DNA from: Gemmatimonas phototrophica
GTDB taxonomy: Bacteria > Gemmatimonadota > Gemmatimonadetes > Gemmatimonadales > Gemmatimonadaceae
Direction of reading: 5' to 3'
NCBI RefSeq assembly: GCF_000695095.2
Contig: NZ_CP011454.1
Location: 2,976,001-3,040,000, forward strand
DNA length: 64,000 bases
A program made the position numbers and the translations under genes. The notes under the pieces were generated by a model. The model did not search any database. It had not been told where the DNA came from and was given only the letters and a program-made list of their open reading frames with translations. Shown here piece after piece: positions 1 through 64,000 of the stretch (position 1 is the stretch's first letter; every line of letters begins with the position of its first letter).

Positions 1-657
1 GAAGCGTTTGCGCCGGCGACCGCTACGTATACGCTGGCCAACTCCAGCGGGGAAAACGCTACCTTGGTGGTTGGCTTCAACACGGCGAACGGTTCAGTCG
101 GCAACTACGCCTTCGGAGCGCTGGCAAGTACGTCGACGTCACTCACCGCGTATGGCATTCCCTCCAACCGGACGCAGGCGGGCGACTTCCATTTTGCCAT
201 CGCCACGTCGGCGACCGTGGATGCGTCATCGTTCCGCATTCTGTTCCAGTACAACCGTGACCTGGCGAACCGCACGCTGACCCTTGGCGCGCCGATGGCC
301 ACCCCCACGCTCACCACCGCTTCGTCGTCGCCCTACACCCGGCTCAAACTGCGCGGGGCGTGGACCAACGAGTACAACGCGTCGTACGGTTGCTCGTTCA
401 CGCAGGGGACCACGACGACGCGCGTCTGGACGGTGTCAGCGACTCGTGGCTACTACGCGTCGCAGCCATCCGAGTATGAGTTGGAGACGCCAGACTTCAG
501 CGGAGTGGCCGGCTTCCAGAACACCTGGGGACTGTTGAGCGGCCAGCAGGTGCAGTGGGCCGTGACCGGTATTGGTCCGATCAGTGGCACGATCGGCGTG
601 ATTGCTGAAGGCACCGCGTACAAAGCCGCCTCGCGCCAGGGCAACATTACACCGTGA
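1..657 (+). CDS. C-terminal part of a secreted protein of unknown function
   Basis: The reading frame is open from the first base of the window and ends with TGA at 655-657, so the start lies outside. About 218 residues are visible. They are rich in Thr, Ser, Ala, Gly and aromatic residues in alternating patterns and poor in Lys and charged residues, which is typical of an exported beta-sandwich or adhesin-like domain. A single Cys is present. I recognise no catalytic motif. A strong hairpin terminator follows 25 bases after the stop, confirming that transcription ends here on this strand. Family unknown; it is the end of a real gene because of codon bias and the terminator. Confidence 0.7.
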   Translation, partial: EAFAPATATYTLANSSGENATLVVGFNTANGSVGNYAFGALASTSTSLTAYGIPSNRTQAGDFHFAIATSATVDASSFRILFQYNRDLANRTLTLGAPMATPTLTTASSSPYTRLKLRGAWTNEYNASYGCSFTQGTTTTRVWTVSATRGYYASQPSEYELETPDFSGVAGFQNTWGLLSGQQVQWAVTGIGPISGTIGVIAEGTAYKAASRQGNITP

Positions 658-681
658 CCTGAACGACGATTGCAGCTCCAA

Positions 682-711
682 GGGCGCCCGGCTTACTCCG
701 GGCGCCCTTTT
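682..711 (+). terminator. Intrinsic terminator after the leading partial gene
   Basis: Perfect 9-bp stem GGGCGCCCG (682-690) with CGGGCGCCC (699-707), 8-base loop, followed directly by TTTT. Classic Rho-independent terminator for the forward gene ending at 657. It also separates that gene from the reverse SprT-like gene ending at 832. Confidence 0.85.
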
Positions 712-831
712 CGTATGCAGCCACCATCCGCTCATGACGGGCGGACTTACCGGCTCAATATCGCGGACGGCGGGTTCTGGTACGGTTGCCGGTGGGATTG
801 TCACCGTTCGCGCCACTGGTGGTCAGGCTAC

Positions 832-1707
832 TCAGCCCGTCTGTTCCTGCCGCTGCCGGCGCCGTTCCAACGGCGTCACATCGCGCCGCGCGGCAGGCGT
901 AATGCCCACTTCACGGGCCTTGTTGCGAAACTCGGGGCCGTGATCCACCGGACGTCCGGTTTCGTGCTGCCATTGATGCACCATTTCGTGCAACAAAGTG
1001 TGCATCGCCTCACGCCATCCATGCCTGGTGATGTGCGACCGCGACATCACAATCTCCGGCTCCAGATGTCGCGAGCCCGGATCGAAGTGCCCAAGCCGCG
1101 TGGCCATCTTGCCGGACAGGCGCAGCGGAATGCTCTTGAGCGTGCCGGCAAACCATTGCGCGTTCAACTGGCGATGCGCCTCGGTGAGTTGAGCGATCAT
1201 GGCCAGGTCGCCCGGCTTGGCGGGTTCCTGCCGTCGGGCCACGGGAGCCCGCTCCACGTCATGCGCCAGAATCACTTCGCGGGCGGCCAGACGCTCCGTC
1301 TTGTTGCGGGCAATCGCAAAGGCCACAATGGCCCGCAGAACCGACTCCGGCGCTTCGGCGTACCCTTCGTTCACCCGCAGGGTGCGACCAATGAGCGACA
1401 CCATGACGGTCCGCGTGCGCATGAGCACCAGTTGCTCCACGCCCCGCAGCCCCATGTCCTGCAGGCGCGAGAACAGGACGGCGGTGCGTGCTCGCAACGC
1501 GGTGCGCCCTCGCGCAAAGCGCGCGTCTTCGCCTTCGGGGGCAGGCGACGGTGCAGCAGGCGCCGGGGTGGGCGCCACTGAAAAGAAGCCGAGCTGCAGA
1601 TCGTCGAAGAGGGACACCTCACCAAATTGGGGGTGCCCCTCTTCAGCGGCAACTGGCGATGGCCAAAACGACGTTCCCTCCGTCGGCAATTGTCCCCCGC
1701 ATCCCAA
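832..1707 (-). CDS. SprT-like zinc metalloprotease-fold protein
   Basis: About 291 residues. The C-terminal half carries the SprT-family zinc signature LLHEMVHQWQHETG followed by a further DHGPEF segment with a third His, the arrangement used to bind Zn in SprT/Spartan proteins. The N-terminal about 100 residues are Ala/Pro-rich and variable. Known members act in DNA-protein crosslink repair or are uncharacterised; the role here is not clear. The reading frame can start with TTG at 1707, 2 bases after the upstream esterase stop (1710), with AGGA immediately before it; a GTG about 54 bases further in is an alternative. It is the last gene of a three-gene reverse operon. The catalytic motif makes the family call safe; the substrate is unknown. 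Confidence 0.75.
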   Translation of the reverse strand: MGCGGQLPTEGTSFWPSPVAAEEGHPQFGEVSLFDDLQLGFFSVAPTPAPAAPSPAPEGEDARFARGRTALRARTAVLFSRLQDMGLRGVEQLVLMRTRTVMVSLIGRTLRVNEGYAEAPESVLRAIVAFAIARNKTERLAAREVILAHDVERAPVARRQEPAKPGDLAMIAQLTEAHRQLNAQWFAGTLKSIPLRLSGKMATRLGHFDPGSRHLEPEIVMSRSHITRHGWREAMHTLLHEMVHQWQHETGRPVDHGPEFRNKAREVGITPAARRDVTPLERRRQRQEQTG

Positions 1708-1709
1708 TC

Positions 1710-2405
1710 CTACGTCGGGGCGACCTCAAGTCGGACCGCATCGACGATGGCCGCCAGCGCCGCAATCTGGTCTCCCGTGATATCGTGCCCAAGTCCCGGA
1801 TAGATCCGCAGGTCCACCAGGGCGCCGAGTTCGGCAAACACGTCGGCCGACCGACGGACCAGATCTTCAGGGATGTGTGTGTCGGCGTCGCCGCAGGCCA
1901 GCACCACCGGCGTGCCATGCAGCGATCCTCGGTCACTGCGCGCGACGGCGGGGTCACCAATAAGTGCCCCCGCCATGGCCACCACGCCGCCAAAACGGGC
2001 GCCGTCCACGGCAGCGCGCGCCGCATACTCCAGTGTGAGACAGGCCCCCTGGGAAAAGCCCACGAGAATGATGCGGTGGTCCGCAATGCCCGCCGAACGC
2101 ACCTGCGCGACGGCCGCCCCCAGCGCCGATAAGGCGCTGGACAGCCACGGTTCGTTCAGCGCTGTCGGCGCGAGAAAGCGCTGGGGATACCAGCTGTTCC
2201 CAATGGCGACGGGCGCGACCAGCGCCGCATCCGTGGCTTTGGCCGCCCGCGCAATGGGGAGCATTCCCTCGGCGCTCCCGCCGCGCCCATGCACCATCAC
2301 CAGGGCATACGCAGCAGTGGCCAGCGGCACACCCGCCACCAGCGGGGAGGCCGCCGCGTGAGGCCCCACCACGACAGCCGCCTCGTTCGGGGTTGGCATA
2401 CTCAT
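1710..2405 (-). CDS. Alpha/beta-hydrolase of the phospholipase/carboxylesterase family (MhqD-like)
   Basis: A 231-residue cytoplasmic serine hydrolase. Visible are the oxyanion-region motif VMVHGRGGSAEG, the nucleophile elbow GFSQGA (Ser), an acidic residue in CGDADTHIP and the catalytic His in GLGHDI, in the order and spacing of the YitV/MhqD carboxylesterase group. The ATG at 2405 overlaps the stop of the preceding dioxygenase gene as ATGA (2402-2405), so the two are translationally coupled. In Bacillus the homologous MhqD esterase and MhqO dioxygenase are both induced by quinones and catechols. By analogy this pair may detoxify or degrade hydroquinone-type compounds. The biochemical substrate is an inference. 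Confidence 0.82.
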   Translation of the reverse strand: MSMPTPNEAAVVVGPHAAASPLVAGVPLATAAYALVMVHGRGGSAEGMLPIARAAKATDAALVAPVAIGNSWYPQRFLAPTALNEPWLSSALSALGAAVAQVRSAGIADHRIILVGFSQGACLTLEYAARAAVDGARFGGVVAMAGALIGDPAVARSDRGSLHGTPVVLACGDADTHIPEDLVRRSADVFAELGALVDLRIYPGLGHDITGDQIAALAAIVDAVRLEVAPT

Positions 2406-3565
2406 TCCGTCGTCTCCACCTGCGGGGTAATCATCAGCCGGCGCCCGGGATGCCCACGCATGCCCGTGTCGCCATCTGTTCCGTCGTACGGCCACGGCGC
2501 GCGATCAATATCCGTGAGGTGCGCGGCAATCTGCTCACGGTGTCCTTCCAGCCACGGCGGAAGTCGCAACGCGCTTCCCGTGGTGGTCACCGGTTCATCG
2601 GTCAGGAAGCCGGGCCCCATGGTTGCGAGTTCCACGATGTGCCCGTCCGGATCTTTGGTATAGATGCTCTTGAAGTACACGCGGTCCATCACTGGCGATA
2701 CATGATGTCCCGCGTCGAGCAGTCGCTCGCGGAACAGCAGTTGTGTGTCCTCGTCGGCGACGGCCAGCGCGTAATGGTGCCCCTGCCCCGTGCCCATGTG
2801 GGCGCGACGGTCGGTGGCGGGGCGCTCAAGATACGTGATGAGGGAGCCCGGGCGCGCGTCGGCCGTGCCCCAGTACCAGTGTCTGGTGCCGGGATCGTCG
2901 AAGTTTTCCGTCATCTTTACACGGGCCATGCCGAGGGTGTGCCCAAGGAATTCGTGCGTGCGCTCGATGTTGGCCGTCATGGCCGTAATGTGGTGCATGC
3001 CGCGCGTGAGTTGCATGGCCGCGTCGATCGTCGTGACGGGCTCCGGCCATGTGATGGATTCAATGGCGGCTTCGTCCCGCCCGCCACGCACTTTTTCAGC
3101 GGGGGGCGTGTGCGAGGCAGTGACCCCGACCTGCTCATCCCACCACAGGCCGGGCCCGTCGGTGGCAATCTCCACGATCTGGCCATCGGGATCGCGCACG
3201 TACAGACTGGTGAAGTAGTTGCGGTCATACGGGCCAATCACCCGCAGGCCAAGGTCGGCAAGCCGCCGCTTCCAGCGCAGCAGCGCATCGCGATCGGCGA
3301 CGCGCAGCGCAAAGTGATGAGTGCCACCAATACCGGTACGACCGCGCGGTGCCCTGGGCCATTCGAAGAAGGTGACGACGGTCCCTGCGCTGCCGGTCTC
3401 GTTGGCAAAGTACAGGTGGTAGCTGCCCGGATCGTCGAAATTGACGGTGGTCTTCACCAGGCGCAGCCCCAGTACACGCGCATAAAAATCGACCGTGCGC
3501 TGGGCATTGCTGGCCACGAGGGTGACGTGGTGCAGGCCGAGAATGGCGGAACTGGTGGGGTGCAT
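2402..3565 (-). CDS. Ring-cleaving dioxygenase with two VOC/glyoxalase domains (MhqO-like)
   Basis: A 387-residue protein built of two tandem vicinal-oxygen-chelate modules. Module 1 begins ILGLHHVTLVASN; module 2 begins GMHHITAMTANI. Each has the pattern His at the start of the first strand, a central TGxxHHFAL or QGHHYAL strand and a terminal Glu in the DPDGQIVE or DPDGHIVE strand, giving the His-His-Glu Fe(II) site. The length matches the MhqO/LinE-like hydroquinone dioxygenases. The ATG at 3565 was chosen because AGGAG lies 7 bases upstream; an in-frame ATG 33 bases earlier lacks this. It is first gene of the operon with the esterase (4-base overlap) and SprT-like gene. Substrate inferred from family only. 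Confidence 0.83.
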   Translation of the reverse strand: MHPTSSAILGLHHVTLVASNAQRTVDFYARVLGLRLVKTTVNFDDPGSYHLYFANETGSAGTVVTFFEWPRAPRGRTGIGGTHHFALRVADRDALLRWKRRLADLGLRVIGPYDRNYFTSLYVRDPDGQIVEIATDGPGLWWDEQVGVTASHTPPAEKVRGGRDEAAIESITWPEPVTTIDAAMQLTRGMHHITAMTANIERTHEFLGHTLGMARVKMTENFDDPGTRHWYWGTADARPGSLITYLERPATDRRAHMGTGQGHHYALAVADEDTQLLFRERLLDAGHHVSPVMDRVYFKSIYTKDPDGHIVELATMGPGFLTDEPVTTTGSALRLPPWLEGHREQIAAHLTDIDRAPWPYDGTDGDTGMRGHPGRRLMITPQVETTE

Positions 3566-3593
3566 AGACGGTCTCCTGCCCAAAGGCGGCATA

Positions 3594-3621
3594 TACATAT
3601 CTCACTACTAAACTATATCAA
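3594..3621 (-). promoter_or_regulatory. Candidate promoter of the dioxygenase operon
   Basis: This is a locally AT-rich island (about 3590-3630) in GC-rich DNA between two divergent genes. Read on the reverse strand it has TTGATA (3621-3616), a 16-base spacer and TATGTA (3599-3594), 28 bases before the dioxygenase ATG. The match to sigma-70 consensus is partial. The same island contains imperfect symmetry (GATATAG / GAGATATG), which could bind a MarR- or TetR-type repressor. No regulator gene is adjacent. Confidence 0.35.
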
Positions 3622-3666
3622 ATCTTAGCCTTGGCAACTGTTTCCGGCACGAATTACTTCTTGGCT

Positions 3667-5571
3667 ATGACGCCGCATTCACCTGCTCCGTTGCCGGCCG
3701 GTCTGGCCGCCAGTTTCGACACCGTGCGGCCGTTGGGGGCTGGTGGAATGGGGGCGGTGTGGCTGGTACGCGACCGGTTTCTCGATCGGCTCGTGGCCCT
3801 CAAGGTTCTGCATGCGGACCACTCGGGGCCAGAGGAGCGCGAGCGCTTCCTGCGCGAGGCCCGCACCAGCGCACGGCTTGAGCATCCGCACATTATCGAC
3901 GTGTACCGCGCGGACGAGACCGATGGCGTGGTGTGGTTCTCGATGCGCTACATCAACGGCGAATCGGTTGGCGACCGGCTGCGCGATCGCGGCCCCATGG
4001 CCGTGGCCGACACGCTGCGCGTGCTGCGGGAAGTGTCCTGGGGGCTCGCATACGCGCATGCGCGCGGCGTCGTGCACCGCGACATCAAGCCGGACAACAT
4101 TCTGCTCGACCGGGATTCCGGTCGGGCCGTGGTGACGGACTTCGGCATTTCGCGCGATGCGGCCGACGCATCGAATCTCACGATGGTGGGCAACGTGCTG
4201 GGCTCGGTGCACTACATGAGCCCCGAGCAGGCCGCGGGTGAAGACGTGGATGGTCGCAGTGATGTGTACGCACTGGGCTGTGTGGCGTACCACATGCTGG
4301 CCGGCGCGCCGCCGTTCGACGGGACCGCGCAGTCGGTCCTCGTGGCGCATGTCACCAAGCAGCCGCCGTCACTTGCGACATTGCCGCAGATCCCCACCGA
4401 ACTTGCGCTGTTGGTGAACCGCTGCCTGCATAAATCCCCCGGTGAACGCCCGGCCAGCGCCGATCACTTGGCGAGTGCCTTTGACGCGCTGATGCGTGAC
4501 GCCGAGGAGCAGGCACAGGCCTCGGCCGACGCGGCACCGGGTGGTGTGCTTTCGGAGAATGAAGCGCGCGTGGTGTGGCAGCGCGCCGCGCAGCTGCAGG
4601 CAGAAGCGGCGCACCGCATGGAACGACGGGCGGCGCTCGAGAGTGCGCGCATCAGCGGCGAACAGACCGCTGTCGTGACCGACGAGGCGTATCGAGTGCG
4701 CGACGTCGAGGCAGCGGCGGTGGAAGCGGGCATTTCCCGTCAATACGTCGCGATTGCCCTCGCGGAGTTGCGTGCCAATCCCGGGTCGGCGGCACTGGCC
4801 GATCCCATCTCGGAGCGTGCGGACCGGCGGACCACTTTGCTCATGGGCACCGCCGACCGCGCGCTCTCGGTGTCGCGGGTCATTCCAGCGTCGCCCAAGG
4901 ATACGTTGCAGGCACTCGGGGCAGTGTTCACGGCCGCCCCCCATGCGTTCACCCTGCAGGACACGGTGAACGGCCACCCGCTCGACGGCGGCATCATGCG
5001 CTTCAAGGTGCCGCGTTTCGTGGAGGCCTATTCAAATCCATTCGCCGGCATGTCCAAGGAGAAGGCGCTGCGCTACCGGCTTGAACAGATCGAATTGTTC
5101 GATCTGAACGTCACGCTGCAGCCACGTGGCACCGCCGCGGCGCCCGCGTGCGAGATCGTGGTGACCGGTGACCTGCGTGCAGGACTCCGGCGCAACGTGA
5201 TGCTCGACCTCGGCATCATGGCCGGCGTGAGCGTCATCGCCAGCGTCAGCACGGCGCTCAAACTCGGCAGCATGTTGAAGGTGCCGGTGCTGAGTGCCGC
5301 TCCCTTGATTGCCGCCGCCGGCGCGGCGGTGCTGGGTACAGCGGCTGTCGTTCTCTGGTACCGGTGGCTCTTCCGCGGCGCGTTGCGCGAGACCTACGAG
5401 GAACTTGGCGGGCTGCTCAAGTCGGTCGAGCAGCAACTCAGTACGCGACGTCTGTTCAGCGGGGAGCGGTCAGCGGCGACGGATGCGGCATCGAACGCGT
5501 CATTGACGTCACCGTGGCGTTCGCCGCAAACCGACCCGTTGATGCCTCGAACGTCCACGCCTGCACCATAA
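3667..5571 (+). CDS. Hanks-type serine/threonine protein kinase with a C-terminal membrane hairpin
   Basis: 634 residues from the ATG at 3667; a TTG at 3631 is an alternative. The kinase domain covers about residues 15-285: glycine loop GAGGMG, invariant Lys46 in VALKVL, catalytic loop HRDIKPDN (Asp139), DFG (158-160) and the APE-equivalent in MSPEQA. A charged helical linker follows, then a conserved-looking segment (about 340-520) without any domain I recognise, then two hydrophobic stretches near residues 520-575 that likely form a membrane hairpin, and a basic/Ser-Thr-Pro tail. There are no PASTA or TPR repeats. It faces the dioxygenase operon divergently. Its 3' end overlaps the convergent metallophosphoesterase gene by 116 bases. 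Kinase activity is well supported; targets are unknown. Confidence 0.88.
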   Translation: MTPHSPAPLPAGLAASFDTVRPLGAGGMGAVWLVRDRFLDRLVALKVLHADHSGPEERERFLREARTSARLEHPHIIDVYRADETDGVVWFSMRYINGESVGDRLRDRGPMAVADTLRVLREVSWGLAYAHARGVVHRDIKPDNILLDRDSGRAVVTDFGISRDAADASNLTMVGNVLGSVHYMSPEQAAGEDVDGRSDVYALGCVAYHMLAGAPPFDGTAQSVLVAHVTKQPPSLATLPQIPTELALLVNRCLHKSPGERPASADHLASAFDALMRDAEEQAQASADAAPGGVLSENEARVVWQRAAQLQAEAAHRMERRAALESARISGEQTAVVTDEAYRVRDVEAAAVEAGISRQYVAIALAELRANPGSAALADPISERADRRTTLLMGTADRALSVSRVIPASPKDTLQALGAVFTAAPHAFTLQDTVNGHPLDGGIMRFKVPRFVEAYSNPFAGMSKEKALRYRLEQIELFDLNVTLQPRGTAAAPACEIVVTGDLRAGLRRNVMLDLGIMAGVSVIASVSTALKLGSMLKVPVLSAAPLIAAAGAAVLGTAAVVLWYRWLFRGALRETYEELGGLLKSVEQQLSTRRLFSGERSAATDAASNASLTSPWRSPQTDPLMPRTSTPAP

Positions 5572-6346
5572 TTTCGGTCGGCGTGGCTTCGATGATGTTG
5601 AGGGCGCTGGGTCGGTGTCCACGCATGCGATTCGACAGCGTGTTCGCGGCGCTTACGAGGAAACGACTGCCCTGACGCTCGACGACCTCAGCGCGCTCTT
5701 CGTGATCGTGTCCGGTGCAGACGACATCGACAGGCATGGTGGCCAACGTATCGAGAACACGGTTGGGCTGCTTGAGCCCCCATCGTTTGGAGAGCCGGCC
5801 GCGCACCACATTGTGGTGCACCACCAGTAGCCGCAGATCGCCGGACGGCGCCTGAGCCAATCGCGAGGCGGCATCTCGCAGTTGCTGCGACGTGAGCCCC
5901 CCTTTCACGCGCCAATCGCGCGGATACCAGGTGAGCGCTTCCGGATTGGTGCCCCACGCGGAATTGAGCCCTACCATCGTGACGCCTGGCACCTGCACCG
6001 TGGGCGACAGGTCCTGATTGATGAACGTCCGATAGCGTTCGTGCACGCGCGAAAATTCGCCGTATCCAAAGGGCGCATGCCACCAGGCGGCATCGTGGTT
6101 GCCAGGCACCGTAATGACCGGTGCGCACGCCTGAAACCGATCCACCAGCGCGCGCGCCGCTTCAAATTCGTGGGTTCGGGCCCGCTGGGAAAAATCCCCT
6201 GAAATGACAATGGCATTCCACCGCTCTTCGCGCGCCAGCGCGAGGGCGGCGTCCACGTGGGCCTGCACAAACGGGCGCCCACAGTGAATGTCGGAGCAAT
6301 GCAGAATGCGCACGCGGGGGGCGTGCGCGGCGTCCACGATCGTCAC
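5456..6346 (-). CDS. Calcineurin-like metallophosphoesterase
   Basis: 296 residues from GTG at 6346. All five metal-ligand blocks are present in order: CSDIHCG (Asp, His), SGDF (Asp), PGNHD (Asn, His), VVHHN (His) and CTGHDHEE (His, His). There is no signal peptide, so it is cytoplasmic; the closest architectural class is the CpdA/Icc-like single-domain phosphodiesterases, but the true substrate (cyclic nucleotide, nucleotide or phospho-lipid) cannot be read from sequence. The start codon lies 3 bases after the stop of the isocitrate dehydrogenase gene, so it is probably expressed by read-through and translational coupling. The last 39 codons, which are Ser/Pro/Arg-rich, lie antisense to the tail of the kinase gene. 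Confidence 0.85.
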   Translation of the reverse strand: MTIVDAAHAPRVRILHCSDIHCGRPFVQAHVDAALALAREERWNAIVISGDFSQRARTHEFEAARALVDRFQACAPVITVPGNHDAAWWHAPFGYGEFSRVHERYRTFINQDLSPTVQVPGVTMVGLNSAWGTNPEALTWYPRDWRVKGGLTSQQLRDAASRLAQAPSGDLRLLVVHHNVVRGRLSKRWGLKQPNRVLDTLATMPVDVVCTGHDHEERAEVVERQGSRFLVSAANTLSNRMRGHRPSALNIIEATPTEIMVQAWTFEASTGRFAANATVTSMTRSMPHPSPLTAPR

Positions 6347-6349
6347 GCG

Positions 6350-7363
6350 TCAGGCCAGCTTCGCAATCACCGCATCGGTGAAGGCATCGGTACCGGCGGT
6401 ACCGCCCAGGTCGCGTGTCAGCACCATGCCCTCGCGAATCGTGGACTCAAACGCATCGCGAATGCGTGTGGCGTTGCTGACATCACCGATGTGCTCAAGC
6501 ATCATGCACGCGGCCAGCACGAGCGCACCGGGATTCGCCACGTTCTTGCCAGCGATATCAGGCGCAGTGCCGTGGACGGCCTCGAAGATCGCCGCGTTCT
6601 TGCCGATGTTGGCCCCCGGGGCCAGCCCCAGTCCGCCCACCAGCCCCGAGATTTCATCGGAGAGGATATCGCCGAACAGGTTGGTGGTGACCACCACGTC
6701 AAACTGTTCAGGGCGCATGACCAGGTGCATGGCCATGGCGTCAATGATGCGCTCTTCGAACTGAATGCGCCCTTCGTATTCTCGTGCGACCATCCGCCCG
6801 ACATCCAGGAACAGCCCCTGCGAGTACTTCAGGATGTTGGCCTTGTGGACGAGCGTCACCTTCTTGCGATCGTGTGCCAGCGCGTACTCGAAGGCGTAGC
6901 GAACAATCCGCTCGCTCCCCTGCCGGGTAATGATGGCGACCGATTCCGCCGCGGCGCGGGGGTCGTCCCCAATGCGGACATAGTGCTCCACCCCGATATA
7001 CAGCCCTTCGGTGTTCTCCCGAATAAGCGTGATATCGATGTTCTCGAAGCGCCCCGGCACGATGGTGCGGGCCGGGCGCACGTTCGCGTACAAGTCAAAC
7101 GTCTTCCGGAGCGCGACGTTGATGGATCGGAATCCTTCGCCGACCGGCGTTTCCAGTGGGCCCTTGAGCGCCACCCGCGTCTGCTTGATGGAATCGAGCG
7201 TAGCGTCCGGAATGGGGTCGTTCCAGCGGGCCACGCCGGCCATCCCGGCGACCTGACGGTCCCAGGAGATGTCGCAACCAGCGGCATCGAGGATGCGGAC
7301 GGTGGCGTCGGCAATCGAGGGACCGATGCCGTCGCCGGGAATTAGGGTAACGGGAGTTGGCAT
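6350..7363 (-). CDS. icd: NAD-type isocitrate dehydrogenase (IDH3-like)
   Basis: 337 residues, a beta-decarboxylating dehydrogenase oxidising isocitrate to 2-oxoglutarate in the TCA cycle. The N-terminus TLIPGDGIGP, the substrate-binding segment RSINVALRKTFDLYANVRP, RENTEGLY, catalytic Lys in VHKANI, the metal-binding NLFGDILSD and the nucleotide loop HGTAPDIAGK are all visible. The LRKTFDLYANVRP segment and overall length match mitochondrial IDH3 subunits and bacterial NAD-dependent enzymes rather than E. coli-type NADP Icd or LeuB. The ATG at 7363 is chosen because the family begins within five residues of TLIPGDG; the frame is open further upstream but that part is not protein-like. A metallophosphoesterase gene follows 3 bases after the stop. 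Confidence 0.88.
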   Translation of the reverse strand: MPTPVTLIPGDGIGPSIADATVRILDAAGCDISWDRQVAGMAGVARWNDPIPDATLDSIKQTRVALKGPLETPVGEGFRSINVALRKTFDLYANVRPARTIVPGRFENIDITLIRENTEGLYIGVEHYVRIGDDPRAAAESVAIITRQGSERIVRYAFEYALAHDRKKVTLVHKANILKYSQGLFLDVGRMVAREYEGRIQFEERIIDAMAMHLVMRPEQFDVVVTTNLFGDILSDEISGLVGGLGLAPGANIGKNAAIFEAVHGTAPDIAGKNVANPGALVLAACMMLEHIGDVSNATRIRDAFESTIREGMVLTRDLGGTAGTDAFTDAVIAKLA

Positions 7364-7449
7364 GGCGAAGCATAGCCACCTCCACGCCCGGCGGGGATCG
7401 GAACGACCGGTCCTAATGAAGACAACGCCCCTCGCCGGATGCGCGTTCA

Positions 7450-7479
7450 TTGACAAGCCACGGTCCCGGAGCGCATATG
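7450..7479 (+). promoter_or_regulatory. Candidate sigma-70 promoter for cstA
   Basis: TTGACA at 7450-7455 is a perfect -35 hexamer; CATATG at 7474-7479 is a weak -10 (3 of 6) after an 18-base spacer. It lies 31 bases before the proposed GTG start of cstA, in the gap between the divergent icd and cstA genes. No CRP-like or other operator was recognised. Confidence 0.35.
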
Positions 7480-7510
7480 GGCACGTCGGTTCCCACCTCT
7501 TCCCCTCCGC

Positions 7511-9583
7511 GTGTCTCGACTGCTGAAACTCCTCCCCTGGCTGGCCGTGGCCGCCGTCGGCGCGGGTGCCATGGCCTTTGTGGCCATCAATCGCGGCGAG
7601 CAGATTAGCGCCGCCTGGCTCCTCACTGCCGCGATCTGCACCTACCTGATCGGCTATCGGTTCTATAGCCGCATCATCTCCCACGACATCTTCAAGCTCG
7701 ATCCGGAGCGGGCCACCCCGGCCGAACGGCTCGATGACGGCCGAGATTTCGTTCCGACCAACAAGTGGGTGGTGTTCGGCCACCACTTCGCCGCCATTGC
7801 CGGCCCGGGACCGCTGGTGGGGCCCACGCTGGCGGCTCAGTTCGGCTTCCTGCCCGGCGCCATATGGATTCTGGTTGGCGTGGTGCTGGGTGGGGCGGTC
7901 CAGGACTTCATCATTCTGTGCGCGTCCGTGCGCCGGGACGGCAAGTCGCTGGGACAAATGGCCAAGGAAGAGATCGGCACGGTAGCCGGGACCACAGCGC
8001 TCGTGGCCGTGCTCGGCATCATGATCATCCTCATCTCCGTGCTGGCGTTGGTGGTGGTGAATGCCCTGCGCGACAGTCCCTGGGGCACGGTCACCATCGG
8101 CCTCACCATTCCCATCGCCCTGCTGATGGGACTGTACATGCGTTACATCCGTCCGGGCGCCGTGCTGGAAAGCACCGCGTTCGGCCTGGTGCTGCTGGGC
8201 GTCTCGCTCTACGCCGGCAAGTGGGTATCGGAGTCGGCCACCTGGGCGCCGGTGTTCACGCTTGACGGCACCACACTGTCGTTGCTGGTCATGGCCTACG
8301 GCTTCGCCGCCTCGGTGCTGCCGGTGTGGCTACTGCTGGCCCCGCGCGACTATCTGTCGGCGTTCGTGAAGGTGGGCGTCGTGCTTGCTTTGGCGGTCGG
8401 CATTCTGTGGGTGCTGCCGCCGCTGGAAATGCCGGCCGTCACCAAGTTCGTGGACGGTACCGGGCCGGTCTTTGCCGGGAAGCTGTTCCCGTTCGTGTTC
8501 GTGACCATTGCCTGCGGCGCCATCTCCGGATTCCACGCGCTCATCTCATCCGGTACTACCCCCAAGATCCTCAAGCGGGAGTCGGATGCGCGGTTGATCG
8601 GCTACGGATCCATGCTCACCGAATCGCTGGTCGCCATCATGGCGCTCATCGCGGCGTGCGTGCTCACGCCGGGCGTGTATTTCGCCATCAACTCGCCGGC
8701 TGGCGTCATTGGCACGACGGCCACGGCGGCAGCGGACGCCATCAACAACTGGGCGCTCTTCAAACCGATCACGGCCATGGAGCTCGAATTGCTGGCCAAG
8801 CAGGTTGGCGAGAGCTCACTGCTGTCACGCACGGGTGGTGCTCCCAGCCTCGCCGTGGGCATGGCGCACCTGTTCTCACAGGCGTTGGGCGGTGAGGCCA
8901 CGATGGCGCTGTGGTACCACTTCGCCATCATGTTCGAGGCCCTTTTCATTCTCACGACGCTCGATGCCGGCACGCGCGTGGGTCGCTTCATGCTCCAGGA
9001 CATGCTCGGCAATATCTGGAAGCCACTCGGCAAGGTGTCGAGTTATCCGGCCGGCATTTTTGCGAGCGCCGTGTTCGTGTCCATGTGGGGGTACTTCCTG
9101 TATCAGGGCGTCACCGACCCACTCGGAGGTATCAATTCGCTCTGGCCGCTCTTCGGCATCTCGAATCAGTTGCTGGCTACGGTGGCGCTCTGCGTCGGCA
9201 CGACGGTCATCATCAAGATGGGCAAGCAGAAGTACGCCTTCGTCACGCTGCTCCCCATGGCGTGGCTGGTGATTGTGACCATGACCGCCGGGCTCACGAA
9301 GATCTTCTCGGCCGACCCGAAGCTGGGCTTCCTGAGCCACGCCTCACTGATTCAATCGCAGATTCTGTCCGGTACGCTGCCCGCGAACATCAAGACCGTT
9401 GAAGCGGCGCAGCGCATGATCTTCAACGACCGGCTCGACGCCGGCGTGGCTGCGTTCTTCCTCGTGTCGGTCGTGATCATTCTCAGCGCCTCCATCACGG
9501 AGTGGCTGGCGGTCATCAGCGGCCGGAAGGCGGCGGTGAGCAGCGAGACCCCGTTCGTGCGAACCCAGCTTACGGGAGCCTGA
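7511..9583 (+). CDS. cstA: CstA carbon-starvation transporter
   Basis: 690 residues of an integral membrane protein with about 16-18 hydrophobic segments. The N-terminus aligns closely with E. coli CstA: NRGEQI after the first helix, YLIGYRFY, the block [18 protein letters not shown], and LSSGTTPK-like [10 protein letters not shown] further on. CstA family members take up peptides and/or pyruvate when carbon runs short. Length is within the usual range (about 690-720). The GTG at 7511 fits the family N-terminus but has no obvious Shine-Dalgarno site. The small partner ybdD, normally directly adjacent, is found 639 bases downstream, with a reverse-strand gene lying between them. The last 14 bases overlap that gene. 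Confidence 0.93.
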
Positions 9584-10079
9584 GCGCTCGGCAACGCTGA
9601 ACGCGTTCCAGCAGGATATCGGGGAGCACGAGCTGTACGACGTGCTCCCCGAAGTTTTTGTCGTCTCCACGAACGGCACCCTTGCCAGGACCCGCAGAGA
9701 ACTGCTGGAGCGATCTCCGGGCCAGCGCCAGCGCGTGTGCCTGCTGCGGCACATCCCGTAACACCGCCGCCGCCGCGTGCAGTTGGGTCCACCGGTAGGC
9801 ACTGGCGCCAAAGAGCATTTCCCGTGGTTCGAGGCACGCCCCGGCGACCAGGTATTCCAACGTCGCCAGCCGTTCGGACGCCGGGAGATCACGCTGGGCC
9901 GCACGGGATACGAGCGCCTGCGGCGAGAGCTTCCAACCGCTGGCCCAGAGTGCGTCCTGGCCACGCTCGTGCGCGTCACGCGTGGGGAGCGTGGCGGTGT
10001 AGACGGTTGCCGCTGTCGCGGCGCTCAGGGCACCTGCAACCGCCAGACCGGCAACCACGAGGACACGGACAGGGGGCAT
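9570..10079 (-). CDS. Small membrane-anchored protein of unknown function
   Basis: 169 residues from ATG at 10079. One N-terminal hydrophobic segment ([19 protein letters not shown]) acts as uncleaved anchor or signal peptide; the rest is Ala/Leu/Arg-rich and mostly helical, with one Cys. No family recognised. It sits antisense between cstA and ybdD, overlapping the end of cstA by 14 bases. It could be a late insertion that split the pair. The frame is open 108 bases further upstream but the extension is poorly protein-like. Because the reading is supported only by composition and a plausible anchor, I am moderately confident that it is a gene. Confidence 0.5.
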
Positions 10080-10221
10080 TGGCACGCAAAAGAAGGCGGG
10101 ACGCTCGCAATCTGGCGGGCGGCGATAGATCTTTCCGAAGGAAAGCGTTCCATCACTCTCCGTACGAGTCACCGCCCACGGCGTCACAGCCGTATCACGC
10201 TCCCCGCCTCGCCGTTACACC

Positions 10222-10467
10222 ATGGCGCATCCAGCCCACTCCGTGAGCACTCCGGGTCCCACCACGCCATCAGGGCGTGGCCGCTGGCTGGCGACCCTGC
10301 GTCGCGTCGCGGCCGTGGTGCGACGAATGATTGGCGTTCCGGATTACGAGAACTATCTGGCGCACATGCGCCAGCGCTACCCCGAGTGCACGCCACTCGA
10401 TCGGAAGACGTTCGAACGCGAGCGGCTGACGGCCCGTTACAAGGCCACCGGCTCGCGCTGCTGCTGA
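10222..10467 (+). CDS. ybdD: YbdD/YjiX family small protein, CstA partner
   Basis: 81 residues. The C-terminal two thirds contain the family hallmark: MIGVPDYENYLAHMRQRYP, followed by FxRERxxARY and a terminal Cys-Cys pair, matching E. coli YbdD (MIGMPDYDNY... and ending RCC). YbdD/YjiX proteins are encoded next to CstA/BtsT transporters and are needed for pyruvate uptake activity of the permease in E. coli. The first about 30 residues are a variable Pro/Ser/Arg-rich extension compared with the 65-residue E. coli protein, so an internal start is possible. The secreted peptidase gene begins 20 bases after the stop. Confidence 0.88.
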   Translation: MAHPAHSVSTPGPTTPSGRGRWLATLRRVAAVVRRMIGVPDYENYLAHMRQRYPECTPLDRKTFERERLTARYKATGSRCC

Positions 10468-10487
10468 CCATTCCAGCCTCTCCTGTC

Positions 10488-12845
10488 ATGTTGCCTGCTC
10501 TCTCGCGGCGCGCGCCCCTGTCCTGGGTGCTCGCCGGGTGTGTGGCGTTTGCCCCTGCCCCGCTGCTTGCACAAGCCGCCTTCGATTTTTCCATCGCCAA
10601 CATCATGCGCGGCCCTGAGCATTTCGGGCGCGAGCCGCAGAATGTGGCATGGAGCGCCGACGGAAAATGGTTGTACTTCCAGTGGGCCCCTGCGGGCGCT
10701 GCCTGGGATGCCCCCCTGCGCCCCTATCGTGTGCAGCCCGCCGCGGGTGCGTTGCCCACGGAAGTCACGGATGCCCACATGGACAGTGTCGCGGCTTCGC
10801 TGGCGGACGGACCGCTCACGAGAAACCGTCGTCAGCGCGCAGTGTCGGCGCGGGGCGATCTGTATTTGGTGACGACGGCAACCGGCGCAGTGCGGCGACT
10901 TACCGAGACGGTGGCAGCCGAGGGCGACCCGCGATTCAGCGCGGACGAACAGCAGCTGCTGTTCATTCGCGATGGCAATGCGTTCGCGCTCACGCTCGCG
11001 ACGGGTGCCATCCGGCAACTGACCGACGTCCGGTCGGGCCCTGCCCCGCGGGATTCCGTGCCCGCGACCGGCATGCGCGGTGCGCTTGAGCGGCAGCAGC
11101 GCGAATTGTTCGAGGTCGTTCGGGACCAGCGTCGTGCCGACTCGCTCCGCGCAGCACAACGCAAGGCCGCCCTGGAGCGTGCGTTGCCCGCGGTGTATCT
11201 GCCGACGGGGCAGCGACTCGCCATGCTCAGTGTTTCGCCGTCACTTCGTTCGGCCATCGTGCTGACCGTGAACACGCCGCCGGGAACACCGCGCCAGACG
11301 ATCGTGCCCAACTACGTGACCGGCAGCGGATTTACCGAGGATATTCCGTCACGCACCAAGGTCGGCGATGCGATGGCGCAGTTCCGCGCGTATCGACTCA
11401 CGCTGGCCACCGGCGTCTTGCAGCCGCTCTGGGTCATCAACGGCGATAGCAGCCGTGTGGCGTCGCAGGTGCGCTTTTTGAGCTGGAGTGACGACGGGTC
11501 GGCCGGACTGCTGGCGGGCTATACCCCCGACTTCAAGTGGCGGTATCTCAGCACCATCGCGGACAGCGGCGTGGTGCGCGTCGTGGAAGCGCTGAACGAC
11601 AGCGCTTGGGTGGGAGGCCCGTGTGGCGGATGCATGGGATGGCTTCCCAACGGACGCGTGTGGTACGCCAGCGAAGCCAGCGGGTACGCGCATCTGTATT
11701 CGGTGAACCGCGATGGCAGCGATCGGCAGACGTTGACCAGCGGGCCGTGGGAAGTGGAGCGCGCGGAACTGTTGCCGGACGGGGCGACGTTCCTGCTGCA
11801 CACCAGCGAGGAATCGCCGTTTGTCCGGCACGCCTACCGTATGGCGGTCACGGGCGGTACGCGTACCAAGGTGACGCGGGAACACGGAGGGCACGGCATT
11901 GTCATGAGCCCCGACGGCAAGCGCTTTGCCGACCTGTATTCCGCCAGCAACCTGCCTCCAGAGTTGTATGTCGCGGCGGCATCGGGAGAGGGGATGACGC
12001 GACTGACCACGAGCACGTCGGAGGCGTTCCGCTCACGCACGTGGCTCAAGCCATCGATCGTGAAGATCCCCGCCAGCGATGGCGTTCAGGTACCGGCGCG
12101 CATTTACCGACCGCAGGATATGGGCGCCCAGCCCAATGGCGCGGCGGTCATCTTCGTGCATGGTGCCGGCTACATGCACAACGTGCATGATTTCTGGAGC
12201 AGCTACGGTCGCGAGTATCTGTTCAATCAGTACCTCGCGAGCAAAGGCTACGTCGTGCTGGATGTGGACTATAGGGCGAGCGCCGGCTACGGCCGCGATT
12301 GGCGCACGGCGATCTATCGCTGGATGGGGGGCCGCGATCTGCAGGATCAGGTGGACGCCTCCAGGTATCTCAACGCGCAGTTCGGCATCGACCCCGAACG
12401 CGTGGGCATGTATGGTGGCAGCTATGGCGGCTTCATGACGCTCATGGCGCTGTTCACGGCCCCCAAGTCTTTCGGCGCCGGCGCCGCGTTGCGCAGTGTG
12501 ACCGACTGGTCGCACTACAACCACGGGTACACCGGCGGCATTCTGAACCTGCCGCAGGGCGACACGCTGGCCTACCGGCGGTCGTCGCCGATCTTTTTTG
12601 CCAGTGGTCTGGAGGACCCGCTGCTGATGGCGCACGGCATGGTGGACACCAACGTGCACTTCCAGGATATTGTCCGACTGTCGCAGCGGCTCATTGAGCT
12701 GGGCAAGCCGGGGTGGGAGCTCGCGGTCTATCCCGTGGAAGATCACGGCTTCGTGCGACCGGATTCGTGGACCGATGAGTACCGTCGCATTTACGAACTG
12801 TTTGAGCGGACGATTGGCGCCAACGGGGTCAAGGCGAAGCGTTAG
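10488..12845 (+). CDS. Secreted S9 family (DPP IV / acylaminoacyl-peptidase-like) serine peptidase
   Basis: 785 residues. A signal peptide is clear at the ATG at 10488 (hydrophobic core up to LLAQA). Residues about 30-520 are blades of a beta-propeller (repeated WSADGKWLYF, FSADEQQLLF, MSPDGKRFAD type strands). The C-terminal alpha/beta-hydrolase has nucleophile Ser645 in GGSYGG, Asp720 in HGMVDTNV and His753 in EDHGF. This removes dipeptides or acylated residues from peptides, presumably in the periplasm or medium. The reading frame is open more than 700 bases upstream through ybdD but only the ATG at 10488 gives a signal peptide. It probably shares a transcript with ybdD, consistent with peptide feeding. 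The end overlaps the convergent MFS gene by 17 bases. Confidence 0.92.
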   Translation: MLPALSRRAPLSWVLAGCVAFAPAPLLAQAAFDFSIANIMRGPEHFGREPQNVAWSADGKWLYFQWAPAGAAWDAPLRPYRVQPAAGALPTEVTDAHMDSVAASLADGPLTRNRRQRAVSARGDLYLVTTATGAVRRLTETVAAEGDPRFSADEQQLLFIRDGNAFALTLATGAIRQLTDVRSGPAPRDSVPATGMRGALERQQRELFEVVRDQRRADSLRAAQRKAALERALPAVYLPTGQRLAMLSVSPSLRSAIVLTVNTPPGTPRQTIVPNYVTGSGFTEDIPSRTKVGDAMAQFRAYRLTLATGVLQPLWVINGDSSRVASQVRFLSWSDDGSAGLLAGYTPDFKWRYLSTIADSGVVRVVEALNDSAWVGGPCGGCMGWLPNGRVWYASEASGYAHLYSVNRDGSDRQTLTSGPWEVERAELLPDGATFLLHTSEESPFVRHAYRMAVTGGTRTKVTREHGGHGIVMSPDGKRFADLYSASNLPPELYVAAASGEGMTRLTTSTSEAFRSRTWLKPSIVKIPASDGVQVPARIYRPQDMGAQPNGAAVIFVHGAGYMHNVHDFWSSYGREYLFNQYLASKGYVVLDVDYRASAGYGRDWRTAIYRWMGGRDLQDQVDASRYLNAQFGIDPERVGMYGGSYGGFMTLMALFTAPKSFGAGAALRSVTDWSHYNHGYTGGILNLPQGDTLAYRRSSPIFFASGLEDPLLMAHGMVDTNVHFQDIVRLSQRLIELGKPGWELAVYPVEDHGFVRPDSWTDEYRRIYELFERTIGANGVKAKR

Positions 12846-14058
12846 CGGCGGACGGTCTGGGGGTCAGTGAAAGCCATGCGGCTGCCACCAGCGCCAGCGC
12901 GGCCCCCATTCCGAACGCGGTCGCGCTCCCATAGGCATCCCAGACCGCACCGAAAACGACGCTGGCCGGGAGCGCGGCCAGCCCGAGGACCCCGTGGTAC
13001 CATCCAAAGGCAGTCCCGCGCTGCGCCGGCTGTACGAGATCGGCCACCATGGCCTTCTCAGCCCCTTCCGACAGGCCGAACACGGCCCCGTACACGGCGA
13101 ACAGTGCCCAGGCATGCCATGGGGCCTCGGCAAGCGCAAAACCGGCGTAGACGGCCGCGTAGAGCGCCCAGCCGGCCACGATCAGGGGCCGACGTCCAAT
13201 TCGATCGGATAAGGCGCCCCCCGGCGTACTGGACGCACTCTTGACCAGGTGCATGGCCACCCACAGCAGGGGAATGAGCGAGGTGGCCACTCCCAACTGC
13301 GACGCGCGCAGCAGCAGAAAGGCGTCGGTGGAATTCCCAAGGGTGAACAGCACCATCGGGGCGATCCCACGCCAATAGCTGCGCGGCAACGGAGGGGTGG
13401 CGACGGCTGCCGCCGTTGCACCGCTGTCGCGCGCCGTGCGGGCGGGAACGATCCGCGGGGGCTCTTTCACGAACAGCACCGCGACCAGCACAGCCAGAGC
13501 ACCGGGAATGGCGGCCACCCAGAACAGCTGGCGCACCGTCAGCCCCAGCGCGTGCAAGCATACGAGCGCAATGAGTGGCCCCACGACTGCGCCGGCATGG
13601 TCGGCCGCCCGGTGAAAGCCGAACGCCCTGCCACGAAGGGATGCTGGCACGGCCGCGGCCAGCAACGCGTCGCGAGGGGCGCCGCGAATGCCTTTCCCCA
13701 CACGATCCACCAACCGGATCGCCAGGACCTGCGTGCCGGACTGGGCCACCGCCACCAGCGGCCGGACCAGTGATGCGACGGTATAACCGGCCACGATCAG
13801 TGGCTTGCGCCGGGCGACCCGGTCAGACCACCATCCACTGGCCACTTTCAGCACCGCCGCCACTGCCTCAGCGGCCCCTTCAATCAGCCCCACCATGCGC
13901 ACCGAGGTCCCCAGCGTGCCCACCAGAAACAGCGGGAGCAGCGGGGCGATGATTTCACTCGACGCGTCAGTCAGGAAACTCACGGCCGCCAGCGCCAGCA
14001 CGTTCCCGCGTGGGCGCCACGATGTGGCGTGAGAATCGTCGGATGACGGAGCAGCCAC
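12829..14058 (-). CDS. MFS transporter
   Basis: About 409 residues with twelve hydrophobic segments. The MFS loop 2-3 signature appears as GWWSDRVARRKPLIV and is echoed after helix 8 by GGALSDRIGRRPLIV. A conserved R-LVDRVGKGIRGAPRDALL segment after helix 4 is typical of a DHA1-like group of uncharacterised carriers. The GTG at 14058 is preceded by GGGAG at 8 bases; GTG codons at 14073 and 14130 would overlap the divergent M20 gene more. Substrate unknown. It converges on the S9 peptidase gene and is divergent, with a 16-base overlap, from the M20 peptidase. Confidence 0.82.
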   Translation of the reverse strand: MAAPSSDDSHATSWRPRGNVLALAAVSFLTDASSEIIAPLLPLFLVGTLGTSVRMVGLIEGAAEAVAAVLKVASGWWSDRVARRKPLIVAGYTVASLVRPLVAVAQSGTQVLAIRLVDRVGKGIRGAPRDALLAAAVPASLRGRAFGFHRAADHAGAVVGPLIALVCLHALGLTVRQLFWVAAIPGALAVLVAVLFVKEPPRIVPARTARDSGATAAAVATPPLPRSYWRGIAPMVLFTLGNSTDAFLLLRASQLGVATSLIPLLWVAMHLVKSASSTPGGALSDRIGRRPLIVAGWALYAAVYAGFALAEAPWHAWALFAVYGAVFGLSEGAEKAMVADLVQPAQRGTAFGWYHGVLGLAALPASVVFGAVWDAYGSATAFGMGAALALVAAAWLSLTPRPSAANASP

Positions 14059-15254
14059 GGACCGGGCTCCCACCGCATTTGGCGGCGGATGAAGAGTGGA
14101 TTGCCGCCGCGTGTGCCGAGATACGGGCACAGCAGTCGTGGACGTTTCAGATGCAAAAGGCGCTGGCTGCGATCCCGGCCCCTACCGGGAACGAAAGTAC
14201 CCGAGGCCGTGCGGTGCAACAGGCACTATCTCACGAGGGCAATGGCCAAGCCATCATGGATGAGGCCGGGAATATCTGCAGTCTGGTCGCACCTCCCTCC
14301 GAGGCGGATGTGCAGCCCCCCGTCGTGTGCATGGCCCATCTGGATTCCGTCTATGCCATTGCCCCCGACCTCTCCCAACCCGTCACCGTTTTCGGCACCG
14401 CGCAGCATGCGCAGGCACCAGGGATCAGCGACAACGGCCGTGGCCTCGCGGGGTTGATCACCCTCGCCCGCGTGCTGCAACTGCCCCCCATCCGCGATCG
14501 ATTGCGTCGCCCGGTCCACCTGATCGCCACGGTGGGAGAAGAAGGTGAGGGAAACTTGCGCGGTGCGCGGGCCTGGTTTGACACGGCTGCTCTAGCGGGC
14601 CTCGTCCCGTGTGCCGCCATCGCCATAGACGGACCGGGAGACGACACCATTGTCCATCACGCCGTCGGTTCGCATCGGCTGCGAGTGACCATACACGGAC
14701 ACGGTGGGCACAGCTGGGCACACGCCAACGCGGCCAACCCTATTCACGTACTGGGTGACTTCATTGCGCGCGCCACACGACTTGGTGACGCACGATCACG
14801 TGAGGCGGTAGTGCATATCACGCGCATGTACGGCGGCGAATCCCTCACCGCCATCCCGCAGCACGCCTGGGTGGACGTTGACCTGCGCGGCACCTCGGCG
14901 AAACACGTAGAACGGGTAAGGCGGGAACTCGTGCGTCTGGTGCACGAACTCACTCCGTCTGCGTTGCGCGCGGAACTCACGGTACTCGGCGATCGGCCGG
15001 CTGGCAGCCTCCCCGCCGAGCATCGACTCGTGCAGGCCGCGTGCCGAGCGACGGAGCAAGTGGGGGCGACGCCGCAATCGGCCGTGGCGTCTTCCGATGC
15101 CAACATTCCGCTGTCGCGCGGCATCCCGGCCATTGCCATTGGCGCCGGTGGCAGCGGCGGTGGAGCGCACACGAGTAACGAGTGGTACGACGACACACAC
15201 GGTGCGCGCGGGTTGGAGCGTCTGTTGCGTGTAGTGCTCGCGGTGGCGGCGTAA
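14043..15254 (+). CDS. M20 family metallopeptidase / amidohydrolase
   Basis: 403 residues, cytoplasmic. Two-zinc site motifs are visible in order: MAHLDSVY (His, Asp), ISDNGRGLAG (bridging Asp), VGEEGEGNL (Glu-Glu) and the dimerisation-domain signature VTIHGHGGHSW. The C-terminal His ligand is likely in GGAHTSNEW. The family includes peptidase T, carboxypeptidase G2 and acetylornithine deacetylase; the GxSDNxRG form fits the peptidase T/CPG2 side. It probably finishes peptides imported by the cell and fits with the S9 and M1 peptidases nearby. The ATG at 14043 was preferred to one 33 bases upstream because it overlaps less with the divergent MFS gene. Confidence 0.85.
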   Translation: MTEQPRTGLPPHLAADEEWIAAACAEIRAQQSWTFQMQKALAAIPAPTGNESTRGRAVQQALSHEGNGQAIMDEAGNICSLVAPPSEADVQPPVVCMAHLDSVYAIAPDLSQPVTVFGTAQHAQAPGISDNGRGLAGLITLARVLQLPPIRDRLRRPVHLIATVGEEGEGNLRGARAWFDTAALAGLVPCAAIAIDGPGDDTIVHHAVGSHRLRVTIHGHGGHSWAHANAANPIHVLGDFIARATRLGDARSREAVVHITRMYGGESLTAIPQHAWVDVDLRGTSAKHVERVRRELVRLVHELTPSALRAELTVLGDRPAGSLPAEHRLVQAACRATEQVGATPQSAVASSDANIPLSRGIPAIAIGAGGSGGGAHTSNEWYDDTHGARGLERLLRVVLAVAA

Positions 15255-15273
15255 CCCGGACCGCTACGTAGGC

Positions 15274-16644
15274 TCAGTCGTCCAGCAGTTCGAACGCGGG
15301 GGGACTGGGCGATGTCGTGAAGAACAGCGATCGGTGTGATGCACTGTGGTGCACGCGCAAATAGCGTTCGCGCCATTTGGCGGCAAAGCGTTCGGCGTCT
15401 ACGGTGGGGACCATGGCCCACACAGCGCCACCAAATCCTGCCCCGAATGCACTGGCCGCCGTCGCTCCCAACTCCCTGGCGTAGCGCTGCAAATGCACCG
15501 TTTCGGCGATCTGATTTTCGAGGGCCCGTTCAGCGCCGGCCTGTGATTTATCCACCAGACGCCCGAACTCCGTGAAATCCTCACGCTGCAATGCGTCGGC
15601 GGCCTGCGGCACGATGACGAATGTCTCGTCAAAGAATTGTCCGAGACGCCCCACAAGGTGCCCCGCCGAGAACTCCGCGTCGGCCGCGCGTTCCGCCGCG
15701 GCCCGCAGCGAGTCCGGAATTTCGACCAGCGGCTCGTCACCGGTCGCAGCGAAAAAGGCATCGCGCAGGGTGTGCACAGGCGTGGTGGTGGTGGCATTCC
15801 ACGCCGCCACCAACCGATGGGCCGTACGCGCTGCCCGATTGTACCGTTCCTTGGCCGCCCCGGTTTTGGCGGCGACTACGCCGCTCACTCCCACCACAAA
15901 CGTGTGTGTTGCCGGCCATGTCACGGTTCGTTCGAAATGGACAGGCGCCCAGGAAAACTGCTCAAGCCGGGTACGCTCTGAGCAGAGGATGGCAGTCTGG
16001 TCCTGGGCGCCGCCCATGGTGCCCACCCCCTTTTCTCCGGTCAGCACGCCGAAGTTCATCCCGTTTTCGAGCGCGCCCACATAGCCGGCCAGCGCGGCCC
16101 GATCGGGCAGTGCTTCCTGAAACAGTGGATGCGTGTCAAGCGCGTTGAGTGCCGTGAACGCCAGAGTGAGTCCGACGGTCAGCGCGCTGGAGCTGGACAC
16201 GCCCGCGGCGGGTGGGAGGTTGCTCGCCAATGCGACATCCGCGCCCTGCATGCTGGCGCCAAAGTTGCGCACGAGCCGGTTGATGACCGTGCGCGGATAG
16301 ATGGCCCACGGAATGGAACCGCGCGCGGTGGAATCCAGCGAGAGCGCCATGGCTTCGCGACGACGCGCGTCACGCAACACCACCTGACGGTCGTCCCGGC
16401 GTCGTGCCACGATGACGATGCCGCGCTCCACGGTGCACAACAGCGAACGCCCGCCGGCGTAGTCCACGTGCTTGCCGAGAACCTCAATGCGACCGGGCAC
16501 GATCCACACCCGGCGCTCCGACGACGGGACCTCCCCCTCGTCCAGTGCCTGATGGGCGTCACGCAGCAACGAGCGATAGGCGTCGGCCACCAGCGGCGGA
16601 AACGCCGCGTCGGTCAACCGCTGCCGCACGAAGCGTGTGGTCAC
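15274..16644 (-). CDS. Galactokinase-like GHMP sugar kinase
   Basis: 456 residues from GTG at 16644, which follows the upstream stop by one base. GHMP motif 1 is PGRIEVLGKHVDYAGG, where standard galactokinases have GRxNLIGEHxDY: Asn and Glu are replaced by Glu and Lys, a change I believe marks a subfamily. Motif 2 is PPAAGVSSSSAL (phosphate loop) and motif 3 is AFGAGFGGAVWAMV. The residue after the loop, QDQTAI/GGAQD, matches the catalytic Asp region. It phosphorylates a hexose at C1; galactose, GalNAc or another sugar cannot be decided. It is the last gene of the operon with two nucleotidyltransferases and a GH109 glycosidase, which suggests salvage of a released amino sugar or galactose. 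Confidence 0.82.
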   Translation of the reverse strand: MTTRFVRQRLTDAAFPPLVADAYRSLLRDAHQALDEGEVPSSERRVWIVPGRIEVLGKHVDYAGGRSLLCTVERGIVIVARRRDDRQVVLRDARRREAMALSLDSTARGSIPWAIYPRTVINRLVRNFGASMQGADVALASNLPPAAGVSSSSALTVGLTLAFTALNALDTHPLFQEALPDRAALAGYVGALENGMNFGVLTGEKGVGTMGGAQDQTAILCSERTRLEQFSWAPVHFERTVTWPATHTFVVGVSGVVAAKTGAAKERYNRAARTAHRLVAAWNATTTTPVHTLRDAFFAATGDEPLVEIPDSLRAAAERAADAEFSAGHLVGRLGQFFDETFVIVPQAADALQREDFTEFGRLVDKSQAGAERALENQIAETVHLQRYARELGATAASAFGAGFGGAVWAMVPTVDAERFAAKWRERYLRVHHSASHRSLFFTTSPSPPAFELLDD

Positions 16645-16645
16645 G

Positions 16646-17464
16646 TCAGAGCCGCGGCTCAACGGTCGACAGGCGCTCCACGACGGACGCGATATCCGAG
16701 CGTTGCGACAGATCCAGGACCGGTGCCGCCATGCGCACGGCACGAACCGGCACGCCTTCCCGCACCGCCAGCCCCACAGCCTCCGGCAGTTCGTATTCAC
16801 CGCGCGCCGACAGGGGGACACGATGACAGGCCGCAACAATCTCTGGCGTAATGGCCCAGAGATTCATCCCCACCCACCGCGCCGCCTCGCTGGTGAGATC
16901 GAGGGAATCACCCGGCTTTTCCACGATGCCGGTGAGCAACCCACTGGCGTCTACCGTGAGAACCGCAAAGGCACGTACTCGCTCGGCATTGATGTTCCCC
17001 TCACGCACCAATGCATCGCGATCGAAGGCCACGGTGCCGGCACTGTCTTCGGCGGCGAGGGCGCGAAACGCCTCCGCCGGATAGTAGTTGTCGGCATTGA
17101 GTGCCAGGAACGGTACGGGCCCAACGACCTCCGCAGCGGTGGCGATCGCGTTGGCGGTACCGATGGGCGCATCCTGCACGGCATAGCGGATGCGTACTCG
17201 CTCGGGCGCCGCGCGCTGCATGAAATGCGCCCGAATGGCATCGTGCTCCGGTCCGATCACAAGCACAATGTCGTCCAGCCCCGCATCCGCCAGGGCGGAG
17301 ATCACATACTCCAGAAACGGACGCTTGATGGGAATCATCCCCTTCACACCGCTCTCTGCCGCGGCTGCCTGCGATGCATCAAGGGCGGCAGCAGCATCAG
17401 TGCGGCGCATCCGGGTACCCAACCCGCGAGCCATGATGACGGCGGTACGAATCACCGATTCCAC
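16646..17464 (-). CDS. Sugar-1-phosphate nucleotidyltransferase
   Basis: 272 residues from GTG at 17464. The N-terminal nucleotide-binding motif reads MARGLGTRMR, a variant of LAAGxGTRL; the Lys of the usual PKPM block is in GMIPIKRPFLEYVI; FLALNADNYY provides the metal-binding Asp and IVEKPGD the second half. There is no C-terminal left-handed beta-helix, unlike the second transferase of this operon. It likely couples the phosphorylated sugar made by the adjacent GHMP kinase to a nucleotide. The stop TGA overlaps the region directly before the kinase start (one base apart) and the GH109 gene ends 24 bases upstream. Donor nucleotide and sugar are unknown. Confidence 0.8.
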   Translation of the reverse strand: MESVIRTAVIMARGLGTRMRRTDAAAALDASQAAAAESGVKGMIPIKRPFLEYVISALADAGLDDIVLVIGPEHDAIRAHFMQRAAPERVRIRYAVQDAPIGTANAIATAAEVVGPVPFLALNADNYYPAEAFRALAAEDSAGTVAFDRDALVREGNINAERVRAFAVLTVDASGLLTGIVEKPGDSLDLTSEAARWVGMNLWAITPEIVAACHRVPLSARGEYELPEAVGLAVREGVPVRAVRMAAPVLDLSQRSDIASVVERLSTVEPRL

Positions 17465-17488
17465 AGCGGAGCGTGACGCACCGTAGCG

Positions 17489-18892
17489 TTAGCCGGCCGC
17501 GATGGACGGCCCTTGCGGTGCCGTACTGGTACGCCACGCCCCACGCGTAAAGTCGGGGAACTTGACGGGCGCACTGCCTTTGCGAATCGACTGCTCGCAG
17601 AGCGCATACGGCACGCTCCACGCGGCGGCGTCGTACACATCGAAGTCCGGCGCCAGCCCTTCGCGCATGCACTGCACCAACCGGTACGCCATGATGAAGT
17701 CCATACCGCCATGCCCGCCGTTCTTGCGAGCCAGGTCGCCCACCGCCGTCCAGAGCGGGTGCTCGTACTTGCCCTTGAACTCGCTGAGCGGGGTCCATCG
17801 TTCACCACCGGGAGCCCCATCGATGTAGAGGCGCGCCGGATAGTCGTTGAAGATGGCTTTGGAGCCCTGCAGGTTGTTGAGCCGCGAGTACGGACGCGGA
17901 TTCACCACGTCATGCTGCAGCAGGATGGTGCGCCCCTTGGCCGTCTTGATGAGTGACGTATTCATGTCACCGGCCTTGTAGCTCTCCTTCCACTTCGCGC
18001 TGTCCTTGGGCTCGTGGGCGTCACGCCACTCGGTAAGCCCCGCCTCCGGCGACGACATCGATACGACAAAGTCGAAACGGTCGCCGCGATGAATGCCCAG
18101 GTACTGCGCCACCGGCCCCAGCCCGTGGGTGGGGTACAGGTTGGTGTCGTGCTGCGTGTGCGGGAACCGGCGCCAGAGCCCTTCGTCGCGATTCTCGAAC
18201 AGAATGGCGCGCAGGTCATGCAAGTACGCCGCCTCGGCGTGCAGCAACGTGCCAAACACCCCTTCGCGCACCATGCGCAACACCGTGAGCTCGCTGTTAC
18301 CGTAGCAGCAGTTTTCCATCATGAGACAGTGGCGTTTCGTCTTCTCCGACGTCTCCACCAGTTCCCATGCCTGCTCGGTGGTGAGCGAGATAGGCACCTC
18401 ACTGCCGCAGTGCTTGCCAGCCTTCATGGCGGCAAGCATCACGGGCGTGTGCCATTGCCACGGGGTGGCGGTGTACACGAAATCCACGTCGTTGCGCTGT
18501 ACCAGCCGCTCAAAGTCACGCTCGCCGCTGGTGTAGACCTCGGGCGCCTTGCGACCCGCCTTGGTACACATGTCCACGGCCCGCTGCGCCTTCTCGGGGG
18601 CAATGTCCGCCACGGCCACGATTTCGACGCCTTCAATTGCCAGCAACTCGCTCAGCACACTGCGCCCGCGCAATCCGGTGCCGACAACGGCGAAGCGCAC
18701 CGTGGCGTGTTTCTCGAAGGGCATGCCGAGCATGGACCCGTTGCCCGCCCACGTGGGGGCCATGAGATCCACCCGCCAGTCGCTGGTGCTGGCCAGGAGG
18801 CGCGCCGGCGTCGCGGTGACGGCCGCCGCGGCGGCCGCCGCGGCACCGGTCAGCAGATCACGACGGGAGAGCGGAGAACGATGGTCGCTCAT
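17489..18892 (-). CDS. Tat-exported GH109 glycosidase (alpha-N-acetylgalactosaminidase family)
   Basis: 467 residues. An N-terminal twin-arginine signal (SRRDLLTG followed by an Ala-rich core) implies export folded with its NAD cofactor. A Rossmann domain of Gfo/Idh/MocA type follows (VVGTGLRGRSVL). GH109 hallmarks are clear: EVPISLTTEQAWELVE, MMENCCYG, NLYPTHGLGPVAQ, MNTSLIKTAKGRTIL, GGHGGMDFIM and a C-terminal VPDFTRG-like KFPDFTRGAW. GH109 enzymes use an NAD-dependent redox mechanism to release terminal alpha-GalNAc, though many members are uncharacterised. The ATG (18892) overlaps the stop of the preceding nucleotidyltransferase as ATGA. Together they suggest processing of GalNAc-containing glycans in the periplasm with activation of the sugar inside. 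Confidence 0.9.
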   Translation of the reverse strand: MSDHRSPLSRRDLLTGAAAAAAAAVTATPARLLASTSDWRVDLMAPTWAGNGSMLGMPFEKHATVRFAVVGTGLRGRSVLSELLAIEGVEIVAVADIAPEKAQRAVDMCTKAGRKAPEVYTSGERDFERLVQRNDVDFVYTATPWQWHTPVMLAAMKAGKHCGSEVPISLTTEQAWELVETSEKTKRHCLMMENCCYGNSELTVLRMVREGVFGTLLHAEAAYLHDLRAILFENRDEGLWRRFPHTQHDTNLYPTHGLGPVAQYLGIHRGDRFDFVVSMSSPEAGLTEWRDAHEPKDSAKWKESYKAGDMNTSLIKTAKGRTILLQHDVVNPRPYSRLNNLQGSKAIFNDYPARLYIDGAPGGERWTPLSEFKGKYEHPLWTAVGDLARKNGGHGGMDFIMAYRLVQCMREGLAPDFDVYDAAAWSVPYALCEQSIRKGSAPVKFPDFTRGAWRTSTAPQGPSIAAG

Positions 18893-19878
18893 CCTTCACC
18901 CTGAATGTAAGAGTCGTCGCCGATGTTGAGGCTGCCGGACACGCCCTGCACTACCACACGGTCGCCGAGAAAGCAGTCATGCAGCGAGGCATTGGTGATG
19001 GTCACGCGCTCACCGGCCACGGTGTCCCGTACCGTGCTGTGGCGCACCACGCTGCCAGCTCCCAGCGACACGTTCGGCCCCACGGTGGCATGCTCAACCA
19101 CACAGCCTTCTTCGATATAGACCGGCTCAACAATCGTGGCCCCTTCACCCAAAGAGGCCGGCTTGCGAGCGCGCCCCTTGTCGAGCATGACGCGATTCGT
19201 TTCCAGCAGTGTTTCAAGCTGACCAGCGTCATACCAGCCGTCCACGTCCACCACTTTGATTTTGGCGCCGTGCTCGATCATGTACTGGAAGGCGTCGGTG
19301 AGGTACCACTCGCCCTTGTTGGGCGCCGTGGTCAACACGTGGGCAATGCCTTCCAGCAACAGCTTCCAGTTGCGGATGTAATACAGGCCGATGTTCGCGC
19401 GCTTGGAGATGGGCTCTTTGGGCTTCTCCACAATGCGCGTCATGTGCCCGTCTTCGTTGGTCACCACCACACCGAAGCGCTGATAATCCTCTACTTCTTT
19501 CGTCCAGATGATGCCGTCGTCCTGGCTGTCCTTCAGGATGCTCAGGTCGGCATCAAAAATGGTATCGACGAAAATGATCAGGACCGGCGCATCGATAAAA
19601 TCCTTCGCGCGCGCGACGGCCCCGGCGGTCCCGTCCTGTACATCCTGTTCAATGAACACACTCGGGATGTCGTAGGCGGTGGGAGCGAAGGCCTCCACCT
19701 TTTCCTTGAGGTGGCCGGTGATGTAGACCACTTGCTCCACATTCCCGAGCTTCTGGACATCGTCCATCACATAGCTCATGACCGGCCGGCCGGCCACTTT
19801 GAGCATGGGCTTGGGCACCACATGCGTATGCGGGCGAAGACGCGTGCCTTTGCCGGCCAGCGGGATGATGACCTTCAT
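18889..19878 (-). CDS. Nucleotidyltransferase with C-terminal beta-helix (glucose-1-phosphate thymidylyl/uridylyltransferase-like)
   Basis: 329 residues. The N-terminus MKVIIPLAGKGTRLRP and HVVPKPMLKV are the standard nucleotide-binding and Lys motifs. FVDTIF holds the metal-binding Asp, YQRFGVVV and IVEKPKEP follow in order. From about residue 245 a hexapeptide-repeat left-handed beta-helix is visible (GEGATIVEPVYIEEGCVVE...). This architecture is shared by RmlA-long, GlmU-like and archaeal sugar nucleotidyltransferases. It probably makes dTDP- or UDP-sugar. It is first gene of a tightly packed operon and overlaps the GH109 gene by 4 bases. A hairpin separates it from the cupin gene upstream. 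Confidence 0.87.
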   Translation of the reverse strand: MKVIIPLAGKGTRLRPHTHVVPKPMLKVAGRPVMSYVMDDVQKLGNVEQVVYITGHLKEKVEAFAPTAYDIPSVFIEQDVQDGTAGAVARAKDFIDAPVLIIFVDTIFDADLSILKDSQDDGIIWTKEVEDYQRFGVVVTNEDGHMTRIVEKPKEPISKRANIGLYYIRNWKLLLEGIAHVLTTAPNKGEWYLTDAFQYMIEHGAKIKVVDVDGWYDAGQLETLLETNRVMLDKGRARKPASLGEGATIVEPVYIEEGCVVEHATVGPNVSLGAGSVVRHSTVRDTVAGERVTITNASLHDCFLGDRVVVQGVSGSLNIGDDSYIQGEG

Positions 19879-19926
19879 TGCAAGTACCGGGTGAGTGAGT
19901 ACTGGGCGCTACGGTGGGATCCTCGC

Positions 19927-19969
19927 AAAATGCAGAACGGCGACACCCTGTGGGAAGGGCGTCGCCGTC
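19927..19969 (-). terminator. Probable terminator or attenuator after the cupin gene
   Basis: On the reverse strand a stem of 13 bp (GACGGCGACGCCC pairing 19969-19957 with 19948-19935, one wobble) has an 8-base loop and is followed by TGCATTTT. It lies between the cupin stop (19998) and the nucleotidyltransferase start (19878). The T-tract is short, so partial read-through is likely. Confidence 0.55.
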
Positions 19970-19997
19970 GAAAAAATCACGAATTGCCGTGCGGAAT

Positions 19998-20375
19998 TCA
20001 GGGGGCGCTGGTCCCTTCGCGGCCGTAGCGGTCCTTGATGCGCACCACATCGTCCAGCTCAGGCGTGCTGGCCTCCAGGACATCGCAGTCGGTGACCGCC
20101 TCCATGTAGTGGATCGTGCCCGGCGTGATGCGGAACGCTTGCCCCGTACTGAGGGCCTGATCACGCAACTCCGTATCGCCCGGAAGCTGCACCCAGTACT
20201 TCATCTCGCCGTTCAGCAGGTACACGGTTTCGTCTTTGCGTTCGTGGTACTGCACCGACAGCGCCTGACCGGCCTTGATGTGCAGAATCTTGCCAACGTA
20301 GCGGTCGGTATGCGCCCAGATGGTTTCGTGTCCCCACGGCTTGGGTACGTGACGGACATCAACACGACCACTCAT
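19998..20375 (-). CDS. Cupin protein, mannose-6-phosphate isomerase type II-like
   Basis: 125 residues forming one cupin barrel. The first motif KPWGHETIWAHTDRYVGKIL and the metal-binding HERKDETVYLLNGE (two His and Glu) followed by PGTIHYMEA match the C-terminal cupin of bifunctional PMI/GMP proteins. Stand-alone copies act as sugar-phosphate isomerases or epimerases, or as sensors. It lies directly upstream of the sugar-nucleotide operon and fits a role in supplying hexose phosphates. The stop-to-start distance of 119 bases and the hairpin between suggest separate but related expression. Confidence 0.78.
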   Translation of the reverse strand: MSGRVDVRHVPKPWGHETIWAHTDRYVGKILHIKAGQALSVQYHERKDETVYLLNGEMKYWVQLPGDTELRDQALSTGQAFRITPGTIHYMEAVTDCDVLEASTPELDDVVRIKDRYGREGTSAP

Positions 20376-20417
20376 CGGCAGTTCCTCATTCGTGAAATGA
20401 CGGGCTTGGGCCCGGGT

Positions 20418-22433
20418 TTATCGTAGCGGCAGGGAAAAGCGAGACTGCCCCGTGGTGAGGCTTTCCACCGAACCAAACGGGTCCAGCCACAGCTGCACAG
20501 GGCGTGCGCGGAGTTCGAATCGGAGCGTCTGACGATCCAACGCCGGATTGCCGCGCACTACCGTCCACCCGGCGGCTGTTTGCACGCCAACCGGTACCGG
20601 ATGACGATACACGCCGTGGCGCTGTAACTGCACCGTGACCACCCAAAGGCTGTCGCGCCCGCGACGGCGGGGCGTCACGGAAAGCGAATCCAGGCGGTAG
20701 TCGATCGTACCGGTAGAATCGATCCACTGCCCGAAGAACCAGCCCAACGAGGCTCCGGTCACAGCCTCCGCGGCCTGCTGCATGGCGAACCGGTCAACAT
20801 GTCGAAAGCGCCAGCGGTCCGTGTATTCCCGCAAGAATCGGCGGAACACGGTGTCCCCCATGACGTCGTGTAGTGCCGAATACATGCCAGCGGCGCGGTC
20901 ATACACCACGGCGTCGTATTCATCCTTGCTGGCAAAGAGGTCGGCGCGCAGGCCGATCGGCGGGGCCGGCTGATTGCTGGTGGGCGCCTCAATCGCGACG
21001 GTAAGCGCCTCCACGGCCGCCATGCGGCGGCGGAACGCGGTGTCGGTAACGGTGACCGGATCGGCCCAGCCATGGGCTGCCCGTTCCAGCGCCAGTGGCA
21101 CGCGGGCCTCCCCTTTCGCCCAATACTCCGAATACGTCGTAAAACCTTCGTCCATCCACGCACTCTGCCACTCGTTGTTGGCCAGCATGCCATAGGTGAA
21201 CTGGTGACCGGCTTCATGCACAACCAGCGATCGGTCTTCTTCCCCATCCATGATGAGCATCGGGAATTCCGTCCCACTACCCTCGATCCGTTCGGCCACC
21301 GTCAGCTGAGGCCAGAGATAGGGCCCAAAGAGCGACTCCAACCACTGGAGCGCATGTCGGAGATCGGCCAGCGTTCGTCCGGGTTGCCACCGCTCATGCA
21401 GCACATGCAACGAGACGGTATCGGCGCCTCGCCGGCCTTGCGACGCTCGCGTAGCCGGCCGCACCCAGGACGCGCCTTCGTAGCGATACTCCGGCGACAC
21501 GCTCCAGCCGAAATGGTGCACCTGCCGGGCGAGAAAGCGCACCGCGCGAAAGCCTGCCGGCAGTTCAAAGGTGATGGGAGGGCGATCGGCCCCGTACGCC
21601 TCGCGCGCGAGGCGCGGGGCGGCGCTCCCGGGGACCTTCACGCGCTCCCATCCGGGATCGCCATCAATCGGGACGCCGGTGGCGGCGATGACCTGATCAA
21701 GTGGGAGCAGAAATGTCACATCGAACGTACCGAACTCCCCGTACAGCTCTCCCTGACGGACCAGGGCATTGGGTTTCCATCCCTCCCGGTCATACACGGC
21801 CACCTTGGGAAACCACTGCGCGAAGTCGTAGTGCCGTCCCCGGCGCCCTTGCCGACGCGGAAGCGTAGACGGTCGGGCTTCCCACTGCAGAGTGAGATCG
21901 AGCGAGTCACCGGGCCGGAGCGGGCGCGGGAGCGCAAGGCGCACCACCGTGCTGTCGGGGGCCAGCGGATACTCGGGGGTCAGTACACTGCGGCCAATGC
22001 GCGGGGCAGCCGTGAACCGCTCGAACCCGCCATCTGGCTCGCCAACGGCCTGATAGCTGTTGACCCCCTGCGCCGAATCGCGTGCGCTCCAGCGCGACCC
22101 CGGCCGGAACGCATTGAGGTGCTGATGGAGCCACAATTCGCGCAGCGTATCGGGGCTGGCATTGACGTAGTGCAGGACACCGCTGCCCTCCACAAGCCCT
22201 TTGTCCTCATTGAGGCGGGCGAAGATCGTGTAGTCTGCGCGTTGCTGCCAGTATTGCCGCGGCGTGTTTGTTGGCGGGGTGCTGCTGGCCTTGACCGGAA
22301 CTCGCGGCGCCGTGGGGCCCTGATTCGGGAGCTTGGGGCCCTGGGCCGCCAACGTCGCCCCGGACAGCGCGACGAAGGCGAGCGCCGCCAACGCCGCCTG
22401 CCAGGCGCGGGGCGTTTCACGCGAGCGTGTCAT
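20418..22433 (-). CDS. Secreted M1 family zinc metallopeptidase
   Basis: 671 residues from ATG at 22433, which gives a signal peptide (AALAALAFVALSGATLAAQG). A frame extension of 23 residues would spoil it. The gluzincin signature HEAGHQ (His406, Glu407, His410) is followed 19 residues later by Glu429 in DEGF, the complete M1 zinc site. N-terminal beta-sheet domain fits the M1 aminopeptidase fold; the usual GAMEN exopeptidase motif is replaced by GTEFPMLIMD, as in many bacterial M1-like proteins. It probably removes N-terminal residues from peptides in the periplasm. It lies 3' of the ATP synthase genes on the same strand, behind a strong hairpin, so I consider it a separate transcription unit or a weakly expressed tail. 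Confidence 0.88.
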   Translation of the reverse strand: MTRSRETPRAWQAALAALAFVALSGATLAAQGPKLPNQGPTAPRVPVKASSTPPTNTPRQYWQQRADYTIFARLNEDKGLVEGSGVLHYVNASPDTLRELWLHQHLNAFRPGSRWSARDSAQGVNSYQAVGEPDGGFERFTAAPRIGRSVLTPEYPLAPDSTVVRLALPRPLRPGDSLDLTLQWEARPSTLPRRQGRRGRHYDFAQWFPKVAVYDREGWKPNALVRQGELYGEFGTFDVTFLLPLDQVIAATGVPIDGDPGWERVKVPGSAAPRLAREAYGADRPPITFELPAGFRAVRFLARQVHHFGWSVSPEYRYEGASWVRPATRASQGRRGADTVSLHVLHERWQPGRTLADLRHALQWLESLFGPYLWPQLTVAERIEGSGTEFPMLIMDGEEDRSLVVHEAGHQFTYGMLANNEWQSAWMDEGFTTYSEYWAKGEARVPLALERAAHGWADPVTVTDTAFRRRMAAVEALTVAIEAPTSNQPAPPIGLRADLFASKDEYDAVVYDRAAGMYSALHDVMGDTVFRRFLREYTDRWRFRHVDRFAMQQAAEAVTGASLGWFFGQWIDSTGTIDYRLDSLSVTPRRRGRDSLWVVTVQLQRHGVYRHPVPVGVQTAAGWTVVRGNPALDRQTLRFELRARPVQLWLDPFGSVESLTTGQSRFSLPLR

Positions 22434-22436
22434 GCA

Positions 22437-22477
22437 CAACGGGGAGTGCGTCACCGGTGGTGAGGCACTCCCCGTTG
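22437..22477 (-). terminator. Perfect 13-bp hairpin between atpH and the M1 peptidase gene
   Basis: CAACGGGGAGTGC (22437-22449) pairs perfectly with GCACTCCCCGTTG (22465-22477) around a 15-base loop. It begins 25 bases after the atpH stop and ends 3 bases before the M1 start codon. No T-tract follows on either strand, so it may protect the upstream mRNA end, act with Rho, or mask translation of the M1 gene rather than end transcription on its own. Confidence 0.5.
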
Positions 22478-22502
22478 CTGGTGTCACGTGAAACAGGCGC
22501 AC

Positions 22503-23060
22503 TCAGGCGCGGCCGGTACCCATGCGACGCCGCAGCTTGGCCAGCTTGCGACGAACCGACCCATCCATGACGGTATCGCCGATACGGACGACGACGCCAC
22601 CAATGATGGAGGGATCGACCGACACGTGCGGCACGACCTTCTTTCCAACCACCTTGGAGAGCCGTTCGCCAATCATGGCCGTCTCTTCCTCGCCGGTGGC
22701 CCGCGCCACGGTGACCGTGGCATGCACAATGCCTTCGGAGGCATCGAGCAGCGTGTCGTATTCGTTGGCGATGGTCGGAATGAGCATCTGGCGACGGTTC
22801 TTTACCAGCTGCTGCAGGAAGCGCAGGAACAGGCGAGGCACCCGATCGCCAAGCGCCTTGCTGAGCACCGCCGACTTGGCGTCGGCGGCGATGCGCGGCG
22901 ACTCGAGGAAGCGGGACAGGGTGTTGTCCGAACGGATGGCGTTGGCCACCTGCCGGAGCAGGCTCCCCCAGCCAGCCGGATCTTCAGCCTTGCGGGCGAG
23001 GGCCAGCAACGCCTCGGCGTAATTACGGGCGACCGATTCGCCCTGCACGCCGGCGGGCAT
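22503..23060 (-). CDS. atpH: ATP synthase subunit delta
   Basis: 185 residues. The N-terminus VARNYAEALLALA and the C-terminal block VDPSIIGGVVVRIGDTVMDGSVRRKLAKLRR are the conserved ends of the delta/OSCP family, which links the F1 head to the peripheral stalk. The ATG at 23060 overlaps the atpF stop by one base (TGATG). This is the last ATP-synthase gene here: alpha, gamma, beta and epsilon, which normally follow delta, are absent and a peptidase gene comes next. Confidence 0.95.
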   Translation of the reverse strand: MPAGVQGESVARNYAEALLALARKAEDPAGWGSLLRQVANAIRSDNTLSRFLESPRIAADAKSAVLSKALGDRVPRLFLRFLQQLVKNRRQMLIPTIANEYDTLLDASEGIVHATVTVARATGEEETAMIGERLSKVVGKKVVPHVSVDPSIIGGVVVRIGDTVMDGSVRRKLAKLRRRMGTGRA

Positions 23061-23656
23061 CAGCGAGCCGCCTTGCCGTCGAGCGATGCGAGGAAGCTCT
23101 CCACGATCTGACGGTTGCCCGTCGAATCGAGGTTCTGCTCAATGACCCGCGAGGCGCCGGCGATGGCCAGATCAACCGCCTCACGACGGAGGTCGGCAAT
23201 GGCGGCCGACTTCTCGCCCTCGATGGTGCGGCGCGCCTGCTCGATCATCTCTTCCTGCTGCTGCTTGGTCTGCGCGAGCAGGTCGGTGCGCATCTTCTCG
23301 GCCGTGGCACGGCTTTCGGCGATGATCTGCTGCGCTTCGTTGCGAGCGGCTTCGAGCTGTGCCCGCTGCTGGGCGAGCGCCTGCTCGGTTTCAGCGCGAT
23401 CGCGCTTGGCGCCCTCAATGGCGTCTTCGAGTGCCTTTTCGCGTGCTTCAACGGCAGCGAAGAGCGGCTTGAAGGCGAACTTGGAGAGCACGAACAGCAG
23501 GAGCAGGAAGATGATCAGCGTCCACGCCATCACGCCGGTCGCCGGCGCGAGCAGGTCGACCGGACCTCCGGCGGCTTCGGAAGCCAGCGCGGGGGTGGCG
23601 GAGATCATCAGGGCTGCAGCAAGCACGCCGGCACGGCGAGCGGAAAGAGCGAACAT
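23060..23656 (-). CDS. atpF: ATP synthase subunit b
   Basis: About 198 residues from ATG at 23656; a GTG 12 bases upstream is an alternative. A signal-peptide-like segment (AGVLAAALMISATPALAS) precedes the true membrane anchor (GVMAWTLIIFLLLLFVLSKFAF), and a long charged coiled coil follows (REKALEDAIEGAKRDRAE...) forming the peripheral stalk. Extra N-terminal hydrophobic segments are seen in b subunits of several phyla. Only one b gene is present, without a b' paralogue. The gene is 66 bases downstream of atpE and overlaps atpH by one base. Confidence 0.92.
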   Translation of the reverse strand: MFALSARRAGVLAAALMISATPALASEAAGGPVDLLAPATGVMAWTLIIFLLLLFVLSKFAFKPLFAAVEAREKALEDAIEGAKRDRAETEQALAQQRAQLEAARNEAQQIIAESRATAEKMRTDLLAQTKQQQEEMIEQARRTIEGEKSAAIADLRREAVDLAIAGASRVIEQNLDSTGNRQIVESFLASLDGKAAR

Positions 23657-23722
23657 GGAAGAGTCCACGAAGAAAAGAGAGTGCGGCGGGGCGCCCGGAT
23701 GGACGCCCCGCGCGCGAACACA

Positions 23723-24001
23723 TCAGAACGTGATCTTGCCCTGGATCGAATAGCCGATCACGACGCCGAACAGCGCGGCGCCTTCAATGAGGGCGGCCAG
23801 GATGAGCGCGGCCGTCTGGATCTTGCCAGCGGCTTCGGGCTGACGCGCCATGCCTTCCACAGCCGAACCACCGATGCGGCCGATACCCATGCCAGCGCCG
23901 ATCACGGCGCCACCGGCGGCAATGCCGGCGCCGATCATCGCCAAACCCTTCGGATCCTGCACCACCGGAGCGGCGGCCTGGAGGAGACCCATGATTTCCA
24001 T
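23723..24001 (-). CDS. atpE: ATP synthase subunit c
   Basis: 92 residues forming the two-helix c subunit of the Fo rotor. The polar loop is GMARQPEAAGKIQ. The ion-carrying Glu in helix 2 is in ALIEGAALFGVV; it is followed by Gly-Ala rather than Ser-Thr and helix 1 lacks the Gln of Na+-binding rings, so I expect proton coupling. The ATG at 24001 has GGAG at 7 bases, one of the clearest ribosome binding sites in the window, in keeping with the high c stoichiometry. A long N-terminal open frame extension has no protein character and was rejected. Confidence 0.96.
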   Translation of the reverse strand: MEIMGLLQAAAPVVQDPKGLAMIGAGIAAGGAVIGAGMGIGRIGGSAVEGMARQPEAAGKIQTAALILAALIEGAALFGVVIGYSIQGKITF

Positions 24002-24174
24002 CGTATAACTCCAAAAAGAAAGTCGTAGTGGTACCGCACTCCCGACGGACACTCTGGTCCGCGTTTCCGCCAGCGAGCCCGAAGGTTCAGCGGAGATCAC
24101 CGGTCGCTCGACCGGCTACTGGTGGATGCAGTGGGAGACCTGCAGCCACCTGCTTCAAAACCTCGAAACTGCTT
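24002..24174 (-). other. atpB-atpE intercistronic region with a small hairpin
   Basis: 173 bases without a gene. CCGGTC (24100-24105) pairs with GACCGG (24110-24115) around a GCTC/GAGC tetraloop. No T-tract is present. It may set differential stability of the atpE message, which needs more copies than atpB. Nothing else was seen apart from the atpE ribosome binding site. Confidence 0.4.
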
Positions 24175-25140
24175 CTAGTGGTGCGCTTCGCGAATCTGCC
24201 CGATGAACACACTGGCGAGCAGCGTGAAGATGAACGCCTGCAGAAACGCGACGAACAGTTCGAGCATGCTGATGGCGGTTGCCATGAGCACCGGCACGGG
24301 CGTGATGAACCAGCTCTTGAACGAGAAGATCAGCCCCATGATGGCGAGCAACACGATGTGTCCGGCCGTCATGTTGGCGAACAAACGAATCGTGAGCGCG
24401 AAGGGCTTGGACAGCTTGCCTACCATTTCGACCGGCGACATGACGATGAACATCAGGACGCGCATGACAAACGGCAGATCCTTGTTCCAGTAGAAGATCG
24501 TATTCAGGTAGCCCAGCCCGTTGGCGCGCACACCCGCCACTTCCACCACGATTGCAGTGATGATGGCAAGCGTCGCGGTCACCGAGATGTTTCCGGTGGC
24601 AGTGGCGCCCCACGGAAGCATGCCGAACAGGTTGCAGACCAGAATGAAGAAGAACAGCGTCAACGCGAAGGGCACGAAGCCTTCGCCGTGATGGCCGACG
24701 TTGGGCAGCACCACCTCGTTGCGCAGGTAGAGCGCCATGGCCTCGATGGCCCCGGCAAAGCCGCTGGAGCGCCCCTTGGCGGCATGCTGCTTCTGCGAGG
24801 CATTGCCGGCAACAATGAGCAGCAGCGCCACCACCACCGCCGCCATCAGCATGAAGACCACATGCTTCGTGGGCGACAGGTCGAGCGTCACCCCTCCGAT
24901 ATGAATCGGGGCGAACTGCGGCAACGGGATTTCCTTGGCCAGATGCGAATTGGGCCAGGGAATTTCGAGATGGCGACTGTCGGTGATGTGCGGCGTGATG
25001 AAATCCACCGGCGCGTCGCTGGCCGTAGTGGCCACATGCTCGGTGGAAGCCGCGTGCTCCTGTGCGCGCACCGTCAGAGGCGCGACAGCCAGCAACAACA
25101 GACAAGCGATTCGGGACAACGAACGGAGCATCGACTGCAT
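24175..25140 (-). CDS. atpB: ATP synthase subunit a
   Basis: 321 residues, longer than E. coli subunit a because of an N-terminal signal-like segment (IACLLLLAVAPLTVRAQ) and a His/Thr-rich periplasmic stretch. The conserved proton-channel helix is KPFALTIRLFANMTAGH with the essential Arg; a second conserved block is LELFVAFLQAFIFTLL. Subunit a forms the stator half-channels of Fo. It lies 11 bases after the atpI-like gene. The start ATG at 25140 fits the operon spacing; an in-frame ATG three codons later also exists. Confidence 0.95.
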   Translation of the reverse strand: MQSMLRSLSRIACLLLLAVAPLTVRAQEHAASTEHVATTASDAPVDFITPHITDSRHLEIPWPNSHLAKEIPLPQFAPIHIGGVTLDLSPTKHVVFMLMAAVVVALLLIVAGNASQKQHAAKGRSSGFAGAIEAMALYLRNEVVLPNVGHHGEGFVPFALTLFFFILVCNLFGMLPWGATATGNISVTATLAIITAIVVEVAGVRANGLGYLNTIFYWNKDLPFVMRVLMFIVMSPVEMVGKLSKPFALTIRLFANMTAGHIVLLAIMGLIFSFKSWFITPVPVLMATAISMLELFVAFLQAFIFTLLASVFIGQIREAHH

Positions 25141-25151
25141 CCGGGAAGTGA

Positions 25152-25550
25152 TCAGTTCAGAAAGAGCGGCTCGACGAGTGTCGAGACGAAGTAGAACACC
25201 ACCAGCGACAACAGCGCTGGCCCCTCAACCAACCCGAGCGCCTTGATACCGAGGAACGCCCAGAACGCCACTGATGCAAAACGCAGCATGATGCCCAATG
25301 CCCAGCCCGCAATCACCTGCTGCCGCGCAACGAGTCGCGCAATGGCAAAGGTGAACGTCTGAACGATGACCGCGAGCCACGCACTGGCCCGCACGGCATC
25401 GGCACCCGCCGCGTCGGTCCAGACAAACCGCTGCATGATGAAGACACTCACCAGCACGATGGTGCCCTGCGCGGCCGTGAAGCCGAGCAACGCGCGAAAC
25501 ATTCCGGATGATGCCGCGACCGGTCCCGATGGCATGGCGCTTCCCGTCAT
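25152..25550 (-). CDS. AtpI-like membrane protein of the ATP synthase operon
   Basis: 132 residues with four predicted membrane helices (for example LLGFTAAQGTIVLVSVFI and ALLSLVVFYFVSTL) and few charged residues. Size, helix count and position between the atpZ-like gene and atpB fit the AtpI/UncI group, which helps assemble the c ring. Sequence similarity is not strong enough to name by eye, so the call rests on context. Its ATG overlaps the stop of the atpZ-like gene (ATGA, 25547-25550). Confidence 0.72.
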   Translation of the reverse strand: MTGSAMPSGPVAASSGMFRALLGFTAAQGTIVLVSVFIMQRFVWTDAAGADAVRASAWLAVIVQTFTFAIARLVARQQVIAGWALGIMLRFASVAFWAFLGIKALGLVEGPALLSLVVFYFVSTLVEPLFLN

Positions 25551-25825
25551 GGTCTCGGTGTCGAGTCGTGGTGATCTGGGTCCGGGCGACGCGGCTTCGT
25601 GAGTTGCCGGTAGCTCAGATAGAATGTCCCGCCCCCACCCACCAGCACGCCGCCCAATAGAAAGAGCGGCGCGGTGTCGAATCGGTGATCCAGCCAGTTA
25701 CCGACCCACACAAACAGCAGGATGGAGCCAAAGAACTGCGTCCCCAATCCGGCCAACGCCCACGGCGACACGTCGTCGCTTTGTGGTTTGGAATCACGCG
25801 TCGGCTTTTTAGGTGTTTCATCCAT
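25547..25825 (-). CDS. AtpZ/AtpI family small membrane protein, first gene of the Fo operon
   Basis: 92 residues: a charged Lys/Asp-rich head, then two membrane helices (LAGLGTQFFGSILLFVWVGNWLDHRF and FLLGGVLVGGGGTFYLSYRQL, given here as landmarks). WxGxxLD followed by a GxxxG-rich second helix is the signature of the AtpZ/AtpQ-type F0F1 accessory family, proposed to be a Mg2+/Ca2+ channel or assembly factor. The ATG at 25825 gives a normal family length. It overlaps the next gene by four bases. The operon promoter should lie in 25826-25960; I see TTGCGA about 40 bases before the start but no convincing -10. Confidence 0.8.
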   Translation of the reverse strand: MDETPKKPTRDSKPQSDDVSPWALAGLGTQFFGSILLFVWVGNWLDHRFDTAPLFLLGGVLVGGGGTFYLSYRQLTKPRRPDPDHHDSTPRP

Positions 25826-25968
25826 TCGGGGGCGGAAGCTAGAGGCTTGTGAAATTTTTCGCAAGCGAACCTTTTGACCGAAACCGAATGGACGCCGAAT
25901 CCAGTCCGAGCCGGGTAAACGCCAATACCCACCGTCACTTAGCATGTCGCGGCACTGTAAACTGACTA

Positions 25969-25997
25969 TTGACAGTCCTTGACCTCGTCGATAACGT
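25969..25997 (+). promoter_or_regulatory. Candidate promoter for the BsuPI lipoprotein gene
   Basis: TTGACA (25969-25974), 17-base spacer, TAACGT (25992-25997). The -35 is perfect, the -10 agrees at 3 of 6 positions. It lies about 100 bases before the lipoprotein ATG at 26098 and faces away from the ATP-synthase operon. Confidence 0.4.
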
Positions 25998-26097
25998 GGC
26001 GGAGTATCGAAATGTGATGCCAGATCGTCCAACCGTAAGCAGGACCAGCGGATTGGAGCTGTTGCATCGCGCCCCCGCCATTTCGCCCCGTGACCTG

Positions 26098-26547
26098 ATG
26101 CTTGCACGCATCACCGTTCCACTGCTGGCCGCTGCCGGGTTGGTATTCGCGTGTGGTCCGCGAACGCCAACCCCGGTTTCTAGCGCGCGTCCCAAGGCCG
26201 GTGTGGACAAGGGTGTCACGTCGCACGTCATGGTCGATACGGCCAATGGCACGGTTCGGTTCGCCATCGAAGTGGCCAACGACTCCCCCAAGCGGGTGGA
26301 ACTCATGTTCCCCGATGGGCGCACGCACGATTTCGCCGTGCTCGACAGCGTCGGACGGGAAGTCTGGCGCTGGAGCGAAGGCCGCCTGTTCACGCAGGGC
26401 ATCCAGAACCACCTCCTCGATTCGCACGACGCCACGGTCTACGACGAACGGTGGGAACCCCTGGCCCCGGGCCGGTACACCCTCGTCGCGCAACTCAACA
26501 GCGACAACTACCCGGTGCGTCAGCGCGTGGATTTCGCGCTCAAGTGA
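26098..26547 (+). CDS. Lipoprotein with a BsuPI-like (intracellular proteinase inhibitor) domain
   Basis: 149 residues from ATG at 26098. The N-terminus ITVLLAAAGLVFAC-like stretch (VPLLAAAGLVFACG) is a lipoprotein signal with Cys at the lipobox, so the protein is probably anchored in a membrane facing the periplasm. The following domain matches the BsuPI family: VANDSPKRVELMFPDGRTHDF, VLDSVGREVWRWSEG, a central YDERW and the C-terminal APGRYTLVAQLNS. The family inhibits subtilisin-type proteases in Bacillus; here it may protect against the cell's own secreted peptidases, which is an inference. An upstream open extension is not protein-like. A perfect hairpin follows the stop. Confidence 0.82.
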   Translation: MLARITVPLLAAAGLVFACGPRTPTPVSSARPKAGVDKGVTSHVMVDTANGTVRFAIEVANDSPKRVELMFPDGRTHDFAVLDSVGREVWRWSEGRLFTQGIQNHLLDSHDATVYDERWEPLAPGRYTLVAQLNSDNYPVRQRVDFALK

Positions 26548-26577
26548 TTTGCACGGTACTTTGTGCGCAGGATGTGC

Positions 26578-26601
26578 AACGGACGCCCACCGGCGTCCGT
26601 T
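26578..26601 (+). terminator. Hairpin terminator after the lipoprotein gene
   Basis: Perfect 10-bp stem AACGGACGCC (26578-26587) with GGCGTCCGTT (26592-26601), four-base loop, followed by AGTGTTTCTG, a weak T-rich tail. It argues that the MoxR gene does not start upstream of this point. Confidence 0.65.
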
Positions 26602-26673
26602 AGTGTTTCTGTAGCGCTCGCTGCCGCGCAGGCCGTTTCACGGAGAAACGGCGCGACCTTTCAACACACGCCC

Positions 26674-27672
<999 letters not shown>

Positions 27673-27702
27673 AGTGACGCGGAACGGCCACGATGATGTC
27701 AC

Positions 27703-27740
27703 ACGGGCGGCGCTCTTCACGAGCGTCGCCCGTTTGTGAC
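27703..27740 (+). terminator. Terminator after the MoxR gene
   Basis: A 13-bp stem (27703-27715 with 27721-27733, one wobble pair), five-base loop TTCAC, followed by TTGTGACTGTTTC. It ends transcription of the MoxR gene 30 bases after its stop. Confidence 0.7.
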
Positions 27741-27815
27741 TGTTTCAGCAGCACCATTCACAGGACCTGGAACGGAAGAGACGCCGCCGCCGGCCTGCCG
27801 TACACCGGGAATGCA

Positions 27816-27836
27816 GATGACAGTGAGATGACAGTG
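27816..27836 (+). promoter_or_regulatory. Tandem direct repeat upstream of the BTAD regulator: probable operator
   Basis: GATGACAGTG occurs at 27816-27825 and again at 27827-27836, an exact repeat with an 11-base period, i.e. on the same face of the helix. Regulators with an OmpR-type winged helix plus BTAD domain (SARP/AfsR group) bind direct repeats with 11-bp or multiple spacing near the -35 region. The site lies 8 bases before the first ATG and 170 bases before the alternative ATG of the gene for just such a regulator, so autoregulation is likely. Confidence 0.5.
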
Positions 27837-27843
27837 GGACCAA

Positions 27844-30800
27844 ATGATTTGTGCGCTACGGCCCCCTGCCCGCTTTCGCCTGCGCTCTCCGGTATCCATC
27901 ATGCCGCACTCTTCCGTCTCGCCATTCCTTCGGCCGGCCGACATGTACACACCGCGATCTGACGATCACCTCTTCCCCGCGGCGTCTTCCGGCGCGGAAG
28001 ACGATATGGAGAGCTCGGCGGACTCGCCGCTCGTCAGCATCACGGTGCTCTCGTTGGGAGACACGCGGCTGCTGGTGGGAGACCAACAGCTCACCATGAA
28101 CAGTGCGCTGCTGTGCATCCTGTTGTTGCGATTGATTTACGCGCCCAACATGGCCGTACGTCGCGATCAGCTGTTGCGGGAGCTGTGGCCCGACCAAGAG
28201 GAACTCCGGCAGCGCGGCAATCTGCGGCAAGCGCTGTACAAGCTGCGGGGCATGGGAGTGCAAACCACCTTGCGTGGTGAAATGGTATACCTCGAGAGTG
28301 CACAGGTGCGGCGCACGTTTGCCCTGACGCCATCGGTGGCGCTGTTTGATCGGGACATCACCAACGGCTCGGATCCCTACGGTGTGTTTTTGCCCGGCTT
28401 TGTTCCACCGTCGCCGGAGCTGCGTGAATGGTACGATCAGACGCGAGAGGCACTGCACGGTGATGTGCGGCGGGTACTGGCCGATGTGCTGCGTGCTCGC
28501 CGGGAGCGCGCCGATTGGAGTGGCACGCAGATGGTAGCGCGCTGGCTGCTGCAACTGGACCCGCTGAACGAAGACGGGACGCTGGGGCTCGCCGAGTGTG
28601 TGGCCATGACGGGGTCAAAGGCCGAGGCGGTGGCGATCATTGATCGCTATCTGCAGGAGCTGGGGGCACACGCCGGCGACATTCGCCTGCCGGCCACGAT
28701 GCTGCGGAAACGTTTTGTGGAGCCTCCTCGTCGTCGCCGCTCGGTGGCGCTCGTCACGGACAAACATTTCGTGGGGCGTGATGAGGAGCTGAGTGAGCTC
28801 ACCATGTCACTGCGTCGGGCGCGCTGGCATGATGGCAGTGCGGTGGTACTGCACGGGCCGCCGGGGATCGGCAAATCCCGGCTCATGTCGGAAGTGCTGA
28901 AGGTGGCGCAGCTCGAGGGGTACAGCGGCGTCGTGATGGAATGTCGTGAGAGCATCGTCGGCCGTCCCCTCGGCGCCCTCATTGAAATTCTGCCGGACCT
29001 GTTGGGAGCGCCGGGGGCCATGGGCTGCGCGCCGGAGAGTCTGGCGCTGCTGCGGAAGTTGTTGGGTCCTGCTGCGGAGCCGGAGCAGCCTGACGCACCC
29101 GATGCGGCGGTTCCGCCCGCCGGTCTTTCGCCGGCGGAGCGTGTGGAGTGGGTGCTGCGGACGATCCGCGCGCAGAGCATCCGGCACGCCATGGTGGATC
29201 TGTTCGCGGCCGTGTCCGACGAACGGCCCATCTTTTTGTTGGCGGAAGATGTGCACTGGATGGACGACGCCACGTGGGAGGTGTTGTCCGATGTCGTGCA
29301 GCGGGTGAACGAAATGCGGGTGTTCATCGTGCTGACCTCGCGTTTCGCGACCATTCGGGAAGAACGCCCGGCGCGGCTGCCGGTGCTGCTGACCTTTCGT
29401 CGTCTGGCGCCGTTGGCCAGCGTGTCGCTGCGGGCAATGATGCACTCGGTGGCCAACGAACAGGGTGTGGAGGTGCCGGCAGAGGTGGAAGACTGGATCA
29501 TCTCCGGGTGTGAGGGCACTCCGCTCCTGCTGCGGGCGCTGCTGGAGCACTGGGTGGTGACCGGACATGCCGATGGAGTGCCGCCGAGCCTGGTGGCGCT
29601 GATCGATCAGCGCATCGACCGCCTGGGGGCGCACGCGCAGCAGGCGTTGCAGGCGATTAGTCTGCTCGGTCGGTTTGCGTCGCTGGAGCGTATCAAGCTC
29701 GTGCTGGAGTTGCCGGTGCACGAACTGATTCATGCCATTGAACAGCTGGAGCTGTCGGGGTGCCTGAGCACGAGCCAGTCATCGCTGGTGATTACGCACG
29801 ATCTGGTGCGCCAGGTCGGCGTGCGGCGCATGTCGCCCCTGGTGGACGCGGCGCTACGGGCCGCGATTGGCGACACGCTGGAGGCGGAGTACGGGAGGAC
29901 GGGGGATTTGGAGATACTCCTCGAGTCGCTTTCTCATACCGAACTCAGCGGTCGTGCGGATGTACTTCATCGCTTCATAGTCAAGCATTGTTCGGCATTG
30001 ATTGACGCCGGTCGCCCTTCTACAGTCCTTCGCGCAATCGAATCTCTGCACAATGAGATTCCCAGAACTAGACAAGAACGTCGGATTGTGAGACTTGAAG
30101 CGAACATGGAGTCTCAAAATGGCGCATCCGGAAGAGCACTGAGCCTGCTTCCGGGTGGTCTTCATTTGCCAGAAGATGCTCGAATACTCAATGAGCCGGA
30201 AACCGATGAATGCCTCTCGTTCGTCGAGGCCGCATACAGGTCTTCACCATTTGCTGACCCCGCGAGCCTAGCAAACTTTGCGGCCAGTGTTGTCCAGAAC
30301 ACTTTGGCATTGCAAGAGCATCGGTTTAGAGCCGCTGATATTGGTTTGATGATCGCGGCCAATACTTGTGATCCAAAAACTGCGAACGCGTGCTACTTAG
30401 GGTTGAAGTTATCGGAGCGCAGCATTCAGGAGGACGAGAGAACTCAGAAGATCGGCCTGCTTTACCATACTGTCTTCGGATCTGTTGAAACCGCAGTGCA
30501 ACTTGCCAATGATCTACTCGAGCGAAACGAGGACGTCAGATCAACAACCCAGAGCATTGCTGAATGCGGAAGAGCTGGTTACGTCCTTCGAATGGCGGGA
30601 GATCGCAGTCGAGCAAAATTCGCCCTCGAGCTTGCATATGAACGAGCGCTAGCCATTGAGGCACCTCGACTTGCGGAGTACCCGGCCTGGCAACTCGCCC
30701 AGATTGGAATTGAGGAAGGAAATTCCGAAGCCTCGAGTCATTGGACCACAACACTGCGGAATCTCGCTGAAGGAAACGCTGACGAGGCTGCAAACAGTTA

Positions 30801-31206
30801 CGTACATGGTCACTTATGCTTATTCGCAATCTCGCAAGGGAAAAGAAGGGAGGCCGAGTTTCAACTCGCGCGATGCCAGAAGACACTCGCGGGACTCCAG
30901 CCAATTCGCGCGTTGGCGTTTTCACTCGCCCTGGAACTTGGGGTAGGAATGATGGATAAACGCTGGGCACCGAACTCAGCGTTGATCAATGCAGCCCTAG
31001 CACATTTTGATCGTGTATCTGGATTCTGTGCAGGCGACTATTCTGCTTCAAGAATCGGTGAGGCGCTCATTCGGACGGGGGATTCAAACCGAGCCCGGAG
31101 CCTCCTTACACATTATCTGCAAGCAAAGCGGCGGGAGCGAAGTGCCCCCACCGCAATACTCAGTGCAGTATTGTCAAAACTAGAGATTCCACTTCCGAAA
31201 AGCTAA
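27844..31206 (+). CDS. BTAD/AAA-ATPase (SARP-AfsR-like) transcriptional regulator, chimeric in composition
   Basis: 1,120 residues if it starts at ATG 27844; an ATG at 28006 (residue 55) is plausible because the first 54 residues are not domain-like. From the longer start: winged-helix DNA-binding domain about 63-165, BTAD helical domain about 185-290 (PSPELREWYDQTREAL... RWLLQLDPLNEDG), AAA/STAND ATPase from about 305 with Walker A GPPGIGKS (338-345) and Walker B LLAEDVHWMDD, then a winged-helix and a TPR-like helical C-terminus (about 690-1120). The last third (from base about 29,900) has lower GC content and frequent AGA, CTT and AAA codons, unlike the first part, so the reading frame runs through a composition boundary. 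No frameshift is seen. It converges on the HD-GYP gene and overlaps it by 4 bases. Signal and targets are unknown. Confidence 0.88.
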   Translation: MICALRPPARFRLRSPVSIMPHSSVSPFLRPADMYTPRSDDHLFPAASSGAEDDMESSADSPLVSITVLSLGDTRLLVGDQQLTMNSALLCILLLRLIYAPNMAVRRDQLLRELWPDQEELRQRGNLRQALYKLRGMGVQTTLRGEMVYLESAQVRRTFALTPSVALFDRDITNGSDPYGVFLPGFVPPSPELREWYDQTREALHGDVRRVLADVLRARRERADWSGTQMVARWLLQLDPLNEDGTLGLAECVAMTGSKAEAVAIIDRYLQELGAHAGDIRLPATMLRKRFVEPPRRRRSVALVTDKHFVGRDEELSELTMSLRRARWHDGSAVVLHGPPGIGKSRLMSEVLKVAQLEGYSGVVMECRESIVGRPLGALIEILPDLLGAPGAMGCAPESLALLRKLLGPAAEPEQPDAPDAAVPPAGLSPAERVEWVLRTIRAQSIRHAMVDLFAAVSDERPIFLLAEDVHWMDDATWEVLSDVVQRVNEMRVFIVLTSRFATIREERPARLPVLLTFRRLAPLASVSLRAMMHSVANEQGVEVPAEVEDWIISGCEGTPLLLRALLEHWVVTGHADGVPPSLVALIDQRIDRLGAHAQQALQAISLLGRFASLERIKLVLELPVHELIHAIEQLELSGCLSTSQSSLVITHDLVRQVGVRRMSPLVDAALRAAIGDTLEAEYGRTGDLEILLESLSHTELSGRADVLHRFIVKHCSALIDAGRPSTVLRAIESLHNEIPRTRQERRIVRLEANMESQNGASGRALSLLPGGLHLPEDARILNEPETDECLSFVEAAYRSSPFADPASLANFAASVVQNTLALQEHRFRAADIGLMIAANTCDPKTANACYLGLKLSERSIQEDERTQKIGLLYHTVFGSVETAVQLANDLLERNEDVRSTTQSIAECGRAGYVLRMAGDRSRAKFALELAYERALAIEAPRLAEYPAWQLAQIGIEEGNSEASSHWTTTLRNLAEGNADEAANSYVHGHLCLFAISQGKRREAEFQLARCQKTLAGLQPIRALAFSLALELGVGMMDKRWAPNSALINAALAHFDRVSGFCAGDYSASRIGEALIRTGDSNRARSLLTHYLQAKRRERSAPTAILSAVLSKLEIPLPKS

Positions 31207-32531
31207 GCGACGGCTGGGGTGCGAACTCTCTTCTTTCTGATTGCATCGAAGATCTGAGTGAGCGAGTAAACACCACCATTGTCATTCTTGTCAAAGATCC
31301 GAGCGAAGTTGGGGGAGCTCAACAGCGCATCGCAGATTGATGGATCGAACTGGATGCCTCGCCACTTCTGCAGTTCCGAGCGAACTTCCGTCTCACCGAG
31401 CGCTTTTCTATAAGGGCGATCAGTGGTCATCGCGTCAATTGTGTCAGCGAACATGATGATGCGCGATTCTAGAGGAATCTCTTTCCCCTTCAATCGATCC
31501 GGATACCCGGTACCGTCCCAGTTCTCATGGTGATGACGAACAGCAGGGACGATATCTTGAAGCTCAGAAATCTTTGCAACGAGCTCCGCGCTCTTTATTG
31601 GATGCAATTCCATGATGGCTCTCTCTTCTGGAGTTAGCCGCCCTGGCTTCATAAGGATTGGCCCGAAAATCTCATGGATTTTCCCAACATCATGCAGCAG
31701 CGCTGCCCGGGAAACCTTTTCGACCTCCTTAGGGGAAAGTCCAATCTCCTGGGCAATGATGCGAGAGAACCGCTTTACTCTCTGAGAATGGCCTGAGGTA
31801 TATGGGTCGCGATACTCTACCGTATGAACAAAGAGCTCGAGCAACTCCCTATTGGTAGTCTCAAGTTGTTGCATCGACTGGTAGGTGAACCTGAGCATCA
31901 CGAGCATCGCGCAAAAAAGCGCTACTCCCCAGCCTCCCCAATCGACATAGGCCCGACCAAAGGCGTACACTACAAAAATTGCGGCGATATCAACCAAGAA
32001 GCCTTTTGCACTTCCTTTGGCCCATGTCTTTAGAATGCCTGAACCTTCTGCAAGGGCGATCGCAACCGCAACAGAGTAGGTATTAAGGGTCAGAAAAAGG
32101 ACAACCGCAGTTGAGTGAGGCCAAAAATTCCAGGCTCTGTTCTGCTGCAGAGATACGCCCCCCAACTGCCGATAGGCCAATACGGCAACACAACCAGCGA
32201 GAACTATTTGTGCTACATTGAACGTTCGCTTGATTGCCGGTTTTTTCTTCGTCACTTCAGCCAGCGTAGCTCCAACACCAATTGCACACAGCGTCGCCCA
32301 AGACGGGTACAGAATGATGGCGGTCAGATACGGGATGTGACTTATCTCTCCGAACGTACTCCCTTGAATGCGATACTTTGAAATTGCGCCAAGAAATGCA
32401 ACAAAGGCCAAGATTGCCGGGACGATGAACAGCCCCATGCTAAAGCTCGGATCATACCAATACGTGAAAACAAGCGCAGCTACCGACGTAGCCACGATGC
32501 CGTAAACGTATGCGATTACGCTTGTCTTCAT
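31203..32531 (-). CDS. Membrane HD-GYP domain protein (probable cyclic-di-GMP phosphodiesterase)
   Basis: 442 residues. Residues 1-215 contain about seven hydrophobic segments, a MASE-like sensor. The HD-GYP domain follows: HSQRVKRF, the HD pair in LLHDVGKI, HPIKSAE, the HHHENWDGTGYP signature with GYP intact, and FADTIDAMTTDRPYR. Active HD-GYP enzymes split c-di-GMP to pGpG or GMP. All metal ligands visible are conserved so activity is expected. The start ATG at 32531 has no Shine-Dalgarno (CTTTTCTCCC precedes it); an upstream 23-codon ORF with a strong site ends 33 bases earlier, so translation may depend on re-initiation. It ends four bases inside the BTAD regulator gene. Composition is low GC like that gene's 3' part. 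Confidence 0.9.
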   Translation of the reverse strand: MKTSVIAYVYGIVATSVAALVFTYWYDPSFSMGLFIVPAILAFVAFLGAISKYRIQGSTFGEISHIPYLTAIILYPSWATLCAIGVGATLAEVTKKKPAIKRTFNVAQIVLAGCVAVLAYRQLGGVSLQQNRAWNFWPHSTAVVLFLTLNTYSVAVAIALAEGSGILKTWAKGSAKGFLVDIAAIFVVYAFGRAYVDWGGWGVALFCAMLVMLRFTYQSMQQLETTNRELLELFVHTVEYRDPYTSGHSQRVKRFSRIIAQEIGLSPKEVEKVSRAALLHDVGKIHEIFGPILMKPGRLTPEERAIMELHPIKSAELVAKISELQDIVPAVRHHHENWDGTGYPDRLKGKEIPLESRIIMFADTIDAMTTDRPYRKALGETEVRSELQKWRGIQFDPSICDALLSSPNFARIFDKNDNGGVYSLTQIFDAIRKKRVRTPAVA

Positions 32532-32564
32532 GGGAGAAAAGTGCCCGCCAGCCGGCTGACTATA

Positions 32565-32636
32565 TCAGCCCCAAGTCTTCAGGTCGGCAACAACAAACGA
32601 CCAAAGTGCATTCACGAGCTGGGCCAAGAATTCCAT
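32565..32636 (-). CDS. 23-residue hydrophobic peptide ORF with strong ribosome binding site
   Basis: ATG at 32636 to TGA at 32565. The reverse strand has GGGAGGTGA six bases before the ATG, the best Shine-Dalgarno match in the window. The peptide starts MEFLAQLVNALW, has a VV-containing hydrophobic middle and ends DLKTWG; hydrophobic residues recur every three to four positions, so it can form an amphipathic helix. It lies 33 bases upstream of the HD-GYP start. It may be a leader peptide controlling that gene, a small membrane protein or a secreted signal. Nothing is recognised by name and coding is inferred only from the RBS, frame and peptide character. Confidence 0.45.
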   Translation of the reverse strand: MEFLAQLVNALWSFVVADLKTWG

Positions 32637-32705
32637 AGTACGTCACCTCCCGTAGGGTAAGTCACGCGTGTCCCGCTCGGGACGCCACGTGCTTGATCTA
32701 GGTTG

Positions 32706-32745
32706 GCTCCGCTCCTACTACTGGCCTGCCCGCTCAGCTCCGCTC
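32706..32745 (-). repeat. Direct repeats GCTCCGCTC upstream of the peptide ORF
   Basis: GCTCCGCTC is found at 32706-32714 and 32737-32745 (31 bases apart, close to three helical turns), and an extra GCTC at 32732. The GCTC units are thus spaced 5, 21, 5 and 5. They sit 70-110 bases before the peptide ORF on the reverse strand and may be binding sites for a regulator that recognises direct repeats. The sequence differs from the GATGACAGTG repeat before the BTAD gene. Confidence 0.35.
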
Positions 32746-32790
32746 TAGACGGCTGACGGGGACGTTTGGGTTCTCGTCGTGACTGAGACG

Positions 32791-32826
32791 AAAAAAAGGT
32801 GAAAGGTCGATCACGGGGTCCCGTGA
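32791..32826 (-). terminator. Terminator-like hairpin and T-tract after the unknown 293-residue gene
   Basis: TCACGGG (32811-32817) and CCCGTGA (32820-32826) form a near-perfect palindrome 1 base beyond the stop; on the reverse strand it is followed after 13 bases by seven T (32797-32791). The spacing is longer than standard, so efficiency is uncertain. Confidence 0.5.
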
Positions 32827-32827
32827 C

Positions 32828-33709
32828 CTAGCGCTCCAGGTGCACCCACCGGTTGGTCGCGTCGAGTACTGACAACACCGCACTCGTTTCCGCGCTCTCC
32901 CGTACTTCACAGCTACCCGTCAGGCATACCGGCTCACGTCCCACCCGCGCCGATACGCTCACAAACACAAATTCGCGATCGAACGCATCCACCAGCTTCG
33001 CCCCCTCCAACGCGAGGCTCCGCTCACCGCCTGGAGTGGACTTCATGGCCGAGCCGATGGCCTGCAACGTGGCCCGCGCGGCCAACTCAATGCGCGATCG
33101 CTCCGTCTCCTGCCCCTCGGCCTCACCAAAGAATTCCTGTCCGTCACGCGACAACGCGACCCGACACAGCACCCCACGCGACCGCGACCGACGAACCTCG
33201 ACGTCCTCAAAAATCAGCAACCGCCGCCCCGCCGCGACATCCGGGAGGGGCGCCGAAGAGAAAGACGACCGACTCCCCCCGACGGCACTGGCGTCCGGAG
33301 CCACAGAAGCAGCGGTGGAAACCGCCGGCGGCACCTCCGTGCCGGCAGCCGGCGTGGCCACCGGGGCCGCCGCAGGTGCTCCCCCCGCCACCGCACTCAA
33401 TCCCGACGCCACCGGCTCGGCGGGCACATCCGTCGCCCGCGGCGCGTCCAGCGTCGTGGCAATGGAGATCTTCCGGTGGTTCACCCGCAGGCCGAGCTGC
33501 GCCATGAGCGCGCTTTCGATGTTGCGGACCGTGTTCTTGGGGGGAACCTGATCGGTAGTCAGGACGTGGATTTCATCCACCGCCCCTGAGTCCCCAGGGA
33601 CGATCCGTACAGAAATGACGCCGGGGAGCGTGGAGATCAGCTCCTCGGCGCGCCTGATAGGAAGGACGCTGCCAGCGATGCTGCCAAGAGCAGATAACGG
33701 GCTCGTCAT
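32828..33709 (-). CDS. Conserved-looking protein of unknown function with ACT-like N-terminal domain
   Basis: 293 residues. Residues 20-90 (STLPGVISVRIVPG, EIHVLTTDQVPPKNTVRNIE, LGLRVNHRKISIA) form a beta-alpha-beta pattern reminiscent of ACT-like or alkaline-shock-like small-molecule domains. A long Ala/Pro/Val linker (95-155) leads to a second domain (160-293) with strands FEDVEVRRSR, CRVALSRDGQEFFGEAEG, FVFVSVSARV and a helix AARATLQAIGSAM. No signal peptide or membrane segment is present. I do not recognise the family and assign no function. It is on the same strand, 160 bases after the sigma-54 activator, and ends in a terminator. Confidence 0.72.
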   Translation of the reverse strand: MTSPLSALGSIAGSVLPIRRAEELISTLPGVISVRIVPGDSGAVDEIHVLTTDQVPPKNTVRNIESALMAQLGLRVNHRKISIATTLDAPRATDVPAEPVASGLSAVAGGAPAAAPVATPAAGTEVPPAVSTAASVAPDASAVGGSRSSFSSAPLPDVAAGRRLLIFEDVEVRRSRSRGVLCRVALSRDGQEFFGEAEGQETERSRIELAARATLQAIGSAMKSTPGGERSLALEGAKLVDAFDREFVFVSVSARVGREPVCLTGSCEVRESAETSAVLSVLDATNRWVHLER

Positions 33710-33869
33710 GCCAATGTTGACGGGGATGGACAGGTCAGGCTCCAGAACAGGGGCAAACCGGATGGAAGGGTCCGGCTGTCATGAGAGCGAATATGTGACC
33801 AGAACCGCAATCCGGCAAGGCTCAAAATCGCCCAACGCCTTGTCCCGCATGAAGGTAAGGGGTCAGACC

Positions 33870-35534
33870 TCAAGTTTCCTCTCCGGATCCGTCGGCATCG
33901 GCGAACTCCTCTCCCTCATATTCCCTCAGCTTTCGGTACAGCGTTCGCTCGCCAATCCCCAAAAGATCTGCGGCTTTTCTACGGTTTCCGCCCGTATCGC
34001 GCAACGCCGCCTGGATAGCCATCCGCTCGATCTGGGACATGGTCATCCCCGGCCCAAGCGTAATGACGGTTGCCGGCGGGGAGTCGTCACGCGGCTCAAT
34101 CCCGCGCACCATTCCGAATCCGTTCGTCGGCAGCACTTCGGTGAGCCCCGATACGGGCGCGGGTGCCGGTCGCACATCACCAACCCATGCACCAGTTGGC
34201 GCAGGACGCGTCTCCACATCCATACGACGACGCAGCTCCTCCACTTGCAGCTTGAGCTCCACCAGCGATCGCACAATAAACTCGAGCTCGCGTCCCTGTG
34301 CCCGTTCCGAGCCCTGCACCATGGGTCCCACATGCACTGGCAGCAGGCGCCGTCCACCGGCATCTCGAATGGCGCGCGGAATATCGTCAGACACGATTTC
34401 GCGCCCATGTGCAAGCACCACCATACTCTCGACGAGATTGCGCAACTCGCGAACATTTCCCGGCCAGGGATATTCCACCAGCAAGTCCAGTGCATCGCCC
34501 GAGATGCCGTGGAATTCGCGATCGTGCATGGCGCTGAATTCCGTCACGAACTTTCGCACGAGGAGCGGAATGTCTTCCTTGCGTTCCCGCAACGGCGGCA
34601 GATAGACGCTGAGCACATTGAGCCGATAGAACAGATCGGCACGGAATTGCCCTTCGTCCACGTGTTCGCGCAACGGACGGTTGGTGGCCGCAACGACCCG
34701 CACATCCACGGGAATGGTCTGGACACCACCCACCCGCGTGACTTCACGCTCCTCCAGCACCCGCAGCAGCTTCACCTGTGTAGACGACGGGACCTCGCCA
34801 ATTTCGTCGAGGAACAACGTACCCGTATCGGCCAATTCAAAACGCCCGAGACGACGTTCGGCGGCGCCGGTAAACGAGCCCTTCTCGTGACCGAACAGCT
34901 CGCTTTCCAGCAGTGTCTCCGGCAACGCTCCAACATTTACCGCAATGAACGGCTTCCCACGTCGCGGACTGAGGCGATGCACGGCGCGCGCGACCAGCTC
35001 CTTGCCAGTGCCGCTCTCCCCTTCAATGAGCACCGTGCTGGTCACGGGCGCGATCTGCTCAATCTTTACCAGCACTTCGCGAATGGCGGCCGACTCGCCA
35101 ATCAATCCGGTGTCGGCGGCCAGCGCATAGCGCTCCAAACGACGGCGGATACTATCCACGACATCATCAATCACCGCCGGCTTGGGCCACGTCTCCGCGT
35201 ACCCAATCTCGCGCAGTCGCTCCATCATGAGCGGATCGGCAACATCGGTGAAGCCAATGACCGCCACGTTGTCCCACAGCAACTGCCGGACCAGCGCCAC
35301 GTTCGCCCCATCCAGCAGCGCCCCCGTCAGCACCAGCACCAGCGGTTGCGCCCGGCGCAGGTCACCGCGCACGTCATCCATAGGAGAAATGGTGACGGTG
35401 GTGATGCCTTGCGCCTCCAACGCCGCATTGAGCCGCACCGCCGGCTCAACATCGGTCATCAGAATCGCGACAACACCAGCGGCGCGATCTTCCGCGCCGC
35501 TGCGACGCCCCACCGGGCGCGGGCGCGCGGTCAC
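33870..35534 (-). CDS. Sigma-54-dependent activator with degenerate receiver domain
   Basis: 554 residues from GTG at 35534, which overlaps the gcvT stop (GTGA). Residues 20-132 have the layout of a response-regulator receiver, but the phospho-acceptor strand reads [12 protein letters not shown], with Thr in place of the Asp, so canonical phosphorylation is unlikely. The AAA+ domain has Walker A GESGTGKE (172-179), the sigma-54 contact loop as GSFTGA (219-224, Ala to Ser compared with GAFTGA) and Walker [10 protein letters not shown]. An unusual linker (about 390-485, Pro-rich with a short coiled coil) leads to a Fis-type helix-turn-helix ([21 protein letters not shown]). It activates unknown sigma-54 promoters; I found no -24/-12 site in this window. 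Confidence 0.9.
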
Positions 35535-36643
35535 GCCTTACCCGCCCGCTTGTAAAAGGGGAGCTTGACCACCTTCGCCGGAATTTTCTTCCCGCGGATA
35601 TCCACCTCAAACGTGGCGCCTTCCACTGCCGCCGCCGTGGGCAGGTAGCAGGTGCCAATGGGAATGCCGAGTGTTGGGCTCATGGTGCCGCTGCACACGT
35701 CGCCGATCTGCACGCCACCGTAGACCACGCCATAGCCGTGACGCGGAAACGCGCGCTCCTCGAAGGTGAACCCCACCAACTTGCGGTCGGTACCTTCCTC
35801 ATGCTGGCGCACCAGCACGTCCTTGCCCAGGAAGGGCTCGCTCTTCCCGAGCTTGACCAGCCAGTTGAGACCGGCTTCGAGGGGCGTGGTACGATCGTCG
35901 AGTTCGTTGCCGTACAGGCACATGCCTGCTTCCAATCGCAGCGAATCGCGGCATCCCAGTCCGGCCGGCGTGACGCCACCCACCGCCATGACGGCATTCC
36001 ACACGTGCGCCGCCTTGGCCTGATCGAAGTAGAGCTCAAAACCCAGTTCGCCGGTGTACCCCGTACGCGAAATGATGCACGGGACACCCGCGACATTCCC
36101 CTCGGTGAACCAGTAGTACTTGATCCCATCCAACGGCCCATCAGCGAGCGACGCCACAATCGCCGGCGCATTCGGCCCTTGAATCGCAATCAGTGCCGTG
36201 TCGTCGGAGATGTCGGTCATCGTGCAATCGAAGCGGCCGATATTGGCCTGCAAATGCGCGAGGTCCTTGTCGCGGTTGCTGGCGTTGATGACCAGCATGA
36301 GATGATCGGCAAAACGATAGACCAGCAGATCATCCACGATGGTGCCGTCCTCGCGCAGCAGTGTGCTGTACTGCACCTGCCCCACGGCCAGCGCGGCGAC
36401 GTCGTTGCTCGTGACGGACGAGACAAAGCGAATGGCGTCCGGTCCGCGAACGATGACCTCACCCATGTGCGACACATCAAACATGCCGCACGTCTCGCGC
36501 ACGGCCTTGTGCTCGACCGTGATGCCGGTGGGATACTGCACCGGCATTTCATAGCCGGCAAACGGGACGATCTTGGCGCCAAGGGCGACGTGAACGTCGT
36601 GGAGCGGCGTGCGCTTGAGCGCGCCGGATTGGTCAGCAGTCAT
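35531..36643 (-). CDS. gcvT: Aminomethyltransferase, glycine cleavage T protein
   Basis: 370 residues from ATG at 36643. Conserved features: KRTPLHDVHVALGAKIVPFAGYEMPVQY split over the N-terminus, FDVSHMGE, the folate-binding Asp in the LVYRFADHLMLVINASN region, RTGYTGELGFELY and the C-terminal domain GTMSPTLG. The T protein transfers the methylene carbon of glycine to tetrahydrofolate in the glycine cleavage system. H and P protein genes are not nearby. It is followed with a 4-base overlap by a sigma-54 activator gene, an unusual partner. A hairpin lies 14 bases before the start. No glycine riboswitch is seen. Confidence 0.94.
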   Translation of the reverse strand: MTADQSGALKRTPLHDVHVALGAKIVPFAGYEMPVQYPTGITVEHKAVRETCGMFDVSHMGEVIVRGPDAIRFVSSVTSNDVAALAVGQVQYSTLLREDGTIVDDLLVYRFADHLMLVINASNRDKDLAHLQANIGRFDCTMTDISDDTALIAIQGPNAPAIVASLADGPLDGIKYYWFTEGNVAGVPCIISRTGYTGELGFELYFDQAKAAHVWNAVMAVGGVTPAGLGCRDSLRLEAGMCLYGNELDDRTTPLEAGLNWLVKLGKSEPFLGKDVLVRQHEEGTDRKLVGFTFEERAFPRHGYGVVYGGVQIGDVCSGTMSPTLGIPIGTCYLPTAAAVEGATFEVDIRGKKIPAKVVKLPFYKRAGKA

Positions 36644-36657
36644 GGGCAGGAAAGAAG

Positions 36658-36686
36658 CAGGGCGCACCCGACATGAGTGCGCCCTG
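36658..36686 (-). terminator. Hairpin between bcp and gcvT
   Basis: Perfect 10-bp stem CAGGGCGCAC (36658-36667) with GTGCGCCCTG (36677-36686), 9-base loop, followed on the reverse strand by CTTCTTTCC. It is probably the terminator of bcp with some read-through, and it is 14 bases from the gcvT start. Confidence 0.6.
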
Positions 36687-36754
36687 TAACATGCCCGTTT
36701 TGGCAGGAGTGTGCCAGCCATTGCGGCAGCACGCCTCAGCGCATTTCCGGCAAA

Positions 36755-37213
36755 CTAGCCGATGACCGCCATGACCTCTTCGGCGTGCCCGGCCGGCTTC
36801 ACCTTTTCAAAGACCTTGGCAATCCGCCCTTCCGGATCGATAACGAAGGTGGTGCGCTCCACGCCCATGTACTTGCGGCCGTACATGGACTTCTCCTTCC
36901 AGATGTCATAGGCCTGCAGCGCCACCTTCTCCTCGTCGGCAACCAGGGTAAAGGGCAACTCGTACTTGGCCTTGAACTTGACATGCGACTTCACCGGATC
37001 GGGGCTGATTCCGAGAATGATCGCCTTGCCCTTCTTGAACTTCGGGAAGAGGTCACGGAATTCGCAGGCTTCGGTAGTGCATCCCGACGTATCGTCCTTG
37101 GGGTAGGCGTACAGCACCACCCACTGGCCACGCAGCGAGGACAGGGTCAGCAGCTCGCCCGTATCGGTGGGGAGCGTGAAATCGGGGGCCGGCTGGCCAG
37201 CAGAGATGGGCAT
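36755..37213 (-). CDS. bcp: Thioredoxin-dependent peroxiredoxin, BCP family
   Basis: 152 residues. The peroxidatic Cys is in DDTSGCTTEACEFRD, with the resolving Cys five residues later as in atypical 2-Cys BCP proteins. The thioredoxin-fold strands VVLYAYPKD and TTFVIDPEGRIAKVF and the Arg of the active site are present. It reduces hydrogen peroxide and organic hydroperoxides in the cytoplasm. It lies 27 bases after argF, so probably shares its transcript. Confidence 0.95.
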   Translation of the reverse strand: MPISAGQPAPDFTLPTDTGELLTLSSLRGQWVVLYAYPKDDTSGCTTEACEFRDLFPKFKKGKAIILGISPDPVKSHVKFKAKYELPFTLVADEEKVALQAYDIWKEKSMYGRKYMGVERTTFVIDPEGRIAKVFEKVKPAGHAEEVMAVIG

Positions 37214-37240
37214 GTGGGGTCGCAGAATGTCGGGGGAACG

Positions 37241-38179
37241 TTAGAGCGGCACGTTGCCCATAAGCGCGGCCATAATGGCCTTCTGGATGTGGAGCCGGTT
37301 CTCGGCTTCATCCCAGACCACGCTCTGGGGTCCGTCGATCACTTCGGCGGTGACTTCCTCGCCGCGGTGCGCCGGGAGACAGTGCAGGAAGATGGCGTGC
37401 GCATGCGCGTGGGCCATGAGCTCGCCATCCACCTGATACAAGGCAAACGCGAGCGCCCGCTTGGCCTGTTCCTCTTCCTGCCCCATGGAGGCCCAGACGT
37501 CAGTGGTGACCACATCGGCGTTGGCCACTGCCTCGCGCGGGTCGCGCAAGAGCTGCACATCGGCGCCGCGCTCAGCAGCGTCGGCGAGAAACGCCTCGTC
37601 CGGGTCGTACCCTTCCGGGCAGGCCACCCGAAGCGCAAAGCCCAGATGCGTGGCCGCCTCTATCCATGAATTGGCCATGTTATTGCCGTCGCCAATCCAG
37701 GCCACGGTCTTGCCCCGGATGTCCCCCAGATGCTGCTGCACGGTGAGAATGTCGGCCATCACCTGGCACGGGTGCGACAGGTCCGTGAGGCCGTTGATGA
37801 TGGGAATGCTGGCGTACTCCGCGAGCTCCACCACGTCCTGGTGCGCAAACGTCCGGATCATGATGCCGTTCACATAGCGTGACAGTACGCGGGCGGTATC
37901 GGGGATGGGCTCACCTCGCCCAAGCTGCACATCGCGGGGAGACAGGAAGTGGGCCGTGCCCCCGAGCTGGTTGGCGCCCACTTCGAAGGACATGCGCGTC
38001 CGCGTAGACGACTTCATGAAGATCATCGCCAGCGCCTTCCCCGCCAAAGGGCGGTCGGTATAGGCGCCCGTTCGCATCCGTTCAGCCAGGTCAAGCAGGG
38101 CAAACGTTTCGGCCGGCGAGAAGTCGGCGATGTTGAGAAAGTCGCGGTGCGGGCGCTCGGCCCCTGACGGTGCGTGCAT
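37241..38179 (-). CDS. argF: Ornithine carbamoyltransferase
   Basis: 312 residues from ATG at 38179, a normal length; an upstream extension (31 residues) is not conserved in type. Carbamoyl-phosphate site KSSTRTRMSFE, HPCQVMADILT, ornithine-binding WIGDGNNMANSW and the catalytic FLHCLPAHRGEEV are all present. It forms citrulline in arginine biosynthesis. No other arg genes are adjacent. It comes after the histidine kinase gene (94 bases) and before bcp (27 bases) on the same strand. Confidence 0.95.
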   Translation of the reverse strand: MHAPSGAERPHRDFLNIADFSPAETFALLDLAERMRTGAYTDRPLAGKALAMIFMKSSTRTRMSFEVGANQLGGTAHFLSPRDVQLGRGEPIPDTARVLSRYVNGIMIRTFAHQDVVELAEYASIPIINGLTDLSHPCQVMADILTVQQHLGDIRGKTVAWIGDGNNMANSWIEAATHLGFALRVACPEGYDPDEAFLADAAERGADVQLLRDPREAVANADVVTTDVWASMGQEEEQAKRALAFALYQVDGELMAHAHAHAIFLHCLPAHRGEEVTAEVIDGPQSVVWDEAENRLHIQKAIMAALMGNVPL

Positions 38180-38273
38180 GACGATGCGGCCCAGGCTGGG
38201 GAGCGTATGGAGCTGTCCCCGGTGGGAAAGCAGACGGCGCGACCGGAGGGCCGCGCCGAGCGAAGGCGGCAAT

Positions 38274-39806
38274 TTATGCGGTGACGGATGCCAGGGGAAC
38301 AGCGGCCTCGACGCTTGGCAGCCAAATCTCGAACCTTGTGCCTTTGCCCGGCTCGGACTCCACCACTACATCACCACCGGCGCGAGCCACAATGCCGAGA
38401 ACCGTCGCAAGCCCGAGCCCGGTTCCGCGGTCCGGGGACTTAGTACTGAAAAATGGTTCGAAGACGTACGGGAGCACCTCAGCAGGAATGCCACTGCCAA
38501 AGTCTTCGACGGCGACACAGATCCATTCGGCCGACGAGCCGCCATTGCCACCATGTGAGGATGCCCCACGTGCCGCCAGGATACCGGCCTTTGGCGTGGG
38601 CCACACGCGTAACGACAGTTCGATACGACCGTTTGGCCGACTGGCGTCCCGCGCGTTCACCACAAGGTTGAGCATGAGCTGGTCGTAATTCACGCGATCC
38701 ATACGCACAAACGTTGGTATCGCCCCCACCTCCAGCCGAAGCGTCATGTCACCGGCAAGCCGCTGAAGCATTGACTCCAGTTCGAGCAAATGGGCATTTA
38801 CCTCAAAAATGTCATTCGATACGGGCTGCTGGCGGGAGAAGGTGAGCAGCTGCTTTACCAAACCCCGCCCACGTTCGGCCGCATTGCTGAGCGACTCGAT
38901 ATCCTCGCGTTGACTGGTAGTGATGGCTTCGTCACGCAGGTTATCGGCTGTGACCATGACGACCGCGAGCACGTTGTTGAAGTCATGCGCCACACCGCTC
39001 GCCAGTCGACCGAGTGACTCAAGGCGCTGCCCCTGCTGACGAGATTGCTCGGCACGACGCAGTTCCTCACTCTGACGGTGCACGACCTCCTGCTCTTCGG
39101 CGGCCATGGCAATGAGCGAGGCCACACCGAGGGTCATGAGCCCCAGCAAGTTGAAGAGAATCGCGGAGGCGACGGCCAAGGCGGAGAGTTCCGGTTGACC
39201 GAAGCGAAATCCGAGCGCGAGCTCGAGTAGCCCGCGGGCGGCAAGCGCCGAGAGCCCGAGGGCGAGGAGAAGGGCGGACAGGCGGTTCTGCGTCGCGGTG
39301 CGCCAATGGACGATCGCGAATGCTGCGGGGGCGATGAACACAGCGGCATGCAGCGAACGGCTGAGGAGCACCGGTACCAGTCGCACCTCGGGCCACCACG
39401 TGAGTGCCGTCCAGACCCCCAGTCCGTGCACGAGGAGCACTCCCAACCCGACACCAACGGAAGCGCGGACAACCGAGGACGTACCTTCGTCGCGAGATAG
39501 CCGCCGTACCGACTCGTTCGCAAACGGCACCGCCGCTGCATGCAAGGCCACCACCACCGTGGTGAGGCTCAGCGAAAGCACGCGATCGCGCCACACAGCG
39601 CCACTCCATGACGAAAAGACGTTCACGGCGGCGGCAGCGGCAAACATGGCCCAGTAGCCCGCAAGGACGCGCATGGCCGGCCGCCGATGGGTGAGCCAAA
39701 CACCCGTAACGGCGAGGGCGAACGCGAACATCACGGCGGTTTGAATAAGCGTCGCGCCGAGATTGATCTTGTCGAACGAGGACAGGTCGTCGAAGCGGAC
39801 AGGCAT
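38274..39806 (-). CDS. Membrane sensor histidine kinase
   Basis: 510 residues. About seven hydrophobic segments in residues 15-235 form the membrane sensor (no recognised extracytoplasmic domain). The kinase core has H-box GVAHDFNNVLAVV (phospho-His), N-box MLNLVVNARDAS, G1 VEDFGSGIP, F-box YVFEPFFSTK and G2 GTGLGLATV. The H-box of HDFNN type belongs to the NtrB/AtoS-like HPK4 group that often pairs with sigma-54 activators. The only activator nearby, at the other end of this gene row (33870-35534), has lost its phospho-acceptor. No intact response regulator is in the window. Confidence 0.9.
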   Translation of the reverse strand: MPVRFDDLSSFDKINLGATLIQTAVMFAFALAVTGVWLTHRRPAMRVLAGYWAMFAAAAAVNVFSSWSGAVWRDRVLSLSLTTVVVALHAAAVPFANESVRRLSRDEGTSSVVRASVGVGLGVLLVHGLGVWTALTWWPEVRLVPVLLSRSLHAAVFIAPAAFAIVHWRTATQNRLSALLLALGLSALAARGLLELALGFRFGQPELSALAVASAILFNLLGLMTLGVASLIAMAAEEQEVVHRQSEELRRAEQSRQQGQRLESLGRLASGVAHDFNNVLAVVMVTADNLRDEAITTSQREDIESLSNAAERGRGLVKQLLTFSRQQPVSNDIFEVNAHLLELESMLQRLAGDMTLRLEVGAIPTFVRMDRVNYDQLMLNLVVNARDASRPNGRIELSLRVWPTPKAGILAARGASSHGGNGGSSAEWICVAVEDFGSGIPAEVLPYVFEPFFSTKSPDRGTGLGLATVLGIVARAGGDVVVESEPGKGTRFEIWLPSVEAAVPLASVTA

Positions 39807-40143
39807 CCCAGGAGGCTGGCGAGCGCAGGAGGATACTGGCGAGGAACAGCGCGGTGCCGTTCCCGATCACTATGAAGGGAGCATCGACGGATACCGTTGG
39901 GGAGTTTACGGCTCAGACGGACTCAGCGTTAGCACTTTCCCGAACGGCGGGCGAAGACATGCGGGGAAGCCCATTGCCCGCCCGGGGCCCCCCGGCGAAT
40001 CCATTCTTGACAGTCCGAGGTCCACTCCGCATTCTTTGTTCGGTTCCCAAACAAAGATCGCGGCCTCCTCCCGACCGCGAACTCTGCCAGCCTTCCCCTC
40101 CCGGCTGGCTCCCGCCTCCGTATCCGTCCCGGAGAGAAGTTCC
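39807..40143 (+). promoter_or_regulatory. Divergent promoter region between histidine kinase and beta-glucan locus
   Basis: 337 bases without a gene. It holds the inverted-repeat operator at 40034-40056 and a GGAG ribosome binding site (40130-40133) for the lipoprotein gene. I could not identify clear -35/-10 hexamers. The rest is GC-rich and without repeats. Confidence 0.55.
40034..40056 (+). promoter_or_regulatory. Inverted-repeat operator 1 of the beta-glucan locus
   Basis: CTTTGTT (40034-40040), nine-base spacer, AACAAAG (40050-40056). The seven-base arms are exact reverse complements. The identical arms with the identical nine-base spacing occur at 53533-53555 before the reverse operon of the same locus, with unrelated spacer sequence. 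It ends 87 bases before the lipoprotein start. The ROK repressor encoded downstream is the natural candidate to bind it. Confidence 0.75.
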
Positions 40144-42582
40144 ATGTCCATCCGTCTGTCTGCGCCACGGGTCCTTGGCCTTGCCGCGCTTGTGCTTTCC
40201 GCCGCCTGCGAGCGCGATACCAGCTCCCTCGAGCCGGCCCCTTTCCCGAGTACGGCCACCGTCTTCGACGACGCCTTTGCCGCCGGCCTGCAATTTCAGG
40301 CGTTCGGTGGCTCGAAGACTGACGCGCTGAGCACGGACGCCACGGTCAAGCGCAGCGGCTCTGCCTCGCTCAAGGCCACGGTGCCCGCCCCCGGGAACGC
40401 CAGTGGGGGCTACGCTGGCGGCGCCTTTGTCAGCACGGTCGCCCGTGACCTGACTGGGTACAACGCGCTCACCTTCTGGGTGAAGGCCAGCATTGCCGCC
40501 AAGCTCGACGTGGCAGGGCTCGGGAATGACAACACCGGGACGTCGCGCTTCAGTGCGGAGCGCACGCAGATCGATGTGTCGCCCACGTGGACGAAGGTCA
40601 CACTGCCAATCCCGTTGGCGTCCAAGCTCCCGGCCGAAAAGGGGTTGTTCTTCTTTGCCGAAGGACCGGAGAATGGTGCTGGCTACGACCTCTGGTTCGA
40701 TGATATCAAGTTTGAAAATCTCACCGATCTCGGTACGCTTTCGCCTGCCATTCCTACGCAGTCCCTGACCCAGGAAGTTGGTGGCGTGATCAACGTGACT
40801 GGCGCCACCGTCAAATACTCGACGGGCGGCGGCGAAGCCACGATGGCGGTGTCGGCCAACTATTTCACCTTCGTGTCGTCCGCCCCGACCGTGGCGACGG
40901 TGAACGACGTGGGCGCAATTACCGCCGTGGGCGTTGGCACGGCCTCCATTACCGCTCGCCTGGGTGATACCCCGGCCAGTGGGACCATCACGCTGCGGAC
41001 GGCCACGGCCCCGACGGCGGCCGCCCCCACGCCAACACGTGCGGCGGGCGACGTGATCTCGCTCTTCTCGAACGCCTACACCAACGTTCCCGTGGATACG
41101 TGGTCGGCCGGCTTCGACCAGGCCGACGTGGCCGACGTGAACATTGCCGGCAACGCCACCAAGAAGTACACCAACCTGGTGTTCTCGGCCGCCGAGTTCA
41201 TCAGCACCAAGGTGAATGCCACCGCCATGACACATCTGCACATGGATGTGTACGTGTACGATGCCGCGTCGTTCAAGGTGAAGCTGGTGGACTTCGGCGC
41301 CAACAATGCCTTCGGTGGCGGCGATGACTCCGAACATGAACTCACGCTGACGCCGACGACATCGCCCGCTGTAGTGGCCAACGCGTGGAACAGCTTCGAC
41401 ATACCGCTCTCCGCGTTCGCCGGGCTCACCAACCGAGCGCATCTCGCGCAATTGATTCTGCTGGCGTCGAGCCCCACGGTGTATCTCGACAACATCTATT
41501 TCTACAAGGTTCCGGCGCCGCCGGCACCGACCGCCCCCGTAACGGCCGCACCTGCCCCGACGCGCTCGGCGAGCAGCGTGATCTCGCTGTTCAGCAACGC
41601 GTACACGAACCGCGCGGTGGGCACGTGGTCGGCCGATTGGGATCAGGCCGATGTGGCCGATGTGAAGGTGGGCACCGATGATGTGAAGCGGTACACCAAC
41701 CTCGTTTTTGCCGGTGTCGAGTTCATTACGCCACAGGTGAATGCCACGGCGCTGACCGGGCTGCACATCGACCTCTGGACTCCCGATGCCACCGTGGCAC
41801 CGGCGGAGTTCAAGGTGAAGCTGGTGGATATCGGCGCTGACGGAGCGTTTGGTGGCGGCAACGACAAGGAGCACGAGATCTCGATCACGCGCGCCAACAC
41901 GGCCAGCTTCACCACCGGCACGTGGATCTCGCTCGATCTGCCGTTCTCTTCGTTCACCGGCCTCACCACACGCGGCAACCTCGCCCAGCTGATCATCTCG
42001 GGCACGCTGCGCACGGTGTACCTGGACAACGTGTACTTCTACGGCCCCGACGCGCCGCCTCCGACGGTGCCCACGACGGCCGCGCCGACCCCGACCTTTG
42101 CGGCCAACAACGTCATTTCCCTGTTCTCGAACGCCTATACCAACAGTGCCGTGAACACGTGGTCGGCGGATTGGGACCAGGCAGACGTGGCGGACATCAA
42201 GGTGGCCAACGACGATGTGAAGCGGTACACCAACGTCGTCTTCGCCGGCATTGAGTTTACCTCCACGCAGGTCAACGCCACGGCGTTCACGCACTTCTCC
42301 ATGGATATCTGGACGCCGAACGCCACCACGGCGGGGAAGGTGTTCCGGGTGAAGCTGGTAGATTTCGGCGCCAACGGCGCATTTGCCGGCGGTGACGATA
42401 CGGAACACGAAATCACGCTGACCGGCACCAGCACCCCGGCGCTGGGTACTGGCAGCTGGACCCGCCTGAGCATCCCCTTCACGGCTCTCCCGGGGCTGCA
42501 GGCGCGGGCCCATCTGGCCCAGCTCATCTTCTCCGGCGATTTGCAGACGTTCTACATCGACAACGTACTTTTCTACCGGTAG
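40144..42582 (+). CDS. Surface glycan-binding lipoprotein with three tandem jelly-roll domains
   Basis: 812 residues from ATG at 40144. The lipoprotein signal ends LVLSAACERD with the lipid-attached Cys. Next comes an N-terminal galactose-binding-like/CBM domain (about 35-195: LTGYNALTFWVKASI, YDLWFDDIKFE), then a bacterial Ig-like (Big_2) domain (PTVATVNDVGAITAVGVGTA), then three tandem copies of a domain of about 175 residues. Each copy starts with ISLFSNAYTN, has DTWSA-type Trp residues and DQADVAD, and ends with VYLDNIYFY-like strands. These repeats resemble the ExoP-like domains attached to GH16 laminarinases. I infer it captures beta-glucan at the surface as a SusE/F-like protein. It is first gene of the forward operon behind the shared operator. 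Confidence 0.85.
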   Translation: MSIRLSAPRVLGLAALVLSAACERDTSSLEPAPFPSTATVFDDAFAAGLQFQAFGGSKTDALSTDATVKRSGSASLKATVPAPGNASGGYAGGAFVSTVARDLTGYNALTFWVKASIAAKLDVAGLGNDNTGTSRFSAERTQIDVSPTWTKVTLPIPLASKLPAEKGLFFFAEGPENGAGYDLWFDDIKFENLTDLGTLSPAIPTQSLTQEVGGVINVTGATVKYSTGGGEATMAVSANYFTFVSSAPTVATVNDVGAITAVGVGTASITARLGDTPASGTITLRTATAPTAAAPTPTRAAGDVISLFSNAYTNVPVDTWSAGFDQADVADVNIAGNATKKYTNLVFSAAEFISTKVNATAMTHLHMDVYVYDAASFKVKLVDFGANNAFGGGDDSEHELTLTPTTSPAVVANAWNSFDIPLSAFAGLTNRAHLAQLILLASSPTVYLDNIYFYKVPAPPAPTAPVTAAPAPTRSASSVISLFSNAYTNRAVGTWSADWDQADVADVKVGTDDVKRYTNLVFAGVEFITPQVNATALTGLHIDLWTPDATVAPAEFKVKLVDIGADGAFGGGNDKEHEISITRANTASFTTGTWISLDLPFSSFTGLTTRGNLAQLIISGTLRTVYLDNVYFYGPDAPPPTVPTTAAPTPTFAANNVISLFSNAYTNSAVNTWSADWDQADVADIKVANDDVKRYTNVVFAGIEFTSTQVNATAFTHFSMDIWTPNATTAGKVFRVKLVDFGANGAFAGGDDTEHEITLTGTSTPALGTGSWTRLSIPFTALPGLQARAHLAQLIFSGDLQTFYIDNVLFYR
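41010..42582 (+). repeat. Three tandem copies of a 510-540 base coding repeat
   Basis: Copies begin near 41010, 41521 and 42055. All encode ISLFSNAYTN, TWSA(D/G)(W/F)DQADVAD, KxYTN(L/V)VF and (V/F)YxDN(I/V)(Y/L)FY. Copies 2 and 3 are closest to each other in the first half (NTWSADWDQADVAD). They most likely arose by duplication within the gene. Confidence 0.75.
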
Positions 42583-42622
42583 CCTCTGGAGACAGCGGGC
42601 TCCCCCGCTCCCCAGCCGCGCC

Positions 42623-43867
42623 ATGTCCACCACCGTCCGCTGTGAGGTCGGCGTTCCCTCCGCCGACCTCTCCCGTCCCCGGTCGCTGTCCACGACGATT
42701 CTTCGACTCATCTGGGACGAAGAACTGATCTCGCGGGCCGAGATTGCACGCCGTTTGGATGTTTCCCGCTCCACTGTTTCTGAAATCGTGGACGGTCTCA
42801 TTGAGACCCGGTTGATTGCCGAGGCCGGCGTGGGGGCCTCGAATGGTGGACGACGGCCCATAGTGCTCTCGTTTCAGGACGAAGCCTTCACCTTGATGGG
42901 TGTCGATGTTGGCGCGTCGCATGTGTCCGTGGTGGTCACCGATCTCCGCGGACACGTTCGCGCCTGGCAGCGGCGGCCTTTCGATGTGCATGCCGATGCC
43001 GATGGAACACGAGCGCTGGTCCAATCGCTGTGCGATGCCTGTCTCTCTTCCATTGACCTTTCGGCCACGCCATTACTGGGGATTGGGATGGCGTTGCCGT
43101 CACCGGTGGACCCCCTCCATCCGGAGCGGGTCTCGCGCATAGCCCTGAAGCGCTGGAATGGCGTGCATGGTTTCGAGATGCTGTGCGAGCGGTATAGCGT
43201 CCCCCTCCTTATCGATAACGACGCCAATCTCGGCGCCTTGGCGGAGCACTGGTGGGGGGCCGCACGTGGCCTCTCCAATTTCACGTTCATCAAGATTGCC
43301 ACGGGTATCGGTGCCGGGCATTTCATTGACGGCCGCATTTACCGGGGTGCTGGTGGCGTCGCCGGTGAAATCGGCCACGTGACCGTGGATGTTCACGGGA
43401 ACCCGTGCGCGTGCGGTAACCGCGGATGTCTCACCACGTACGTGGGACGCCCGGAGATGCTGTCGCACGCGCGTTCTCTGTTGCCGGAGTATCCTGACAG
43501 CCTGTTGCAGCGTGGCGAGGTCACCATGTCCTCCCTTGAGGCGGCGGCCAATGCCAGTGATGCCTTGGCGTCGCGGGTGGTACAGGAAGCGGCCGAACAT
43601 CTCGGGTCGGTGGTCGCCAGCTTGCTCAACCTCATGAATCCGTCGGCGGTGATTCTAGGGGGCAGTCTGTGTCGGCTCCGGGAACGTGTCCTCATTCCCG
43701 TCCGCGAAGCGGTGATGCGTCGCACGTTCGTCAGTGCGGTGGCGTCGTCAGAAATACTTACCAGCGCCCTTGGCGATCGCGCCATCGCCATTGGTGCCGC
43801 GACCTTGGTCCTTGACGCGGTGCTCTCGGATCCGCGAGCACGTATGCCCGTTCCGTCCTCTCTCTAA
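42623..43867 (+). CDS. ROK family transcriptional repressor
   Basis: 414 residues. An N-terminal winged helix-turn-helix (ISRAEIARRLDVSRSTVSEIVDGL) is followed by a ROK sugar-kinase fold: LMGVDVGASHVSVVV (phosphate loop), IDNDANLGALAEHWWGAARG, GIGAGHFIDGRIYRG, GEIGHVTVD and the zinc-binding CACGNRGCLTTYV. ROK repressors such as NagC, Mlc and XylR release DNA when a sugar binds the kinase-like domain. It is 40 bases after the lipoprotein gene and 11 bases before the GH16 gene. It probably binds the CTTTGTT-N9-AACAAAG operators and responds to glucose or a beta-gluco-oligosaccharide. Confidence 0.9.
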   Translation: MSTTVRCEVGVPSADLSRPRSLSTTILRLIWDEELISRAEIARRLDVSRSTVSEIVDGLIETRLIAEAGVGASNGGRRPIVLSFQDEAFTLMGVDVGASHVSVVVTDLRGHVRAWQRRPFDVHADADGTRALVQSLCDACLSSIDLSATPLLGIGMALPSPVDPLHPERVSRIALKRWNGVHGFEMLCERYSVPLLIDNDANLGALAEHWWGAARGLSNFTFIKIATGIGAGHFIDGRIYRGAGGVAGEIGHVTVDVHGNPCACGNRGCLTTYVGRPEMLSHARSLLPEYPDSLLQRGEVTMSSLEAAANASDALASRVVQEAAEHLGSVVASLLNLMNPSAVILGGSLCRLRERVLIPVREAVMRRTFVSAVASSEILTSALGDRAIAIGAATLVLDAVLSDPRARMPVPSSL

Positions 43868-43878
43868 TCCTCTGTCCA

Positions 43879-44673
43879 ATGCGCCGAACTCTCTTTGCCT
43901 CGCTCGTGCTGGCGGTCGCCGGCTGCTCGTCGTCGTCCACGGAAGCCCCTGCCCGCACGCTGGTGTGGTCGGATGAATTCAACGGCCCAGCCGGACAGAT
44001 TGCGGACGCTTCCAGCTGGTCGTTTGATGTCGGGGAGGACTGGGGCAATGCCCAGTTGGAATACACGACAGACCGTGCCTCGAACGCCTCCCTCGACGGG
44101 AGCGGCAACCTGGTCATCACGGCGCGGCGCGAGAGTTTTCGCGGCCGGCAGTTCACCTCGGCGCGGCTCATTACCAAGGGCAAACGGGCGTTTCAGTACG
44201 GGCGCATTGAGGGACGCATGAAGCTACCGCGCGGGCGTGGCATGTGGCCCGCGTTCTGGATGCTGGGCGCCGACTTTCCGGTCACCCCGTGGCCAGCGGC
44301 CGGTGAGATTGACATCATGGAGTACCGAGGGCAGGAACCGAGCACCGTGGTGGGCAGCCTGCACGGTCCTGGCTATTCCGGCGGCGCTGCACGATCGAGA
44401 TCGAAGACGCTTACCGCGGCTCGACTGGACAACAGCTTCCACGTGTACGCGGTGGAATGGACGCCCGAAAAGATTGAGCACTTTATCGATGGCGAGTTGT
44501 ACTTCACCACCACCAAGGCGGATCTCCCGGGCCCGTGGGTGTTCGACAAGCCGTTCTTCCTTCTGCTCAATCTGGCGGTCGGCGGAAACTTCGTGGGTGC
44601 CCCCGATGACATCACGACGTTCCCGCAGCAATTGACGGTGGATTGGGTACGCGTGTACGAGGCGACGCCGTGA
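43879..44673 (+). CDS. GH16 endo-beta-glucanase (laminarinase-type) lipoprotein
   Basis: 264 residues. Signal with lipobox LAVAGC, so membrane-anchored. GH16 catalytic block GEIDIMEYRG gives nucleophile Glu143, assisting Asp145 and acid/base Glu148; the Met insertion between Asp and Glu is the beta-bulge form of laminarinases and lichenase-unlike enzymes. Upstream WPAFWMLG and downstream FHVYAVEWTPEKIEHFIDG are conserved in the family. It probably cuts beta-1,3-glucan or mixed-link glucan at the surface. The stop overlaps the transporter start as GTGA. Confidence 0.93.
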   Translation: MRRTLFASLVLAVAGCSSSSTEAPARTLVWSDEFNGPAGQIADASSWSFDVGEDWGNAQLEYTTDRASNASLDGSGNLVITARRESFRGRQFTSARLITKGKRAFQYGRIEGRMKLPRGRGMWPAFWMLGADFPVTPWPAAGEIDIMEYRGQEPSTVVGSLHGPGYSGGAARSRSKTLTAARLDNSFHVYAVEWTPEKIEHFIDGELYFTTTKADLPGPWVFDKPFFLLLNLAVGGNFVGAPDDITTFPQQLTVDWVRVYEATP

Positions 44674-46235
44674 CCAAACAAGGTGCGGCAGGCAAACTGG
44701 CCAAGACCGCCATTGCCGCATGGCATGCTCGGCTGGGTAAACGCAGCGGGGTCACGGCGGAATACGCCACGCCCGAGGCAGATCGCGTACCCTTTGCCCA
44801 GAAGCTCGCCTATGGCATGGGCGCGTTCGTAAACAACACGCTGGCCGCTGCGATTGGCGGTATGCTGATCATTCTGAATCTCGGGTTCGGGATGAACCCG
44901 GCGCTGGTTGGATTGGCCAGCGCCCTTCCGCGCGTCACGGATGCACTGACGGATCCCCTCATGGGATTCATTTCCGACCACACGCGATCGCGGTGGGGAC
45001 GGCGTCGCCCCTACATCTTCGTGGGGGCCATTCTCTCCGGCGTTTTTTTCGCGGTGTTGTGGATGATGCCGACCGGCAAGTCCGAGATGTTCTATTTCTG
45101 GTACTTCCTGATCGGTTCAACGATCTTCTATCTCGGTTACACCATCTTTGCCACGCCGTGGGTGGCTCTCGGCTATGAGCTGACGCCGGATTACAACGAA
45201 CGCACGCGTCTCATGGGCGTGCAGAACTTCATCGGTCAGCTGGCCTATATCGTATCGCCGTGGTTCCTATGGATCATGACGCACAAGCCGTGGTTCTCCA
45301 CGCCCGTTGAGGGTGCGCGGTCCCTGGCGCTTGCCATTGGCGCAGTGGCCATCGTGATCGGCATCATGCCAGCCATCTTTCTGCGCGAGCGTTTTGTGGC
45401 CGCGCCGATTGCGGCGCCAGTGAACGTGTCGGGAACGACGCGGCCACAGGAAAGCATGTGGGACATTGTCACCCGCAACACCACCCTGTTCTTCAAGGGC
45501 TTCGCCACCACCATCAAGTCGGGACCGTTCCGCCGATTGTGCGTCGCCACCTTTTTGGTGTTCAACGGTTTCATCATGATCTCGTCGTTTCAGTCGTACG
45601 TGATCATTTATTACGTGTTTGGCGGCAACCAGGAGCGTGGGGCCGAGTACGCGGGGTATGCCGGTACCATCGGCGCCATCTCGACATTCGGGGTCATCTT
45701 TCTGGTCACCTGGTTGGCGACTCGTATCGGCAAGCGCAAGGCGTTCTACTTCTCGACGGGCGTTTCCATGGTGGGATACGCGCTGAAGTGGTTCTGCTAT
45801 GATCCAACCCGTCCGTGGCTGGTCCTGCTGCCGGCGCCGCTCATGGCCTTTGGCCTTGGCGGACTCTTCACCCTCATGGGGTCCATGATCGCCGACGTGG
45901 TCGACGTGGATGAACTCGAGACCCATGAGCGCCGCGAGGGGATGTTCGGCTCCATCTTCTGGTGGGTCGTGAAGGTGGGGATGGCGGCTGCGCTGGCGAT
46001 GGGCGGGTTTCTGCTCAATGCCACCGGGTTTGATGTGGCGCTCGGCAGTCAGCAAACGTCGCAGGCACTCTTTCTGCTCCGCCTGAGTGACGTGCTGGTG
46101 CCGTTCATTACCTCCGGCATCGCCATTTGGACCATTGCCGGCTATCCCATTACCGAAGAGAAGGCTCACGACGTGCGACGCGCCCTTGAGGCGCGCCGCA
46201 CTGCGGCTGGTACTCAGCCGGTGACGAGCCCGTAA
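44670..46235 (+). CDS. GPH-type (glycoside-pentoside-hexuronide / MFS) sugar transporter
   Basis: 521 residues from GTG at 44670, coupled to GH16 by a 4-base overlap. About twelve membrane helices. The family loop DALTDPLMGFISDHTRSRWGRRRPYI is split here only for naming; the key part is DPLMGF followed by RSRWGRRRP, diagnostic of GPH symporters such as MelB and related oligosaccharide carriers. It should bring glucose or small beta-glucosides across the inner membrane with a cation. The C-terminus overlaps the convergent GH3 gene by 22 bases, where the two operons of the locus meet. Confidence 0.88.
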   Translation: MTKQGAAGKLAKTAIAAWHARLGKRSGVTAEYATPEADRVPFAQKLAYGMGAFVNNTLAAAIGGMLIILNLGFGMNPALVGLASALPRVTDALTDPLMGFISDHTRSRWGRRRPYIFVGAILSGVFFAVLWMMPTGKSEMFYFWYFLIGSTIFYLGYTIFATPWVALGYELTPDYNERTRLMGVQNFIGQLAYIVSPWFLWIMTHKPWFSTPVEGARSLALAIGAVAIVIGIMPAIFLRERFVAAPIAAPVNVSGTTRPQESMWDIVTRNTTLFFKGFATTIKSGPFRRLCVATFLVFNGFIMISSFQSYVIIYYVFGGNQERGAEYAGYAGTIGAISTFGVIFLVTWLATRIGKRKAFYFSTGVSMVGYALKWFCYDPTRPWLVLLPAPLMAFGLGGLFTLMGSMIADVVDVDELETHERREGMFGSIFWWVVKVGMAAALAMGGFLLNATGFDVALGSQQTSQALFLLRLSDVLVPFITSGIAIWTIAGYPITEEKAHDVRRALEARRTAAGTQPVTSP

Positions 46236-48019
46236 CCACGAGGGAAGAGTGGCGCCGACGCCTTGTACGTCGGCGCTGCCACCGTGGGCCAGGCAAAGGA
46301 CAACGTTCCGGTAAAGGGGTGGGCGCCCAACAGCACATCGGCAACCCCCTGCCCTTCGGAGCCTGGCAACCAGGCGGCCACAAAGGCCTGTGACGCAGCC
46401 AATTCGGCGTTGACCACCAACGGACGTCCGCCGACAAACACCGTCACCACCGGGATACCCTGCGCGGCAATATGCTGAATGACCGCGAGGTCTTCCGGGT
46501 GAAGCTGCGCGAGTTCAATGGTCTTGCCATAGGGCGCCAACGTGTGCGGCTTGACCATGACCTGCGACCCGGGTTCCACCCGTCCCCCGGCGCGAATGTC
46601 GCCCATCCCTTCGGCGTAGGGCTTCTCACCGATCACCACAATGGCGACATCATGGTGCGCAGCATTGGCGGAGGCGCCGCTCTCGTCGAGCACTGCCTGT
46701 GGGGCCACAGCCTGGATGCCCTCCCAAACGGAGGTGCCGCCTTCAATAGCCTCGTTCGTCGTCTCGCCCTGCCACGCCACGGTAAAGCCGCCGCACTGAT
46801 GCCCGCGATTGTGTGCGTTCTTCCCGGCCACCAAAATGCGCGCGGACTTCGAGAGCGGCAGCAGCGCCTGTTCATTCTTGAGCAGCACCAGCGACTTTCG
46901 CACGGCCTCGCGGGCGACGTCGCGATGCGCGTCGCTCCCGAAGGTTGCCGAGTTGGACCACGGCCGGTCCGCCGGCCGCGCCTTCTCGAAGAGGCCAAAG
47001 CGCAGTTTCACGGAAAGAATGCGCCGCACGGCATCATCAATGCGCTCCATGGCGATAATGCCCGCTTCGACCTGCCGGTGCAGCAATTCGAGGCACTGCT
47101 TCCATTCGACGGACACCATGAACATGTCGACGCCGGCGTTTGCCGCCATGGCAATGGCCGTCCCGTAGTCTTCGTGGAGGTAATCCACGCCATCCCAGTC
47201 GGAGACGACAAAGCCATCGAAACCCAGACGTCCCTTGAGCACGTCGGTGAGCAGATAGCGGTGGCCGTGACACTTCTCACCGTTCCAGCTGTTGAAGGAG
47301 GCCATCACGGTGAGCACACCGGCTTCGAGCGCCGGATAATACGGGGTCATGTGTGTGGCTTCGAGCGTCGCCTCATCGATGGCGGTGTCGCCCTGATCGT
47401 TGCCGGCCGTGGTGCCACCGTCTCCAACCCAGTGCTTGGCGCAGGCAATCACCCCATCATTCCCAAGATCTCCCTGCACACCGCGAATGTAGCCCGCCGC
47501 GAATGACGCCACGCGCGCGGGATCTTCGGAGAAGCTTTCGTAGGTCCGGCCCCAGTGCATGTCGCACGCCACCGCCAGCGTGGGCGCGAAGGTCCAGTCC
47601 ACACCGGTGGCAAGGACTTCGTGAGCCATGACCCGGGCAATGCGTTCCACCAAATCGGGATCGTTGGTGCAGCCGAGTCCGATGTTGTGCGGAAAAACGG
47701 TGGCGCCACGCACGTTGGCATGTCCGTGGATGGCATCAACCGCATACAGCAGGGGAATGGGCAGCTGCCCATCGCCATCGCGCATCGACGCGGCCCAGTA
47801 CGCATCATTCATGGCCACCCAATCCGCCACGGCGTTGGTCCCGGGGGCGGATCCGCCGCCGCTGAGGATGGACCCGAGGTGATACGTCGCCACGTCGTCC
47901 GGCGTCACGGAGGCACGCTCCCCCTGCACCATCTGCCCAAGCTTTTGGGCAAGGCTCATGCGGGAGAGCAGCGCATCGACACGGTCGGCAACGGAAGGTG
48001 CTAGCGAATGAGTAGCCAT
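46214..48019 (-). CDS. GH3 exo-beta-glucosidase (exo-1,3/1,4-glucanase type)
   Basis: 601 residues, two-domain GH3 without the fibronectin-III-like domain, like barley ExoI. The nucleophile Asp274 lies in GFVVSDWDGVDYL; the substrate-binding KHWVGDGGT and the TIM-barrel start VDALLSRMSLAQKLGQM are typical; the second domain has GAHPFTGTLSFAWP. It has no signal peptide, so as written it acts in the cytoplasm on imported oligosaccharides. It lies 36 bases after the second GH3 gene in the reverse operon and converges on the transporter gene. Confidence 0.93.
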   Translation of the reverse strand: MATHSLAPSVADRVDALLSRMSLAQKLGQMVQGERASVTPDDVATYHLGSILSGGGSAPGTNAVADWVAMNDAYWAASMRDGDGQLPIPLLYAVDAIHGHANVRGATVFPHNIGLGCTNDPDLVERIARVMAHEVLATGVDWTFAPTLAVACDMHWGRTYESFSEDPARVASFAAGYIRGVQGDLGNDGVIACAKHWVGDGGTTAGNDQGDTAIDEATLEATHMTPYYPALEAGVLTVMASFNSWNGEKCHGHRYLLTDVLKGRLGFDGFVVSDWDGVDYLHEDYGTAIAMAANAGVDMFMVSVEWKQCLELLHRQVEAGIIAMERIDDAVRRILSVKLRFGLFEKARPADRPWSNSATFGSDAHRDVAREAVRKSLVLLKNEQALLPLSKSARILVAGKNAHNRGHQCGGFTVAWQGETTNEAIEGGTSVWEGIQAVAPQAVLDESGASANAAHHDVAIVVIGEKPYAEGMGDIRAGGRVEPGSQVMVKPHTLAPYGKTIELAQLHPEDLAVIQHIAAQGIPVVTVFVGGRPLVVNAELAASQAFVAAWLPGSEGQGVADVLLGAHPFTGTLSFAWPTVAAPTYKASAPLFPRGYGLVTG

Positions 48020-48055
48020 CGACGGAATGTGGATACGGGGAATGGTGCAGCGCCG

Positions 48056-50278
48056 TCAGGCATGCACCGTAAATTCGACATGCGCCTGCGTTGCCGAATG
48101 TGCAGCAACCCAGGCATGAAACCGGCCAGCTTCGGCACGGCGGGATAAATCCCGATGGGTGAACGCCAAGGCCTTGACCGGCAGCGAAAAATGGACCGTG
48201 CGTCGCTCGCCTGGCGCCAACGGGATGCGTTGAAAGCCTTTGAGTTCCTTGACCGGTCGGGTCACGCTGCCAACCAGATCGCGGATGTACAACTGGACCA
48301 CTTCGGTGACGTGATGAGCGCCGCGATTGGTAATGGTGGCGCTGATCTCCACGGTCCCATCCAGTGGCACCTCGGCGCGATGTACCGTGGGGGCATCGTA
48401 ATCCACCCACGTATACGTGAGTCCGTACCCGAACGGGAAGAGCGGGGACGGATGCACATCCAGATGGAACGAGGTGTTGCCAATGGACAGCTGCGGAGCG
48501 CGCGGATGAATATCCTGCATGTCCACCACCGTCTCCGGGGTGGCCGGCTTGCCGGTGTGCTTGTGCGCGTAGTACATGGGAATCTGCCCACTCACCCGCG
48601 GCAACGTGACCGGAAGCCTGGCCGATGGCGAGTGCTGTCCGAACAGCAGATCCGTGAGCGCCGGACCGGCCTGCGAGCCGGGGTGCCACGCGTAAAAGAG
48701 CGCATGCACCTTGTGGGCGACACGCTCCAGTGCCAGTGGACGGCCAGCCATGACGACCAGCACCACCGGCGTGCCGGTGGCAACGATCGCATCAAGCAGC
48801 GCCTCCTGTGCCCCCGGCAGGCTGATATCCGCCCGGCAGTGCGCCTCTCCTGAGAGAATAGCCTCTTCACCCAATACGAGTACAGCCACGTCGGCGTTGC
48901 TGGCGCACAGGACCGCGTCGGCGAATCCGCTGGTGTCGTGACTGCGCGTGGTCGCCAGACCGCGGGCATAAACAACTTCCGTGTTGGATGATACGGCGCT
49001 CTGCAAGGCCTGCCGCACGGTGGTGCTGAGCGATGCATCGCCGTCAAAGATCCACGTGCCCAACTGTTCGTAGGCATCGTCGGCCAACGGGCCAATCACC
49101 GCAAGGCGCCGCAACGCGCTGGCGTCGAGCGGCAATAGGTACGACCCGTCATGCATCGTGTTGGTGAGCAGTACGATGCTTTCCCGGGCAATCTCTCTGG
49201 CGGCGATCAGATGCGCTTCGTTCCCCACCAAGGGCAACTGCGCCTGATCAATGACGGGCTGTTCGAATAGTCCGAGCCGTACCTTCAGGCGCAGTACATT
49301 CGCCACCATCCGATCGAGCAGCGCCATGGGCACCACGCCATCCGCCACCAGCGACTCCAAATGCGCGGCGTAGGTGGTGCTGGCCATTTCCATATCTACA
49401 CCCGCCAAAGCGGCCTGGCAGGCGGACCCTCGATCGTCTACCGTGAGGCCGTGCACCGACAGATGGCGTACCGAATCCCAATCGCTGACGACCATCCCAT
49501 TGAAGCCCCATAACGAGCGCAGGACGTCCTCGAGCAGCTCCCGATTGGCGGTAGCCGGCACACCGTCGATATCGCTGAACGACGTCATGACGGTGGCCAC
49601 GCCAGCTTGCACCGCCGCTTCGAACGGCGGCAAATGCACATCGCGCAGTTCGCGGGGGGCGATGTTGGTGCTGTTGTAGTCGCGCCCACTTTCCGATGCG
49701 CCGTAGCCTACGAAATGCTTGGCGCAGGCGGCAATGCTTCCCGGGGCCGTGAGATCCTCTCCCTGAAAACCGCGCACCGCCGCCGCGCCCAGCACCCCAG
49801 TGAGCCACGGATCTTCACCAAAGCCCTCAGCCACCCGTCCCCAGCGAGGATCGCGGCCAATGTCGAGCATGGGCGCAAAGGTCCAGTTCACTCCGTGGGC
49901 CGACGCTTCGTGCGCCGCGATGCGCGACGCGCGCTCCACCGCCTCGGGGTTCCAGCTGGAGGCCATACCCAGCGGAATGGGGAACACCGTGGCAAAGCCG
50001 TGAATCACATCGCGCCCGATCAGCAACGGGATACCGGACCGCGATTCGTTCATGGCAATCGCCTGCAGGCGCGCCACGGTCTGTGCATTGACCTCGTTGA
50101 TGATGGAGCCAATTGCCCCATCGCGGATCGCCTGTGCCAGTGTATCGGGAATGTGGCCTCCCCCACCCTGCACCTGCTGCAGCTGCCCGATCTTTTCCTG
50201 GATCGTGAGCGTCTGCAGCAGGGCGGCGACACGTGCTTCGGTGGCGTCCAACGTCACCGGCAGATCAACATCCAACAC
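48056..50278 (-). CDS. GH3 beta-glucosidase with C-terminal fibronectin-III-like domain (BglX-like)
   Basis: 740 residues. GH3 TIM barrel with IPLLIGRDVIHGFATVFP, nucleophile Asp266 in GMVVSDWDSVRHL, the second alpha/beta sandwich domain and the C-terminal Fn3-like domain (VVQLYIRDLVGS, RPVKELKGFQRI). No signal peptide was found, in contrast to E. coli BglX, so it is probably cytoplasmic or uses another export route. It releases glucose from the non-reducing end of beta-glucosides. Its start lies 3 bases after the end of the barrel-glycosidase gene and it precedes the other GH3 by 36 bases. The two GH3 proteins differ in architecture, so this is not a recent duplication. Confidence 0.93.
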   Translation of the reverse strand: MLDVDLPVTLDATEARVAALLQTLTIQEKIGQLQQVQGGGGHIPDTLAQAIRDGAIGSIINEVNAQTVARLQAIAMNESRSGIPLLIGRDVIHGFATVFPIPLGMASSWNPEAVERASRIAAHEASAHGVNWTFAPMLDIGRDPRWGRVAEGFGEDPWLTGVLGAAAVRGFQGEDLTAPGSIAACAKHFVGYGASESGRDYNSTNIAPRELRDVHLPPFEAAVQAGVATVMTSFSDIDGVPATANRELLEDVLRSLWGFNGMVVSDWDSVRHLSVHGLTVDDRGSACQAALAGVDMEMASTTYAAHLESLVADGVVPMALLDRMVANVLRLKVRLGLFEQPVIDQAQLPLVGNEAHLIAAREIARESIVLLTNTMHDGSYLLPLDASALRRLAVIGPLADDAYEQLGTWIFDGDASLSTTVRQALQSAVSSNTEVVYARGLATTRSHDTSGFADAVLCASNADVAVLVLGEEAILSGEAHCRADISLPGAQEALLDAIVATGTPVVLVVMAGRPLALERVAHKVHALFYAWHPGSQAGPALTDLLFGQHSPSARLPVTLPRVSGQIPMYYAHKHTGKPATPETVVDMQDIHPRAPQLSIGNTSFHLDVHPSPLFPFGYGLTYTWVDYDAPTVHRAEVPLDGTVEISATITNRGAHHVTEVVQLYIRDLVGSVTRPVKELKGFQRIPLAPGERRTVHFSLPVKALAFTHRDLSRRAEAGRFHAWVAAHSATQAHVEFTVHA

Positions 50279-50281
50279 GAC

Positions 50282-53200
50282 TTACCACGCAACGGAGAGA
50301 TACGTCCGGATTTCCCACTCCGAACCATTCCGTGCCGGCGCCGTGGGATCACACACCGGCGATCCGGTCACGAGATCCGGCGCAAACTCCGGGCAGAAGC
50401 GCGGCGAGAACTTGTTCAGCGACCGCCACGTGCCACGCATACCCACCTTGGTTTCCGGCACATCCCACCACTGCGGCGACCCGAAGGCGTACGACAGGTC
50501 CCCCATGAACTGTTTGGGGAAGGTGAGATTGAAGTCACGGTGGTAGTCGAACGGGCCCCAGTCGTTGAACTTGGCCGCGCCAATGAGCTTCACATGCTGC
50601 TTGACGGCGCGCAGGTCGATTCCCGAGCGGTGCAGCAGCCGCGGATCGTTGCCGTTGGGTTCGGCCGTTCCGGTGTAGACGTTCGCAATGAGCCGCAGAT
50701 CCGATCCCACCTTGGAAATGATGCGCGAGCGAACCTCGTACAGGCTACGGGCCGGTGTGGCGCCCGGGAAGGCAAAGGTCGTACGACCGTCGGCCAGAAT
50801 ACCAATGGCCGCATCCATGGTGGTGGGCAAGCGACGATAGACGTAGCCGAGGTTGGCGGCGAAGCGCGCATCCTCACGCATATCGTTGTCCCAGGCGTAC
50901 ATCCAGGTGGCCGGGGTGGGATCGAACGTGAGCAGCATTTCGGCGCCGTACGTTTCGCGATTGCCGCGCACCGCAAACGGATCGTCGAGGACGTTGCGCG
51001 GACGGGCGGGCGCAGGTGCCGTGAAGGGCACCGGTCCGGCGATGGGCTTCTGGTACAGCACGTTGGGAGCGAACTGGAAGGACCCGTACGTGACCGTCAG
51101 ACCGGTCATGATGTTCGACTGGTTGTTGAGCCCCGTCTCCTTGAGGCTCCACCCCGTGAACGTCTGTACGGAGGTGGGGCCACCGTCGGCCACGAGCCCC
51201 ATCACCGCGCCCTGCGCGTACCAGTTGTAGCGACCACGCGTGTAGGTCACCTTGGCTTTGCCACCAAAGGCATCGCTGTCACGCACCTTGTCCGCCAGCA
51301 CGCGCGATCCGTCAACGATCTGGAAGGGCACACCGACGCGCGTGGCACCAGCCCAGATACCGCCGGCTTCCACACCAAAGCCGGCAATGGTGTCGGCGAG
51401 ATGCAGCGTGGCACGACGCGTCTGCGGAAGCGGTACGGCGAACGAGCTGTTGGTGGCCGACGCGTTCAGCTGCGCCACTTCTTCCTGATACAGACCGGTG
51501 ACGTGTACGCCACCCACCTTGCGACCGTACTTGCCGATGATCATGGGGTTGGCGCCCCACCAGAGTTCCGGCCCGAGCGCCAGCTTGAGCCCCTGCAGTT
51601 TGCGCTTCCCCGTGAACTCCATACCGGCCGGAGCATTGCCGTTATAGATGTCCATGTTCTTGCCGTAGTTCGCTTCGCGATAGATCCCGAAGAAGTCGCC
51701 TTCGTAGCCCCAGTGATAGTGGCCGGAGCGGTAGAACGCATCGAGGCGGAAGTTCTTCTCATCCCACGAGACGCTGGCGCGATACACGGCGAGGCGCTCG
51801 TTGTCAGTAATGCGCAACGGCGACCCATCGGTGAGGACCGTCCGCGCACGCCCGCGATTTTCGTAGAAGAGTTCGTCGATGGGATTGTTGGGCACGTTGC
51901 CCAGCACGTTCAGGGACAGCGTCGCGGAGAAATTGTCGGCAGGGCGGGCCGTCAGATCGGCATAGAAGCTCTCAAGCCGATCAAAGCCCGTGAACGCCGG
52001 CCGCGCGGTCGCGCTGGGGGTCCGTGACGATGGCGTGCTGAGCTTCTCGCCGCCGGTATTGAACGTCTGCAGGTCAAAACGGAGTCCGCTTACGCTGAAC
52101 TTGTTGTTCCCCGCTCCTGATGCGGCCCCGCCCTCGGCGCGCGCCCGTAGCTCCGCCTCGGCGGGGGCAATGGCCGCAAAGTGGCTGCGGATCACGGCGG
52201 CGGTGGAGGTAGCGGCGTACGGATCGATCTGGTAGGCGCGCTGCAGTGCGTAGAACGCGGCACGCGGATAGAGCGGATAGAGCCCACGCGAGTCGGGGGC
52301 GCCCTTCGCGACAATGCCCCACCACTCTTCGTTCATGTTGTTCTCGCCTTTGACATAGTCATCGGCGTAGGCCGCGTTGGACCACGAGGCATTCACATCG
52401 TGCTCGCTGAGTCGCACGTCCTGACCGTACTTCCACCAGCCATCAGTCCACTGGAACGTGAACCCGCCAATGGAGTTGCCGGTGCGCCCCTTGCCGGCCA
52501 CGTTTTCGAAGATCTCCTGCCACTGCGCGAGCAGATAGCGCGTCTGCGACAGCTGGTCTTCGCGCATATCACGCGCGTTGTACGCATCGGCGCCGAACTC
52601 GGTGAACATCACCGGCAACCCGAGGGTGGTCTTCACGCGCTCGAAGAGATCGCCAAACGACGCACCGCGGTACACGTTGGTGCCAAAGACATCGAGTCCC
52701 TTGGCCTCACGGGCGATGATGTCGAGGTACTGCAGGTCGCCGTTGGCCAGCGCCACCGGACGTGAGGCGTCACGCGCCTTGATAGCGCGCGAGACTTCAC
52801 CGACCAGCGAGTAGAGAAAGGTGGCCTTGGCGGCGTCGCGCTCACCGGAGGGAAGATTCTCCGTGGCCGCGGACTTCCACTGCAAGCCGTAGTTGTTTTC
52901 GTTGCCAAGCAGCCACATGAGCATGCCGGGCGTGCCGCGGAACTCATCAACAAGCGCGAGCACTTCGGCGGTCAGCGCCTGCCGCACGCGGGGATTGGAG
53001 TAGTCCGTTTGCGGGGTAAACACGCCGTTGATCGTCGTGCCATACCGCCCCAACGCATGGTTGAGCACGGTCCAGATGCCATACTGCTCGTAGATGTACT
53101 TCACCCAGCGCGGCGGCACGCCGTTGTACTGCCGAATGACATTGACCCCCATGACCTTGAGCAGGGACATCTCCCGGTCTAGCGCCGCCTTGATGACATC

Positions 53201-53458
53201 ATCCGGCTGCGTCCAGAGGCTGTAGGCATAGTTCTGCCCGATGGGGAAGTAATCCCAGTTGACGCCCTTGAGCAGGACATCAGCGCCGTTGACCTGCAGT
53301 CGGGTGCCGGCGGCATCAGTGCGAATCTCAATGCGGTCTGGCGCCGTCTGGGCAGCGAGTGGAGCGGGCACGGCACCCGCGAGTCCCAGGAGAATCACGG
53401 CCGTTGCCACACCACGCTGCAGCGGGCGGGGCGCCATCATGGACAATGCATGCATCAT
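50282..53458 (-). CDS. Clan GH-A glycosidase fused to an outer-membrane beta-barrel
   Basis: 1,058 residues. Signal peptide 1 to about 37 (cut after APLAAQ). Residues 40-430 form a GH2/GH5-like TIM barrel: LKGVNWDYFP, MGVNVIRQYNG, acid/base Glu187 in LLGNENN and nucleophile Glu287 in VMFTEFGADAYN, 100 residues apart as usual in clan GH-A. Residues about 440-1058 contain many alternating amphipathic strands ending in turns, rich in Tyr, Trp, Asn and Gly (for example LRLIANVYTGTAEPNG), and the chain ends in Trp (TYLSVAW), all typical of an outer-membrane beta-barrel. So the enzyme would be held at the outer membrane by its own barrel. It heads the reverse operon, with GGAGG about 12 bases before the ATG and the shared operator 75 bases before it. 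Confidence 0.82.
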   Translation of the reverse strand: MMHALSMMAPRPLQRGVATAVILLGLAGAVPAPLAAQTAPDRIEIRTDAAGTRLQVNGADVLLKGVNWDYFPIGQNYAYSLWTQPDDVIKAALDREMSLLKVMGVNVIRQYNGVPPRWVKYIYEQYGIWTVLNHALGRYGTTINGVFTPQTDYSNPRVRQALTAEVLALVDEFRGTPGMLMWLLGNENNYGLQWKSAATENLPSGERDAAKATFLYSLVGEVSRAIKARDASRPVALANGDLQYLDIIAREAKGLDVFGTNVYRGASFGDLFERVKTTLGLPVMFTEFGADAYNARDMREDQLSQTRYLLAQWQEIFENVAGKGRTGNSIGGFTFQWTDGWWKYGQDVRLSEHDVNASWSNAAYADDYVKGENNMNEEWWGIVAKGAPDSRGLYPLYPRAAFYALQRAYQIDPYAATSTAAVIRSHFAAIAPAEAELRARAEGGAASGAGNNKFSVSGLRFDLQTFNTGGEKLSTPSSRTPSATARPAFTGFDRLESFYADLTARPADNFSATLSLNVLGNVPNNPIDELFYENRGRARTVLTDGSPLRITDNERLAVYRASVSWDEKNFRLDAFYRSGHYHWGYEGDFFGIYREANYGKNMDIYNGNAPAGMEFTGKRKLQGLKLALGPELWWGANPMIIGKYGRKVGGVHVTGLYQEEVAQLNASATNSSFAVPLPQTRRATLHLADTIAGFGVEAGGIWAGATRVGVPFQIVDGSRVLADKVRDSDAFGGKAKVTYTRGRYNWYAQGAVMGLVADGGPTSVQTFTGWSLKETGLNNQSNIMTGLTVTYGSFQFAPNVLYQKPIAGPVPFTAPAPARPRNVLDDPFAVRGNRETYGAEMLLTFDPTPATWMYAWDNDMREDARFAANLGYVYRRLPTTMDAAIGILADGRTTFAFPGATPARSLYEVRSRIISKVGSDLRLIANVYTGTAEPNGNDPRLLHRSGIDLRAVKQHVKLIGAAKFNDWGPFDYHRDFNLTFPKQFMGDLSYAFGSPQWWDVPETKVGMRGTWRSLNKFSPRFCPEFAPDLVTGSPVCDPTAPARNGSEWEIRTYLSVAW

Positions 53459-53532
53459 ATAAAGGGGCCTCCTCCACCGGGGGCGGTGGGAGGTAGATCG
53501 GGGCGGGTGGCGAGTCGATCGGGAAGGGGGAG

Positions 53533-53560
53533 CTTTGTTCGCCGTGACAACAAAGTTGTC
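53533..53560 (-). promoter_or_regulatory. Inverted-repeat operator 2 of the beta-glucan locus
   Basis: CTTTGTT (53533-53539), nine-base spacer, AACAAAG (53549-53555): arms and spacing identical to the site at 40034. A second overlapping inverted repeat, GACAAC-AAA-GTTGTC (53546-53560), shares its right half. It lies 75 bases upstream of the barrel-glycosidase start, in the 177-base gap after hslU, which holds no gene. Confidence 0.75.
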
Positions 53561-53635
53561 TTTGCGTCGTGCCCCGTCAAGAGTAGACCCGCCGGGAATC
53601 GCAGCGAGTCGGTCACCCCAGCCCCTTCCCGGCCG

Positions 53636-55033
53636 TTACAAGATGTACTTCCGCAAATCTTCGTCTTCCGCAATAGAGCGCAGCCGGTCCCGCACCATCT
53701 CGGCGTTCACCAGGACCGCCTCTTTTCCACGATCGGGAAGCTCGTAGAGCACCTCCTCAAGGAGGGTGGTCATAACGGTGTGTAACCGGCGCGCCCCGAT
53801 GTTCTCCATACGTTCGTTCACCCGAGCAGCCACCCTGGCGAGCTCAGCTATTCCATCGTCGGTAAAGGTGAGGCTGGCCCCTTCGGCCTCGACAAGGGCG
53901 GCGTACTGCTTGGTCAGCGCGTTCTCCGGCTCGGTCATGATGCGTACGAAGTCGGATTCGGTAAGCGCCTTGAGTTCGACCCGAATAGGGAAACGTCCCT
54001 GCAGCTCCGGAATGAGATCGCTGGGTTTGCTGACATGGAAGGCACCCGCCGCGACAAAGAGGATATGGTCGGTTTTGACCATGCCATACTTGGTCTGCAC
54101 GTTCGAGCCTTCCACGATGGGCAGTAGATCCCGCTGCACGCCTTCGCGTGAGACATCGGGGCCCCCGCCCTGCCCCCGCTCGCCGGCGATCTTGTCGATC
54201 TCGTCGAGGAAGACGATCCCCATGGCCTCGGTACGCTCCAGCGCGTCTCCGGTGAGGTCATCAAGGTCGATCAGCTTATCAAGTTCCTCGTCCAGCAGCA
54301 GGCGGCGCGCTTCACTCACCTTGACGGTACGTCGCTTCTTCTTCTTGGGCATCATGTCGCGAAACCAGTCGGCGACACTCTCCATCCCCTCCGGCGCCCC
54401 GGGCATGGCGGCCCCCGGCATGCCCGGTCCGCTTTGGGTCACTTCGATTTCTACCTCCCGACCATCCAGCTGTCCGTCCAGCAGCAGCGCCTTGAGCTTG
54501 TCTCGCGTGCGCTTGTGCCGCTCGAGCGACTGCTCATGCTCCACCTTCGCATCGGGAGAAGCTTCGGCCGCCAAGGCGGGCGGAGTTGGCAGCAGCAGAT
54601 CCAGAATACGCTCGTCCACTTTGCCGATGGCGAGGTCCTCGACCTCGGATTCCCGCTCAGTGCGCACCATATCGATGGCGTTCTCAATGAGATCGCGCAC
54701 CATGCTTTCCACGTCGCGACCCACATAGCCCACTTCCGTGAACTTGGAGGCTTCGACCTTCACGAACGGCGCCCCGGACAGCTTGGCCAGTCGACGGGCA
54801 ATCTCTGTTTTACCCACGCCAGTGGGCCCAATGAGAATGATGTTGTTGGGAGAGATTTCGTCGCGAATGGACTCCGGCGCCCGTTGTCGGCGCCAGCGAT
54901 TGCGCAGGGCAATGGCGACGGACTTCTTGGCATCCGCCTGACCCACGATGTACCGATCCAGCTCCGCCACAATCTGGCGAGGCGTCAGGTCCGCGAGTCG
55001 CGCGATGGCTTGTTGCGTGCGTGGAGAAGCCAT
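53636..55033 (-). CDS. hslU: HslU ATPase of the HslUV protease
   Basis: 465 residues from ATG at 55033. [17 protein letters not shown] is the standard N-terminus, Walker [10 protein letters not shown], pore loop YVGRDV, Walker [12 protein letters not shown] and C-terminal RKYIL, which docks into HslV, are all intact. The I domain contains an additional Gly/Met/Pro-rich segment ([14 protein letters not shown]) before MMPKKKKRR. It unfolds substrates for HslV. One base separates the hslV stop from this start. A longer open frame upstream runs across hslV and was rejected. Confidence 0.96.
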
Positions 55034-55034
55034 G

Positions 55035-55580
55035 TCAGACGCTCGGCTCCAACACCGTGATATTGGTGTTGGTGTAAATGCAGATCTCCCCGGCAATTGT
55101 GAGCGCCTTGGTGACGATATCGCGCGGCAGCAGCGCCGTTTCGCGTAGCAGCGCCCGCGCCGCGGCCTGGGCATATGCTCCACCCGAGCCGATCGCCAGA
55201 ATGCCGTCGTCCGGCTCAATCAGTTCGCCGTTCCCGCTCAGCATGAAGCCGTGGTTGGCATCGGCTACGATGAGCATGGCCTCCAAACGCCGCAGCACGC
55301 GATCACTGCGCCACTCCTTGGCGAGCTCCACGGCCGCGCGCGGCAAATTGCCGGGGTAGCGCTCCAGCTTCTCCTCAAACTTTTCGAAGAGTGTGAGTGC
55401 GTCGGCTACCGAACCAGCGAAGCCGGCGAGCACGCGACCGCCCTTGAGTTGCCGGACCTTCACGGCCGAGTTCTTGGCGACGGTATCACCAACGGAGACT
55501 TGACCGTCGCCCCCAATGGCGACGCGTCCGTCGCGGCGTACCGCGAGGATAGTGGTGGCGCGAATTTGCGGCAGTGTCAT
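55035..55580 (-). CDS. hslV: HslV peptidase of the HslUV protease
   Basis: 181 residues from ATG at 55580. The proteasome-beta-like core [37 protein letters not shown] and [14 protein letters not shown] are conserved. The N-terminus is unusual: MTLPQIRA precedes the Thr-Thr that is normally exposed by Met removal alone. Either a seven-residue propeptide is trimmed or the new N-terminal Thr2 is used, as described for the Ser in Bacillus CodW/ClpQ. It is upstream of hslU with one base between. Confidence 0.95.
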
Positions 55581-55715
55581 GTGAATAAGATACGCGGCGC
55601 GCAGAATTGGTGACACACCGTCGATCTCCAGGCACTTTTCTTCGACGCACTCGGCCCCCCGTAACGTCGCGGATCGCGAAAGACAGGCGCTGGTCTTGGT
55701 GTCATATTTCCCGGT

Positions 55716-56696
55716 ATGCCTCCCATTTCCTTTGCCGATATCACGGCGGCGCGCGAGCGGCTGCGTCCGTTCTTTGTCCCTTCACCAGTTCGCCATTACC
55801 CCCTGCTTGACGAGTTGGTGGGGTATGGCATCCGGGTGCTGGTGAAGCATGAGAATCACCTGCCCACGGGCAGCTTCAAGGTGCGCAACGGTACGGCGTC
55901 CATTACGGCGCTCACGCCGGAGCAGGCCGAACGTGGAGTGATTGCGGCCACCACTGGCAACCATGGGCTGGGGCTGGCCTGGGCCGGGGCTGCGCGCGGT
56001 GTCTCCGTGACCATTTGTGTGCCCAAGGGGAACAACCCGGAGAAGAACGCGGGCATTCGCTCGTTTGGCGCCACGCTCATGGAAGTTGGCGATCGCTACG
56101 ACGATGCGGTGGCGGCGTGCCGTACCATCGCCGAGCAGGAGCACCGCACCATCGTGCATTCCACCAATCATCGCGAGGTGTTGACCGGCGCGGGCACCAT
56201 GAGCGTCGAATTTCTGGAACAGGCTCCAGAACTGGACGCCATCGTCATTGCGCTGGGAGGCGGCTCTCAAGCGGTGGGCGCACTGGTGGCGGGCGCCGAG
56301 CTCAAGCCGTCGTTCAAGGTGTACGCGGTACAAAGCCAGGGCGCGAGCGCGCAACACGATGCCTGGCACGACGGTGTTTCGCGCAGCGGTGCTCCGGCGC
56401 AGACGTTTGCCGAGGGGATCGCGACCGGCTCCACGTACGACTTGACCTTCGATACCCTTCGTGGTGGCCTCGCAGACTTTGTACTCGCCGGTGAATCGAT
56501 GATCTCACAGGCGGTGCGGGATTTATGGACGATCACGCACAATCTTGCGGAAGGCGCAGGCGCGGCGGGATTGGCAGGGCTTCGCTTGCTGGCGCCGCGT
56601 CTGGCGGGTCAGACAGTCGGCATCGTGATGTGCGGCGGCAATCTTGATGCGCAGCGGGCCGCGACGATTCTGGCAGGGGGGACCCCGGGGGTGTAG
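55716..56696 (+). CDS. Threonine/serine dehydratase-like PLP enzyme
   Basis: 326 residues of fold-type II PLP fold. PLP Lys is in [18 protein letters not shown] and [10 protein letters not shown] form the substrate and phosphate loops (the usual GGGGLxxG is altered to GGGSQ); the cofactor Ser/Cys region is VMCGGNLD. It is close to threonine dehydratase (short form, without ACT domain) or hydroxyaspartate dehydratase/serine racemase. Reaction specificity cannot be decided. It is alone on the forward strand, in the middle of a gene group that in Bacillus runs unbroken from topA to hslU. Confidence 0.85.
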
Positions 56697-56697
56697 G

Positions 56698-56770
56698 AAC
56701 TCATGACCCAGAACTCGAACCCAGAACCCGCAACTGATCAGTTTCGAGTTTTGGGTCAGGGTTTTGAGTT
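56698..56770. repeat. Long imperfect inverted repeat between convergent genes, probable bidirectional terminator
   Basis: TGACCCAGAACTCGAA (56704-56719) pairs with 56743-56758 with one wobble; AACTCA (56698-56703) pairs with TGAGTT (56765-56770) outside it; ACTGATCAGT (56733-56742) is a palindrome in the loop. CCCAGAAC occurs twice. The stretch is much less GC-rich than its surroundings. It fills the gap between the stops of the PLP enzyme and xerC. It could be a copy of a dispersed repeat family. Confidence 0.65.
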
Positions 56771-56780
56771 GTCAGTTTCG

Positions 56781-57737
56781 CTACGCTCTAGGGTGAGCCT
56801 GACGGTATACCTTTTTCAACCGATCGACGCTGGTGTGCGTGTAGATCTGCGTGGTGCTGATGCTGGCGTGCCCCAGTAGTTCCTGTACCGCGCGCAGATC
56901 AGCACCACCATCTACCATGTGCGTGGCGAAGGTATGGCGGAGCGAGTGGGTGGTGAGGTCGGCGCCTTCGCCCACCGCATCGAGCAACGTGACCATGGCG
57001 TGCTGCACCGCGCGCGTGCTGATGCGGGTGCCGCGGGCACTCAGAAAGACCGCGCCGCGGGCGAGTCGCCCAGCTTTCGCGCCGCCCAACTGCAACAACA
57101 GCGCGTCGCGCTTCACGAGGTAATTGCGCAGCGCCCGCTGAGCGTGATCGCCCAACGGCACGATACGCTCCTTGCGCCCCTTGCCGCGCACCTTGACCTG
57201 CTGCGACACGAGGTCGAGATCGGACAGATCAATGCCGCACAGCTCAGAGAGGCGCAGCCCGCTGGAGTAGAACAGCTCCAGCATGGCGAGGTTGCGCACA
57301 TCGGTGAAATCGAGACTCTGCGCGCGGGTGGTGGCGTGCTGCATGAGCGTATCGGCTTGCTGCCGATCGAGGTATGACGGCAGGGTGCGCGGCAACCGCG
57401 GCGATCCCACCGCGCGGGCAGGATTGATGTCCACGCGTTCATCGCGGTGCATCCACCGGTAGAAACTGCGTACGGCCGACAGCTGGCGCGCGATACTGCG
57501 CTTGGCGAGCCCACGCCGGGTGAGATGCGCCATGTAGCCGCGAATGCTTGTACGCGACAGCTCATTCCAGTCCCACCCGCCTACCCCGTGGGTTTGCGCC
57601 AGCCAGACGGAGAACTCCCGCAGGTCGCGCGTATAGGCGCCCACGGAATTGGGAGACAGATCGCGCTCCTTCTGGAGATGGGTCAGAAACTCCCCGATCT
57701 CCGTGGGCAGCGCGACGGTCTCCTCCGAGGTCGTCAT
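56781..57737 (-). CDS. xerC: Tyrosine recombinase XerC/XerD
   Basis: 318 residues. N-terminal SAM-like DNA-binding domain (FLTHLQKERDLSPNSVGAYTRDL) and catalytic domain with the full set Arg162 (SGLRLSE), Lys186 (GKGRKER), His264 and Arg267 (HSLRHTFATH), His290 (LGHASI) and Tyr299 (TQIYTH). It resolves chromosome dimers at dif together with a second Xer protein. The position after topA and trmFO is that of codV/xerC in Bacillus. The ATG overlaps the trmFO stop by four bases. The XerC versus XerD choice rests on this context. Confidence 0.92.
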   Translation of the reverse strand: MTTSEETVALPTEIGEFLTHLQKERDLSPNSVGAYTRDLREFSVWLAQTHGVGGWDWNELSRTSIRGYMAHLTRRGLAKRSIARQLSAVRSFYRWMHRDERVDINPARAVGSPRLPRTLPSYLDRQQADTLMQHATTRAQSLDFTDVRNLAMLELFYSSGLRLSELCGIDLSDLDLVSQQVKVRGKGRKERIVPLGDHAQRALRNYLVKRDALLLQLGGAKAGRLARGAVFLSARGTRISTRAVQHAMVTLLDAVGEGADLTTHSLRHTFATHMVDGGADLRAVQELLGHASISTTQIYTHTSVDRLKKVYRQAHPRA

Positions 57738-59092
57738 CCCAGGACGGGCGTTGCCGCCGTCAGGGCGTGGGCATCACGCCACGCCGCTATCTGCGCCAGC
57801 CCCCGTTCAGCGAACAGTTCGCGCTTCTTTGTTTTGTCCTTGAGCACTTTGGCCGGTACGCCTTCGAGGTCGTCGAGCAGACCGAAGTTGGCGTTCATGG
57901 GCTGAAAGTGCTTGGGATCGGCTTCGCGCAGATACCGATACAGCGCGCCCATCATGGTGGAAGGCGGCGGCACGACCGGCTCCTCACCCCTCAGGAGCCG
58001 CGACAGATTGATGCCGGCCAGCAGGCCGGTGGCACTGCTTTCCGTGTAGCCTTCAACACCCGTAATCTGCCCGGCGAACAGCGTCGTTGGTGCATCGCGC
58101 AGTGCGAGATGCGGGGACAACGCCGCCGGAGCATTCACGTACGAATTGCGGTGAATGCTGCCAAAGCGCAGAAATTCCGCGTCCGCGAGCCCCGGGATCA
58201 TGCGAAACACACGGGCCTGCTCGGGAATGCGCAAACGCGTCTGAAAGCCCACGAGGTTCCACATGCGACCGGCGCGATCTTCCTGCCGCAGCTGCACCAC
58301 CGCATGCGGACGGGCCGTACTGCGCGGATCCTGCAACCCGATGGGTTTCATGGGTCCGAAGCGCAGCGACTCCCGACCACGGCGGGCCATCTCTTCGACG
58401 GGCATGCACCCTTCGAAGTACGGCACACTGTCGAACTCGTGCGCGGTGAACTGGTCGGCGGTCGTGAGCGCGTCGATGAACGCCTCGTACTCCTCCTTGC
58501 TGAACGCGCAGTTGAGGTAGGCCCCTTCTTCGCCTGCGCCTTCCATGGTTTCCTTGCCCCAGCGCGAGGCCCGGAAAGCGACATCCTGATTAATGGAGTC
58601 GAGCGAAATGACCGGGGCAATCGCGTCGTAAAAAGCCAGCGATTCCACACCGAGGCGCGCCCGGATGCGCTCAGCCAACGCGTCACTGGTGAGCGGCCCC
58701 GTGGCAACGATGCCGACCTCAGGGATCTCGGTGACCTCTTCGCGCGACACTGAAATGCGCGGATGGGCGTGAATGTGATCGTGCACGCCCTGCGAAAAAA
58801 TCTCGCGGTCCACCGTCAGCGCGCTGCCTCCTGGCACCCGTGCTTCGTCAGCACAGGCCAGGATCAGCGAGCCCAGCGTCCGCATTTCCGCCTTCAGCAG
58901 CCCGTGCGCATTGGATGGCTCGGTGCTCTTGAACGTATTGGAGCAGACGAGCTCGCCCAGCTTTTCCGTGCGGTGCGCCGCCGTGCCGCGCACGGGGCGC
59001 ATTTCATGGAGCACCACGTCGTGCCCGCGTTCAGCGAGTTGCCACGCCGCCTCACTGCCTGCGAGCCCGCCACCAATCACATGGACGGTCAC
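57734..59092 (-). CDS. trmFO: TrmFO, folate-dependent tRNA uracil-54 methyltransferase
   Basis: 452 residues. FAD-binding HVIGGGLAGSEAAW at the N-terminus, then HEMRPVRGTAAH, LVCSNTFKS, the conserved FDSVPYFEGCMPVEEMA with the catalytic Cys and GPMKPIGL, and the C-terminal FAGQITGVEGYTES. It makes m5U54 in tRNA with methylenetetrahydrofolate and FADH2. It overlaps topA by 4 bases upstream (59089-59092) and xerC by 4 bases downstream, so the three are translationally coupled. Confidence 0.96.
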   Translation of the reverse strand: MTVHVIGGGLAGSEAAWQLAERGHDVVLHEMRPVRGTAAHRTEKLGELVCSNTFKSTEPSNAHGLLKAEMRTLGSLILACADEARVPGGSALTVDREIFSQGVHDHIHAHPRISVSREEVTEIPEVGIVATGPLTSDALAERIRARLGVESLAFYDAIAPVISLDSINQDVAFRASRWGKETMEGAGEEGAYLNCAFSKEEYEAFIDALTTADQFTAHEFDSVPYFEGCMPVEEMARRGRESLRFGPMKPIGLQDPRSTARPHAVVQLRQEDRAGRMWNLVGFQTRLRIPEQARVFRMIPGLADAEFLRFGSIHRNSYVNAPAALSPHLALRDAPTTLFAGQITGVEGYTESSATGLLAGINLSRLLRGEEPVVPPPSTMMGALYRYLREADPKHFQPMNANFGLLDDLEGVPAKVLKDKTKKRELFAERGLAQIAAWRDAHALTAATPVLG

Positions 59093-61566
59093 GCCACCTC
59101 AGCCACTTCGGCCTCATCCGGCGCGGCCACGTCCCACTCGTTGGTGCACTTGAGGCACTTCCGGAAGGACCCGCGCGTCTTGTTGGACTTGGCTTCGGCA
59201 CCCACATACCCGCATTCCGGGCAGGTTTCGGCGACCGGCTTATCCCACACCACAAAATCGCAATTGGGATAGTTCTCACAGCCGTAGAATGCCTTGCCGC
59301 GTTTTTTGGAACGACGCTCGGCGATTTCCCCGCCATCCTTGGGACACTTCACGCCGGTGGGCATGCTGCGCGTGCCGCGACACTTGGGGAACTTGCTGCA
59401 CCCCAGGAAGTCGCCGGAGCGCCCGTGGCGGATGACCATCGGCTCACCGCACTCCTGACACATGTACTTCGTGAGTTCGGCCGGCTTCTTCTCACCCTTG
59501 ATGGGGCGCGTGTATTTGCAGACCTTGGGATGATTTTCGCAGGCCACAAACGGCCCGAAGAATCCGCCCTTGGCCACGAGCTTGCCGCCGCACTCCGGGC
59601 AGCGCTCCGTCTCGAGCGCCGAAAGGTCGTAGGCCTCGCCGATGAGCTGCGGCAGATCGTCGTCGTGCAGATTTTTCTTGATCTTCGACCATTCTTCGCC
59701 GAGCACTTCGATCCAGTTGGCATCGCCATCGGCGATCTTGTCGAGCTCCAACTCCATCTTCGCGGTGAAGTGCACATCGAAGAGGTCGGGGAATTTCTTC
59801 ACCATGACCTTTTCGACCGTTTCCCCCAACTCCGACGGGAAGAACCGTCGCTGCTCGAGCGCCACATAGCGTCGCTCGGCGAGCACCGAGATGATGCTGG
59901 CGTAGGTGGACGGGCGACCGATACCGAGCCGCTCGAGTTCCTTTACGAGCGACGCTTCGGAGAATCGCGGCGGCGGTTCGGTGAAGTGCTGCGTGGGCGT
60001 GATGGCCTTGACGGGCACCTTCTCGCCCATCTCGAGGAACGGGAGCGCCTGTTCGTCTTCAAGCGCCTTGGAGTCCCCTTCTTCGCGCGCTTCGCGGTAG
60101 AGGGCGAGGAATCCCTGGAATTTGATGACGGAACCGGTGGCGCGGAACAGACACTGACGGCCCTTCGTGGCGATATCGAAATCGACCGTCGTGGTATCGA
60201 AGACGGCCGGAGCCATCTGCGACGCCATGAAGCGCTGCCAGATGAGCTGATAGAGCTTGAACTGATCGGCGGTCAGGTACTTCTGCACCTGCTCCGGACG
60301 ACGGGAGGGATCGGTGGGACGTACGCCTTCGTGGGCATCCTGCGCGTTGGCCTTGCCGCTGGGATAGAGCTGCGGTTGCGGCGACAGAAAGTCTTCACCG
60401 AACTGCGAGCGCAATGCTTCGCGCGCGGTGTTGGCGGCATCCTCACTGACGCGCGTGGAGTCGGTACGCATGTACGTAATGAGACCCGTCGCGCCATCAA
60501 TACCCACATCGATGCCTTCGTACAGATCCTGCGCCAGCCGCATGGTACGCTTGGAGCCGAACCCGAGTTTCTTGGCGGCTTCCTGCTGCAGCGTGGACGT
60601 GGTGAATGGTGCCGCCGGGTTCTTGCGACGCTCGCGCCGCTTGACCTCGGTGACTTCGAATTCCTTTCGTCCCTTGAGATCGGCGAGAATGGCGTCGGCT
60701 TCGGCACCGGTGGAAATCTCGGGCTTCTTGCCGTCCACGTGGTGCAGCTTGGCCGAGAACGGCTGTTGTCCCTTTTGCAGGTCGGCGGCGATGCTCCAGT
60801 ACTCAACCGGGGTGAAGGCGCGGATTTCGCGTTCACGCTCCACAATGAGACGGAGCGCGACGGTCTGCACACGACCGGCGCTGAGTCCCTTCTTCACCGT
60901 CTTCCAGAGCACCGGACTGGCCTTGTATCCCACCAGTCGGTCGAGCACTCGGCGTGCCTGCTGCGCTTCGACTTTCTTGTTGTCGATGTCCATGGGTTTC
61001 GCCATGGACTTGTGCACCGCATCCTTGGTGATTTCGTGGAACATCACCCGGCGAATGGGCGCCGACACCGCGTGCCGCTTGGGTTGCGTGAAGTACTGCT
61101 CCACGTGCCAGCCGATGGCTTCCCCTTCGCGATCAGGGTCGGTCGCGATGAAGATCTCGCGCGCACCCTTGGCGATTTTCTTGAGGTCGGTGAGGATGTC
61201 CTCCTTGCCCTCGATCGTGACGTACTCGGGGGCAAAGCCGTGATCGATATCGATCCCCAGCTTTTTGGCCGGCAGATCGCGGACGTGACCGACCGTGGCG
61301 CGCACGGTGTAGCCGCGCCCCAGGTACTTGCCGATGGTCTTGGCCTTGGCCGGCGACTCGACGATAACGAGCGACGTCCCGCCTGCCGGTGCCGGCTCGA
61401 GCTCTTCCTCGAGTTCCACCGGAGCCGCCTTCCGCGAGGCCACTTTTTTCACCGCGCTCTTTTTGGCCGCCGCTTTTTTGGCGGGAGCCTTTTTGGCGGC
61501 GGACTTGGCCGCGGGCTTGGCCGTGGCTTTTTTCGCCGTCTTGGGTGCTGCCTTTTTTGTTGGCAT
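59089..61566 (-). CDS. topA: DNA topoisomerase I with N-terminal histone H1-like tail
   Basis: 825 residues. Toprim domain SLVIVESPAKAKTIGKYL with IATDPDREGE, catalytic Tyr365 in GLITYMRTDS, and four C-terminal Cys4 zinc modules (for example CPECGGKLV, CPKDGGEI, CPECGYVG). The first about 50 residues are Lys/Ala-rich (repeats of AKK, PAKKA) like the tail of histone H1; such an extension is not usual in E. coli TopA and could hold the enzyme on DNA. It relaxes negative supercoils. It follows smg by 4 bases and overlaps trmFO by four. Runs of A in the Lys codons may be prone to slippage. Confidence 0.96.
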   Translation of the reverse strand: MPTKKAAPKTAKKATAKPAAKSAAKKAPAKKAAAKKSAVKKVASRKAAPVELEEELEPAPAGGTSLVIVESPAKAKTIGKYLGRGYTVRATVGHVRDLPAKKLGIDIDHGFAPEYVTIEGKEDILTDLKKIAKGAREIFIATDPDREGEAIGWHVEQYFTQPKRHAVSAPIRRVMFHEITKDAVHKSMAKPMDIDNKKVEAQQARRVLDRLVGYKASPVLWKTVKKGLSAGRVQTVALRLIVEREREIRAFTPVEYWSIAADLQKGQQPFSAKLHHVDGKKPEISTGAEADAILADLKGRKEFEVTEVKRRERRKNPAAPFTTSTLQQEAAKKLGFGSKRTMRLAQDLYEGIDVGIDGATGLITYMRTDSTRVSEDAANTAREALRSQFGEDFLSPQPQLYPSGKANAQDAHEGVRPTDPSRRPEQVQKYLTADQFKLYQLIWQRFMASQMAPAVFDTTTVDFDIATKGRQCLFRATGSVIKFQGFLALYREAREEGDSKALEDEQALPFLEMGEKVPVKAITPTQHFTEPPPRFSEASLVKELERLGIGRPSTYASIISVLAERRYVALEQRRFFPSELGETVEKVMVKKFPDLFDVHFTAKMELELDKIADGDANWIEVLGEEWSKIKKNLHDDDLPQLIGEAYDLSALETERCPECGGKLVAKGGFFGPFVACENHPKVCKYTRPIKGEKKPAELTKYMCQECGEPMVIRHGRSGDFLGCSKFPKCRGTRSMPTGVKCPKDGGEIAERRSKKRGKAFYGCENYPNCDFVVWDKPVAETCPECGYVGAEAKSNKTRGSFRKCLKCTNEWDVAAPDEAEVAEVA

Positions 61567-61570
61567 CAGC

Positions 61571-61999
61571 TCAGTGAATCAGGGGACGCTCGCCACCCAT
61601 GGCGCCATCATCCAACCCGACGTCGTCCGCCAGCGCACGGACATCCGCCAAGGTGATGCGGCCGTCAACATGGACGAGCGCGCGTTCCACCAGTTGCTCG
61701 AAATCGTTCAGGGTCACGGCGCCGGACGCATAGAGCGTGATGAGATAGCCCCAGGCATCCGTGGTAAACCGGCCGCGCTCGTGAGGCCCCTGCACCCGCA
61801 GGGACGGCTCACGTTCGCTGTCGGCACCGCCCCAAGTGGGCGACGGCGCATTATCGCTATACAGCAAGGAAAGAATCTCACCGATTTGTCGCCGGTCGTA
61901 TCCTTTCGCCGAGAGGTAGGCTTCCACCTCCACGACATCGGTATCGGCAGCAAAACGCTCCCGTAACTCGTTCAAGACCGGCGCCCAGCGATCGTCCAT
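61571..61999 (-). CDS. smg: Smg/DUF494-like protein
   Basis: 142 residues, acidic, mostly helical. The C-terminal half (TTDAWGYLITLYASGAVTLNDFEQLVERAL, then ITLADVRALADDVG) follows the Smg family pattern of a small C-terminal helical domain, and EVEAYLSAKGYDRRQIGEIL fits the N-terminal one. In proteobacteria smg is next to topA, as here, which supports the assignment. Function is unknown. The ATG at 61999 follows the aroK stop by 3 bases; TAGGAA just before it may serve as ribosome binding site. Confidence 0.75.
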   Translation of the reverse strand: MDDRWAPVLNELRERFAADTDVVEVEAYLSAKGYDRRQIGEILSLLYSDNAPSPTWGGADSEREPSLRVQGPHERGRFTTDAWGYLITLYASGAVTLNDFEQLVERALVHVDGRITLADVRALADDVGLDDGAMGGERPLIH

Positions 62000-62002
62000 T
62001 TC

Positions 62003-62551
62003 CTAACCTACCCCCGGCGTCCCCTCATGGGCAAGCGCCACCAGAGAATCTGTAACTTGTTGTGTGGTAAGAGTTTCCACATCAACAACGTAATCGGCCC
62101 TATTATAGAGGGCGGCTCGGGCCTCCCACAGGCTCCGCATTTTGGCCTCCGGATCCGCTTGCTGCAACAAGGGCCGAACAATCCGGGACCGCGAGATACG
62201 ACGCATGGCGGCTTCGGGGGATACCCGAAGGTGCACAATTCGTCCCGGCGGCCTCAGCAATTCTATGACACCAGCGTTCGTCACCCAACCGCCACCAGGT
62301 GCCAGAACCATTGGCGGCGCGGCAGCGAGCTCCCGGGTGAGTGCGACCTCGAGGGCCCGGAACGCCGCCTCGCCCTGTTCCGCAAAAAAGCGGGCCACCG
62401 AGCGCCCGGTACGCAGTTCTATCTCCGTATCGAAGTCCAGGAACGGGCGCCCCAACCGCTTGGCCACCGCACGCCCCATGGTGGACTTCCCGGCGCCGGG
62501 AAGCCCCACCAGCACCAGGTGCCCGTCAAACTGTGTCGTGGAAGAGGTCAT
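62003..62551 (-). CDS. aroK: Shikimate kinase
   Basis: 182 residues from ATG at 62551; an in-frame ATG at 62593, 8 bases after the aroC stop, would add 14 residues and is possible. Walker A GLPGAGKST, substrate-binding FLDFDTEIE and RTGRSVARFF, GGGWVT and the lid RPLLQ are present. It phosphorylates shikimate at O3 before EPSP formation. It is coupled to aroC upstream and smg downstream. Confidence 0.93.
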   Translation of the reverse strand: MTSSTTQFDGHLVLVGLPGAGKSTMGRAVAKRLGRPFLDFDTEIELRTGRSVARFFAEQGEAAFRALEVALTRELAAAPPMVLAPGGGWVTNAGVIELLRPPGRIVHLRVSPEAAMRRISRSRIVRPLLQQADPEAKMRSLWEARAALYNRADYVVDVETLTTQQVTDSLVALAHEGTPGVG

Positions 62552-62601
62552 GGGGGAGGCGTGAGTTTTCGGCACGATGTGCCGCGTGCCCATGTCCGCG
62601 G

Positions 62602-63798
62602 CTAACGGTCCACGCGTTCGTCGAGGCGCGCCAGATAAGCGTTGAGATTCCGCTGCGTTTCCGGCAGCGAGTCGCCACCAAACTTTTCCAGAAGTGCGTT
62701 CGCCAGAACAAAGGCAGCCATGGATTCGGCGATTACGCCCATGGCCGGGACGGCGGTGACATCGCTGCGCTCCGCGACCGCCTGTGCGGCCTGGCCGGTG
62801 GCCATATCCACGGTCCCGAGCGGGCGCATGAGGGTGGAAATGGGCTTCATGGCCACCCGAATCACCAACTCCTCCCCGGTGGTCATCCCCCCCTCCGTGC
62901 CGCCGGCCCGATTGGTGCGCCGACGCACGTGACCAGCCCGGGTACGCCCTGGAGCCGCTTCAATTTCGTCGTGCACCTCGGCACCGGTACGACGGGCCGT
63001 TTCAAAGCCCAACCCCACCTCAACGCCCTTAACGGCGGGAATGGAGAGCATGGCCTGCCCCAGCCGTCCGTCAATGCGCGTATCCCATGACACGTGCGAT
63101 CCAAGGCCTACCGGCAGGCCGGTCACCACCACTTCGCAGATTCCGCCCAGCGTGTTCCCCTCTTTCTTGGCGGCGTCGATGCGCTCAATCATGCGCGCCT
63201 CGGCCTGTGCATCGAGCGTGCGCAATGGCGACGCGTCGGAGGCCGCATTGAGATCCTCCGGCAACACATCGGGGCGCGCCGCGTCGATGCCACCCAGGTG
63301 CACCAGGTGGGATCCGATCCGTACACCGACCTCGCGCAGCAGCACCTTGCAGATCGCACCCGCTGCCACGCGCGCGGTGGTTTCGCGGGCCGAGGCCCGC
63401 TCGAGGATGTCGCGGGCGTCGCTGCGATCGTACTTGAGGAGGCCTGTGAGGTCGGCATGCCCGGGGCGCACTCGCGTCACATGGCGCTTGCGCAGCCCGT
63501 CAGTGTCGGCCTCGCGGGGCGCCGGGTCCATGATCTCCATCCAGTTCTTCCAGTCGCTGTTGCGGACCAGCATGGAGATGGGGGAGCCAAGGGTTTCGCC
63601 GGCGCGAACACCAGAGAGAAACTCAATGCGATCGGTTTCGATCTGCATCCGACGCCCGCGTCCGTATCCCTGCTGACGGCGCGCGAGTTCGGTATTGACG
63701 TCGTCGGCCAGCAACGGCACACCGGCCGGCATTCCTTCCAGTAACGACACGAGCGCGGGACCATGCGACTCGCCGGCAGTGGTAAATCTGAGGGGCAT
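62602..63798 (-). CDS. aroC: Chorismate synthase
   Basis: 398 residues. N-terminal FTTAGESHGPAL, RRQQGYGRGRRM, RPGHADLTG and SARETTARVAAGA, and the later GGTEGGMTTGE are diagnostic; FMN-binding residues are in these blocks. It converts EPSP to chorismate. It is first in the reverse operon aroC-aroK-smg-topA-trmFO-xerC. The 78 bases before it, up to the palindrome at 63877, must hold the promoter; no clear hexamers were seen. Confidence 0.96.
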   Translation of the reverse strand: MPLRFTTAGESHGPALVSLLEGMPAGVPLLADDVNTELARRQQGYGRGRRMQIETDRIEFLSGVRAGETLGSPISMLVRNSDWKNWMEIMDPAPREADTDGLRKRHVTRVRPGHADLTGLLKYDRSDARDILERASARETTARVAAGAICKVLLREVGVRIGSHLVHLGGIDAARPDVLPEDLNAASDASPLRTLDAQAEARMIERIDAAKKEGNTLGGICEVVVTGLPVGLGSHVSWDTRIDGRLGQAMLSIPAVKGVEVGLGFETARRTGAEVHDEIEAAPGRTRAGHVRRRTNRAGGTEGGMTTGEELVIRVAMKPISTLMRPLGTVDMATGQAAQAVAERSDVTAVPAMGVIAESMAAFVLANALLEKFGGDSLPETQRNLNAYLARLDERVDR

Positions 63799-63876
63799 GA
63801 GAGCAACCTACCCGGCCCCACCTGAAATCGGGAGTTGTTGAGACTGGAGACGTGGACGGTGAGAGCGAGAGGGGGG

Positions 63877-63918
63877 AAACAACGAGGGCCCCGGACTAGT
63901 CCGGGGCCCTCGTTGTTT
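63877..63918 (-). terminator. Perfect 42-bp palindrome, bidirectional terminator
   Basis: Bases 63877-63918 are exactly self-complementary about 63897/63898 (centre ACTAGT, arms containing GAGGGCCCCGG). On the reverse strand it follows the partial gene ending at 63932 and is followed by a T-run then C; on the forward strand TT follows. It separates that gene from aroC. Confidence 0.8.
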
Positions 63919-63931
63919 TCAAGATCGACGT

Positions 63932-64000
63932 TTACTGGCAGGTGGTCGTGAAGTTGTCCGGCAGTGCAACCAGCGTCACACCGCGGATGGTCGCCCCCAC
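63932..64000 (-). CDS. Last 22 codons of a gene running out of the window
   Basis: Reverse frame open from the window edge to TAA at 63934-63932. The visible residues include GVTLVALPDNFTTTCQ with a Cys one residue before the end. Too short to name. The frame is chosen because its stop lies 14 bases before the strong terminator hairpin. Confidence 0.5.
   Translation of the reverse strand: MGATIRGVTLVALPDNFTTTCQ

Follow-up and report, generated by a model that had tools for sequence, protein, structure and literature searches.

What is encoded by a short open reading frame (ORF) that carries a strong Shine-Dalgarno (SD) sequence and stands before a gene that has none? This question is raised by a 23-codon ORF of Gemmatimonas phototrophica, found in the 64,000-nucleotide stretch of DNA that was analysed here as a whole (the window). 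The gene that follows encodes a membrane HD-GYP enzyme. The peptide might be a signal, a leader whose translation controls the next gene, or a small partner of the enzyme.

Location and Gene Order

The features of the locus are listed in Table 1. The start codon of the ORF lies six bases 3' of its SD sequence. The 8-mer GGAGGTGA has a single occurrence in the window (both strands scanned), which is inside this SD sequence, and neither of the two AGGAGGTG sites in the window has a start codon at SD distance. The claim of the original prediction that the ORF has the best ribosome binding site of the window is thus confirmed. The HD-GYP ATG is found 33 nt past the ORF stop, and has no SD sequence of its own; the sole purine run upstream is GGCGGG, in the 3' arm of an RNA stem. 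Both the spacing and the missing ribosome binding site had been correctly predicted.

Table 1. Features of the locus in window coordinates.
Feature	Position	Strand	Remarks
AAA_16/TPR regulator	27844..31206	plus	convergent with HD-GYP; conserved neighbour in Gemmatimonadaceae
MASE9-HD-GYP c-di-GMP phosphodiesterase, 442 aa	32531..31203	minus	PF20972, PF13487
P1 long-range stem, 3' arm CGGCTGGCGGGCAC	32541..32554	minus	10 nt past the ORF stop; holds the sole purine run before the HD-GYP start
23-codon ORF MEFLAQLVNALWSFVVADLKTWG	32636..32565	minus	ATG at 32636, TGA stop ending at 32565
ORF codons GCCCAGCTC	32616-32624	minus	pair with leader GAGCGGGC
SD sequence GGGAGGTGA of the ORF	32651..32643	minus	within near-invariant GGGAGGTGACGC
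Covarying leader hairpin	32662..32692	minus	two-sided changes at 6 of 11 pairs
Invariant GAGCGGAGCCAACC	32701..32714	minus	pairs with the SD strand: GCG/CGC, GCC/GGU, CC/GG, with purine-rich internal loops between
Leader GAGCGGGC	32728..32735	minus	pairs with ORF codons; nearly invariant, so without covariation support
P1 long-range stem, 5' arm GTCCCCGTCAGCCG	32750..32763	minus	
293-aa gene	33709..32828	minus	no Pfam match

The ORF had been placed between a helical-repeat regulator and the HD-GYP gene, which proved wrong. On the minus strand the order is the 293-aa gene, the ORF, and the HD-GYP gene; the regulator is located on the plus strand, on the far side of HD-GYP. It had also been described as a BTAD regulator with a TPR-like C-terminus. 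Pfam found AAA_16 and a sub-threshold TPR match in it, and no BTAD domain. Of 110 loci searched, 65 gave a match to the regulator, which is on the strand opposite to HD-GYP in 63 and on the same strand in L080 and L085. The 293-aa gene was matched in 68 of the 110 loci, always on the HD-GYP strand. In this set many loci represent one genome taken from two collections, and both counts may be partly due to synteny alone. The N- and C-terminal parts of the 293-aa protein are conserved (VLDATNRW), and a terminator-like hairpin was seen by eye near 32815, 3' of its gene.

Conservation of the ORF and Its Linkage to HD-GYP

From Gemmatimonadota, 88 distinct ORF versions (elements) were collected, 80 starting with ATG and 8 with GTG. 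A Trp stands within the last three residues in 81 of them (second-last in 69, last in 11, and third-last in 1); there are usually one or two Trp codons per ORF, and no codon run. Third codon positions are the most variable among 28 genus-level ORFs, and the dN/dS ratio is 0.356 (320 pairs; mean dN 0.321, mean dS 0.902). The dS value is probably depressed, because the ORF codons GCCCAGCTC also pair with the leader GAGCGGGC, which imposes an RNA constraint on the coding region. The short ORF is real, and comparison with relatives indicates selection at the amino-acid level. Frame-disrupting variation, which would have spoken against a coding role, is limited to one frameshift among the 88 elements (L195, genome G150). 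The HD-GYP gene there is interrupted by about 1 kb of unrelated sequence, a single case of co-decay.

The ORF is linked to HD-GYP by conservation and co-occurrence. All 41 relatives searched gave an HD-GYP match; many of these matches span just the HD domain, and most of the genus has full-length ones. A wider contig search gave matches at 80 loci, and the full-length ones carry the same leader and ORF upstream. A covariance model (R1), built from the leader core, was used to search 249 Gemmatimonadota genomes. It gave one strong match in the G. phototrophica genome (E 3.9e-22; the next was 0.37) and matches in 81 of the 249 genomes, nearly all single. Sixty R1 match places were retrieved, and 55 have an HD-GYP match; among the other five, L148, L150, L180, and L191 are contig ends, and L181 is weak and belongs to another family of the class.

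When HD-GYP was scored at E<=1e-55, it was present in 120 of the 249 genomes. Element and HD-GYP occur together in 75 genomes, the element alone in 6, HD-GYP alone in 45, and neither in 123. The element-alone genomes comprise two weak matches (G062, G223), three contig ends (G156, G160, G169), and the disrupted HD-GYP gene of G150. For the HD-GYP-only genomes, 40 upstream regions were retrieved, and 32 have an SD sequence and an ORF ending in W or Wx behind a diverged leader. The Trp is located further in at L284; the ORFs of L293, L294, L301, and L308 have the same layout without a C-terminal W; and no such ORF was found at L278, L310, and L311. As a chance control, an ORF of 6-40 aa preceded by GGAGG/GAGGT and ending in W or Wx occurred in 0 of 1752 random windows of the retrieved loci; the orthologues were mostly positive.

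A C-terminal W is also missing at L161. In clade g2 (L174, L293, L294, L301), the ORF and leader are kept, and I/L replaces the C-terminal Trp. An interpretation of L174 as a Trp-to-stop change was dropped, as related genomes form a clade with I/L in that position. L010 (G003) carries a second, similar ORF copy upstream, before an N gap. The element also matches twice at or near contig ends in G052, G063, G107, and G222, and seems to be duplicated in some genomes.

Layout of the Peptide

The peptide MEFLAQLVNALWSFVVADLKTWG consists of a hydrophobic segment, a small residue (A), an acidic residue (D), three further residues, W, and one last residue before the stop. For comparison, 79 of 85 unique peptides were aligned on the last W; six without W in the last three residues were excluded, as was the frameshifted L195. 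Positions -12 to -6 from W are mostly hydrophobic. A/G/S is found at -5 in 60 of the 79 peptides, D/E at -4 in 45, and G at +1 in 26, counts which are inflated by relatedness. Typical ends are VVA-DLKTWG, AFR-DSIVWN, LMA-DTATWT, and VLG-DTLVWR. Families f5 and f7 are W-ended, with the acidic residue mostly absent.

Outside the genus the N-terminal half shows little conservation, while the C-terminal W is kept. The N-terminus is without the positive charge of a classical signal peptide. Genes for an M50 protease and for oligopeptide binding (SBP_bac_5) are present in the G. phototrophica genome; they allow, but do not support, peptide processing and uptake. The L282 (G229) ORF is MLAWAMALFTGKILWTGKILW, and its end TGKILWTGKILW is the terminal hexamer in tandem, an observation that forms a bridge to the acidobacterial arrays described below.

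RNA Structure Around the ORF

The SD strand GGGAGGTGACGC is paired with GAGCGGAGCCAACC in 100% of the cells of 16 sequences, and 6 of the 8 pairs never vary. As it is nearly invariant, this helix is supported by conservation and folding; distant members show compensatory changes at one pair. Compared with shuffles, the folding energy (MFE) of the window element is lower by only 1.8 sd, and RNAalifold on a poorly aligned set of 49 sequences gave only 7 pairs with weak covariation. The structure was tested afterwards on an alignment of 16 genus-level sequences. In this alignment, 94.8% of the cells are paired and 8 pairs show two-sided changes, a score that was reached by 0 of 500 shuffles and is far above that of slid versions. 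The closed RNA structure is supported by this covariation.

The long-range stem P1 brackets the ORF. Its 3' arm begins 0-23 nt past the ORF stop in the 63 elements listed, and the tract between the stem and the HD-GYP start is pyrimidine-rich (38% T, 32% C). The sequences of the arms diverge widely between lineages, with complementarity kept. The mean pairing energy (n=83) is -32.5 kcal/mol for the own partner, -24.3 for foreign partners, and -20.9 for shuffled ones. These means differ clearly, yet in only 14% of loci is the top-ranking partner the own one (median rank 7 of 82); foreign partners also pair, because many lineages share C-rich/G-rich arms. Own and foreign partners were only mildly separated by the longest helix (10.4 vs 8.7). 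A known riboswitch or other Rfam RNA family was rejected, since the Rfam scan of the window element gave no match (up to E 5, one chance match on the opposite strand) and 13 related loci gave none at the gathering threshold.

The HD-GYP Enzyme and Its Sensor Domain

The catalytic motifs of the enzyme (HD and HHENWDGTGYP) are intact, and HD and HHExxDGxGYP are conserved in 30 aligned sequences. In the AlphaFold model (mean pLDDT 81), the HD-GYP domain matches the fold of HD-GYP structures with Z 22-24. Residues ~30-200 match many S-components of ECF transporters with Z 10-12.7 and rmsd 3.3-4.5 over 150-190 residues, among them those for folate, riboflavin, thiamin, and biotin at Z 10-12; helical bundles can reach such Z values by arrangement alone. 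The modelled fold of the MASE9 sensor domain may resemble ECF S-components, a resemblance of fold that shows no function. The known ligands of S-components are small molecules, not peptides. Most membrane HD-GYP enzymes are without a known signal.

Hexapeptide Arrays in Acidobacteriota

In Acidobacteriota, a homologous MASE9-HD-GYP-GAF gene stands downstream of a subtilase that ends in tandem hexapeptides. The subtilase domain (PF00082) was found in 4 of 4 upstream proteins scanned. The units of 21 arrays are of the types DTIIWA, DTIVWS, DTLVWG, ESIIWG, DQIIWG, DGIAWS, DTIVWG, and others; the consensus is mostly D/Q/N/S/E at -4, then T/S, I/L, V/I, W, and G/S/A. A micro-ORF of 7-11 residues with an IIWGE-like end (such as MKPLIIWGE and MSRLIIWGE) is found 3' of the array in 25 of 34 loci, and 23 of the 25 have an SD-like sequence before it. 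No acidic residue stands at the D/E (-4) place of the acidobacterial micro-ORF. At L206, the automated pick was the array end; the micro-ORF there is MVAVIIWGD, after the array. The bare micro-ORF pattern occurs in these loci at a chance rate of 14/720, arrays included.

Arrays were present at 8 of 8 further orthologous HD-GYP loci (seven by script, L326 by eye), and array and micro-ORF were found at 0 of 12 paralogous ones. A P1-like long-range stem was not detected around the micro-ORF (own -34.3, foreign -35.1 kcal/mol); the terminal motif is therefore kept without this RNA. Immediately downstream of HD-GYP, and co-directional with it, stands a regulator that has a sigma-54 interaction domain (Sigma54_activat in 7 of 7 scanned; TPR, E below 0.01, in 4 of 7). 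A search of the G. phototrophica genome found no subtilase with a DTIVWG array, with the acidobacterial genome G269 as positive control, so motif and receptor are the only links between the two phyla. AlphaFold models the array as unstructured (pLDDT 22-32), which is uninformative either way. Three acidobacterial HD-GYP matches (L205, L224, L225) carry one in-frame stop each.

Possible Functions of the Peptide

The reading that we prefer is that the C-terminal [D/E]-x-x-x-W-x hexapeptide, here DLKTWG, is a functional cue for the MASE9-HD-GYP enzyme and possibly for the TPR-AAA regulator, with production gated by RNA. Its probability is put at slightly below one half. The ORF would make a short precursor, and the terminal hexapeptide would be its product. 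The SD sequence held in the conserved helix may act as a gate on ORF translation. Once the helix opens, the ribosome would read the ORF to its stop, P1 would melt, and the SD-less HD-GYP gene would be translated. Peptide and receptor might thus be made together, since translation of the ORF would let HD-GYP be translated. In Acidobacteriota, an exported subtilase would bear the same cue as tandem units, and in most cases the separate micro-ORF would encode it too. The inferred steps are processing of the precursor ahead of the acidic residue, export, recognition by either the S-component-like domain or the TPR regulator, and the coupling mechanism. A more specific version, in which an ECF-S-component-type sensor that controls HD-GYP has a diffusible hexapeptide (single in Gemmatimonadota, arrayed in Acidobacteriota) as its ligand, with the TPR-AAA regulator as a second output, appears rather doubtful.

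The main rival is a purely cis-acting leader: translation, or a sequence-specific stall at W-x-stop, would open P1 and control the translation or transcription of HD-GYP, and the peptide would be a by-product. The covarying RNA pairs with the SD sequence of the ORF and brackets its stop, which strengthens the leader peptide that had been named as the simpler alternative. The better pairing of own P1 arms, the short distance from the stop to the 3' arm, and the pyrimidine-rich tract before an SD-less start point the same way, and so strong an RNA structure could mean that the act of translation alone matters. However, selection acts on the amino acids, and the W residue is kept though its place shifts (last, second-last, fifth or sixth from the end). 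The motif is also common to the acidobacterial arrays and to micro-ORFs without a long-range stem, and a stall motif that occurs more than 10 times in one protein is implausible. A leader alone therefore leaves the cross-phylum motif beside the same kind of receptor unexplained, and this account is considered a tentative possibility. The peptide cue with RNA-gated co-expression is preferred because it covers the constrained ORF, the bracketing RNA, and the cross-phylum motif. The signal and leader readings are not exclusive, and both can hold.

The hydrophobic N-terminal half, the adjoining membrane-protein gene, and the co-decay in G150 would also fit a small protein bound to the enzyme's membrane domain as a partner, like the small membrane regulators encoded beside their targets. 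Such a partner seems unlikely: it is the C-terminal W and not the N-terminal half that is kept outside the genus, and the acidobacterial peptides of 7-11 residues are too short for a membrane subunit, with the motif arrayed on a subtilase as well. Convergence is the least probable account and is regarded as very improbable. Here, the W motif of Gemmatimonadota and the acidobacterial arrays would be unrelated, and the arrays would serve the subtilase as a structural or anchoring tail. Sequence homology cannot be demonstrated for motifs so short; yet in both phyla the motif immediately precedes a MASE9-HD-GYP gene of the same kind, with none before the 12 paralogues, and the hexamer is duplicated within one Gemmatimonadota ORF (L282). 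A type I toxin was set aside, given the fixed place before HD-GYP and the mostly single copy.

The locus offers a genome-encoded candidate cue, fixed beside an HD-GYP enzyme over a whole class, with a motif that is found again in a second phylum. With a hexapeptide and a reporter, the receptor, the peptide, and the RNA gate can all be tested. Two families missing from the libraries searched, one of RNAs and one of micropeptides, would also be added. If the leader reading alone is true, the locus would still hold a translational switch for a c-di-GMP enzyme, widespread and so far undescribed. If the diffusible hexapeptide is real, a peptide-to-c-di-GMP signalling system would extend across two phyla.

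Comparison with Known Systems

Leader peptides such as TnaC and the ErmC leader are short ORFs upstream of a regulated gene, with initiation regions in RNA structure and a Trp near the stop. The ORF before HD-GYP is likewise short, with a Trp near the stop and its initiation region in a predicted RNA structure, and the HD-GYP gene after it would be the regulated one. Unlike those leaders, it has a motif that is found again as arrays in another protein and also where there is no long-range stem, and it has no regulatory codon run. The precursors of yeast alpha-factor-type pheromones carry short units in tandem at the C-terminus, as the putative acidobacterial precursor does; the units here are on a subtilase with catalytic residues, and their release is putative. 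The partner gene is a member of the MASE9-HD-GYP phosphodiesterases by its domains and intact catalytic motif. It differs in the possible resemblance of its modelled sensor domain to ECF S-components, and in a candidate peptide partner, which was not found for this family in the literature searched. That literature, which covers few subscription papers and includes PMC3679016 and PMC7564271, was found to describe neither a peptide ORF nor an RNA motif nor a subtilase array beside HD-GYP genes.

The SHP/Rgg systems (RRNPP) of streptococci were the model for the signalling module of the original prediction. According to PMC3679016, the mature SHP is the C-terminal part of its precursor and opens with Asp or Glu. 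The precursor here is also short and hydrophobic, with a small and then often an acidic residue a set number of places before the end, and a TPR-containing regulator is a conserved neighbour. The acidic residue stands at W-4 in 45 of 79 peptides and is absent in most class-level families. A regulator of the Rgg type (helix-turn-helix and TPR) was not found by Pfam beside the ORF in either phylum; the neighbours are AAA_16/TPR in Gemmatimonas and TPR/sigma-54 in Acidobacteriota. A membrane HD-GYP enzyme as constant partner, a conserved Trp, a structured RNA, and the phyla Gemmatimonadota and Acidobacteriota also set this system apart. The module idea thus stands in part: the peptide is conserved, coding, and tied to HD-GYP, a TPR-containing AAA+ neighbour occurs in both phyla, and hexapeptide arrays were found, but the neighbour is not of the Rgg type. 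The likeness to SHPs is one of layout only.

Follow-up and report, generated by a model that had tools for sequence, protein, structure and literature searches.

How would a large glucan cross the outer membrane from a locus that encodes none of the usual import machinery? In Bacteroidota, TonB-dependent SusC/SusD pairs are the textbook outer-membrane route for large glycans. We analyzed a 64-kb stretch of DNA, here called the window (positions 2976001-3040000 of the 4.7-Mb, one-contig genome of Gemmatimonas phototrophica). It contains a set of genes for putative glucan breakdown, and no SusC or SusD gene was seen within its 64 kb. A sequence-only reading had proposed that one protein encoded here joins a glycosidase to an outer-membrane beta-barrel, combining cutting, anchoring and perhaps passage of products, and stands in for the missing pair. 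On balance we lean toward the view that this protein is a plug-free outer-membrane channel for glucan oligosaccharides that carries its own periplasmic hydrolase.

The fusion gene (50282..53458, minus strand) is an intact open reading frame of 1058 amino acids, is present as a single copy in the genome, and has full-length relatives of 52-78% identity in many phyla. Its product starts with a Sec signal peptide (residues 1-36; 53351..53458, minus strand), recognized in the sequence and delimited by eye, in which an Arg is followed by a hydrophobic run and LAAQ; a lipobox Cys is absent. Next come a clan GH-A TIM-barrel domain resembling GH158 (residues 42-446; 52121..53335, minus strand), a linker (residues 447-453; 52100..52120, minus strand) and an outer-membrane beta-barrel of about 24 strands (residues 454-1058; 50285..52099, minus strand). 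The open reading frame, Pfam and AlphaFold2 bore out the proposed union of signal peptide, GH-A hydrolase and barrel in one chain. The C-terminal Trp that had also been pointed out is present in the G. phototrophica protein; it did not hold as a family trait, as only 13 of 81 members end in Trp and the others mostly in M, L, K, I or F. The conserved C-terminal feature is the last strand, EWEIRTYLxV.

Residues 448-1058, modeled alone with AlphaFold2, gave a transmembrane beta-barrel (mean pLDDT 84.5, pTM 0.81) in which we counted 24 strands. The protein displays the general features of outer-membrane barrels, namely a signal peptide and, in the predicted model, amphipathic antiparallel strands and short periplasmic turns. 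Searches with Foldseek and VIA retrieved TonB-type barrels, OccK porins, ushers, MtrB, SusC and the mitochondrial VDAC/TOM pores. All structural matches listed for this part were membrane beta-barrels, mostly from bacterial outer membranes, and a beta-sandwich or beta-helix was rejected on this ground. The membrane barrel expected from the sequence was thus recovered, its closure being judged by end-to-end matches to closed barrels. The best end-to-end match (residues 1-611 of the modeled part) was the usher PapC (VIA Z 13.8, 368 aligned, rmsd 5.2), followed among ushers by FimD (Z 13.4), and SusC BT1763 was also found (Z 10.7). With 24 strands, the pore would leak if neither its loops nor the GH domain closed it. 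At the sequence level the barrel had no match among PDB sequences at E<=10, and Pfam and NCBIfam gave nothing usable, with no usher match and no named family. A weak match to DUF6882 in 22 of 81 members (best E 1.6e-4) was taken as chance. A search of 395 Gemmatimonadota genomes turned up no barrel-only proteins; a short frame in genome G182, considered as a candidate, is truncated by the contig end.

The N-terminal part matched the TIM barrel model GH2_C of Pfam (E=9.4e-6), as did 41/41 GH-domain sequences, some of which also matched GH72. In a sequence profile search of the PDB the GH158 enzymes 6pal (BuGH158, E 5.7e-8) and 9oro came out on top, with GH2, GH5-type and other GH-A members close behind. 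By structure (VIA) the matches had Z scores of 26-28, with GH157 on top (28.0) and then GH2 and GH158 (26.6); the GH157 structures among these matches hold laminari-oligosaccharides. GH158 is a family of endo-beta-1,3-glucanases (PMC7157763). The domain shares with BuGH158 and GH158(Pro) (9oro) the clan GH-A fold, the catalytic NE and nucleophile Glu, and an association with beta-1,3-glucan loci. It differs from them in being only about 20% identical, in being fused to a barrel, and in lacking the C-terminal Ig-like domain of BuGH158, as its TIM barrel passes directly into the membrane barrel; moreover, individual sequences prefer the Pfam GH2_C model. Because of the low identity and the missing Ig-like domain, we placed the domain no finer than clan GH-A. 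The HMM search proposed for it confirmed the clan and did not single out one GH family, with Pfam pointing to GH2_C and the PDB to GH158. A LacZ-type GH2 enzyme was ruled out, since only the TIM part matches and the domain starts at about residue 43; the sugar-binding and Ig-like domains that precede the TIM barrel in GH2-type enzymes are absent.

Both catalytic residues named in the sequence-only reading were confirmed. Glu187, the proposed acid/base (52898..52900, minus strand; NENNYG motif, within LLGNENNYG), and Glu287, the proposed nucleophile (52598..52600, minus strand; TEFGAD motif, within FTEFGAD), correspond in the alignment to E137 and E220 of BuGH158, the catalytic pair of GH158, and are kept in all relatives compared, 119/119 fused and 15/15 unfused. 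Our best reading of the domain is a periplasmic GH158-like glucanase built into a channel, and the neighboring genes together with this distant homology suggest beta-1,3-glucan as its substrate.

On which side of the membrane would such an enzyme sit? In the model, one side of the barrel has 11 connections, nine of them 2-6 residues long, and the 12 connections on the opposite side span 7-36 residues. The short-turn side of outer-membrane proteins is usually periplasmic, and the N-terminus of the barrel lies on that side in the AlphaFold2 model, so that strand 1 would begin in the periplasm, where the GH domain ahead of it would lie as well. With its length of 7 residues in 77/81 relatives, the linker between the two domains is too short to cross the pore, and the enzyme is therefore expected at the periplasmic mouth. 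A helix precedes the linker and is also found in stand-alone GH relatives, and it therefore belongs to the TIM barrel. A search for a docking face revealed that fused and stand-alone GH domains differ only at T142 and at positions of the C-terminal end; with differences so confined, no docking interface can be named. The predicted topology thus puts the GH domain in the periplasm rather than on the cell surface, and the surface cutter of the locus is more likely the GH16 lipoprotein described below.

These data bear on the possibility that the barrel, acting as an autotransporter, brings the N-terminal GH domain to the surface for cutting of polysaccharide there. The order of signal peptide, enzyme and C-terminal barrel is indeed that of type V secretion, and loci of this kind commonly encode surface enzymes. 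However, type V barrels have 12 or 16 strands, and those of type Va have 12, their pore being spanned by a helical linker. The barrel predicted here, with its model-based count of about 24 strands, is about twice as large; the linker is too short to span the pore, the helix before it is part of the TIM barrel, and the long loops are conserved (see below). We regard export of the enzyme as rather improbable.

The fusion gene lies in one of two convergent gene runs. Its own run continues with two genes for GH3 enzymes, likely beta-glucosidases with no evident signal peptide (48056..50278, Pfam GH3 5.7e-79, and 46214..48019, 8.1e-79; both minus strand), of which the former begins 3 bp after the fusion gene. 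The opposite run, all on the plus strand, encodes a repeat-containing lipoprotein with an Ig-like (Big) domain, a putative surface glycan binder (40144..42582; Big-like E=5.7e-6, just below the curated cut-off; Cys followed by ERD); a ROK-family regulator (42623..43867; Pfam ROK 4.3e-53); a GH16 lipoprotein, likely a surface endo-beta-glucanase (43879..44673; Pfam GH16 1.4e-24; lipobox VAGC); and an inner-membrane MFS_2 sugar transporter (44643..46235; Pfam MFS_2 8.9e-59). The sequence CTTTGTT-N9-AACAAAG, a predicted operator, occurs 75 bp upstream of the fusion ATG (53533..53555), ahead of the fusion and both GH3 genes, and again upstream of the lipoprotein, ROK, GH16 and MFS genes (40034..40056). 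These are the only two exact sites in the 4.7-Mb genome. The reversed pattern gave none, and 0.02 sites were expected in shuffled windows even with two mismatches allowed. The two runs thus probably form a single regulon, with the ROK protein as the likely regulator at this predicted operator. The same element, with 0-2 mismatches, was found upstream of the fusion in 27/40 loci in which a ROK gene was detected, and upstream of 0/13 stand-alone GH genes. An earlier palindrome candidate, GACAACNNNGTTGTC, was not clearly above chance when mismatches were allowed. A search for sigma-70 promoters and terminators found none and was uninformative.

Among 84,980 species genomes scanned, 268 relatives were retrieved. 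With a few MAG labels set aside, the best 80 of these come mainly from Gemmatimonadota, Zixibacteria/GN15, Latescibacterota, Krumholzibacteriota, Eisenbacteria, Delongbacteria, Rhodothermota and Bacteroidota. The fusion is found in 44/395 sampled Gemmatimonadota genomes, at one copy apiece, and in about 33/395 sampled Bacteroidota genomes. Neighbors were recorded for 40 fusion loci with at least 5 kb on each side (set 1) and for 39 further Bacteroidota loci. Set 1 contains GH16 in 38 loci, the repeat/Ig-like lipoprotein in 36, MFS_2 and ROK in 27 each, GH3 in 23 and GH149 in 19. The Bacteroidota loci contain GH16 in 38, the lipoprotein in all 39, GH149 in 34, GH17 in 24 and GH30 in 20. GH149 was called by phmmer to 6hq6, a beta-1,3-oligosaccharide phosphorylase (E=0). 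Judged by these gene contents, nearly all fusion loci examined are beta-1,3-glucan loci.

The same neighbors speak to a reversed direction of transport, in which the barrel would release a glucan made by the cell and the GH domain would trim it. A large barrel with an enzyme at its periplasmic opening does resemble PgaA/PgaB and BcsC/BcsZ, which are pairs of exopolysaccharide systems. The recurrent neighbors are catabolic, however (GH16, an MFS_2 or ABC importer, GH3, GH149 and regulators of sugar type), and no glycosyltransferase is among the recurrent families identified. An export role is thus very improbable.

Fifteen relatives are stand-alone GH proteins; the complete ones have about 430-480 amino acids and end where the barrel would begin. 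They keep the active-site residues that were checked, with the exception of position 376 in two of them. In a GH-domain tree, obtained by a quick search with a distant outgroup and with starred branches requiring at least five changes, they fall at about five places within the fused forms. These positions are most simply read as repeated barrel loss. Among fused proteins, distances between GH domains rise with those between barrels (r=0.76), which would fit a single ancient fusion. Of the 79 fused loci with sufficient flank, 75 have a member of the lipoprotein family nearby and only 4/40 loci of set 1 lack it; in the Bacteroidota loci its gene adjoins the fusion gene with a gap of 0-129 bp. 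On the tree it accompanies 51/57 fused and 0/11 stand-alone loci. Of five independent contrasts, a mean of 4.7 showed barrel and lipoprotein differing in the same direction, and none showed them differing in opposite directions (p=0.0625, the minimum attainable with five pairs). Because of this joint absence and the tree contrasts, barrel and lipoprotein appear to act like a functional pair. SusCD is found in three of the stand-alone loci (L124, L128 and L148); the absence of barrel and lipoprotein there, with SusCD present, is as expected if the barrel has a SusC-like role.

More simply, the barrel might do no more than hold the GH enzyme at the outer membrane, with uptake left to common porins or to TonB receptors encoded outside the locus. 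In several stand-alone GH relatives the signal peptide is followed by a lipobox-like Cys, so that membrane tethering of the enzyme recurs, and the genome has TonB plug matches to spare (51, all outside the window). Conservation across phyla argues otherwise. Lumen-facing strand residues are more conserved than lipid-facing ones (3.17 versus 2.64 bits), and the long loops (3.00 bits) include near-invariant stretches: RxGHxHWxYEGDFFGxY, LWWGAN and GPxDYHRDFNxT. The loop between strands 5 and 6 (RxGHxHWxYEGDFFGxY...NG.AP; residues 577-610; 51629..51730, minus strand) reaches 3.76 bits over its 34 residues. Strong conservation of lumen and loops suggests that the barrel is not a mere passive anchor. 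Its joint absence with a specific lipoprotein points the same way, and 600 residues would be a costly anchor. We consider anchoring alone unlikely. Of the proposed combination of cutting, anchoring and passage, the hydrolase joined to a barrel is supported; cutting at the surface is opposed by the topology and the short linker, and a purely anchoring role by the conservation.

Does the fusion stand in for SusC/SusD? Search profiles for TonB receptors and SusD were derived from the G. phototrophica genome. Across the 40 loci of set 1 they detected no SusD and a single 34-bit TonB-receptor fragment at a locus edge. The method is able to detect SusC, as TonB-receptor matches of 351-394 bits were obtained near stand-alone GH genes. 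SusCD pairs are present in 9/39 Bacteroidota fusion loci, which makes 9/79 fused loci overall plus the edge fragment, and SusCD presence does not follow barrel loss across the GH-domain tree. Simple substitution is weakened by both observations: the idea of a stand-in agrees with the window and with set 1 and disagrees with these nine loci. The supposed lack of SusC/SusD likewise applies to the locus, where the TonB plug domain PF07715 had no match within the 64-kb window, and not to the genome, which has the 51 plug hits and five SusD hits. In many cases the fusion appears to fill the role of the customary TonB-driven SusC/SusD importer.

From the computed features, namely the fusion, the predicted fold class, the conserved catalytic residues, the locus content, the shared operator and the joint absence of barrel and lipoprotein, we infer the following route. 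Beta-1,3-glucan would be cut at the surface by the GH16 lipoprotein, and the fragments captured by the repeat-rich surface lipoprotein. They would then enter the large, TonB-plug-free barrel of about 24 strands, whose conserved lumen and long loops may bind and gate oligosaccharides. The GH-A domain, held at the periplasmic mouth by its 7-residue linker, would cap the channel and hydrolyze incoming oligosaccharides to short products; hydrolysis at the exit would block back-diffusion of the oligosaccharides and so trap the material. The inner-membrane MFS_2 protein, or an Opp-type ABC transporter, would move the products into the cytoplasm, where the GH3 enzymes, or a GH149 phosphorylase in relatives, could complete the breakdown. 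The GH3 step is placed there because neither GH3 protein of the window has an evident signal peptide.

The domain types involved (GH-A enzyme, outer-membrane barrel, glycan locus) are known; their combination and apparent role are not, and no description of a GH-barrel fusion was found in the open-access literature other than preprints. There is a serious chance that this is a new class of importer. More specifically, and with less confidence than the channel itself, we tentatively propose an undescribed class of glycan importer built from a plug-free barrel of about 24 strands, a docked periplasmic hydrolase and its own lipoprotein, an alternative to SusC/SusD in which hydrolysis replaces TonB energy. 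If true, this would be a second outer-membrane glycan route, with hydrolysis possibly substituting for TonB energy. The fusion extends from Gemmatimonadota to Bacteroidota in predicted loci for glucan of the laminarin type, one of the major storage polymers of algae, and thus bears on the uptake of such carbon. Two unnamed protein families, the barrel and the lipoprotein, are defined by this work. They may also serve as annotation markers, as SusCD-less loci may still encode a dedicated outer-membrane importer.

Several known systems invite comparison. In the available text of PMC5827456, CAZyme clusters of Bacteroidetes without susCD combine GH149 with the families GH3/GH30 and GH16/GH17. The fusion loci resemble them in these families and in MFS_2 or Opp ABC transporters; the outer-membrane components given in that text are SusC-type/TonB receptors, with no GH-barrel fusion described. 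Some of these clusters may have the fusion as their outer-membrane component. With the type V autotransporters it shares the signal peptide, N-terminal enzyme and C-terminal barrel, and it differs from them in barrel size, in having no pore-spanning linker and in the predicted periplasmic enzyme. The PapC/FimD ushers have 24-strand barrels and gave the best end-to-end structural match, yet geometry alone agrees: the fusion lies in a sugar locus, no sequence similarity was found and no internal plug was recognized. Compared with SusC/SusD, the fusion has no TonB plug, no detected sequence similarity, about 24 rather than 22 strands and a hydrolase of its own, and its lipoprotein partner is unmatched by the SusD profile. 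What the two systems have in common is a large outer-membrane barrel, a co-regulated lipoprotein, a GH16 lipoprotein and the same catabolic neighbors.

The fusion protein, whose glycoside hydrolase (GH) domain is joined to a predicted outer-membrane barrel, has as its near-constant companion a lipoprotein family with repeats and an Ig-like domain, found in the window at 40144-42582 and at 12185-14725 of a relative's locus, L137. The repeated units read DVISLFSNAYTN...YLDNIYFY. Pfam matches of this family were to Big-type domains only and a PDB sequence search gave no match; the family is possibly a new carbohydrate-binding module. Lipoprotein and GH16 were both absent from the fetched loci of three fused members (L013, L016 and L026, the last with a downstream flank of only 2.4 kb).

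The exact palindrome CTTTGTT-N9-AACAAAG lies upstream of both gene runs of the glucan locus (window 40034-40056 and 53533-53555), and these are its only exact sites in the whole G. phototrophica genome. It is kept ahead of the fusion gene in several phyla. The palindrome is probably a ROK operator.

SusD occurs at five places in the genome. Among them is a SusC/SusD-like pair (G000:C1:2965685-2969484) that is located ~6.5-10 kb left of the window and is unlinked to the glucan locus.

A highly divergent fused member (L149 523-3345, on a contig of genome G1160; 811 bits, long branch of 1.64) may represent a second subfamily with a different substrate. Stand-alone GH-domain versions from Bacteroidota (L123, L124, L125, L127-L132, L143-L148), several with a lipobox, reside mostly in GH149/MFS_2 loci, and SusCD is present in three of the loci. 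Distant GH relatives (L133 8713-10134 and L134 9131-10528; 87-93 bits) lie in two loci that resemble each other and contain several GH3 genes, GH16 and ROK; these are a separate, though related, system.
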